Positions 1 to 35,196 of a stretch of DNA of 35,196 nt are shown piece by piece. The position numbers and the translations under genes are program-made. Positions within the stretch are counted from its first letter, which is position 1, and each line of letters begins with the position of its first letter. A model generated the notes under the pieces. It was not told the DNA's origin. It made no database searches and saw only the letters and a program-made list of their open reading frames with translations. The DNA is taken from contig CACXDP010000066.1 in the NCBI GenBank assembly GCA_902766445.1, positions 1 to 35,196 of the forward strand, written 5' to 3'. This DNA is from an uncultured Coriobacteriaceae bacterium. Its GTDB lineage: Bacteria > Actinomycetota > Coriobacteriia > Coriobacteriales > Atopobiaceae.

Positions 1-331
1 AAGGGTCCTCCGCCATCTGTTCATGGCTGACGCGACTTTCCGCAGCTCACGCAAGCGCGACCACGCCTACGTTGGTTGACTGTTGGATTACAGAAAAGTA
101 TGTCCTATTTTGCCATCTTTCCCAAGATGAATGTTTGCGGCCTCTCGAAAACAGTGCCAATCCAATCAGTCATGCTATGAAAATTGGTAACGTTTCCGAT
201 TGGCAATCGGCAAGCAAGACCAACAAGAACGCCCCATGGCACGCGCCTGCGGACACGGAACCCAGGCGGAGGAAGCGCGTCCCTCCGTCGCCCAGTTGGC
301 TGCCCGACAAGGCGAGTGCGTGGTCGAGTAT

Positions 332-468
332 CGAGGGCGTGGTTGCTAATCGAGTGCGTGGTCCGCGTCATCCTGGGAGCCCCGAGTGCGTGATTGGGGC
401 GTCGAACCATGCACTCGGGACCTTCTCGATGACAAAAACAACGCACTCGATTCGCAACCACGCACTCG
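332..468. repeat. Long hairpin element, family A, copy 1
   Basis: The left arm (332-395) and right arm (406-468) are imperfect reverse complements separated by a ~10 base loop. Each arm contains three units of the core CGAGTGCGTGGT or its complement, and a further left-arm-type unit lies outside at 313-324. The arms also share a GTCATC block. A second copy lies at 2115-2284. The whole can fold into a stem of about 64 bp. No protein, transposase or target-site duplication was recognised with it. It resembles a palindromic intergenic element of REP or MITE type, but the family is not one I can name. Confidence 0.8.
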
Positions 469-644
469 GTCCTAGCGCGACTCGGGGAAACTGTCGGTGC
501 CTGGTTCGGGAACAGGGGAACGGGGGACGGCTTTTCGTTCCACGATACCGGAAAGAGAAACGCGTCTGTCCCGAGAATTACTCTGCGTGGCGGGTCGGCT
601 TGTTGCCACCCGGCGGCGGAGGCTGCCTGGGTGAATCGTTAGAA

Positions 645-1193
645 TCACGAGTCCCCCAGGCGCTCGATGCGACAGCTGTGGCGCTTGTAGTCCTCGGAGC
701 CGGGGCACTCGTCGCGGTCGTAGCTGATGCCCACGAGCAGGAGGCTGTCGAGGTAGTGCTCCAGTCGCCCATGGAAGCGCCGGTCGCGTATCTGGGCAAG
801 CGCGGTGTCCGCGTCCCGGTTCCACTTGAGCTCGATGAGCAGCGCCGGCTTGTCGGGGCACCTGGGCGACGGCAGGTAGGCGACGTCGGCGTAACCCTTG
901 CCGGAGTCCAGCTCCACGACCTCGGTGTACCACTTCTGCGCAGCATAGTAGGTGCGCCCCTCGAAAAGACCCCGCGCGTCCTCGCCGCGCCCATAGTAGG
1001 CGCACAGCATGTCGGCGGCCATGGTCTTGCCGAAGCGCCTGGGGCGCGATACGCACGCGAAGCGCCTGTCCGTCTCCACGCAGGAGTTGAGATGGGAGAG
1101 CATGGCGGTCTTGTCGACGAACGTCTCCGAGTTCGCTGCCATCCTGAACCTCTTTGGTCCGGGGTTGAGATACAGGCCCACCGCTTCCTCCAT
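645..1193 (-). pseudogene. AAA-ATPase-like / PD-(D/E)XK protein with internal deletion
   Basis: The reading frame is open for 182 codons from ATG 1193. The N-terminal part (LYLNPGPKRFRM, then ETFVDKT, then RRFGKTMAADML) matches the start of the predicted AAA-ATPase family that carries a C-terminal PD-(D/E)XK nuclease-like domain. The C-terminal part (GKGYADV, LIELKWN, LLVGISYD) matches the end of that nuclease-like domain, where E-x-K is the usual catalytic pair. Family members are usually about 500 residues or more, so most of the ATPase core, including Walker B and the sensor region, is missing. The join after GLFEG (about residue 63) is in frame, so this is an internal deletion rather than a frameshift. 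Repeat elements lie on both sides (332-468 and 1438-1755). It is probably a non-functional remnant, although a short protein could still be made. Confidence 0.7.
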
Positions 1194-1437
1194 CTCGCAC
1201 AAGAACAATTTCCGGCATGTGACACCATCATAGCAAGCACTCTGGCATTCATCCATCAGGCACGGCGAGACTCTTGTGGAAGTCGAGCTCTCTGGGCACG
1301 CGGCGTTCGCGGTCTGACAACCTGCGGCAGGGTGAAATAGGGCTCAGTTTCAAAACCTGTGGGCGGAGGCCATGCATCCGGCACCCTTAGTCCACTGGCC
1401 TGGGCTGGCGTTCGGGATGCGGCATTCCCCGGGTTTT

Positions 1438-1755
1438 GCGTTGGTGTGGCACGCGTTCCACGAGTATTGCGTTCGCGTGGCTCGATTTCCCTGAGTTTGA
1501 CGTTGCCGTGGCCGGGTTCCGCCGAATCGGCGTTGCCGTGGAGGCGTTCCCCCACTTGACGTTGGCGTGGCTGATTTCCCCCAGTTTTGCGTTGCCATGG
1601 CAAAGACCGCCACGGCAACGTCGATCAGGGGGCAAAAACCCACGCCGACGCCAATACCGGGGAAAGCGGCCCACGGCAACGTCGATCTCGTGGAACGCCG
1701 CCACGGCAACGTCGATCTCGCGGAATTCGCGCCACACAAACGTCAATCCCAAGGA
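1438..1755. repeat. Inverting array of 11 units, ~30 bp period (family B)
   Basis: Six units with core GCGTTGCCGTGGC start at about 1438, 1469, 1500, 1530, 1559 and 1589. Five units with the complementary core GCCACGGCAACG end at about 1620, 1650, 1681, 1711 and 1742. The period is 29-31 bases on both sides, and the orientation flips at about 1600. Between cores is a semi-conserved TTCCCC-AGTTT block (its complement on the right side). The two halves could pair as one long stem, or each pair of units as small hairpins. It is not CRISPR-like: both the cores and the spacers vary, the spacers resemble each other and the orientation changes. No family name is known to me. Confidence 0.8.
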
Positions 1756-2081
1756 ACGCCGACTCTGCAGATGCGCAGATATGACGTGAAGAACTGCTCC
1801 CAGCTGAAATACGTCCTTGATTCAATATGCTCTCCTGGGTCTGCAAGGACCCGCTCCACGTCGGCATGCTTTATCACACCAGATGCCAAGAGCAACCACT
1901 CAAATGATTCGGGCAGACAGACCGTCACGCAATCGGGATGCTTGTCCCGGTACTTGAGCACGCGCTTCGCTTCGGCCCCAAAGGCGGCATCGTCAGCAAG
2001 CACGAACGCATCTTCGAGGTGAGCATCAAGGAATTCTTCGTCGAGTTCTGACGCAACTAGCGCGCAATAGTTTCTTTGGAA
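1743..2081 (-). pseudogene. C-terminal gene fragment truncated at both ends
   Basis: Reading the minus strand from just after a TGA at 2082-2084, the frame is open with protein-like composition: SELDEEFLDAHLEDAFVLAD, then FGAEAKRVL, CVTVCLPESFEWLLL and YFSWEQFFTSYL. There is no good start codon with a ribosome site: the first usable one is GTG at 2003, inside the conserved-looking part. At the 3' end the frame runs into the last unit of the 30 bp array, so the natural end is also lost. The text resembles the C-terminal tail of large hypothetical proteins seen in Coriobacteria, but I cannot assign a function. It is best read as a gene remnant cut off by the repeat array. Confidence 0.5.
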
Positions 2082-2114
2082 TCAAACGGTGCCCCAAACC
2101 GAACCTACCCGAAT

Positions 2115-2284
2115 CGAGTGCGTGGTTCTTGTCACATCCTGAGAGACCGAGTGCGTGGTTGCGAATCGAGTGTGTGGTTTGCGTCATTCTAGTACGCCCG
2201 AGTGCGTGGTTGGGACGTCAAATCACGCACTCGGGGTTTTCGGGATGACAAGAATCACGCACTCGATTTGCAATCACGCACTCG
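2115..2284. repeat. Long hairpin element, family A, copy 2
   Basis: The left arm (2148-2211) and right arm (2221-2284) are imperfect reverse complements with a 9 base loop. Each arm again has three CGAGTGCGTGGT-type units, and an extra unit lies at 2115-2126. The layout is the same as in the copy at 332-468, including the GTCAT block between the second and third unit. The arms are about 64 bp. The two copies flank the ATPase remnant and the 30 bp array. Confidence 0.8.
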
Positions 2285-2494
2285 GACAAACCCCTCCGAA
2301 GGGTTTGTCCCGCACTCGACACCATCGAGCATCCTAGCAAGCCATTCGGCGAGCGCCGACACGGCGATGAACGCATACACCACGTAGTGCCGAACCCTGT
2401 CCTCCTTGCGAAGGCGACCATTCTCGCGAACGAGGATGCACATGACCGCAAGCGTCAGCCAAGTCAGGGTGGTTATCGCGGTGTAGTAGCTCAT
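2255..2494 (-). pseudogene. N-terminal fragment of a membrane protein
   Basis: From ATG 2494 the frame encodes MSYYTAITTLTWLTLAVMCI, the charged stretch RENGRLRKEDRVRHY, then a second hydrophobic stretch VVYAFIAVSALAEWLARML. This is the start of a multi-spanning membrane protein, possibly the sensor part of a GGDEF-type signalling protein (a guess from general appearance). After MLDGV at about 2320 the frame enters the family A repeat and ends at 2255, so the rest of the gene is absent. No strong ribosome site is visible. I read it as a truncated remnant whose 3' part was lost at the repeat. Confidence 0.5.
2284..2310. repeat. Perfect 10 bp hairpin beside family A element
   Basis: GGACAAACCC and GGGTTTGTCC pair perfectly around the 7 base loop CTCCGAA. 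It begins at the last base of the family A right arm and is followed by another CGCACTCG half-unit (2311-2318), so it looks inserted within the repeat. No T run follows on either strand, so it is a weak candidate for an intrinsic terminator. Confidence 0.6.
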
Positions 2495-2713
2495 GGGATG
2501 GGCAGGCTTTCTTTGCATCCGGTGTCCAATGTTAATAGCATCTTACAGATTGATTGCAACAAAACCGTCCCACCGCAGGTCATAACGCCTGATGAGCGCG
2601 CGGGTGTCCGATGGGGTTGTCGTGGCAGAGTGGGTTTCTCGGCGCGACAGGGATGTGGTGAGGGTATATCTAGTAAGGATTCATGCCTCGTGCACAAACC
2701 AAATGGAGGATAC

Positions 2714-3310
2714 ATGGAAAGAAACAAACGCAACGCTCTGATGGCCGCCATCGCGCTCGTGGCTCTCATTGCCGTAGGTGCTATCGCGTATCAGATGCTC
2801 AATACGGCGAAAACGCCCGCACCAAGCTCGGAACCGCTAAGCGCCGGAACTGCTGAGGTCGGCGCACCGGGCGAGGCTGCAGAACAGCCTGAAAACCACG
2901 GCCCGACAGTCTACACAGAGGACGGCTCACCAAAGACGCTCCTCGAGCTCGCTGATTCCAAGCCCCTCGTCATAAACATTTGGGCTACCTGGTGCCCGTA
3001 TTGTGTCCAAGAGATGCCAGACTTCAAGGAGCTGTATCAGGAGTACGGGGATCGCGTGTCGTTCGCCTTCGTGAATGCCACCGACGGCAGACGGGAGACG
3101 GTCGAGGGGGCCGCCTCATGGCTTCGCGACAACGATTTCGCCGAACTGCCAGCCTACTACGACACCAGCTACGAGGCATCAGCGGCCTTTGGTGCCCGCA
3201 CGCTTCCCACCACGGCCATAGTCTCAGCCGACGGGCAGCTGATTAGCTCCGCGCCGGGCGCAATCGACCCAACGCAAATGCGCGCCGTCCTCGACGAACT
3301 GCTGCAGTGA
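2714..3310 (+). CDS. Exported TlpA/ResA-like thioredoxin-fold protein
   Basis: This 198-residue protein has an N-terminal membrane anchor or signal (about residues 8-26), a Pro/Ala/Glu-rich linker, then a thioredoxin fold with the redox motif WCPYC at about 93-97 and a later cis-Pro signature TLPTTAIV. Such proteins exchange disulfides on the outer face of the membrane, for example in cytochrome c maturation or repair of exported proteins. ATG 2714 is chosen because GGAGG lies just upstream at a normal distance; upstream in-frame codons lack one and read through unlikely sequence. The stop is followed 6 bases later by a ccdA-like gene, which supplies electrons to this class of protein. The exact client protein is unknown. 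Confidence 0.9.
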   Translation: MERNKRNALMAAIALVALIAVGAIAYQMLNTAKTPAPSSEPLSAGTAEVGAPGEAAEQPENHGPTVYTEDGSPKTLLELADSKPLVINIWATWCPYCVQEMPDFKELYQEYGDRVSFAFVNATDGRRETVEGAASWLRDNDFAELPAYYDTSYEASAAFGARTLPTTAIVSADGQLISSAPGAIDPTQMRAVLDELLQ

Positions 3311-3316
3311 CGTGCC

Positions 3317-3985
3317 ATGGACTATCTCCTCACCTTACTTGAAGGCATCGTGACCTTCATCTCGCCGTGCCTTTTGCCCCTCCTCCCGCTCTATCTCGCC
3401 TACTTTGCGGGCGACGCAGCCTTGGCATCAGCCACACAGCAAAGAAACACTCGTGCGACACTCGTAGGGGTGCTCGGCTTCGCGCTGGGTTTCTCCGTGG
3501 TGTTTTGCATCCTCGGCGCATTCGCCGGAAGCCTCGGGTCGCTGCTCGTACGCTACGGCAGGGTGCTTAACATCATATGCGGTGCAATAGTCGTGACCTT
3601 AGGGCTCGGGTATCTTGGCGTGCTGCAACTCCCCATGCTTCATCACGGTACCATGCAGACCGTGAAGCCTCACGGATTCCTGCGCTCGATAGCGTTTGGC
3701 CTCGTCTTTGCCATAAGCTGGACACCCTGCGTGGGAACTTTCCTTGCCGCGGCGCTCGGCCTCGCCGCGAACTCGGCCAGCGCTGCACACGGGGTGCTGC
3801 TTCTCCTGTGCTATTCGCTCGGTTTGGGGCTGCCCTTCGCCCTGTCGGCACTTCTGCTCGATCAGCTCGGCAATGCTTTCTCGTGGGTCAAGCAACACTT
3901 CGACATCATCGAACGCGTGAGTGGCGTGCTCTTAATCATCATGGGCATCCTCATGGCATGCGGCTTGCTTGGCACGCTGAGATAG
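3317..3985 (+). CDS. ccdA: CcdA-type cytochrome c biogenesis / thiol-electron transfer membrane protein
   Basis: This 222-residue protein has six predicted membrane helices. It carries the two characteristic Pro-Cys sites of the CcdA/DsbD family: ISPCLLPLLPLY near residue 18 and SWTPCVGTF near residue 138. The pair of cysteines moves reducing equivalents from cytosolic thioredoxin across the membrane. The gene starts 6 bases after the stop of the TlpA-like gene, so the two form an operon and probably a redox pair. The length matches the short CcdA form rather than full DsbD. A long hairpin follows the stop. Confidence 0.92.
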   Translation: MDYLLTLLEGIVTFISPCLLPLLPLYLAYFAGDAALASATQQRNTRATLVGVLGFALGFSVVFCILGAFAGSLGSLLVRYGRVLNIICGAIVVTLGLGYLGVLQLPMLHHGTMQTVKPHGFLRSIAFGLVFAISWTPCVGTFLAAALGLAANSASAAHGVLLLLCYSLGLGLPFALSALLLDQLGNAFSWVKQHFDIIERVSGVLLIIMGILMACGLLGTLR

Positions 3986-3986
3986 C

Positions 3987-4035
3987 CGAAGCGGTCGCTC
4001 GTACGCAGTGACTCGCTGTACGTGCGACCGCTTCG
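3987..4035. terminator. Hairpin between convergent genes
   Basis: CGAAGCGGTCGC (3987-3998) pairs perfectly with GCGACCGCTTCG (4024-4035), and an inner CGTAC/GTACG can extend the stem. It lies immediately after the ccdA stop and downstream of the convergent PASTA gene, so it could end transcription from both sides. The following T run is short. Confidence 0.65.
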
Positions 4036-4078
4036 TTGACAGTGCAATCGAATCTTCAACCGCAGGGCCGGAAAGAAA

Positions 4079-5320
4079 CTAGACCTCTGAGACGTTACGG
4101 TCTTGGCCAATCACGAACGTGTGCACCACGTCATCCACGTCGTAGGTCTCGACCTCCCAGTACCACTTGTTGTCGTTGAGCTGCACCTTAATCATGCTGC
4201 CCTCTTTGAGTTCTCCCAAACCGTTTTCCCAGATGATGTTCCTCACGTCATCTTCGGTGAGGGTCAGTTCGTCGGGGTTAGGCTCGGGTTCGGGATCCGG
4301 CTGAGGCGTGGGGGTAGGGGTAGGCGTGGGAGTTGGTGTAGGCGTTGGTGTAGGCGTGGGCGTGGGAACCGGGGTAGAAGCACGCAGCGTGACCTTCACC
4401 GTCGTGCCCTTGTCGACCTGGACGCCAACCTTCGGGTTCGCATCGACGACATTTCCGCTGGCATCGCCCGTGTACTCACACTTGAGTCCAGCGCTCTCCA
4501 GCGTCCTGATGGCATCGTTCAGCGCATAGCTGATGATGTTGGGAACAGCTACTTTCTCTGCGGGCTGCTTGCCGCGCGAAATGTTCAGCGTGACAACTGT
4601 GCCCTTTGCGACCTGGGCATCCTTCTCCACCGACTGGCTGATGACTACATTCTCGGGCACGCTGTCATGGTACGACTGCGTCGTATCACAGCCCAAGCCT
4701 GCCTTGCTCAGCGCATCACGTGCGTCATCGATGCTCTTGTTCACTACATCAGGCACAGCTACGTTCTCGACGCCTAAGCTCGTCGCATATATCACGGTAG
4801 AGAGCACGTCGACCTCGGTGCCAATGGGCACCGACTGAGCGCAAACCTTGCCAGGTTCGTAGTCCGTCGAGTACTGTGCCTCGCCAGGAGTCGGGATGAG
4901 CCAGAGGTCGGTGAGTGTCTTTTCGGCCTGTTCGACCGTCATGCCCCTGAGGTCAGGCATTGCGACCTTGGTCAGGCCTTTGGAGAACACGACATCGACT
5001 TCCGTCCCCTTCTCGACCTCCTTGCCAGCCACAGGGTCCTGCCTGACAACGAATCCCTCCGGCATCTCCATCGTGTCCTCCTCGGTAATCTTGCCGAGCT
5101 TGAGGCCCACGTTCTGGAGCTGGCCCTCTATGTCTTTCCGGTCATAGAATGAAACGTCAGGCACCTTGACCGTCTCCTTGGGCCGACCCCCACCGACGGC
5201 AAAGAAGATAGCCACGCCGATGGCGACAACCAGCAATGCTGCCAAGATGGGTACGATGGGCTTCTTCTTGTTTGGATCGCTTTGGGTTGTTGGGTTGTTT
5301 TGATTTGCCGCGTGATCCAT
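4079..5320 (-). CDS. Membrane-anchored protein with four PASTA domains, no kinase domain
   Basis: This 413-residue protein has a short cytosolic tail, one membrane helix (about 21-43), then four PASTA-type repeats (about 51-113, 116-184, 189-254 and 258-318). Each opens with a V-x-V/M-PD/PN motif (VPDVSF, MPDLRG, VPDVVN, VPNIIS). A Thr-Pro repeat linker (about 320-345) and an acidic Pro stretch lead to a ~60-residue C-terminal domain with alternating charged strands, possibly PepSY-like. PASTA domains bind cell-wall fragments and usually sit on PknB kinases or penicillin-binding proteins; here neither catalytic domain is present. The start at ATG 5320 has a strong GAGGAGG site. It is probably a wall-sensing or wall-binding protein; a partner is not visible next to it. 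Confidence 0.85.
   Translation of the reverse strand: MDHAANQNNPTTQSDPNKKKPIVPILAALLVVAIGVAIFFAVGGGRPKETVKVPDVSFYDRKDIEGQLQNVGLKLGKITEEDTMEMPEGFVVRQDPVAGKEVEKGTEVDVVFSKGLTKVAMPDLRGMTVEQAEKTLTDLWLIPTPGEAQYSTDYEPGKVCAQSVPIGTEVDVLSTVIYATSLGVENVAVPDVVNKSIDDARDALSKAGLGCDTTQSYHDSVPENVVISQSVEKDAQVAKGTVVTLNISRGKQPAEKVAVPNIISYALNDAIRTLESAGLKCEYTGDASGNVVDANPKVGVQVDKGTTVKVTLRASTPVPTPTPTPTPTPTPTPTPTPTPQPDPEPEPNPDELTLTEDDVRNIIWENGLGELKEGSMIKVQLNDNKWYWEVETYDVDDVVHTFVIGQDRNVSEV
4309..4372. repeat. Hexanucleotide Thr-Pro coding repeat
   Basis: A run of GTGGGN/GTAGGN-type 6-mers encodes about ten Thr-Pro dipeptides in the PASTA protein linker. Such tracts can change length by slippage, which would alter how far the C-terminal domain stands from the membrane. 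Confidence 0.7.
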
Positions 5321-5436
5321 AAGTCCTCCTCTTTTGTAGTGCGTTTCTCCAACTCCAGCTGCTTACTACTATATACGTAATCCGGAACTCCGCATCCCGT
5401 CAATTCGCAAAAGGGCTGCTCGCTCCTCTCACTGCT

Positions 5437-5486
5437 GCTTGGGGATACCCCCTTTTGAGCATGTCGACAGGGGAATATCCCCAAGC
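5437..5486 (-). terminator. Possible terminator after the Lhr-like helicase
   Basis: GCTTGGGGATA on the left and the matching AATATCCCCAAGC on the right form an interrupted stem, with an inner CCCC/GGGG pairing and a loop of about 18 bases. It lies 13 bases beyond the helicase stop. No T run is obvious, so the call is tentative. Confidence 0.4.
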
Positions 5487-5498
5487 GGCACAGTAACG

Positions 5499-7838
5499 TC
5501 ACCAACCCAACACGCGGTCGCGCATTCCTTCTATGTCGAGCACGCCGTAGGCAAAGCCCTTGCGCACCAGCGACTCGGGCAGGAACTCGTCGTACTTGTC
5601 AAAGACGGGCACCTCGGCAGGGTACACAAGCTCTATCGGATCGAACTCCTCTGCCGCCGCCGTCTGCAGCGCGTCCAAGAACTCCTCAGCCCCGGCACGC
5701 ATGCGGAACTGAATGAAATACGGCCGGCTCACGTCCACACCCTTGATGCCTAGGTCCTTGGGCAGACGCAACTTGACGAGGCGCTCGAGCGCAAGAAACG
5801 CGTACGTTCCCAGCCACGGAAAAAGCGCCCACATGTCGCCGCCGAGGTTGATGAGCGGTTCGCGTCCGATGCCCGCGTTCATCGCCACCGTGCGCGCGTG
5901 GGCGAGTCGTGCACGGGCGTTGTCGCGCAGGTAGGGATAGTCGCGATGCTCGAGCAGCACCTGCCGCATGCGCTCGAGGACACGCGTGTGGATGTCACCG
6001 GGGCACTCGCCGAAGTAGGCCGGGACCTTGCCCTTGACCTGCGTGCAGTAGACGAGGCGGCGTTTGTGGTCGATCTCCTCCACGATCCAGACGTGGCCCG
6101 CGATGGCGAGCTTCTCCCCCACCGGAGGCGGCTGCACCACGGTCCCCAGCTCCTGCGACTCGCTGCGCACCGTGTATTCCTCGCTCTCGACGAAAACGCC
6201 ATAGAAGCGGAAGTTGTTCGTCACGCGTTCGCCCGCGAGGCCCACGATGAGCCCGCCCATCTCGGTGCGTTCGATGTGGCCAATCTCCAAGAGATGGCGG
6301 AGAAGTACGCGGTAGTCGTCGGCATCGACGCGCCGGAAGTATGCCAGCGAGAGGACGCGTCCCGCCAACGCAGCCGGACTCATCTCGCCACCAGAAGCTA
6401 GCGTCGCCATCGTCTGATGGTAGAGCAGGCTGTAGGGCAGACGGTCGAGGCGCGGCGGCTCCACCCAGCGCTCTTCGAGGTAGAGTTGCACGAGCGCGAT
6501 GCCCTGCATAAGCTTCCAGGGAATCGTCTCGCTCACCATGGCACGCGGCTCTGGTGGGTCTTCGCGCATGACGAACCACATCTCGGGAGGGGCGCCGCGC
6601 CTGCCCGTGCGGCCCATGCGCTGCAGGAACGCGCTCACCGTGAAAGGCGCGTCGATTTGGAACGCCCGCTCGAGCCGTCCGATGTCGATACCGAGCTCCA
6701 AGGTGGCCGTGGTGCAGGTCGTGAGCGCCAATTCGTCGTCGCGCATGAGCTCCTCGGCCGTCTCGCGAAAGCTCGCGGAGAGGTTGCCGTGGTGGATGAG
6801 GAAGCGGTCCGGCTCCCCGTTCGCCTCGCAGTAGCTGCGCAGGGTTGTCGTGACGGCCTCGCAGTCCTCGCGCGAGTTGGAGAAGACGAGACACTTGTGG
6901 CCGCGCGTGTGTTCGTAGATGTAGCCGATACCTGGGTCGGCGTTCGCGGGAGCAGAGTCATCCGTGACAGGGGGGACAGTCCCCTCCGTCATGGTGACGG
7001 AGGGGACTGTCCCCCCTGTCACGGTCTCCCCTGTCACGGCGGGTAATGCTGGCGCGTCCACCTCCTCCACGATGGCATCCACGTGCGTGACAGAACCCGT
7101 GCGCGGCACCCGTGCCACCTCGCTCGCCTGCTGCCCGTAGGTGTAGAAGTGCTCCATCGAGATGCGCCACGTCTGACCAGTCGCCTCGACGCGCGGCACC
7201 ACGGTCGTCCGTCCCGTCCCCTGAGCGAGCAGCGCACCGCATGCCTCGGGATCTCCTATCGTTGCCGAGAGCCCGATGCGCCGGGGGTTGCAACCCGCCA
7301 TGCGGCTTAGGCGTTCGAGCAGGCAGAGCGTCTGACCGCCTCGGTCACCACGCAGTAGAGAGTGCACCTCGTCGATGACCACGAAGCGCAGGTCGCCAAA
7401 GAGACGCGGGATGGCGGAGTGGCGATGCAGTAGCATGGCCTCAAGCGACTCCGGCGTGATCTGGAGGATGCCACGGGGCTTCTTCATGAGGCGGGCCTTG
7501 TGCGAAGCGGAGACGTCACCGTGCCAGTGCCAGACGGGAATGTCGGCTTCCAGACAGAGGTCGGTGAGGCGATAGAACTGGTCGTTGATGAGGGCCTTGA
7601 GCGGGCCGACGTAGATGGCTCCCACCGAGGTAGGCGGGTCTTCGTCAAAGAGCGTGAGGATGGGAAAGAAGGCCGCCTCCGTCTTTCCCGAAGCGGTCGA
7701 GGATGTGAGCAGCACGTGCTCGTCCGTGTCAAAGATCGCCTCGGCAGCGGCGACCTGGATGCCGCGAAGGGCCTCCCAGTCATGCGCGTAGATGAAGTCC
7801 TGCACGAACGGCGCGAACCTCTCGAACACTCCCGCCAT
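5499..7838 (-). CDS. Lhr-like superfamily 2 DEAD/DEAH-box helicase
   Basis: This 779-residue protein carries the full helicase core: motif I TASGKTEA at 48-55, DEVH at 156-159, SAT at 191-193 and QRMGRTGR at 406-413, followed by winged-helix and accessory regions as in Lhr-type DNA-repair helicases. The C-terminal cysteine cluster of the YprA/MrfA group was not seen. The start is ATG 7838, because GGGGAGG lies 5 bases upstream; the GTG at 7844 overlaps that site. An odd feature is a Val/Thr/Gly-rich insert (about residues 268-293) between the two RecA-like lobes, encoded by a perfect 28 bp palindrome at 6964-7022. The gene stands alone; a specific substrate cannot be read from the sequence. 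Confidence 0.88.
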   Translation of the reverse strand: MAGVFERFAPFVQDFIYAHDWEALRGIQVAAAEAIFDTDEHVLLTSSTASGKTEAAFFPILTLFDEDPPTSVGAIYVGPLKALINDQFYRLTDLCLEADIPVWHWHGDVSASHKARLMKKPRGILQITPESLEAMLLHRHSAIPRLFGDLRFVVIDEVHSLLRGDRGGQTLCLLERLSRMAGCNPRRIGLSATIGDPEACGALLAQGTGRTTVVPRVEATGQTWRISMEHFYTYGQQASEVARVPRTGSVTHVDAIVEEVDAPALPAVTGETVTGGTVPSVTMTEGTVPPVTDDSAPANADPGIGYIYEHTRGHKCLVFSNSREDCEAVTTTLRSYCEANGEPDRFLIHHGNLSASFRETAEELMRDDELALTTCTTATLELGIDIGRLERAFQIDAPFTVSAFLQRMGRTGRRGAPPEMWFVMREDPPEPRAMVSETIPWKLMQGIALVQLYLEERWVEPPRLDRLPYSLLYHQTMATLASGGEMSPAALAGRVLSLAYFRRVDADDYRVLLRHLLEIGHIERTEMGGLIVGLAGERVTNNFRFYGVFVESEEYTVRSESQELGTVVQPPPVGEKLAIAGHVWIVEEIDHKRRLVYCTQVKGKVPAYFGECPGDIHTRVLERMRQVLLEHRDYPYLRDNARARLAHARTVAMNAGIGREPLINLGGDMWALFPWLGTYAFLALERLVKLRLPKDLGIKGVDVSRPYFIQFRMRAGAEEFLDALQTAAAEEFDPIELVYPAEVPVFDKYDEFLPESLVRKGFAYGVLDIEGMRDRVLGW
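6964..7022. repeat. Perfect 28 bp palindrome of GGGGACTGTCCCC type inside a gene
   Basis: The left arm 6964-6991 and right arm 6995-7022 are exact reverse complements with a 3 base loop (TGG). A third half-copy (CTCCCCTGTCAC) follows at 7026-7037. A related short copy lies in an intergenic gap at 17947-17967. The element keeps the helicase reading frame open and codes for a low-complexity Thr/Val/Gly stretch, so it looks like a mobile palindrome that was tolerated in a surface linker. Confidence 0.85.
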
Positions 7839-8016
7839 AGGCACCTCCCCTATAGATTCTCAGTACCGATTTGAAGCGAATGCCATGCGCGTGTAGCCAC
7901 TCAATTCTGTCTCTCCAGCTGCTCGACGTACGCGTCGTCATTTACGAAGGGCACACAAAGACCTATGTCGGGCATGTCGAACCCCATCATCTCGATTCCA
8001 AATAAACAATGCTCAT

Positions 8017-8022
8017 TATAAT
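8017..8022 (+). promoter_or_regulatory. Candidate -10 box (TATAAT) of the symporter gene
   Basis: A perfect TATAAT lies in the divergent gap between the helicase and the symporter. No good -35 box is seen at 16-18 bases. A transcript starting about 7 bases downstream would begin after ATG 8009, which supports a translation start further down. Confidence 0.35.
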
Positions 8023-8119
8023 ACGGTTGTTGATAGATAAGCTCACTTCTGTGACAGCATCGGTGTATTGCTCTATGATGGGTGTTCCACGGTCAAACAG
8101 GGATAGGCGAGGAACCCAC

Positions 8120-9718
8120 GTGAGCAGTACCAAGACATTCACGCTTTCTTCCGAGAGGCGCTACGACGAAATCATGGCTGACTGCCGTAACGAACTGGAG
8201 GAGCAGAAGGCCACAGTAGACGAAATCGCACCCTTTTTGGATTGCGCATCCAGCATACTGGACAGCTTCTACGAATTCCTTGGCGAGGGCGTCGAAGTCC
8301 GATACCGCGTATTCACGCGGTTCAGGAAGGTCAGACTAAGTTTCGACGTGCAGGGAGAGAAGCATAACCCCATCGAGATAATCACCGAGAGCCGTGACGG
8401 CGTCAGAGAGAACGAGTTGAAGCCACTACTGCGAAACGAATCCGCAGGTTTCTTCTACACGTACCGGGCGAGGCACAACTACGTTGTCTTGTCCAGCCCG
8501 CGCTTGAAACCCAAGTCGATGCTCAACTCCCCTATGCTCTGGGCACCCATTATCGGCCTTGTGTGCGGCCTGCTTTGCATGCATCTGCCCGAAGGTATGC
8601 GCAGCACTCTGATTAACGACATCGCAACGCCAGTAAAGACCGTCGCCCTCAATCTGCTCCTTTGCGTCATGGGACCTGTCATACTCGTATCCATGGTGAC
8701 GGCAGTATCTGCGCTCAAGAGCGTCAACGACCTCACGAACATGGGATTTAAGCTCATTGGACGCTTCATCAGCGTCATCCTCTCGGTGATGGCCGTAGGC
8801 ATTGTGGTGTCTCTTTTGTTCTTCAGCGTCTTTGGTTCGGGCAACGTCAGCCTTCGGACACGCGATGTCATTGATTTAATTTTGGGCATCTTTCCCAAGG
8901 ATCCCATCAGCCCGCTTATGGAAGGCAACACACCGCAGCTTGTCGTGATGGGTCTCGTTATGGGCGCCGCATTCATAATCCCCAGCAATGAGTTGAAGGA
9001 GCTCAAGGAAGTCCTCAACCAAATCGGCGTATGGATCATGTCGGTGTTGGACATAGCTCAATTCATCATGCCCGTCATACCGTTTTGCAGTATCTTCATC
9101 GCAGTCGCTGGAGGGGCCGGTGCATCACTGCTCAGTGGCTGGGAGTTCATCGTGGCGATGTACCTTGCGACTTCCATCTGCGCAGTCATCAAATTCGTAC
9201 GCGTAGCTCTCAAATACAAGATCAAGGCATCACTTCTGTGGGGCAAGCTAAAACCGCTGGTGATGCTCGCGTTCACAAGTGGAAACATCACCACCATCAT
9301 GAAGCAGGAGTATGAGTTCTGCGAGGACAAACTTGGCGTTACTCCCGAGTACACCTCGTTCTGGATTCCCATGAGCCAGGCAATGTTGAGTCCTCGGGCT
9401 ACCCTCAACTTCGTCATTCCACCGTTCTTGATTCTCAAGGCTACCGACGGATCGATCTCGTTGATGTTTTTGCTGATACTCATCCTCATCACGCTAGAAC
9501 TGTCGATTGCAGACCCCGGCACGGCAGTCGGATGGACGATCCTCTTTACGGCGCTCGGCCTCTCGTCGGACTTCGTCGGCATGTACCTGACGTACGAGCT
9601 CTTTACCGCCAACTACAACGCAGCGTACGGCGCACTCCAGCTCGGCCTTGAGGCAATCGAGTCCGCGTACCAGTTCAACGCCATAGATATGAGCTACCTC
9701 CACGAAGAGGAGGGGTAA
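8120..9718 (+). CDS. Dicarboxylate/amino acid:cation symporter with N-terminal cytosolic domain
   Basis: The last ~390 residues form a DAACS/GltP-type transporter with several membrane helices (for example LWAPIIGLVCGLL, ISVILSVMAVGIVVSLL, SLMFLLILILITLEL) and the late re-entrant and helix segments of the family. This family couples uptake of glutamate, aspartate, serine or dicarboxylates to Na+ or H+. Unusually, about 130 residues of soluble, charged sequence precede the first helix, including a helical stretch around RRYDEIMADCRNELEEQKAT and a beta-rich stretch around VRYRVFTRFRKVRLSFDV. GTG 8120 is chosen because GAGG lies 8 bases upstream; the longer frame from 8009 starts above a likely promoter box. 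Substrate is not decided by the sequence. Confidence 0.85.
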   Translation: MSSTKTFTLSSERRYDEIMADCRNELEEQKATVDEIAPFLDCASSILDSFYEFLGEGVEVRYRVFTRFRKVRLSFDVQGEKHNPIEIITESRDGVRENELKPLLRNESAGFFYTYRARHNYVVLSSPRLKPKSMLNSPMLWAPIIGLVCGLLCMHLPEGMRSTLINDIATPVKTVALNLLLCVMGPVILVSMVTAVSALKSVNDLTNMGFKLIGRFISVILSVMAVGIVVSLLFFSVFGSGNVSLRTRDVIDLILGIFPKDPISPLMEGNTPQLVVMGLVMGAAFIIPSNELKELKEVLNQIGVWIMSVLDIAQFIMPVIPFCSIFIAVAGGAGASLLSGWEFIVAMYLATSICAVIKFVRVALKYKIKASLLWGKLKPLVMLAFTSGNITTIMKQEYEFCEDKLGVTPEYTSFWIPMSQAMLSPRATLNFVIPPFLILKATDGSISLMFLLILILITLELSIADPGTAVGWTILFTALGLSSDFVGMYLTYELFTANYNAAYGALQLGLEAIESAYQFNAIDMSYLHEEEG

Positions 9719-9735
9719 GCCGGATGCAGGCGCGG

Positions 9736-9880
9736 CCCGCGGAACTACACACTGTTCCGGTACCACGCGCGCCGGCGGCTCGCGGAACTACACACGGTTT
9801 CTCCTCAAACTGAAATTTTGGCACTTTTTCATTCAGTATACTACTTTTTTGAGATTTTGGAAAGAAACCGTGTGTAGTTG
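9736..9880. repeat. Intergenic inverted repeat with AACTACACACGGTTTCT arms
   Basis: AACTACACACGGTTTCT at 9786-9802 is perfectly complementary to 9863-9879, and AT-rich inner segments (AAATTTTGG and CTCAAAAAAGTAG-like) partly pair. An additional direct half-copy, GCGGAACTACACAC, lies at about 9738-9751. It occupies the gap between the convergent symporter and CotH genes and may act as a bidirectional terminator as well as a dispersed repeat. Confidence 0.7.
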
Positions 9881-9909
9881 GGGGTGGCAGGCGCGGGACC
9901 TTTGGCCCT

Positions 9910-12096
9910 TTATGGGCGCCGGAAGAGGAACGTAACGGCGATGCCCGCAACGATGGCGACCGCGCACGCGACTAACATCGGCAGGTGGTCCAACAAGGAC
10001 GTAGAGCTGCGCACCTCTGAAGTGTCGAATGGCATGCTTGACCTGGCATGGGCATCGTCAGGACGCTGGAAACCGCTCGCACCGTCGCCCGCTTGCTCAT
10101 CACCGAAGCCGGCAGCGCTGGGAGGTCCGCCCTCGCCGAACCCATCGTCAGTCGGACCTTCTGCGGTCGGCTCATCCCCGTTGTCATCTTCGGAGGCACC
10201 CGTTTCAGAGTGCTCGCCGTCGTTCGCTTCGCCGTTCGGGCCGAAGCCGCCGGGGCCACCGCCGCCATTCGTTTCACCGTTCGGGCCGAAGCCGCCGGGA
10301 CCGCCGCCGTTCGCTTCACCGTTCGGGCCGAAGCCGCCGGGACCACCGCCACCGCCGTTCTGGTCCATCGAACCCATGTCAGAGATGCTAATTGCCGAAG
10401 CATCGGCGAACGCGGACGAATCCTCCTGCTGACCTTCTTCCGTAGAAGGAATGGTGCCGTCGAGCTGGCCTCGCACGCTTTGGACGCGCAGCGCGCAGAA
10501 CTGCTTGAGGGTGTCGACACCTGTCTGGAACTCTTCGTAGGTGCAGAACTTCGTCGGATCACGCTCAACGTAGGGAGTTATCAGGGCCTCGGCCTCTGCG
10601 ATGATGCTCTGGATGTCCACCGTATCGATGAACTCCTGGTAGAGCTCGTGATAGTGCGCGGTGTAAGACTCATCGGTGAAAATCCAGTCCACCATGGGGC
10701 GGCTGTCCGACTCCGTCGAGGAAGAGGAGCTTGCGGCGCCGCTTTGCTCAGCTTGTCCGCTAGCAGGGAATCCAGACATCTGGCCTCCGTTGGGCGGCTG
10801 CGGCGCATCGCCATCGGCAGGTCTTCCGCCCTGCTCCTCTTGCGAATTTTGGGGCATACCACCGGAGCCGGAGGAGACGGGATCATCGATGGGACTGTTG
10901 ACGAGGCTCGTGGCGTCGCCGCCGTCGAAGCCGCCAAAGGCAAGGTTGTAGTCCCAAGGGATCATCGATAGCTGGCCATCGTTTTCGCGTAGGTAGTAGT
11001 TGTGAATCATGTTGCCGGTGTAGGAGTCGCCGTTGCACACGAAGTCATGGACCACGAAATAGCGCTGCACTTCTTCCATGTCAAGCACGTCCTCCAGATC
11101 CTCGCACGCGCTCAGCTTGCGCAGAGACTCAATAAGGCGGGCCTTGTCAGCTGCGGTGATGTCGGTCTTTGCGTTGTCGAAGATGTTTGCGTAGGAATCG
11201 GGGTCGTCGTCGATGTACTGGAGTTTGACGTCGGCAGAGCCCATACCACCGCCTGGACCGCCGCCGGGCCCACCGCCTGGACCTCCCCCACCGGGCTTGC
11301 CGCCTTGGCCGCTACCGGCATCCGCATCATCCGGGCCAGCCGCCGTGTCCTTGTCCGAGGCCGCATCCGCGTCGTCGATCGTGGTATCGCTCTCGGTTGT
11401 AGCATCGCTGGCGGCGTCCTGCTCGGCGAGGATGTCTTGCATGTCGAACTCGCGCCCGTTGCCGCGGCCGCCGCCGAAGCCCGTGCTATCCGGCTTGTAG
11501 AGCTCGCCCACGTCGCCGCCATAGACGCGCTCGAGGAAGCTGTCCTCCACACCTTCCACGGCAAGGTACAGACCCCAGTCCTCTCCATTGACCGTGATGT
11601 TGGCAAAGCTTGCGAGCGGCGCATCCACGCCGAACTCGTTCATCAAGCGATATGCAAGATAGTCTTTGAGGTAGGTGTTGTCTTGAATGATGTTGTTGAG
11701 GCTGAGCTTGTCGAGACCGTGGTAGGTAGTGCCTGCCTCGTACTGGTCAAACTCAATCTTGAAGCTGTAGCGGTCGCTGTCGAGTTGCGAGACGTTCGAG
11801 AGCGAGGTGTTGCCCTTCGCGCGTATTGCGACGTTCTTGAACGACTCCCCGTCCACAACCACGGCACACGACGCGTACTCCTCATCCTCGCACCCCTCGA
11901 TAAAGGAGTCCCAGTCGCTCATCACGATGTCGATGGTATGGACCACCGCCGTGTCAAAGATGCGATCCTCGTAGCCCATCTCATGTCCGCCGGACTCGCC
12001 CTGCGCTGCTCGCAACGCATACGCAACGACACCAAAGGCAAGCGCGAGCGCGATGCAGACAACGCAGACAATTCCTATACGACGATTCGTGGACAT
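9910..12096 (-). CDS. CotH-family kinase-like surface protein
   Basis: This 728-residue protein has an N-terminal membrane segment (about 8-30), the CotH fold and a C-terminal helix (LPMLVACAVAIVAGIAVTFL) followed by RRP. CotH signatures include RAKGNTS, KLSLNN, YLKDYLAYRLMNEFGV, NGEDWGLYLAVE and the metal-binding-like core IPWDYNLAFGG. CotH proteins are atypical protein kinases first known from spore coats; in other bacteria they are exported proteins of unknown substrate. Two low-complexity inserts stand out: GGPGGGPGG in the middle of the kinase region and three near-identical GPGGFGPNGE repeats near residue 600. It starts 4 bases after the stop of the DUF4956 gene, and the VTC gene lies further upstream, so the three form an operon. 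Confidence 0.88.
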   Translation of the reverse strand: MSTNRRIGIVCVVCIALALAFGVVAYALRAAQGESGGHEMGYEDRIFDTAVVHTIDIVMSDWDSFIEGCEDEEYASCAVVVDGESFKNVAIRAKGNTSLSNVSQLDSDRYSFKIEFDQYEAGTTYHGLDKLSLNNIIQDNTYLKDYLAYRLMNEFGVDAPLASFANITVNGEDWGLYLAVEGVEDSFLERVYGGDVGELYKPDSTGFGGGRGNGREFDMQDILAEQDAASDATTESDTTIDDADAASDKDTAAGPDDADAGSGQGGKPGGGGPGGGPGGGPGGGMGSADVKLQYIDDDPDSYANIFDNAKTDITAADKARLIESLRKLSACEDLEDVLDMEEVQRYFVVHDFVCNGDSYTGNMIHNYYLRENDGQLSMIPWDYNLAFGGFDGGDATSLVNSPIDDPVSSGSGGMPQNSQEEQGGRPADGDAPQPPNGGQMSGFPASGQAEQSGAASSSSSTESDSRPMVDWIFTDESYTAHYHELYQEFIDTVDIQSIIAEAEALITPYVERDPTKFCTYEEFQTGVDTLKQFCALRVQSVRGQLDGTIPSTEEGQQEDSSAFADASAISISDMGSMDQNGGGGGPGGFGPNGEANGGGPGGFGPNGETNGGGGPGGFGPNGEANDGEHSETGASEDDNGDEPTAEGPTDDGFGEGGPPSAAGFGDEQAGDGASGFQRPDDAHARSSMPFDTSEVRSSTSLLDHLPMLVACAVAIVAGIAVTFLFRRP

Positions 12097-12100
12097 TGCA

Positions 12101-12772
12101 CTACCCCAGATAGTCGCCGTTGTAGCTCACTAGCACAGCATCGGTTACGCCAGGAAGGGCTGCGAGGTCGTTCACGAAGTCGGTAGAGTCGTTGGCCAAG
12201 CGCACCTCCATGTTGAGCTCAACCTCACCGGCGCGGACCGACTTGCTCTTTACGACGGACTTCTTGCAGCAGCGTGAGAGCAAGTCGCACGCAGCGCGCT
12301 CCGAAGCATCGCCGTCACAGTGCACGACCACGATATAGGGGTTGAGATGGGGCTTCTTGTTGACCATCACGAGCAGGACGATGCCGACAAGCACGCTGCC
12401 CACGGTCGCGAGCGGGATGAGCCCCGCCGCAAGCACGATTCCCACGGCAATCGACCAAAAGAGGAAGGCGATGTCGAGCGGCTCCTTGATTGCCGTGCGG
12501 AATCGGACGATGGAGAGGGCGCCTACCATACCGAGCGAAAGCACGACGTTTGAGGTGACGGCCAGTATCACGATTGTGGTGATCATCGTGAGGGCCACGA
12601 GTGTGACGCCGAAGCTCGACGAGTACATGACCCCCTGGAAGGTGCGCTGGTACACAAAGAAGATGAACATGCCGATGAGGAACGCGAGCACAAGCGCGAT
12701 GGCCGTGTCCACGAGACTCACGCCTGTGACGTTCTCCAAGAAGCTCGATTTGAAGATGTCGTTGAAGGTCAT
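12101..12772 (-). CDS. DUF4956 membrane protein
   Basis: This 223-residue protein has about four membrane helices in the first 140 residues (ALVLAFLIGMFIFFVY, VALTMITTIVILAVTSNVVL, LFWSIAVGIVLAAGLIPLA, VLVGIVLLVMV). The conserved family core GMVGALSIVRFRTAIKEP lies between helices. A soluble domain of about 80 residues follows. The start is ATG 12772, behind AAGGAAA; the same frame stays open far upstream, but only as a shadow of the VTC gene. DUF4956 proteins are commonly found beside VTC and CotH genes, and this gene lies between them (26 and 4 base gaps). The biochemical role is unknown; a membrane partner of the polymerase is an inference. Confidence 0.88.
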   Translation of the reverse strand: MTFNDIFKSSFLENVTGVSLVDTAIALVLAFLIGMFIFFVYQRTFQGVMYSSSFGVTLVALTMITTIVILAVTSNVVLSLGMVGALSIVRFRTAIKEPLDIAFLFWSIAVGIVLAAGLIPLATVGSVLVGIVLLVMVNKKPHLNPYIVVVHCDGDASERAACDLLSRCCKKSVVKSKSVRAGEVELNMEVRLANDSTDFVNDLAALPGVTDAVLVSYNGDYLG

Positions 12773-12798
12773 GATGCGTTTTCCTTTCTTGACGCGCC

Positions 12799-13470
12799 TC
12801 AATCGTGGGCGCGGGCTGCGGCGTACTTCGAATATGCCGACGTGCGGCGACCGGCAAGCTGCACGGCATCGCGCACGACAGAGGGCAGAAACTCGTCCCA
12901 CTTGACCTCTAGGATGATGGGGTCCCCCGGCACGGGAACAGTGGAACAAGCTGGATCGAGGAAGTCGGTGCACACAAGACCGGTGCGGATTTGGTAGTCC
13001 ATGGTCACGCGAACGTTCCCTGCTGGGAAGAGGTACGGTTCGCGCTTGTAGTCCACAATCGTGCGCGGACGCATACCTTGGCAAGTCATGGCCGTGGCAA
13101 GACGACGCATGAGTTGGCGAGAGTCGCGCGACATCCACGCGGTATCGCCATCTACGATTGATTGCGCCTCGCTGGCATCGAGCACGCAGGAATCCTTCGT
13201 GCCAAGACCGTGCGCCTTGGCCTTGCGCTCGAGATGGATGAACGAAGTATCTCCATCGTAGTAGCGGATCCGCCACTTCTCGCGCCTGTCCACACCATCG
13301 AGCTTCTCGCGCAGGGCTTTGTCGGCGAGGTTATCGAAATACAGACTGCGGATAAGGTAGCTACCATTGGTCGCATGCGGGTCGAGCGTGCAGATTGCCG
13401 AGAGCCGCTGCCGCAATGTAATGCGGTCGGAAGCGCTGATCTCATGCTTCCACTCATGTCGCCACTGCAT
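12799..13470 (-). CDS. VTC-domain (polyphosphate polymerase-like) protein
   Basis: This 223-residue protein is a single VTC domain with the basic and acidic strands that line the tunnel of this fold: RHEWKHEIS, IRSLYFDN, KWRIRYYDG, IHLERKAK, VDYKREPY, VRVTMDY and ILEVKWDEFLP. In yeast VTC4 this fold makes polyphosphate from ATP; bacterial single-domain forms are usually annotated as polyphosphate polymerases by homology. ATG 13470 has a strong GAGGAGG site 5 bases upstream. It is the first gene of the VTC-DUF4956-CotH operon. The ~195 bases upstream hold its likely promoter, but no clear boxes were found. Confidence 0.88.
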   Translation of the reverse strand: MQWRHEWKHEISASDRITLRQRLSAICTLDPHATNGSYLIRSLYFDNLADKALREKLDGVDRREKWRIRYYDGDTSFIHLERKAKAHGLGTKDSCVLDASEAQSIVDGDTAWMSRDSRQLMRRLATAMTCQGMRPRTIVDYKREPYLFPAGNVRVTMDYQIRTGLVCTDFLDPACSTVPVPGDPIILEVKWDEFLPSVVRDAVQLAGRRTSAYSKYAAARAHD

Positions 13471-13664
13471 CGTGCCTCCTCTCGATCGGGTACAGAGAGG
13501 ATGACATGAGACGGAATTGGTTTCTCATAAGATTCGGGACTACACGAGCGGGGCACAGGGAGCAAAGGTTTCTGAAAAACTCAGACTTGCCCTCATACCA
13601 CAGGAACGGTCAGACACAGCGACAAGCGTGTGCACAATTGCAAGTCCACGAACATCGCTCGTAC

Positions 13665-16600
13665 TCACCGGACGGGATAGTTCCTTGTGCCCGTACATGA
13701 CGGAAACCTTGGACAGCCAAAGAAGAACCTGCCGTACCGATTCGCACGCAGAACCATCTGAGAGCCGCACTTTGGGCACCTCGGTATCGCGCTCTGCTCA
13801 CGGTTACGTGGTTGTGAGGAACGGAATCGCTGATACTCAACGGCACCAGCGCCACCAGGTCCTCCCTCCCGATAAGGCCATGAGCGCTGATACTCTATGG
13901 CAACGTTTCTTGTCGTCGTGCGTCGCCTCGACCCATCGAGATTCATGGTGTACTGGCAGTACTTCGGGTAGTTAGTGCAACCGTAGAACTCACCAGTCCC
14001 GTCCCATCGCGCACGCCTCGTGAGCCAACCCCCACATTCGGGGCACTTCTTCTTATCCTCAAGAATCCTCAAATCGTTATATGTCTTGTCGCAGAACGGG
14101 TAGTTGCTGCAGCCAACGAAGTCGCCATTTGGCCCCGTCCTCCTCAACAACACGCCGCCACAGCGCGGACACCTCGCCGCGGGATCCGATCCCTCCTGGC
14201 TATAAAAGACGAACGAGTCCACCCCGTTGTCCCGACGGAGCTCGTCAACGAACGCAGAGATGCCCGGGTAGCAAGAATCGTCGCCCGTCACGAGCCAGAC
14301 CCTATTTCTCGTCCTCGTGAGCGCCACATAAAAGAGTCGACGCTCCTCAGCGAAGTCATACCTGTCGCTATCGGCAAGCAACAACTCAAGTATCGGGTCG
14401 TCAGCAACCATATTTGGGAATCCATATCGGTCGTTGACGAGACCAATGACGACAACGTTGTCAGCTTGAAGGCCTTTGGACTTATGGACTGTCATGTAAC
14501 CAATCTCGACAGGTTCTCCTCCGTCAGGCCTGTACGTGATGACCTTGTCGAACTTCTCCTCGACCACACGTCGCCTGTTCGGATCCCGAAAGCTAAACCC
14601 ATCCACAGGCTCAAATCCGGGGAAAATTCGCTCCAAATCACGTCTATTCCTCCCAAGAACCTTAATCTCGCCACCCCCTCCAGGTGACGACAGCAGATCG
14701 TTGAGAGCGAAGGTGAATGCCGCCCTCTGGTCTGCGAGCGACACAGCTGCCACGGGCGGACGCGGCTGGGCGGGCACCATAGAAGTAACTGTCTTGCGTA
14801 ACTGATCGGGGTTTTTGAGGACAAACTTACTCGCAAGGTCGACGAGAGCCTGGGAGTTGCGGTATGTACGCTCAATGCGCATCTCCTCGTAGAAACCGAC
14901 GAGCTTACCAAAGTTGGTAAATAGCGTCACGTCGCTACCAGCAAATCGATAGATTGCCTGCCAGTCGTCGCCAACGCACATAAGCTTGGCGCCTGTGGCG
15001 TCACGAATGGCACTCAGCAGACCAAAGCGACTGAGAGAAATGTCTTGATACTCGTCTACGATGATATAGCGGTAACGCTCCGCGAACCCCTCCCTACGAA
15101 TGCGCTCAGCTGCCTTATTAATCATATCGTCAAAGTCGACCCTTGGCTTCGGGCCACTGGCGAGCGACCTCTGGTACGACTCCATGATGGGCCAAGCAAA
15201 CCTCGTAAAGAGGTCATATCTGTGCCACATCGCACCGATACCCCTATATGTCTCGCGCGCCTTGTCATCGACCTCTGCAGCAGTACTATTGGAGGACTTG
15301 ACGAGGGAAATGAAGGTTGAGACAAGCTGCGTCATCGAGCTGAAGAATCTCTCGTCGCGCAACAGGTCACCACACATGGCAGCATTGCGCTCCGGATTGA
15401 TGTGCAGCGCAACGCCGTTGGCCCTGAGCATTAACTCTACGCGGTTCAGTAGGTCTTGGTCCTTGTTCCACCAGCTATAGCTCTCGATGAGTTTTGTGCC
15501 GCAAGCTGCATGCAGCCTCCTCTTCCACTCCATGCCGTCGAGATAGGCCTGCTCCTCAGCCGATGTCTTCATCCAAGGGACACGACCGTTCTCGTCTATT
15601 CCAAAGTGTTCGAACCAAATGTCATACTCAGTGAGATAGAAGTCAGGCTGGTAGGCACGGTGCCCCTCGCCACGTAAATGGCTGGGAATCGCGTGATCGT
15701 ATGGCCTCTCATATTCGTACTCGACACCATTGAGGAACAGGAAGTTGGCAATCATGAGCTCCTCGACACTCTTCACCCGCTCACCGCGCATCGTGTCCAT
15801 TCCGCCTTCATGTCTCGCCTCTTCGACGAGACCTTTGAGCGTGCGCATGTCCCGAGCCTTGAGCACCTTCATCCTGGCTTCGGCTTCCTTTGTGTCCGGG
15901 CTCTCGTCCGGTACGAGGCTCCACATGCCGAAAAACTCGAGGAAGGCAGATGCCTGCTCCGGGTGCGAAGCAAGCCTACCCGAGAGGTATGATGTGACAT
16001 GTTTCTGTAGCGCATTCTCCTGTGCCACCGCAAAGTCATCTCCAAGGACACTCAGTCCAAGAGCATGAAAGGTCTTTGCCGCTACTCCCCTCACACCACT
16101 GGATTTGATGCGAGCCTTTAGGTCACCAACCGACGCTTTTGTGAACGACGTGACCAGAATCTCAGAAGGGTCGACGTGCCAGCGCTCCACGAGGTACTTA
16201 ACCTTGCCCACAACGACCGAAGTCTTACCGCTGCCCGCGCCAGCTATCACGAGGTTGCTGTACTCATCGATGACAACCGCTTCACGTTGCTGCGCATCGA
16301 GCGACTTTCCACCATCTATGTCGGACAGCAAGGCGTCGCATAGCCTGAGTTCTTGGGCTTTGTATCCCTCGTTTCTCTTGTCGCGAAACATTGGGTCTTG
16401 GCAGCGTCTCACAACGTATGCGACTCGCGAAGCATAGTCAATTGACTCGGCCACCTCTTTTGGCACCTCCGAAAGGGCGTCCAAAATCGGCGCAGCGGAT
16501 TCAAGAAGCGCATCCCAATCCTTCTTCATGAGGTAGCCGCTCTCGTAATCGGAGAGTTCAGTGATTTCGTCATGTAGCCTTAAGATCTCAGGAATGAGCT

Positions 16601-16847
16601 CGTTCAGCTTGTCCTGTGCCTTGACGAGCCTTTCCGTCTCAGCCGCGAGCTTCTCTGCTTCCGCTCTTTTTCTCTCAGCTTCTTCCGCCGCAAGCCTCGC
16701 CGCTTCCTCTTTTGCCGCTGCGAGCCTGGCCCTCTCCTCATTCCTTGATCGCTTCACCCTCCAGAACAAAATGAGACAAATGAAGACAACCAATACCACT
16801 ATGACTAGTTCCACAACATGCTCCACCGAAGGCTCCCATAATGCCAC
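13665..16847 (-). CDS. HelD-like UvrD-family helicase with membrane anchor and three topoisomerase zinc ribbons
   Basis: The protein has about 1060 residues. A single membrane helix (about 11-29) is followed by an Ala/Glu/Lys/Arg coiled coil (35-80), then a superfamily 1 helicase with Walker A AGAGSGKT (202-209), IIVDEYQDIS, GDDWQAIYRF and VALTRTRNR. Between motifs lies the nuclease-like segment PDFYLTEYDIWFEHFGID, as in E. coli helicase IV (HelD). The C-terminus has three type IA topoisomerase zinc ribbons (CPRCGG...CSNYPFC, CPECGG...CTNYPKYC, CPKCGS...CPRFPSC). The coordinates use GTG 16847; GTG 16826 has a better ribosome site (GGGAG) and may be the true start. The gene begins 15 bases after the prephenate-dehydratase-like gene, suggesting co-transcription. 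The membrane anchor is unusual for this helicase class. Confidence 0.88.
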   Translation of the reverse strand: MALWEPSVEHVVELVIVVLVVFICLILFWRVKRSRNEERARLAAAKEEAARLAAEEAERKRAEAEKLAAETERLVKAQDKLNELIPEILRLHDEITELSDYESGYLMKKDWDALLESAAPILDALSEVPKEVAESIDYASRVAYVVRRCQDPMFRDKRNEGYKAQELRLCDALLSDIDGGKSLDAQQREAVVIDEYSNLVIAGAGSGKTSVVVGKVKYLVERWHVDPSEILVTSFTKASVGDLKARIKSSGVRGVAAKTFHALGLSVLGDDFAVAQENALQKHVTSYLSGRLASHPEQASAFLEFFGMWSLVPDESPDTKEAEARMKVLKARDMRTLKGLVEEARHEGGMDTMRGERVKSVEELMIANFLFLNGVEYEYERPYDHAIPSHLRGEGHRAYQPDFYLTEYDIWFEHFGIDENGRVPWMKTSAEEQAYLDGMEWKRRLHAACGTKLIESYSWWNKDQDLLNRVELMLRANGVALHINPERNAAMCGDLLRDERFFSSMTQLVSTFISLVKSSNSTAAEVDDKARETYRGIGAMWHRYDLFTRFAWPIMESYQRSLASGPKPRVDFDDMINKAAERIRREGFAERYRYIIVDEYQDISLSRFGLLSAIRDATGAKLMCVGDDWQAIYRFAGSDVTLFTNFGKLVGFYEEMRIERTYRNSQALVDLASKFVLKNPDQLRKTVTSMVPAQPRPPVAAVSLADQRAAFTFALNDLLSSPGGGGEIKVLGRNRRDLERIFPGFEPVDGFSFRDPNRRRVVEEKFDKVITYRPDGGEPVEIGYMTVHKSKGLQADNVVVIGLVNDRYGFPNMVADDPILELLLADSDRYDFAEERRLFYVALTRTRNRVWLVTGDDSCYPGISAFVDELRRDNGVDSFVFYSQEGSDPAARCPRCGGVLLRRTGPNGDFVGCSNYPFCDKTYNDLRILEDKKKCPECGGWLTRRARWDGTGEFYGCTNYPKYCQYTMNLDGSRRRTTTRNVAIEYQRSWPYREGGPGGAGAVEYQRFRSSQPRNREQSAIPRCPKCGSQMVLRANRYGRFFFGCPRFPSCTGTRNYPVR

Positions 16848-16862
16848 ACTCGGGCGGACGCG

Positions 16863-17897
16863 CTACGAGGCCGCGCCGTCACTTCTCTCCCCGGGACTCA
16901 CGAGCGGGAAGCACCCGAGATAGCGGAAAACGAATTCGGGTCGCTCCTTCTGAACCGCGTCGAAGGCGTCGCGTCCGCCGCCCGAGGTCTCCACCAGATA
17001 CGCGTAGCGCCCAAGCTCGGACTTCTCAGGACGGTCATGAACGGCTACGACCTCGAGGCCCGCCGCCTCCACGCTTGTCAGCAACTCGGCCAGATCCTCG
17101 ACTCCGCCCGCAGCGGTGAAGGCCATGCGATCGTCTGGCCCCGCGACCGGCGCTTCGGTCGAGAGCACGTAGAAGCGCGTCTTGTTGGCGTCATTCATCT
17201 GGATGGCCTCAGCCGCAACCTCCAAACCGTAGACCCGCGCTGCAGCCCTCGCCCCTATCGCGGCACAGTCTCCCTCCTTGCTCTCGGCGGCCATTCTTGC
17301 GCCTTCAGCCGTACTCGACACCTCGACTACCTCCGCTTGCGGAAGGTGCTCAGAAAGCCATTCTTTCCCCTGCGCGATGCCTTGCTTGTGGGAATAGACC
17401 GTCCGTATGTCATCTAGCTTCGTACCTGGCTTGACGAGTAGGTTCTGGTCTATGGGCAGCTCGACCTCCCCCACTATGGAGACCTGCTCATGGCCAACGA
17501 CTTCGTCCAAATACTCGGCGATGGGTCCACCGATGGCATTCTCCTGCGGGATGACGGCATAATCGGTCTCGCCATCAAGCATAGCCTTCACCGACGCCGT
17601 CACGTCCTCGGCGGGAAGGTAGGTCCCCTGTCCACCAAAGAAGGCCTCGCACGCCTCCTGCGTGTAGGTACCCTCGGGACCAAGGTAGCTCACGCTCGCG
17701 TCCGCATAGTCCGGATGTGCCGATGCCGAAGTCGGTTCCTCGGCAGTCGCTGCGTCGGCCTCGTTCGCGACGGCGTTCGTCTCGACAGAGCTTGTTTCGG
17801 ACGAGTCGCTCGATACAGCGGTCCCCGTCGAACAACTCGCACACGCAAGCGACATGGCCAACAACACTGTCAAGAAACGAGTTTGTCCGTTCACCAT
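16863..17897 (-). CDS. Exported prephenate-dehydratase-like lipoprotein with ACT domain
   Basis: This 344-residue protein starts at ATG 17897, behind AAGGAG. The first ~22 residues look like a lipoprotein signal (hydrophobic run LTVLLAMSLACASC with Cys19 or Cys22 as the lipid site), then a Ser/Thr/Glu/Ala linker. From about residue 71 it follows prephenate dehydratase: YLGPEGTYTQEAC, IPQENAIGGP, VYSHKQGIAQGKEWL and the catalytic-type motif NKTRFYVLS near 240. The last ~80 residues resemble the regulatory ACT domain (HDRPEKSELGRYAYLVE; YLGCFPLV), with ESRP changed to HDRP. The enzyme is normally cytosolic and turns prephenate into phenylpyruvate for phenylalanine synthesis; secretion is unexpected. 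Neighbours are not aromatic amino acid genes. It may be an exported enzyme or an aromatic-ligand sensor. Confidence 0.82.
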   Translation of the reverse strand: MVNGQTRFLTVLLAMSLACASCSTGTAVSSDSSETSSVETNAVANEADAATAEEPTSASAHPDYADASVSYLGPEGTYTQEACEAFFGGQGTYLPAEDVTASVKAMLDGETDYAVIPQENAIGGPIAEYLDEVVGHEQVSIVGEVELPIDQNLLVKPGTKLDDIRTVYSHKQGIAQGKEWLSEHLPQAEVVEVSSTAEGARMAAESKEGDCAAIGARAAARVYGLEVAAEAIQMNDANKTRFYVLSTEAPVAGPDDRMAFTAAGGVEDLAELLTSVEAAGLEVVAVHDRPEKSELGRYAYLVETSGGGRDAFDAVQKERPEFVFRYLGCFPLVSPGERSDGAAS

Positions 17898-17946
17898 CTT
17901 GAAATCACTCCTTACTACCTGCATCTCATACGAAGTGAGTGCCCAC

Positions 17947-17967
17947 GGGGACTGTCCCCTTTGTCAC
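17947..17967. repeat. Short GGGGACTGTCCCC element
   Basis: GGGGACTGTCCCCTTTGTCAC matches one half of the palindrome found inside the helicase gene at 6964-7022. It lies in the 75 base gap between the DUF434-type gene and the prephenate-dehydratase-like gene, close to the stop of the former. Confidence 0.6.
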
Positions 17968-17972
17968 CTATG

Positions 17973-18671
17973 CTACCAGACCTTGATTGCCTGCGCGGCT
18001 GTCAGACCTAGGCAATGCCTCGCGAGGTTCACCCAGCTTTCGCAGTAATCCAAGACCACCGAGTCAGAAGAAATGACGTTCTTCTTTCCATACAGCAGAC
18101 GGTCCACCCCACCCACGACGCGGATGTCCAAGGCAAAGGGATACGTCTCGCCCACGTCGGCTAGCAGAGATTTCAGGCGGCCCGAATTGGAAACCGGCTC
18201 GTCTAGCAGGACGTTCACCGTCCGGACCTCCGCGTCTCGCAACACGTCGAATAGCAGACGTATCGCATCGGATGTCACCGGGAGGATTCTGTACGTACCA
18301 CGAAGCGAGGCCAAGTCGCGAACCGCACCGTCCATGCAGGACAGGAGCGTCGAGTCGCTCAGCATGACCTCGATCGTGATGATCGCGTTGAATCCGTCGA
18401 TCCAGACATCCTGGTCACGGAGGCATTCGATGGGAATCTCTTTGGCACGACGACCTGCCAGTCGCTCCTCCGTGTCGATGCTCCTCATGATTGCGGCACG
18501 CTGCCGGTCAGACAGCTGGAAGTGGTCTCCCACAAAGGTGGTCGCCTGCTTGAGTCCATAGCCATGGTTGATCAGGTAGCCGATGTGCTCCGAGGCCACA
18601 CGCATGGTCTGCCGCGCCTCCTCGGAGAAGTGCCGGTCGTCCTTAGGAACGTAACCACGTTTTGCCTGCAT
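17973..18671 (-). CDS. DUF434-type protein with PIN-like C-terminal domain
   Basis: This 232-residue protein starts at ATG 18671 behind AAGGGGTG. The first ~60 residues (KRGYVPKDDRHF, ATTFVGDHFQLSDRQR, AIMRS) match the DUF434 type of domain. The rest has acidic residues at strand ends in an order like PIN/NYN nucleases: VWIDGFNAIITIE, VLLDEPVSNSG, SSDSVVLDYCESW. A metal-dependent nuclease role is inference only. It follows a six-helix membrane protein by 21 bases and precedes the exported prephenate-dehydratase-like gene, so it sits in a minus-strand operon of poorly known genes. Confidence 0.7.
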   Translation of the reverse strand: MQAKRGYVPKDDRHFSEEARQTMRVASEHIGYLINHGYGLKQATTFVGDHFQLSDRQRAAIMRSIDTEERLAGRRAKEIPIECLRDQDVWIDGFNAIITIEVMLSDSTLLSCMDGAVRDLASLRGTYRILPVTSDAIRLLFDVLRDAEVRTVNVLLDEPVSNSGRLKSLLADVGETYPFALDIRVVGGVDRLLYGKKNVISSDSVVLDYCESWVNLARHCLGLTAAQAIKVW

Positions 18672-18692
18672 AGAACACCCCTTCACGACGCG

Positions 18693-19232
18693 CTAACCTG
18701 AGAACAGCGCTATGAGTCCCGTCACGACGGCAGCCAAAAGCAGCGGAATCGCCCCGTCTATGAAGGCCGGCCCCGCCTCGAGTCCATAAAACAGCTGGTA
18801 GCAGACGAGACTGATGGCGACGCCGAGCAAGCAGAGCGCCATCAGTCCCCAGCCAAGCCCTGGAGAGACCAACCCCTGCGCAACGAGGGTATTTGCCTCC
18901 AGAAGGGCAACCGTCGCCCACAAGACGATGATGAGCAGCTCAGACGTCACAGGCCGGTGCAGCAGCCCGCGCGTAACGCCCACCAGCATCACGTAGCTCA
19001 CAACTCCACCGACGACGAGAGCCATACCTGGCACGAGGCCACCCGTGAAATCGAGCCCCTGAAAGATGTCGCTCAGACCCAAGACGCCCAAAACTGCCGC
19101 AGGGATGAGCAGCCAACCACTCGTCAGTCCCCGGATTGGCCGCCTGTGATTGAATGCCACAACCCACCAAGCCAGATAGAAGGCAAAGCAGAGCACCAGC
19201 TTGATGTTCCCCGCGCGAATGTAGTTGCCCAC
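18693..19232 (-). CDS. Hypothetical six-helix membrane protein
   Basis: This 179-residue protein has about six hydrophobic segments: LVLCFAFYLAWWVVAF, LLIPAAVLGVLGLSDIF, VPGMALVVGGVVSYVMLVG, LLIIVLWATVALLEANTL, LMALCLLGVAISLVCYQLF and IPLLLAAVVTGLIALF. I do not recognise the family. GTG 19232 is chosen because GAGAGGGGGG lies at the right distance upstream; ATG 19262 and GTG 19283 lack such a site. A 48-residue membrane protein gene lies directly upstream and the DUF434-type gene directly downstream, so all three are likely co-expressed. Confidence 0.7.
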   Translation of the reverse strand: MGNYIRAGNIKLVLCFAFYLAWWVVAFNHRRPIRGLTSGWLLIPAAVLGVLGLSDIFQGLDFTGGLVPGMALVVGGVVSYVMLVGVTRGLLHRPVTSELLIIVLWATVALLEANTLVAQGLVSPGLGWGLMALCLLGVAISLVCYQLFYGLEAGPAFIDGAIPLLLAAVVTGLIALFSG

Positions 19233-19283
19233 CGTATCCCCCCTCTCGTGTGCCATTGCCATTGTGCCACGAATTCGTAGCAC

Positions 19284-19430
19284 CTACGCCGGATTCGTCG
19301 TCATGATCACCACGACCGTAGCCAAGCTCGCCATGATCGCGCACACGACGGCAATCAGGCGCTGCCTGCCCTTGTCACCGTCCCATATTGTCGTACTCAG
19401 CTGCTCCCCACCGCAATTGTTACCAGACAT
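19284..19430 (-). CDS. Small single-pass membrane protein, 48 residues
   Basis: The frame starts at ATG 19430 with a strong GAGGAG site 6 bases upstream and ends with TAG at 19284. The protein has a polar start (MSGNNCGGEQLSTTIWDGDK), two arginines, then one hydrophobic helix (LIAVVCAIMASLATVVVIM). No family is recognised. Its stop lies 51 bases before the start of the six-helix membrane protein, and no other gene occupies this stretch, which makes a real small gene likely. It would be the first gene of the minus-strand operon, divergent from the phospholipase-like gene. Confidence 0.6.
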   Translation of the reverse strand: MSGNNCGGEQLSTTIWDGDKGRQRLIAVVCAIMASLATVVVIMTTNPA

Positions 19431-19546
19431 GCCCGTCTCCTCTCATCCGCTGTTCGCGCAACCTTCGACCAAAGACACCCTACCGCAGGCATGGGACATA
19501 AATTGCACGCGTTCCTCACGGCCATGCGCTGTGGTAGGATGAGTAC

Positions 19547-20269
19547 ATGCCAAGTTGGAACGTACATATTGCCCATACGGAGAGACTGCTCGCCTCGGAG
19601 GAGTCGTGTCTGCGCTGCGTGCGCGACCGCGACGCATTTCTTCTTGGCAATCTGGTGCCCGACATCTACGTGGGCTACATGGTGCCCGACGTCTCGCACA
19701 AAATTCCCTACAAAGACTCCCATTACGCCGACCCAACGGCCATCCCCGCACCGGACGCAGGCCGCTTTTACCGCAACTACGTGCGGGGACGCGAGGCTAC
19801 CGACCTCGAGCTCGGCGCCTGGTGCCACCTGTTGTGCGACCATTACTACAATCTGCGCACCAGCGAGTACATCGCAAGCATCGGCGTAAAGCCAAGTGAT
19901 CAGACACGCGAACGCAAGCAGGCGGACTTTGCCCTCTACGGACGCACGCTCGACATATCGCTCGAACCGCGTCTGACCGATGAGGTCTTGGCACAGTGCG
20001 CAGCATTCAGGCAGTATGCACTCGATGAAGAGGACTTGCGACGCACGGTGGTGTCAGCGCGCAGAATACTTCGAACGAACCAAGAGGAGCATCTGGACGT
20101 TACGCCGACCTATGACCTGCTCACCGTGGAATTCTTTCGCACGACGTCGCACGAGGTGGACGAGACACTGATACGCGCGTTGGGAATGTATCTGCGGGGC
20201 GAGGACGCCTCCGAGCTGGGGTCGTTCCCCGCGAGTGAAGAATCCCCGCCGGGAGGCACCGAGCAATGA
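19547..20269 (+). CDS. Zinc-dependent phospholipase C-like protein
   Basis: This 240-residue protein has the His/Asp pattern of the zinc-dependent phospholipase C/S1-P1 fold: WNVHIAH at 4-10, NLVPD at 35-39, KDSHY at 56-60 and AWCHLLCDHYYN at 91-102 (H94, D98, H99). It has no signal peptide, so a cytosolic hydrolase is more likely than a secreted toxin. The actual substrate is unknown. The stop codon overlaps the start of a GntR regulator (ATGA at 20266-20269), so the two are translationally coupled. A TAGGAT box 6 bases before the ATG would give a nearly leaderless transcript, but GGATGAG can also serve as ribosome site. Confidence 0.75.
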   Translation: MPSWNVHIAHTERLLASEESCLRCVRDRDAFLLGNLVPDIYVGYMVPDVSHKIPYKDSHYADPTAIPAPDAGRFYRNYVRGREATDLELGAWCHLLCDHYYNLRTSEYIASIGVKPSDQTRERKQADFALYGRTLDISLEPRLTDEVLAQCAAFRQYALDEEDLRRTVVSARRILRTNQEEHLDVTPTYDLLTVEFFRTTSHEVDETLIRALGMYLRGEDASELGSFPASEESPPGGTEQ

Positions 20270-21045
20270 GCACTGGAACTGCAGAGGCTTCCGAAACCGA
20301 ACTCATCGCCGAGAGCGCACTCGCAGACGACGAGGGGCCACTCTATGCGCGCATTGCCGATTACGTTCGGGAGCGGGTTTATAGCAAGGAATGGGGTGTG
20401 GGCGAGCCGATACCTTCCGAAAACGACCTTCGGGACATGCTCGGCGTGGCCCGCGGAACCGTGCAGAAGGCCATTCGCGCACTTGTTGACGAGGGCCTAC
20501 TCGTGCAGCAACGTGGTCGCGGTACCTTCGTGACGCAACCCCTCATGGCACGGCCCAGCACGACGAGGCTCCTCTCGTTTGCCGAGTCCATGGATGCACA
20601 GGATCTCCCCTACCAGACACGAGTAGTCGAACAGCGCATAGAACCAGCTAGCACGACCTGCGCTCGTGCCCTCAGCATTACACTAGGAGCGAAGCACCTC
20701 TTCCTCATGCGCGTGCGCACCTTGGACAACCGTCCTGTCATGCTCATCGAGAGCCACCTCAACCTTGACGCATGTCCGGGACTCCAGAATGCGGACTTCG
20801 AGAATGAGGGCGTGTTTGCGGCGGTCGAGAGGTCAAGCGGTCAAGCGGTGGGACGTTGCGAGATGAGCTATAGCGCCCGCGTGGCGGGCAGATCGCGCGG
20901 ACGGTGGCTCGAGTGCGACGAACACGCCCCCGTGCTCAACATCGACCAGCTTGTACGACTTGATGACGGGACGCCCTTTGAATGGGGCAGCGTGTGGCTA
21001 CCCGCCAATCGTTGTGTGATTCTGAGCGACACCGTCCGCGCATAG
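20266..21045 (+). CDS. GntR/HutC-family transcriptional regulator with UTRA domain
   Basis: This 259-residue protein has a short acidic start, a GntR winged helix (about 25-90: LYARIADYVRERVYS, PIPSENDLRDMLGVARGTVQ, GLLVQQRGRGTFV) and a UTRA effector domain (about 105-250: LSFAESMDAQDL, HLFLMRVRTLDNRPVMLIES, FEWGSVWLPANRC). UTRA regulators bind small sugar, phosphonate or amino acid ligands. The start overlaps the previous gene by the ATGA motif. The ligand is unknown; the coupled gene suggests it controls that hydrolase or its pathway. It converges on mtnN with only 16 bases between stops. Confidence 0.9.
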   Translation: MSTGTAEASETELIAESALADDEGPLYARIADYVRERVYSKEWGVGEPIPSENDLRDMLGVARGTVQKAIRALVDEGLLVQQRGRGTFVTQPLMARPSTTRLLSFAESMDAQDLPYQTRVVEQRIEPASTTCARALSITLGAKHLFLMRVRTLDNRPVMLIESHLNLDACPGLQNADFENEGVFAAVERSSGQAVGRCEMSYSARVAGRSRGRWLECDEHAPVLNIDQLVRLDDGTPFEWGSVWLPANRCVILSDTVRA

Positions 21046-21061
21046 AGGGCGAAAAGGGCGC

Positions 21062-21760
21062 CTATCGCACGCAGCGCTCCACGATGCGCGCGCAGCGTTC
21101 GGCAGCTTGTTGTTGGAAGGTCTCGAAGTCCATACTGGACGAACCATCGGCTTTATCGGAGATGGCCCGCACAATCACGAAGGGGACCTCGTTGAGACAG
21201 CACACCTGAGCAATGGCCGCGCCTTCCATCTCGCAGCAAAGCGCGCCGAACTCATGCGAGATGCGGACCTTGTCGGACTGTCCTGACACGAAGACGTCGC
21301 CCGATGCGATTCGACCCTCTCGCACGCCCACTTCTGGCGCGACCTCCGCCGCGGCTTCGCACACCTTCGCACGCAGTTCGGCCGACGCGGGGAAGCCCAA
21401 CTCATCAAATCCTGGAATGTAGCCCAGCTGGAAGCCGAGCTCCGTAATGTCGTAGTCATGTTGGACCGCATCGGTCGAGACTACGATGTCACCGATGTCG
21501 ATGCTGGCATCGAGCGAGCCGGCGACACCCGTGTTTATGATGGCTGTCACCCCAAAGCGCAGGATGAGCGTCTGGGCGCATACCGCCGCATTGACCTTGC
21601 CGTAGCCACACTTCACCACGACGACCTCAGATTTGCCAAGCGTTCCCACGAAGAACTCCATCTGTGACACGAGTTCCGTGCGCGCATCTATGAGGTTGCT
21701 CTTGAGGTGCTCCACCTCAGAGTCCATCGCACCGATGATCCCGAACCGACGCATCGCCAT
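21062..21760 (-). CDS. mtnN: 5'-methylthioadenosine/S-adenosylhomocysteine nucleosidase
   Basis: This 232-residue protein has typical MTAN signatures: GIIGAMDSEVEHL at the start, NTGVAGSLD, HDYDITELGF, the ribose-binding CEMEGAAIAQ and the catalytic-Asp motif RAISDKADG. It cleaves methylthioadenosine and S-adenosylhomocysteine in the cytosol as part of methionine salvage and methyl-cycle detoxification. ATG 21760 is chosen for the GGGAGG site 5-6 bases upstream; the frame stays open a little further up without one. Length is normal for the family. Confidence 0.95.
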   Translation of the reverse strand: MAMRRFGIIGAMDSEVEHLKSNLIDARTELVSQMEFFVGTLGKSEVVVVKCGYGKVNAAVCAQTLILRFGVTAIINTGVAGSLDASIDIGDIVVSTDAVQHDYDITELGFQLGYIPGFDELGFPASAELRAKVCEAAAEVAPEVGVREGRIASGDVFVSGQSDKVRISHEFGALCCEMEGAAIAQVCCLNEVPFVIVRAISDKADGSSSMDFETFQQQAAERCARIVERCVR

Positions 21761-21839
21761 CCCTACCTCCCGCTCTGGTTTACCGTGCGAAGATGGTACA
21801 CTCCCCCGCAATGCGTTGCAAGACGTGCGGAAGGATCAG

Positions 21840-21905
21840 TGACCGCTAGCCCACAGTGGGATCGTGGTCATTTTTGACCACGATCCCACTGTGGGCTAGC
21901 GGTCA
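21840..21905. repeat. 66 bp perfect palindrome, family C, copy 1
   Basis: Two 31 base arms (21840-21870 and 21875-21905) are exact reverse complements around the loop TTTT. The arm begins TGACCGCTAGCCCACAGTGG. The same arm sequence recurs at 32952-33017 and 34633-34698 with loop AAAG. This copy lies 7 bases beyond the stop of the last gene of the phospho-signalling cluster and upstream of mtnN. It is likely to form a very stable RNA hairpin and may act as a terminator. Confidence 0.9.
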
Positions 21906-21912
21906 ATTGTCC

Positions 21913-22380
21913 TCAGAAATCTAGGCCAAGCTTGCCTGCTTCCTCGCGAATCTTCTGATCGATCTCGTCGCCCTTCTCAAGAACCTCCTCGGGCACGGTC
22001 TCCCTCACGACCTCCTCAGTCTTTTTGCGCACATCGCGAACCTGATCGGTGACGGTTTCCTTCAGGGTATTCTTGTTCTCATTGCTCTCATTCTGGGCGT
22101 TCATATCCTCGGTCGGTTTCTCGTCCTTGGCTTCGTTCTCCGCCACTGTCGCAGTGTTGTCGGGCGTCGCAGTGCTTTCGGGCATCGCAGTGCCGTCGGG
22201 CATCTTTCCGGTAGTCTCATCATCGGTCCGCCCCTCATCCTCGACCGAATCATCTTCTTCATACGCTGTCTCATCAAAGAGCTTTTCGGCCTCCTCAGGA
22301 AGCGCACCCCTCATGACGCACTCGAAGTCTTCAATCAGGCCGTCGTCATCCAGGGAGATGTCATACACGTCAGCGAAAAC
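21913..22380 (-). pseudogene. C-terminal half of zinc-ribbon membrane protein, after in-frame amber stop
   Basis: The frame continues without shift after the TAG at 22381-22383: VFADVYDISLDDDGLIEDFE runs straight on from the upstream TYRVIAEWANKNE. About 155 residues follow: the end of a folded domain, an acidic low-complexity stretch rich in Asp, Glu, Thr and Pro, and a helical tail (VRDVRKKTEEVVRETVPEEV, DEIDQKIREEAGKLGL). The first possible internal start, GTG 22368, has no good ribosome site. So this is either the tail of one gene broken by a nonsense mutation, or a part made only by readthrough. A perfect palindrome follows the stop. Confidence 0.65.
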
Positions 22381-23091
22381 CTACTCGTTCTTGTTGGCCC
22401 ACTCCGCGATGACGCGATAGGTGTCCTCGTCAATCTCTACAACTTCGGGATTCTCGATAAGGGTTCTCACATAATCGATGATCGTTGTGCTTGAGTTGTC
22501 GGTATAGGAATTGTCGGTGTAAGAGTTGTCAGTGTAGGAGTTGTCAACAAACACGTTGCTTATCTCGCGTACGACCTGCTCGTATACGCCGCTCCGCGGG
22601 CTCAGATAGGGGACAACGCGCTCGACGACTGGTGTGACGGCGACAACGGTATCCTGCGGAGCCGCCTTACTCGTGCTCTTGCTCGTGTCCGTCGCATCCC
22701 CGTAAAGCATCGAGATAAAGTTCTGGATGATCAACACAAGAGAAGCATCCTCGTCGCTCTTCTTGCTCTTTTTCTTGTCTTTGTCCTCGTCCTTGTCGCT
22801 GGCCTCTTCAACCTTGACAACGCCAGTTTGACGCGTAGAATCCGCGCCAGCCGACTTGCTCGTGGTGATCAGGGCGAAGGCACCGACGCCAATCGTCAAG
22901 ATGAGGAGGACGCAGAGGGCAACTATCAGACCCTGATTGCGCCTAGGCGCGACATTTACGCTGGTAGGTTGTGCAGTCGGTACCTGGGTCGGCGCATAGC
23001 CGTAGTTAGACATGCTGTCAAGAGGTGCACCGCACCTGGAGCAAAACGCCCCTCCGTCGTTGTTTGTGAACCCACAGTTTGCGCAATACAT
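22381..23091 (-). CDS. Zinc-ribbon membrane protein, N-terminal part before amber stop
   Basis: This 236-residue protein starts at ATG 23091 behind GGGGGAG. It opens with a zinc ribbon (MYCANCGFTNNDGGAFCSRC), then a Pro/Thr linker, one membrane helix (GLIVALCVLLILTIGVGAFA) and a lysine/aspartate-rich stretch (DEDKDKKKSKKSDEDAS). The outer part includes three to four DNSYT repeats and ends in TYRVIAEWANKNE before TAG. The in-frame sequence after the stop looks like its natural continuation. The topology (zinc ribbon inside, domain outside) matches the other membrane proteins of the cluster. It is the last gene of the cluster, and it probably has its own promoter in the 117 bases before it. Confidence 0.75.
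   Translation of the reverse strand: MYCANCGFTNNDGGAFCSRCGAPLDSMSNYGYAPTQVPTAQPTSVNVAPRRNQGLIVALCVLLILTIGVGAFALITTSKSAGADSTRQTGVVKVEEASDKDEDKDKKKSKKSDEDASLVLIIQNFISMLYGDATDTSKSTSKAAPQDTVVAVTPVVERVVPYLSPRSGVYEQVVREISNVFVDNSYTDNSYTDNSYTDNSSTTIIDYVRTLIENPEVVEIDEDTYRVIAEWANKNE
22496..22555. repeat. 15 bp tandem repeat coding DNSYT
   Basis: Three good and one diverged copies of the 15 base unit TTGTCGGTGTAGGAG (plus-strand sense) encode successive DNSYT pentapeptides in the zinc-ribbon membrane protein. Copy number could vary by slippage without shifting the frame. Confidence 0.75.
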
Positions 23092-23125
23092 GATCTCCCC
23101 CAATCTTTGCTAAGGTTTTTCGCTG

Positions 23126-23154
23126 AATACAATCTACCAAAGCAACAAGGACAA
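23126..23154 (-). promoter_or_regulatory. Candidate promoter of the zinc-ribbon membrane protein gene
   Basis: On the minus strand TTGTCC (23154-23149) is followed after exactly 17 bases by TGTATT (23131-23126). It lies in the gap after the PP2C gene, 35 bases before the ATG. The match to consensus is moderate. Confidence 0.35.
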
Positions 23155-23208
23155 TTTTGCGTTACCGAAAGCGAAGGAAACGACACTTGTCCCTGATTGG
23201 GCTACTGA

Positions 23209-25599
23209 TCATGCATTAATTCTTGTGCCCCGGGTATTGTACGTGATGGACAGTTCGCTTCCCCCATCTGTGGCGTCGCCGGCCTCGGCCCTTCCGGTCG
23301 CCGTGGCGTCGCCAGCTTCGGTTTCCTCGGACATCGCAGATTCGCCAGCATCCGCAGCCTCGTCGGCCTTGATGAGTCGTGCGACCTCATTCATCACGAC
23401 GTTAAATTCCGAATAGTGCTTCAAGCCATTCATAAGGCTCTGTCGCGAGTCTTTGCTCAGCTCCCATTCATTGTTGCCATTCTGCTCGAGGTAGACATCA
23501 GCCTGTTGTCCATCCGCTCGATTCGTCTTGCAATACGTCTCATCTTGAAGTTTCTCCGTCATGTATTCGAGCAATTCGCTTGCGGTATCCGCTTCCCCGT
23601 CATTCGCGTATTGATTCAAGGCATTCTTCGACGTAACGCAACTGTAGTTTATGGTGGCATGACAACTAGCGTCAGACGCGGACACACTGAACGGCTCTCG
23701 CGTGACAGCCCTCTTGTAAGCGTCCAGTAAACGATTCAATTCTTCAGGGTAAACTCTCTGAACCTTTTTGAAATCCTCGTTGTCATTTTCCGTGCTAAAC
23801 GCCTCATCAAAGGCATCGCTCACGACCTGACGTATCTCCACCTCACTTGGCATCGGTTTCGGTGGCGGCACCTCTCTCTCCGTCGCCGATGAATCTGTCG
23901 CCGATGAATCCGTCGCCGATGAATCCGTCGCGGACGATTCCGTAGTGACTGGCTCTGCCGGGACTTTCTCCTCAACCTGCTTGCTCTCGCCACACGACCG
24001 CAGAGCTAGGAAGCAAAGCAGGCCTACCAGCACCAACGAAAGCACCACGATGAGAATCACCATGACGGTGCGCTTGCGATCCACGCTGGACTGATGCGGC
24101 TCCACGCTCATGGTAGGCGCATCATGGCGTTTCTTTGGCTTAGGACGAGACGGCGCATCAACTTCGTCGGACCCAGACCCCTCTAGGGAGCTATCCTCCG
24201 GTGGGTCATCAACCGCGATAATCAGAGTTTTTTCTATTGCATCGTCAGCATCGTCTTCCAACACTGGCGTCACGTCATCAGGTGCGAACGCATCGGCCTC
24301 CTCATCCTGTTCGCTCGCCTCAGAAACGCTTGTCTCGGATTCGAGAGGCTTGGCCGGAGGCAATTCTCCGAGGTCGCGCTCGACCGAGGCAATTCTCTGC
24401 TCAATCTTGCGGTACTCCGCGATGTAGGCGTCACGCTCGCGTGCCATCGCCTCGTTGCCCGGAACAAGCGCAAGAAAGTACTCGTACTTGCGCTGCATGG
24501 AGTTGAGCCGTTCCTTGTCGGTCGTAATGCTCCATCGCATGTCAAAGACAAGGCGTTCGCGAGCCAACGCATCCGAAAGCCTTCGTACCGCATTGATGTC
24601 GACGATGCCCGCGATCGAGACGTCGTCGCCACTCCCCTCCTTGCTTACTCGATTCATCATCGCCTTGAGGTCGCTATCGAACTCTTCGACGTCCCATGCG
24701 TCCTTGTCCACACGGTCGATTACGTCCAAGGCAATCCCGACAAAGAGGTCTGATGCACCGCCATCGCTCGGCAGCGACTTGTCGACACCATCAGTCCCCA
24801 CAAAGAGGGCTGCCACGGTATCCGTCTCGCCGTCGAGTGCGACCACACGCATACGCTCGGCTGCGTCGGAATCCGAGAGCGACGTGGTGACATTGCCCAC
24901 GCAAAGCTCGTCCTCAGGAATCACGTCACTACGAACAAGGTGGTGGCGACCATCGGCAAAGATAGCTGTCGCGCACCCATCACCCTGCTGAATGAGAATG
25001 CAGAGATCGGGCAGCATGAGGACGGCAACCAGCGTTGTGCCATAGATCCGACGAATGGCCTTTTGCCTCCACGCGTCATCCGACTGCTCCATAGCCTGCA
25101 CCAAGTCGGTAATGGGGTCAGCCTTGTAGTCGGCCGTAATCTCTTCCCTCCAGCCATCAACGATTTGGCGTACAAGGCGAGGGCGCAGCGACTCCCCCAC
25201 TCGCTGAGCTCGTTGCCCCTCTCCCTCGGTCGAGGTGGCGGATGCTGCAAGCTCTGCAGGTGCCGCGGGCGATGCGCTCACTACAGGCGCTACGGGCGTG
25301 ACAGCATTACGCTCATCAATCAGAAGCGATGAGCGCATCTCGCGCCACGAGGCATCGTCGGCGTCCAGATAACGCCGAGCCGTGTCAGACAAGCACTCAA
25401 GGGTTACTCCTACAGCAATGCGCGAGCCTCTTTCGCTGCGCCTGCAGGTAGGGTCACCATGACCGTCGGCAACCACGGCAATAATCGCGCGTCCTCTTGC
25501 GCCATCGAGCACCCGCGTGCCGGAAAAGTCCTGGCACACAGTGCCTTTCGCTATATGCGAGACACCCCTCACATGACCGTCGAAGCAAACTATACTCAT
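23209..25599 (-). CDS. PP2C-type protein phosphatase with membrane helix and outer domain
   Basis: This 796-residue protein has an N-terminal PPM/PP2C domain with metal-binding motifs VVADGHGD (43-49), YGTTLVAVLM, LIQQGDG, VGTDGVDKS (~266) and GSGDDVSIAGI (~323). An Ala/Ser-rich insert lies near residues 98-130. A coiled-coil stretch (about 345-410), an acidic linker, one membrane helix (about 511-534, VILIVVLSLVLVGLLCFLAL), four SSATD repeats and an outer domain of about 180 residues follow. It would remove phosphate from Ser/Thr in the cytosol while sensing something outside. Neighbour genes supply the kinase, vWA protein and FHA protein, so it is the phosphatase of a phospho-signalling set. 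ATG 25599 follows a moderate AGGCGAG site. Confidence 0.9.
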   Translation of the reverse strand: MSIVCFDGHVRGVSHIAKGTVCQDFSGTRVLDGARGRAIIAVVADGHGDPTCRRSERGSRIAVGVTLECLSDTARRYLDADDASWREMRSSLLIDERNAVTPVAPVVSASPAAPAELAASATSTEGEGQRAQRVGESLRPRLVRQIVDGWREEITADYKADPITDLVQAMEQSDDAWRQKAIRRIYGTTLVAVLMLPDLCILIQQGDGCATAIFADGRHHLVRSDVIPEDELCVGNVTTSLSDSDAAERMRVVALDGETDTVAALFVGTDGVDKSLPSDGGASDLFVGIALDVIDRVDKDAWDVEEFDSDLKAMMNRVSKEGSGDDVSIAGIVDINAVRRLSDALARERLVFDMRWSITTDKERLNSMQRKYEYFLALVPGNEAMARERDAYIAEYRKIEQRIASVERDLGELPPAKPLESETSVSEASEQDEEADAFAPDDVTPVLEDDADDAIEKTLIIAVDDPPEDSSLEGSGSDEVDAPSRPKPKKRHDAPTMSVEPHQSSVDRKRTVMVILIVVLSLVLVGLLCFLALRSCGESKQVEEKVPAEPVTTESSATDSSATDSSATDSSATEREVPPPKPMPSEVEIRQVVSDAFDEAFSTENDNEDFKKVQRVYPEELNRLLDAYKRAVTREPFSVSASDASCHATINYSCVTSKNALNQYANDGEADTASELLEYMTEKLQDETYCKTNRADGQQADVYLEQNGNNEWELSKDSRQSLMNGLKHYSEFNVVMNEVARLIKADEAADAGESAMSEETEAGDATATGRAEAGDATDGGSELSITYNTRGTRINA
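23881..23943. repeat. 15 bp tandem repeat coding SSATD
   Basis: Four copies of a 15 base unit (GCCGATGAATCCGTC in plus-strand sense, the last diverged) encode SSATD pentapeptides just outside the membrane helix of the PP2C protein. The unit keeps the frame, so copy changes would only alter linker length. Confidence 0.8.
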
Positions 25600-25625
25600 G
25601 GCTCGCCTACCATCTGTCTAGTCGT

Positions 25626-26441
25626 CTAGATTATGAAGAACGAGAGTCTCAGCGGCCCACGTCGGCCCGATAGCTCGTCGAAGACACCATACCCCGGCAC
25701 GTCGAGTTTCGTGGTGACGTTCACACCTGCTGGTATGTCGACCTCGACGCTCTCGTGCGTGCTCTTGTCAATCTCGATACGTTTGACGCAACCCGTACGT
25801 GCCTCGGCCGCCGAAAGCATGACCAAGCTCGAGAGCACCGAAGCGTCATCATCGTTGTCCGCGGCAGGTGGCGCCGGCACTGGCCTCACGGGGCCAGTCT
25901 GCTGACTGACACCGTAGGGCTGATTGCTAGGCTGGCCATAGGGCTGTTCACCCCATGCGAGTTGCGTCCCGCCATTATTCGGACCTACTCCTCCCGCTTT
26001 AGCCGGCGAATCTATCTTCATACCGCAACTGATGCAATACATCGCATCCGGCTCTAGGGGATATCCGCATTGCGGACAACTCGACGGAGCTGCACCATTG
26101 CCGCTCACGAACGCCATATCATAGTTATCCGTAATTCCGCCACCCGTTACTACCGGCGCACCGCATACCACGCAGAACTGCGCACCTGGCTCGAGTGGAT
26201 TACCACAGCTGGCGCAGGTCCCACCCCCCGGCATCGACTCGACGACTCGTTGTGTATCCGCGAACTGCTTGGGCTGCTGCACACCTGCTATCTGCGGCTG
26301 CGGCGCGGCAGGCTGCATCGCCGGAGCCTGGTTTACCTGAGCTCCACACACGATGCAGAACATCGCATCAGCCTCCAACGGAGCGCCACAGACTTGGCAC
26401 GAACCGCCCTGCATTTGTCCCACAAACTGGGTACCGCCCAT
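25626..26441 (-). CDS. Triple zinc-ribbon protein
   Basis: This 271-residue protein starts at ATG 26441 behind GGGAGGGAG. It contains three double-Cys zinc ribbons separated by Gln/Pro/Gly-rich linkers: CQVCGAPLEADAMFCIVCG, CASCGNPLEPGAQFCVVCG and CPQCGYPLEPDAMYCISCG. The last ~70 residues form a beta-rich segment (CVKRIEIDKSTHESVEVDIP, VTTKLDVPGYGVFDEL). No membrane helix is seen, so it is probably cytosolic. Zinc ribbons of this kind mediate protein contacts. It lies between the vWA and PP2C genes (gaps of 52 and 26 bases), so it may act as a scaffold or phosphorylation target in the same pathway (inference). Confidence 0.8.
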   Translation of the reverse strand: MGGTQFVGQMQGGSCQVCGAPLEADAMFCIVCGAQVNQAPAMQPAAPQPQIAGVQQPKQFADTQRVVESMPGGGTCASCGNPLEPGAQFCVVCGAPVVTGGGITDNYDMAFVSGNGAAPSSCPQCGYPLEPDAMYCISCGMKIDSPAKAGGVGPNNGGTQLAWGEQPYGQPSNQPYGVSQQTGPVRPVPAPPAADNDDDASVLSSLVMLSAAEARTGCVKRIEIDKSTHESVEVDIPAGVNVTTKLDVPGYGVFDELSGRRGPLRLSFFII

Positions 26442-26493
26442 GTTGTCTCCCTCCCTTAGACCCGACCGAACAGTCGGGCACATCTGTCACAAC

Positions 26494-27291
26494 TCACCAC
26501 TCGCGCTGATCATCCCACGTGAATGCTTTATCAGCCGAGCCTGGCCTGGCATCGATTTGAGGCGTTTGGAAGTCAACCGTGTTTATAACTGGAATGACCT
26601 CGCCTGGGTCGATGTCCGTCATGTTGAGACCCGCACGCACTGCTTCGGCGCCACTGATCTCCGCATCGCGCGTGTGCGAGTTGCCCGCCAAGGTGGAGGC
26701 CGAGACGCTCACAAAGCGAAGCAGACGGGCAAAGACGCCCAAATCCTCCGTGCGTATGACTGCTTCGGAGCTGCCTACGAGCTTGGCTATCATCTCTGTG
26801 TCGGGGTTGCGCCCAATGGCAAAGCCTACACGCGTTGCCTTGCTGAACCACCTGTTGCGCATAATCTTTTGCAGCTCACGCTCGTAGTCATCGGTAGCGA
26901 AGCCGTCGGTCATAAAGATAATGACAGGCAGGAATGCGCTTGTCATCGAGTTGAGGAACGCGCTACGCGAGAGCTTGGAGTCAAGCTCTCGCAAGGCTGC
27001 ACCGACCTCGGTCTTTCCCGCCGCCACCAAGTCCGACCAAAAGAAGTCATCCAAGTACTCGGGGCCGTTGGGATTAATCCAGCGACACGTACTGTTGAAC
27101 TCTAGCACCGCAATCTTCACGTTGGCGTCGCTGTGGTGCGCAGCAACCTGCTTGAGTGCATCCACCGTAGACTCCATGGCGCGATTGAGCACACCGATGG
27201 GTTTGTTTTGCATACTACCTGAGGTGTCAAGCACGTAAAACACGTGCAGGTCGGGACGCATCATCGCGCCGAGGTCGTCCATATGTGGCAT
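26494..27291 (-). CDS. TerY/YegL-like von Willebrand factor A protein
   Basis: This 265-residue protein is a single vWA domain plus a C-terminal tail. The metal-ion site is complete: DTSGS at 22-26, a Thr in GKTEVGAAL and MTDGF near residue 129. This is the TerY/YegL type, which in known systems is encoded together with a PP2C phosphatase and a Ser/Thr kinase. The start follows AGGAG by 5 bases. It begins 12 bases after the kinase stop. It probably binds a partner protein in a metal-dependent way and brings kinase, phosphatase and target together. Confidence 0.88.
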   Translation of the reverse strand: MPHMDDLGAMMRPDLHVFYVLDTSGSMQNKPIGVLNRAMESTVDALKQVAAHHSDANVKIAVLEFNSTCRWINPNGPEYLDDFFWSDLVAAGKTEVGAALRELDSKLSRSAFLNSMTSAFLPVIIFMTDGFATDDYERELQKIMRNRWFSKATRVGFAIGRNPDTEMIAKLVGSSEAVIRTEDLGVFARLLRFVSVSASTLAGNSHTRDAEISGAEAVRAGLNMTDIDPGEVIPVINTVDFQTPQIDARPGSADKAFTWDDQREW

Positions 27292-27303
27292 CTTTGCTCC
27301 TAT

Positions 27304-28608
27304 CTACACGTTCCTACTGATATGTATACGCTCTTCATTGAGCCTAAGCTCCATGTCAGGAATCACCATCACCGTCTGACGAGGTGCAACCATATGGATG
27401 CTAGCGCCCTGCGAAACGCCCCAAGGCGCTCGGGAGACGTTCCTGACGCCAAGCACGTCCGGGCGCTCGCGCGAGGCCAACACCCATACGAGCGGCTCAA
27501 GCGCGACATTGGCATCGCAAACGCCCGTCTGGCAACGATAGATGCGCGTGTCGTCCACGAAGGGTAGCGAGTAGCCAGGGAGATCCGCGCGCAAGGCAGT
27601 CCCCACCCTTCTGCCACAAGAGGGCTTGTCGCAGGTACGAGGTCTCGCGTTCTCGAGAAACACCTCGTTGCCACACACGCAGTTGACCACCTCAGACCTG
27701 AAGCGCACGAGTTCACGAATCCAGTCCATCTCACTCGGCCTGCGATTGGGATTCTTGAGCGCGTTTTGCGAGAAGGCGCGCAGGAAGATACGACGCATGT
27801 GCTCGGGCAGACACGGCCAAACCTTAAGCGCGTTGGGGAAGGCAGGATCGGGACGGTTGGTCGTGATGTCGGGGTCCATGATGAAGACCGGCTCGATGCC
27901 GTAGAGACGCTTCTGCATCGTAGGGTCGAGCGAGCCAGCCTTCGTGAAGCGCACACCCTCCAAGGGGTGCTGTACGCAAAGCATCATAAACATCAGCACT
28001 GCCAGAGAGTGTCGGTCGCTCTGCACGGAGGGAACTGAGTTCTCCACCACAATCTCAGGAGCCATGAATCGCGGAGTACCACGAATACCCGTATCGATAC
28101 CGGCAGGTGCGACGTTGTCGTTGTCGCATATGAGTACTTGGCCCGAATGCGGATTCACAAAGAAGTTGCCACCGCTGACGTCCTGATAGCAGTATCCCTT
28201 GCTGTGGAGCACGTTAAAAGCCGAGACGACATTCATGCACGCATCGATTGCGCGGCGATATGACGGAAAGAGGTTTGGGTGCAGGAAAAGCTCCCTCGCC
28301 TCCACGAATCCCTCGGGGCGAAGATCCATCACGTAGCCGAAGCTTCCGCCCATAACCTCGACCATGTCGACTGGCCAGAGGAAATCGTCAGTGGGCTTGC
28401 CAGACATGATGTTGTTGCGCAGATTGTCGATGAACTTCTGACGGTCATAGAACACGTTGGGACGATACCACTTGAGCGCCATGGGACGACCGTCGTAATC
28501 GATGGCATACACGATGCCCTGGCTGCCGTCACCTAGCTGCTTGACGACCCGAATCTCTTTGTTGAACTTCGTACGGAGACTGGCCCCCGCTTCAAGCCCT
28601 GCGCCCAT
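27304..28608 (-). CDS. Atypical Ser/Thr protein kinase with C-terminal zinc-ribbon-like module
   Basis: This 434-residue protein has a kinase fold in the first ~285 residues: glycine loop GDGSQGIVY, ATP-binding Lys in MALKWY (~46), catalytic loop YQDVSGGNF (~141) where HRD is replaced by YQD, metal-binding segment CDNDNV (~162) in place of DFG, and GTPRFMAPE. The catalytic Asp, Asn and metal Asp are kept, so it is probably active. A Cys cluster follows (CVCGNEVF, RTCDKPSCGRR), then a beta-rich tail (WVLASRERPDVLGVRNVS) like that of kinases in TerY-P-type sets. ATG 28608 is chosen for its 6 base spacing from GGAG; ATG 28611 is also possible. There is no membrane helix, unlike the phosphatase and transporter beside it. 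Confidence 0.87.
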   Translation of the reverse strand: MGAGLEAGASLRTKFNKEIRVVKQLGDGSQGIVYAIDYDGRPMALKWYRPNVFYDRQKFIDNLRNNIMSGKPTDDFLWPVDMVEVMGGSFGYVMDLRPEGFVEARELFLHPNLFPSYRRAIDACMNVVSAFNVLHSKGYCYQDVSGGNFFVNPHSGQVLICDNDNVAPAGIDTGIRGTPRFMAPEIVVENSVPSVQSDRHSLAVLMFMMLCVQHPLEGVRFTKAGSLDPTMQKRLYGIEPVFIMDPDITTNRPDPAFPNALKVWPCLPEHMRRIFLRAFSQNALKNPNRRPSEMDWIRELVRFRSEVVNCVCGNEVFLENARPRTCDKPSCGRRVGTALRADLPGYSLPFVDDTRIYRCQTGVCDANVALEPLVWVLASRERPDVLGVRNVSRAPWGVSQGASIHMVAPRQTVMVIPDMELRLNEERIHISRNV

Positions 28609-28696
28609 CATACTCTCCACTAATCGCTCGTTCTTCTGACAGCATGTACTCTACCATAGCGCCGGGACGCCTTTTTGCGTAATACGATGACTGCCA

Positions 28697-28728
28697 AGGC
28701 ACACGAAAAGCTTGCCTTTCGTGTGCCT
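28697..28728. terminator. 12 bp hairpin after the FHA-ABC gene
   Basis: AGGCACACGAAA (28697-28708) and TTTCGTGTGCCT (28717-28728) pair perfectly around an 8 base loop, 15 bases after the transporter stop. No T run follows on the minus strand. It may only partly stop transcription and so set kinase levels relative to the upstream genes. Confidence 0.55.
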
Positions 28729-28743
28729 CCTTCGTGCGCCTCA

Positions 28744-31326
28744 CTAGTGTCGGACCTCCAAAGCCAAGGTGATCCAGCAGCCGACAACGGTAACGAGCGA
28801 GAAGGCCAACAAGATGCCCCAACTCCGGAAGAGATGCTCCGTCTTGTGCTCAAACATGATTTCTTCGTCCTCGCTCGGGTCGTGGGGGTACATCTCTTCG
28901 TCGATGACCTTCGTCATCTCGGGTATCGCCACATCGAGCTTGTCGAAGTGCTCTTCATGCTCTTCGATGGGAACCGTCTTCTTGACAACGCCAGCGCCGG
29001 GTATCTCCTCACTCATATCGACCTCGACCTCCTTCTCCATCTTTGGGACGGTGATGGTCTGGTCCTCAATCTCGTAGTGGTCGTCCGCCGGTATGGTGAT
29101 CTCCTCGCCATAGATTGACAGCGGAAGGTGGTTCAGGTCAGCCGAAGTGCCCATCGCCTCGATGGCCCAACGGCAGTTGATGCCATAGGAGATGATTCTC
29201 GTGGTGCCATTCAGTTCGAAGGCGATGCCCGAGAAGAGGATCTGAGGCAGAATCAGCAGCGGTGCCAGGGCAAGCGCAGCCGCAGGGCTGCGGAATACCG
29301 CAGAGACAAAGAGACCCAGGCACATGGCAGACATCACCGTAAGGTACGTCGACAGAACGAGCTCGAATCGCCCGTTAATCAGCTCCTCGGCTGGCGGCTC
29401 CTCGTACATCATGATTAACACGACTCCTATGAGAAGCACCGTCTGCACAAGGCATAGAATTCCCATCACCAGGACCTTGGACATGATGTAGGAGCCCAGG
29501 CGCATGCCGCCGTCGTACTCCCGACGGAATATGCCCTTCTCCTTGCAAATCTCTTGGATCGAGTCGAAGATACCCACCCAAAACGCTGCGCACGAGAGGG
29601 CAAAGAGGAAGAACTTTGTGTCCTCGCACTGGGAGAAAACGTGTTGGCCCGCGACGATTTGTATCAGGAAGGCAAGCAGCGGGGCCTGGCCAACCATGAG
29701 CAGCAGGCGAGGCCAGTCGTTGAGCAGCAGCTTGACGTAGCGCGACGAGAGGGTGATGAGCTGGCTAAACGCATTGGGTGTCTTCTTCCCTGCCGCGATG
29801 CCCCCGCCCGAGGGCGTGGGCGTAGCCTCTGGCGCTCCTCCCCTGTGTGCAACGAGAAACTTCTGCTCCCATACGTCAGGCTTCGAGTCGATGAGGGGGT
29901 ACACGTCCACGAAGTCGCTCACGCCAAAGAACGAGTAGACACCCTGCGGACTGTCCGCATACGCAAGCTTGCCACCCGCACCGAGGAAGACTACCTGGTC
30001 ACAGAGGTGTAGGTTCAACGTGGTATGTGTCACGAGGATGATGGTGCGTCCTTCATGCGCCATCTCGGAGAGACGCTGCATGAGCTTGCGCTCGATGCCC
30101 GGATCGAGGCCCGAGGTCGGCTCGTCGAGGAAAAGCAGCCGCGGGTCCGCGAGCAACTCCACCGCAATCGACGCGCGCTTCTTTTGCCCACCAGAAAGCT
30201 TGCCGATAAAGTTCTCGCGGACGCCCTGCAGCTCGAGCAGGTCAATGACCTCCTCCACACGCTTGGCGCGCTCTTCGGCCGTCGTGTCGGGTTGCATGCG
30301 CAGCTTGGCAGCATAGGCAAGCATATCGGTAAGGCGCAACTCGTCGTAGACGATGTCTTGCTGAGGCACGTAGCCGATGGAACTCTTGAGCATCGCGTAG
30401 TTGGCATAGAGATCGGTGCCATCGAGGAGTACGGAACCTTCGTCAGCTGGCTCTGAACCATTGATCTCGTTGAGCAGGGTGGACTTGCCGCAGCCGGACC
30501 CACCGACGATGGCCACGAACTCGCCACGCTTGATGTGAAGCGAGACATGGTCGGTCGTGATGCGGCGAACGCCCTTGTTTGTCCGATAGCGCACGAGGTT
30601 GGTAGCGACGAGCTCAACGCCCTGGCGCTCCACGACCACGAGCAGGCAGGTGTCCAGAAAGACGATCCGCGAGTTGCCGAGCATAATCACGGAGCCGCCC
30701 ATGAGGGGGACCGTGCCGCGGACGAACCTACCGTTGACACGCGTACCGTTTGAGCTGCCGAGATCGGTGATGGTCCAGGCGCCCTGGCCATTGTTGTCTA
30801 GGCGAGCATGCTGCGACGAGACTGTGGGATCGGGCAGTGTCAGGTCATTCTCGGGAATACGACCGACGCTCAAGGTTCTGCGATCTCGCAGGTTAAACAT
30901 GCTCCAGCGTTTGTCACCCTCACCCACTATGATGACAGTGCGTGTGGCCCCGCGCTGCGGCATGCCCACGGTAACAATGTCTCCAAGCGTGAGAGGTATG
31001 CGCGACTGGCGGGCTCCGTTGTAGTACAAGCCGTTCATCGAGTTGTTGTCCACCACAAAGAGCTGGCCGCCACGAACTTCGAAGTAGCCATGATGCCCCG
31101 AGACCGTCTGGGATGGCGCATTGATGACGACGTCATTGTCATGCTTACGACCAAACGTCACGGTGGCGTCATTGTTTGTGACAATGGTGGTCTCCGCTAG
31201 AATGCGGTCCCCCTCAACGAAGGTCAGGGAAAATGATCGGGGTATCGGGCGTCCCATAGGCGCGCCGCACCGCGGACAGAACCGTTCTTGGGGATTCACC
31301 TGGCTTCCGCATTTAGGGCAAAACAT
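28744..31326 (-). CDS. Zinc ribbon-FHA-FHA-ABCG-type transporter
   Basis: This 860-residue protein starts at ATG 31326 behind GAGGAGG. In order it has a zinc ribbon (CPKCG...CPRCG, 3-21), FHA domain 1 (GRKHDNDVVI 59-68, SGHHG, NNSMNG), FHA domain 2 (GRIPENDLTL 155-164, SSQHAR, SSNGT), an ABC ATPase (Walker A GGSGCGKST 275-283, signature LSGGQKKR, Walker B LLFLDEPTSGLD) and an ABC-2 type membrane domain with about six helices. FHA domains bind phosphothreonine, so transport is probably switched by the kinase and phosphatase encoded beside it. An acidic stretch of ~100 residues (EEITIPADD ... FEHKTEH) lies between the last two helices, which is unusual. It starts 28 bases after the discoidin-like gene. 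The substrate is unknown. Confidence 0.92.
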   Translation of the reverse strand: MFCPKCGSQVNPQERFCPRCGAPMGRPIPRSFSLTFVEGDRILAETTIVTNNDATVTFGRKHDNDVVINAPSQTVSGHHGYFEVRGGQLFVVDNNSMNGLYYNGARQSRIPLTLGDIVTVGMPQRGATRTVIIVGEGDKRWSMFNLRDRRTLSVGRIPENDLTLPDPTVSSQHARLDNNGQGAWTITDLGSSNGTRVNGRFVRGTVPLMGGSVIMLGNSRIVFLDTCLLVVVERQGVELVATNLVRYRTNKGVRRITTDHVSLHIKRGEFVAIVGGSGCGKSTLLNEINGSEPADEGSVLLDGTDLYANYAMLKSSIGYVPQQDIVYDELRLTDMLAYAAKLRMQPDTTAEERAKRVEEVIDLLELQGVRENFIGKLSGGQKKRASIAVELLADPRLLFLDEPTSGLDPGIERKLMQRLSEMAHEGRTIILVTHTTLNLHLCDQVVFLGAGGKLAYADSPQGVYSFFGVSDFVDVYPLIDSKPDVWEQKFLVAHRGGAPEATPTPSGGGIAAGKKTPNAFSQLITLSSRYVKLLLNDWPRLLLMVGQAPLLAFLIQIVAGQHVFSQCEDTKFFLFALSCAAFWVGIFDSIQEICKEKGIFRREYDGGMRLGSYIMSKVLVMGILCLVQTVLLIGVVLIMMYEEPPAEELINGRFELVLSTYLTVMSAMCLGLFVSAVFRSPAAALALAPLLILPQILFSGIAFELNGTTRIISYGINCRWAIEAMGTSADLNHLPLSIYGEEITIPADDHYEIEDQTITVPKMEKEVEVDMSEEIPGAGVVKKTVPIEEHEEHFDKLDVAIPEMTKVIDEEMYPHDPSEDEEIMFEHKTEHLFRSWGILLAFSLVTVVGCWITLALEVRH

Positions 31327-31354
31327 CGAAGCAATTCCTCCTCTTAGATGTCGA

Positions 31355-32902
31355 CTAGAAGACCTCGATCTCGTCAATGCAGGTATCGGGCCAGTTGCAG
31401 CGACCCGTACCGTCCTTATTTGTATCGTATACCGACTTGATAAAAATGCGTAAGAATGTGGTGTTGTGCGGCTCGTCGAACTCGACGATCTGCCAATCGC
31501 CGGGACCCTCGTCTCCAAACGTCACATTCTGACTGTAGCCGTCGGAGAGCTCGATGGTGGCATCCTTGACGCGAGGGTTCCAGTAATAGTACGAGCGACC
31601 ATTGGAGCTATCCATATCGTCGGGTATCATCCTCGAGAAGCCATTGATGATCTTGAAGCCTGAGAGACGCTGCTTCTCCTTAGCCGAGAGCTCGATGTAC
31701 TCGCCGACACCAGCACAACTATCGGCAAAAGAACCAGTGATGGTTCCATTCTGCCACTCCTCGATTGTTTCGTCGCTCTCGCTTTCTGGCCAATTCGTCT
31801 GCCTGTTTCCTTGTGACCAGCATGTCTGTCTACTACCATCGAGAACCTGCTGCGGGGCGTACTTATCCGGATCGTCTGAGTCAATGAGCGTCGAGCTTGC
31901 GTTCGCGCTGCTGAACACGGGCGGGTAGGACCCTTCTTCCTCGACCGCAGACTCCGTGGTCCCGTCACTCGGCTTGTCAACGTTTCCTCCGCTATCCCTC
32001 TGCACAACACTGTTGCTTTGGCTGTCGTTAGTAATTGACGATTTCGGCAACGCTATGTAACCGATGAACGCAAGAGCAAGACAGACAATCACTCCCACTA
32101 AGATGGGATAGCGTTTGTGGGGTTCTTTGCCACGCAACCGATGACCGCAACTTGCGCAGAACTCGTTATTTACGTCGTTCTGTGCGTTGCATGAAGGGCA
32201 GATCACAACCGGGATTGGAGAAGGTAGTGGCGATGTCGGGGTTGGCGGCGTCGACGGGGTCGACGGCGATGTCGGGGTTGGCGGCGTCGATGGGGTCGGC
32301 GGAACTACTTCGTCACGCAGAGGGCGACCGCATGCTGCACAGTTACTGTTTTCCGGAGCGTTCCCTATGCCGCAATGAGGACAATGCACCTCCTGTTCGT
32401 GGGGTATGTCGCCACCAAACGATATCTGCAGACCCAGATGGTCGGCTATGCCCTGTGCAACCGACTCGGAGACCGTGCTCGCCATTCGAGGGACTATCAT
32501 GCGTTCCTCTGAGAGGAACTGCGTTGCTTTCAGTGCGGCCGTCTCGAGGTCGGAGCTCGATCGTCGATTTGCGGGCATATCGTATATTGAAAGGAATTCT
32601 TCGTCGCATTGCTTCATGAAGGTCGATCCGACGCGATCCTCCTCAGGAATGAAATCGCTGGCATAGGCAGCTAGCCGACGGGGATTCTTGAGCACGCCCA
32701 TTCCGAACTCACGCAGGGCATCCCTCACGACCTGCGCGAGGTGCTCAGCCTGAGCTGACCCCTCGCGATTGAAGTAGGACGAAGACAGGCTCGAACCAGT
32801 GCTCGCGGCTCCTGCCGAGCCAGAACCCGAGAGCTGCATGCCGCATCGCGGGCAGTGCTCGCTGCCCTCCGCGACCAAGCTCCCACAGACAGGACAATAC
32901 AT
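31355..32902 (-). CDS. Zinc-ribbon membrane protein with discoidin-like outer domain (paralogue B)
   Basis: This 515-residue protein has an N-terminal zinc ribbon (CPVCGSLVAEGSEHCPRCG), then a helical module of ~100 residues (NPRRLAAYASDFIPEEDR, LETAALKATQFLSEERM), two more zinc ribbons (CPHCGIGNAPENSNCAACG; CPSCNAQNDVNNEFCASCG), one membrane helix (about 264-285) and an outer domain of ~145 residues. The outer domain (YAPQQVLDGSRQTCW, GEYIELSAKEKQRLSGFKI, YSQNVTFGDEGPGDWQIVEF, FLRIFIKSVYDT) follows the F5/8 type C or NADase-type glycan-binding fold, which usually binds sugars. The gene lies 112 bases downstream of a close paralogue and 28 bases upstream of the FHA-ABC gene. It may sense or anchor at the cell surface. 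Confidence 0.82.
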   Translation of the reverse strand: MYCPVCGSLVAEGSEHCPRCGMQLSGSGSAGAASTGSSLSSSYFNREGSAQAEHLAQVVRDALREFGMGVLKNPRRLAAYASDFIPEEDRVGSTFMKQCDEEFLSIYDMPANRRSSSDLETAALKATQFLSEERMIVPRMASTVSESVAQGIADHLGLQISFGGDIPHEQEVHCPHCGIGNAPENSNCAACGRPLRDEVVPPTPSTPPTPTSPSTPSTPPTPTSPLPSPIPVVICPSCNAQNDVNNEFCASCGHRLRGKEPHKRYPILVGVIVCLALAFIGYIALPKSSITNDSQSNSVVQRDSGGNVDKPSDGTTESAVEEEGSYPPVFSSANASSTLIDSDDPDKYAPQQVLDGSRQTCWSQGNRQTNWPESESDETIEEWQNGTITGSFADSCAGVGEYIELSAKEKQRLSGFKIINGFSRMIPDDMDSSNGRSYYYWNPRVKDATIELSDGYSQNVTFGDEGPGDWQIVEFDEPHNTTFLRIFIKSVYDTNKDGTGRCNWPDTCIDEIEVF

Positions 32903-32936
32903 GGCGCCTCATTTCCTTGCCCGTCGTCACGGTACG

Positions 32937-32945
32937 AGTATAGCA
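32937..32945 (-). promoter_or_regulatory. Extended -10 box of paralogue B
   Basis: The minus strand reads TGCTATACT, a TGN extended -10 motif, 35 bases before the ATG. The same motif with the same flanks lies before paralogue A (34618-34626). The -35 position falls in the end of the palindrome at 32952-33017, where no TTGACA-like box is present. Confidence 0.5.
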
Positions 32946-32951
32946 GGGCGC

Positions 32952-33017
32952 TGACCGCTAGCCCACAGTGGGATCGTGGTCAAAAGTGACCACGATCCCA
33001 CTGTGGGCTAGCGGTCA
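32952..33017. repeat. 66 bp perfect palindrome, family C, copy 2
   Basis: Arms 32952-32982 and 32987-33017 are exact reverse complements around AAAG. The outer end supplies the TGA stop codon of paralogue A (33015-33017), and the other end lies 6 bases from the extended -10 box of paralogue B. It therefore fills the space where a terminator for A and an operator or -35 region for B would be. Confidence 0.92.
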
Positions 33018-34583
33018 GAAAACCTCGATCTCGTCGATGCTGGTATCGGGCCAGTTGCAGCGACCCGTACCGTCTTTATTTGTATCGTATACCGACTTGA
33101 TAAGAATGCGTAAGAATGTGGTGTTGTGTGGCTCATCGAACTCGATTGTCTGCCAATCGCCGGGACCCTCGTCCCCGAACGTCACATCCTGACTGTAGCC
33201 GTCGGAGAGCTCGATGGTGGCATCCTTGATTCGGGAGTTCCAGTAATAGAACGAACGGCCATTGGAGCTATCCCAATCGTCAGGTATCAGCTTCGAGTAA
33301 CCGTTGATGATCTTGAAGCCCGAGAGACGCTGCTTCTCCTTAGCCGAGAGCTCGATGTACTCGCCGATACCGACCGCTTTATCGGCGCGAGAACCAGTGA
33401 CGTTTCCCTTCTGCCAGTCCTCGTCGGTTCCGTCACTCGCGCCTTCCGCCCAGCAGGTCTGCCTATTGCCATCGATCACTTGCTGCGGGGCGTATTTGTC
33501 AGGTTCGTTCGAGTCCGTGAGCGACGAGCTAGCACTCACAGTGGAAAACACAGGTGGGTAGGATCCCTCTTCCTCGACTACATGCTCTGTTGTCTCGTCA
33601 CTCGGCTCGTCAGTGCCTTTTCCGTCCTCATCCTGCTCGACGACAATCGTATCATCGTCTACTTTGCCAGGAACTTCTGGCGTTTTCGGCAAAAGCCTGT
33701 ACGCGGCGAACCCGATGACGAGGCAGGCGAGTACTGCCACCAGAGCAGGAAGCCATTTTGGGCTGTCCTTGCCACGCAGTCTACGACCGCAGTTCGAGCA
33801 GAACTCGCTATTGATGACATTCTGTGCCTTACAAGACGGACAGGCTACCGTCGGTAGCGCAGGTGGCGCAGGTGGTGGAGGTGGAGGTGGCACGACTTCG
33901 TCATGCAGAGACTGGCCACAAGCAGAGCAGAAGTCATTGTCAGCAGGATTCTGCATTCCACAAGCCAGGCAGGGTACGGTTTTAAGAGGAGCCCCCTCCA
34001 TCGACCTGCCGCACGATGCACAGTTCACGTTTTCCAGAGCGTTCCCCGCGCCGCAATACGGACAATACTTCACCTGCTCTGGAGATACGCCAGCACCGAA
34101 CGATACGCGCAGACCCAAATAGTTGGCAATGCCCCGGGAAACCGACTCAGAGACCGTGCTCGCCATCCGTCGTACTATCATCCGCTCCTCAGAGAGTAAC
34201 TGCGTCGCCTTCAGCGCGGCCGTCTCGAGCTCAAAGCCCGACCGACTCTGGGCGGCCCTCTCGAATATGGAAAGGTATTCTTCGTCACATTGCTTCAGGA
34301 AGGTCGATCCGACGCGATCCTCCTCGGGGATGAAGTCCATGACAAAGGCAGTCAAGCGGCGGGGATTCTTGAGCACGCCCATTCCGAACTCATCCAGGGC
34401 ATCCCTCACGACCTGCGCGAGGTGCTCAGCCTGAGCTGACCCCTCGCGATTGAAGTAGGACGAAGACAAGCTCGAACCAGTGCTCGCGGCTCTTGCCGAG
34501 CCAGAACCCGAGAGCTGCATGCCGCATCGCGGGCAGTGCTCGCTGCCCTCCGCGACCGAACTCCCACAGTTGGGACAATACAT
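33015..34583 (-). CDS. Zinc-ribbon membrane protein with discoidin-like outer domain (paralogue A)
   Basis: This 522-residue protein has the same plan as the next gene: zinc ribbon at residues 3-21 (CPNCGSSVAEGSEHCPRCG), helical module (NPRRLTAFVMDFIPEEDR), then three further zinc ribbons (CPYCGAGNALENVNCASCG, CLACGMQNPADNDFCSACG, CPSCKAQNVINSEFCSNCG), a proline run, one membrane helix (about 276-298) and the discoidin-like outer domain (GEYIELSAKEKQRLSGFKI, YSQDVTFGDEGPGDWQTIEF). The first ~160 and last ~130 residues are nearly the same as in paralogue B; the middle differs, and A has one extra zinc ribbon. It is the first gene of the cluster. Its TGA stop is part of the palindrome that follows. 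Confidence 0.82.
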   Translation of the reverse strand: MYCPNCGSSVAEGSEHCPRCGMQLSGSGSARAASTGSSLSSSYFNREGSAQAEHLAQVVRDALDEFGMGVLKNPRRLTAFVMDFIPEEDRVGSTFLKQCDEEYLSIFERAAQSRSGFELETAALKATQLLSEERMIVRRMASTVSESVSRGIANYLGLRVSFGAGVSPEQVKYCPYCGAGNALENVNCASCGRSMEGAPLKTVPCLACGMQNPADNDFCSACGQSLHDEVVPPPPPPPAPPALPTVACPSCKAQNVINSEFCSNCGRRLRGKDSPKWLPALVAVLACLVIGFAAYRLLPKTPEVPGKVDDDTIVVEQDEDGKGTDEPSDETTEHVVEEEGSYPPVFSTVSASSSLTDSNEPDKYAPQQVIDGNRQTCWAEGASDGTDEDWQKGNVTGSRADKAVGIGEYIELSAKEKQRLSGFKIINGYSKLIPDDWDSSNGRSFYYWNSRIKDATIELSDGYSQDVTFGDEGPGDWQTIEFDEPHNTTFLRILIKSVYDTNKDGTGRCNWPDTSIDEIEVF

Positions 34584-34617
34584 GGCGCCTCATTTCCTTG
34601 CCCGTTGTCACGATTCG

Positions 34618-34626
34618 AGTATAGCA
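34618..34626 (-). promoter_or_regulatory. Extended -10 box of paralogue A
   Basis: The minus strand reads TGCTATACT, followed by a ~28 base leader with a GAGG ribosome site before ATG 34583. It matches the box before paralogue B, including the flanking CCCTGC. The palindrome at 34633-34698 ends 6 bases upstream. This is probably the main promoter of the cluster. Confidence 0.5.
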
Positions 34627-34632
34627 GGGCCG

Positions 34633-34698
34633 TGACCGCTAGCCCACAGTGGGATCGTGGTCAAAAGTGACCACGATCCCACTGTGGGCTAGCGGTCA
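34633..34698. repeat. 66 bp perfect palindrome, family C, copy 3
   Basis: Arms 34633-34663 and 34668-34698 are exact reverse complements around AAAG and identical to copy 2. It starts 6 bases after the pheT stop codon and lies just upstream of the cluster promoter, so it can end pheT transcription and mark the edge of the cluster. Confidence 0.92.
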
Positions 34699-34704
34699 GC
34701 GAGA

Positions 34705-35196
34705 CTAGGAGCGGATTTCGGCGCCGACGGCTTTGAGGACCTTGGCCACCAAACGGCTGTGCGCCTTCTCGACCTCCTTGGAAGTCAGCGTGTGGTCATC
34801 GGCGCGATAGGTGAGCGAAAAGGCCATGGACTTCTTGCCCACACCCACGCGTACGGGGTCACGGTACACGTCAAAGAGGCGCACGTCGCGCAGCAGCTTG
34901 CCGCCTGCGGAGGTGATGCGCTGCACCAGCGTCTCGTAGCTGACGTCCTCGTCCACCACGATCGCCAGATCAACGTCCACGCCGGGCAGCGTCGGCACGT
35001 CCTCGTAGGGCAACTGGTCCTGTGCCAGGCGTTGCAACACCTCGACGTTGAGCTCGAACGCGATGACGGGGTCCGAGATGCCAAAGAGGTTCAGCGTCTT
35101 TGGGTGGATGTTGCCGACCCAGCCGAGGGTCGCGCCGCGCACGACGATCTCGGCCGCGAGACCCGGCTGCAACCATGCGGAGTGCTCGGTCTCAGG
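34705..35196 (-). CDS. pheT: Phenylalanyl-tRNA synthetase beta subunit, C-terminal part
   Basis: The frame is open to the window edge, so only the last ~163 residues are seen. They include WVGNIHPKTLNLFGI, AFELNVEVL and the C-terminal anticodon-binding-type (FDX-ACB) domain with PGVDVDLAIVVDEDVSY, LLRDVRLFDVYRD, GKKSMAFSLTYRADDHTLT and a final helix. The beta subunit pairs with PheS to charge tRNA-Phe. The gene ends in TAG at 34705, directly followed by a perfect palindrome. Confidence 0.95.
   Translation of the reverse strand, partial: PETEHSAWLQPGLAAEIVVRGATLGWVGNIHPKTLNLFGISDPVIAFELNVEVLQRLAQDQLPYEDVPTLPGVDVDLAIVVDEDVSYETLVQRITSAGGKLLRDVRLFDVYRDPVRVGVGKKSMAFSLTYRADDHTLTSKEVEKAHSRLVAKVLKAVGAEIRS

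Follow-up and report, generated by a model that had tools for sequence, protein, structure and literature searches.

An acknowledged puzzle is the export of shikimate-pathway enzymes (secreted chorismate mutases, PheC and fusions), which has so far been studied mostly in Proteobacteria, mycobacteria and eukaryotic plant pathogens. PheC of Pseudomonas aeruginosa is described as derived from a solute-binding protein, without an ACT domain and located in the Gram-negative periplasm; exported enzymes of this type are not feedback regulated, and a "hidden overflow pathway" from chorismate has been proposed for Pseudomonas (PMC10520331). Another example is EqPdt of the powdery mildew Erysiphe quercicola, a PheA-type prephenate dehydratase (PDT) in which mutation of the Thr of the TRF motif abolishes activity; changes to the ESRP motif are reported to desensitise PDTs to phenylalanine (PMC11980547). 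Finally, GqqA of Komagataeibacter europaeus has the same fold and demonstrates that the PDT family can gain an activity linked to cell signalling (PMC8192741).

Here we describe a gene from an uncultured Coriobacteriaceae bacterium, found in a window of 35,196 nucleotides (the whole stretch of DNA analysed), and the family to which it belongs. This family would be an independent, PheA-side case of the same puzzle, in Gram-positive gut anaerobes and without an exported chorismate mutase. While the extracellular reaction is known (from PheC, the CM-CDT fusions and EqPdt), its Gram-positive version, a predicted PheA-type lipoprotein, is apparently new: open-licence papers yielded no exported bacterial PheA-type PDT (a lipoprotein with PF00800 and ACT), which does not in itself prove novelty.

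Like the cytosolic PheA enzymes of E. coli, S. aureus, C. tepidum and Arthrobacter, the family has a PF00800 domain, the same fold (Z 25-26), the same catalytic residues and a C-terminal ACT domain, but it differs from them in its signal and lipobox, its replaced ESRP and GALV motifs, its separate branch and its coexistence with a cytosolic copy. With PheC and the CM-CDT fusions of Proteobacteria (PMC10520331) it would share export of the same reaction and freedom from feedback, both of which are predicted here, and it likewise has a cytosolic chorismate mutase-PDT alongside. Unlike PheC, it combines PF00800 with ACT in Gram-positive gut hosts, carries a lipoprotein signal and is accompanied by no exported chorismate mutase in the genomes tested; the window protein has a PheC-like export signal, as judged from its letters, but neither a solute-binding-protein family domain nor the ACT-free architecture. 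EqPdt is alike in its PheA type, extracellular action, altered ESRP and insensitivity to aromatic amino acids (again predicted in our case), but is fungal, is secreted without a signal peptide, partners a secreted chorismate mutase and has NSRP rather than HDRP (PMC11980547). GqqA, in turn, is only ~20-25% identical, binds phenylalanine at its ACT interface and has no export signal described in the accessible parts of its paper (PMC8192741).

Gene and predicted product

The gene lies on the minus strand, with the following features:

16863..17924, minus strand: whole open reading frame of 353 codons (353 aa), from ORF and sequence reading and dN/dS
17908..17913, minus strand: Shine-Dalgarno-like AAGGAG, 10 nt 5' of the ATG at 17897
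17832..17897, minus strand: predicted signal peptide MVNGQTRFLTVLLAMSLACASC, with a signal found in 62/62 homologues
Codons 17843-17841 and 17834-17832, minus strand: candidate lipidation cysteines, from sequence pattern
17694..17831, minus strand: linker of roughly 50 residues, rich in Ser, Thr, Ala and Glu
17154..17693, minus strand: PheA-type prephenate dehydratase catalytic domain (PF00800), ORF residues 78-257, from Pfam and fold match
17172..17180, minus strand: TRF catalytic motif (Thr249-Arg250-Phe251; E. coli T278-F280), kept in 54/54 exported homologues
16905..17129, minus strand: ACT domain with changed Phe-binding motifs (HDRP for ESRP, EDLA for GALV), from the secondary structure of the model and residue mapping onto E. 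coli PheA

On our reading of the sequence, the most likely start is the ATG at 17897, giving a protein of 344 aa. This was also the choice of the first-pass annotation, and we prefer it since AAGGAG (17913-17908) lies 10 nt ahead, whereas no Shine-Dalgarno-like motif was seen for the ATG at 17924. A scan for promoters and terminators gave no signal above shuffles.

Export signal

The N-terminus of the window protein, MVNGQTRFLTVLLAMSLACASC, contains a single Arg and a hydrophobic core, along with two cysteines that are candidates for lipidation. Of these, the first (MSLA followed by Cys) matches a PROSITE-type lipobox; the second (CAS followed by Cys) aligns with the LAGC of relatives and has an unusual Cys at -3. 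The lipobox is atypical, and either cysteine could be the one modified. A relaxed pattern, namely a hydrophobic stretch that precedes the domain and ends in [AGS]-Cys, was present in 62/62 non-redundant homologues but in 0/40 cytosolic PheA proteins and in 52/3100 shuffled N-termini (1.7%), counts which rule out a signal peptide arising by chance. Requiring a strict PROSITE-like lipobox, a start close by and a basic residue leaves 40/62; the other homologues, which the relaxed pattern still picks up, carry Pro, Asn or Cys around -3/-4 or have a start that lies far off.

A further hint comes from Lachnospiraceae MC2017, where a lipoprotein-type GH3 glycosidase carries the PDT domain as its C-terminal part (PF00933 E 1.1e-83, PF00800 E 4.9e-59). 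As such a fusion must share one compartment, this PDT domain would lie outside the cell if the glycosidase does. We infer from these patterns that the family is exported and lipidated.

Catalytic domain and fold

PF00800 covers the catalytic domain at full length (profile positions 1-179 of 181; E 6.4e-58; 196 bits against a cut-off of 25.2) and is the only Pfam match of the window protein, the Pfam ACT models giving none. In the AlphaFold model (mean pLDDT 89.6), however, the ~75 residues after PF00800 form a complete ACT fold. The earlier description of a lipoprotein-like signal and linker preceding a whole PDT and ACT region is supported by the signal pattern (62/62), the complete PF00800 match and the modelled ACT fold. 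Against NCBIfam PRK11898, the cytosolic PheA equivalog, the window protein scores 192.6 bits, below the cut-off of 219; the exported family falls outside this curated equivalog.

Among crystal structures, the best matches of the model are prephenate dehydratases (Arthrobacter, Brucella, Chlorobium, S. aureus), with Z 25-26 over ~265 residues, and GqqA structures are among them (7am0, Z 25.7). HisG and solute-binding proteins follow, with a middling Z of ~8-9. These matches, along with the GqqA paper, which calls the PDT catalytic domain a periplasmic-binding-protein (PBP) domain (PMC8192741), indicate that this domain is itself PBP-like. The first-pass annotation had held that PheC uses a different fold; PheC does belong to a different family, but the contrast in fold was overstated.

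We mapped 54 aligned exported members onto E. coli PheA. The residues E159, N160, S208, H209, Q211, Q215, T278, R279 and F280 (E. coli numbering) are identical in all 54, and the window protein itself has the equivalents of E159-N160, S208, Q215 and T278-R-F. The TRF motif, previously noted as kept, is indeed present at residues 249-251 and throughout the 54 homologues. For E. coli, E159 is reported as a residue that matters in substrate binding (PMC8192741). One caveat is the position of E. coli T161, directly after E-N: it is Thr in 48/54 but Ala in the window protein and four others, which we count against the reading of the window protein as a working enzyme. There are also substitutions near the active site, namely S163 to Gly (54/54), P210 to Lys (46/54), C216 to Gly or Ser (54/54) and F219 to Trp (54/54).

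Across the close pairs that could be resolved, dN/dS was 0.07-0.18, and the window gene paired with its nearest orthologue (95% identical) gave 0.11; these computations show that the exported PDT genes are under purifying selection. Given the invariant active-site residues and the low dN/dS, we argue for a working dehydratase, and we infer from sequence conservation that the exported family probably acts on prephenate.

Phenylalanine regulation

A PheA enzyme regulated by phenylalanine is recognised by an ACT domain with GALV and ESRP; the window protein has a predicted ACT fold with neither motif. At the ESRP position the family has HDRP (His 54/54, Asp 51/54, Arg 54/54, Pro 54/54), while the first two GALV positions are mostly acidic or polar, the window protein having EDLA. 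By the precedent of E. coli, where such replacements desensitise the enzyme (PMC11980547), the exported family would be insensitive to phenylalanine, in line with the unregulated exported enzymes of PheC type (PMC10520331). These changes also make it less likely that the protein is an aromatic amino acid receptor, as had been suggested for it. Because HDRP is so uniform, a new role of the ACT site is favoured over its decay.

Distribution and evolution

What had been noted as a single gene is real but not isolated: it belongs to a conserved, horizontally moving family, of which we examined 62 homologues from Coriobacteriia and rumen-type Bacillota. Scanning 84,980 species genomes with the window protein returned 32 loci, all of them 50-95% identical in the best segment except for a distant chloroflexotal PDT, and most of the named carriers come from the rumen or ruminant gut (RUG and RGIG genomes, and isolates such as Lachnospiraceae NK4A144, KH1P17 and MC2017). 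When related genomes were searched, a second group came to light, which is more divergent and spans the same genus, other genera of the family and one more family of the order; a third occurs in the two sampled Bacillota families. Prevalence is patchy: the gene occurs in 22/347 genomes of the order, in 5/299 and 6/300 of the two Bacillota families and, in a draw across the phylum, in 1/398 (the query genome itself). Within the window's own genus, 13/15 further genomes carry at least one such gene, some of them broken. Stop codons or frameshifts interrupt six of the loci, and broken copies were found in six genomes, which suggests gene gain and loss, or assembly errors; since some copies elsewhere are broken, the gene appears to be dispensable.

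A maximum-likelihood tree built from 78 proteins by a quick search, with SH-aLRT as the sole support measure, places the exported proteins together on one side of a branch that is 1.36 long (SH-aLRT 100). The Coriobacteriia group of the window is nested in a Bacillota group, and the second Coriobacteriia group adjoins other Bacillota sequences. This placement is most simply read as a single origin of the exported form and at least two transfers between Bacillota and Actinomycetota. Relatives of the adjoining DUF434 gene occur in two congeners without an adjoining PDT, consistent with lineage-specific acquisition, though contig ends lie near and leave no clean empty site. A viral origin was also considered, and no relative was found among the viral contigs scanned; among the matches listed in the plasmid search, there were only ordinary PDTs of <36% identity.

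Cytosolic counterparts and chorismate mutases

The window genome is a 4.07-Mb draft of 484 contigs, 89% complete. Its one other PDT is a chorismate mutase-PDT fusion on contig 350, beside aroC (named from sequence), so that a search for a second, cytosolic pheA, proposed earlier as a check, was positive. Of the Bacillota carriers tested, 11/12 likewise encode a cytosolic PDT besides the exported one, in most cases as a fusion with chorismate mutase.

No exported chorismate mutase was found in the window genome, in its relatives or in 17 Bacillota carriers. Such a partner was rejected since each relative has a single CM_2 gene, which in nearly all cases is fused with the cytosolic PDT, and the extra chorismate mutase genes of some Bacillota hosts are cytosolic. 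There is hence no evident extracellular supply of prephenate in the carriers tested, an overflow pathway of the Pseudomonas type would be incomplete, and prephenate would need to arrive preformed, from plant material or from cells that lyse or leak. Among the extra cytosolic chorismate mutases of the Bacillota hosts, three, all in Lachnospiraceae carriers, are fused to a shikimate-kinase-like domain (named from sequence).

Function

Taken together, we consider it probable that the family consists of membrane-anchored, phenylalanine-insensitive PheA-type prephenate dehydratase lipoproteins working outside the cell, with a product that may be taken up or serve as a signal. The export tag, the retained catalytic residues and the lost phenylalanine switch make prephenate chemistry in the surroundings of the cell probable. 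A lipid anchor would hold the dehydratase on the outer face of the cytoplasmic membrane, where it would convert extracytoplasmic prephenate to phenylpyruvate, CO2 and water without feedback by phenylalanine. More speculatively, prephenate could leak from the cell itself or derive from lysed neighbours or ingested plant tissue, and phenylpyruvate could then be imported as a ready-made phenylalanine precursor, or act as a signal or a cue of cell lysis; the benefit of the exported copy to the cell is likewise speculative. Several observations count against this explanation: the atypical lipobox of the window protein, the PRK11898 score below cut-off, the apparent dispensability of the gene, a genomic context without functional hints and the failure to find an exported chorismate mutase in the genomes tested. 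A broader scenario, in which a transferred family of ruminant-gut lipoproteins combines extracellular prephenate chemistry with an ACT domain repurposed, via HDRP, to sense a ligand other than phenylalanine, as part of a cross-feeding or signalling system built on a metabolite believed to be intracellular, is tentative and we think it more doubtful than probable.

An unlikely alternative is that the protein is a sensor or binding protein, in which prephenate or a related acid sits in the PDT cleft, or a new ligand at the HDRP of the ACT domain, and its presence is signalled to the cell. The conservation of HDRP does suggest that the ACT site is still active in some role, and signalling has been proposed for the exported CM-CDT fusions (PMC10520331). 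Yet all catalytic residues counted are invariant, beyond what binding alone would need, and no receptor, transporter or kinase gene recurs beside the family.

We give rather little credence to an exported enzyme of PDT fold acting on another substrate, such as arogenate or a signal molecule, in the way that GqqA of Komagataeibacter acts on acyl-homoserine lactones. GqqA, reported to have both activities (PMC8192741), is among the best fold matches of the model. The family-wide changes around S163, P210, C216 and F219 would fit such a shift, but every residue tied to dehydration is retained, to a greater extent than is described for GqqA. As for acyl-homoserine lactones in particular, they are not usual signals in Gram-positive bacteria, which the hosts of this family are.

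A cytosolic housekeeping PDT, with translation beginning past the signal or a mis-called N-terminus, is very improbable: the one in-frame start between the signal and the domain of the window protein, a GTG two codons ahead of the domain (codon 78 of the ORF), has no Shine-Dalgarno-like motif, unlike the ATG at 17897; in 33/62 homologues the stretch from the lipobox Cys to the domain contains no start codon; and the signal in 62/62 homologues, the cytosolic chorismate mutase-PDT already in the genome and the GH3 fusion all speak against it, so that a downstream start, named earlier as what would overturn the lipoprotein reading, was rejected.

As the gene is present in isolates (NK4A144, KH1P17, MC2017) and crosses phyla, the idea of prephenate as a shared or signalling metabolite of the rumen becomes testable. 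A practical implication is that, in genomes annotated with two prephenate dehydratases, one may stand outside cytosolic phenylalanine synthesis.

Genomic surroundings

Upstream, the exported gene adjoins a DUF434/DUF5616 protein, beyond which lies a further protein of no known family; downstream it adjoins a UvrD-like helicase with zinc ribbons. The first-pass annotation had placed the gene apart from aromatic biosynthesis genes, and its neighbours indeed include none of that pathway. In an all-against-all comparison of the ORFs around the homologues, no gene recurred beyond 3-4 loci, so the genome context offers no functional hint.

Elsewhere in the window, overlapping ORFs with repetitive wording on both strands at 1256-1789 suggest repeated DNA rather than genes. 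A CotH kinase-like protein, a DUF4956 membrane protein and an apparent VTC-type domain protein follow in a row at 9910-13470. Lastly, the region 21913-34583, mostly on the minus strand, encodes zinc-ribbon proteins, a PP2C-type phosphatase, a VWA-like and a protein kinase-like protein, an FHA-ABC transporter fusion and two similar zinc-ribbon proteins, a cluster that looks like a phosphorylation-controlled membrane system.
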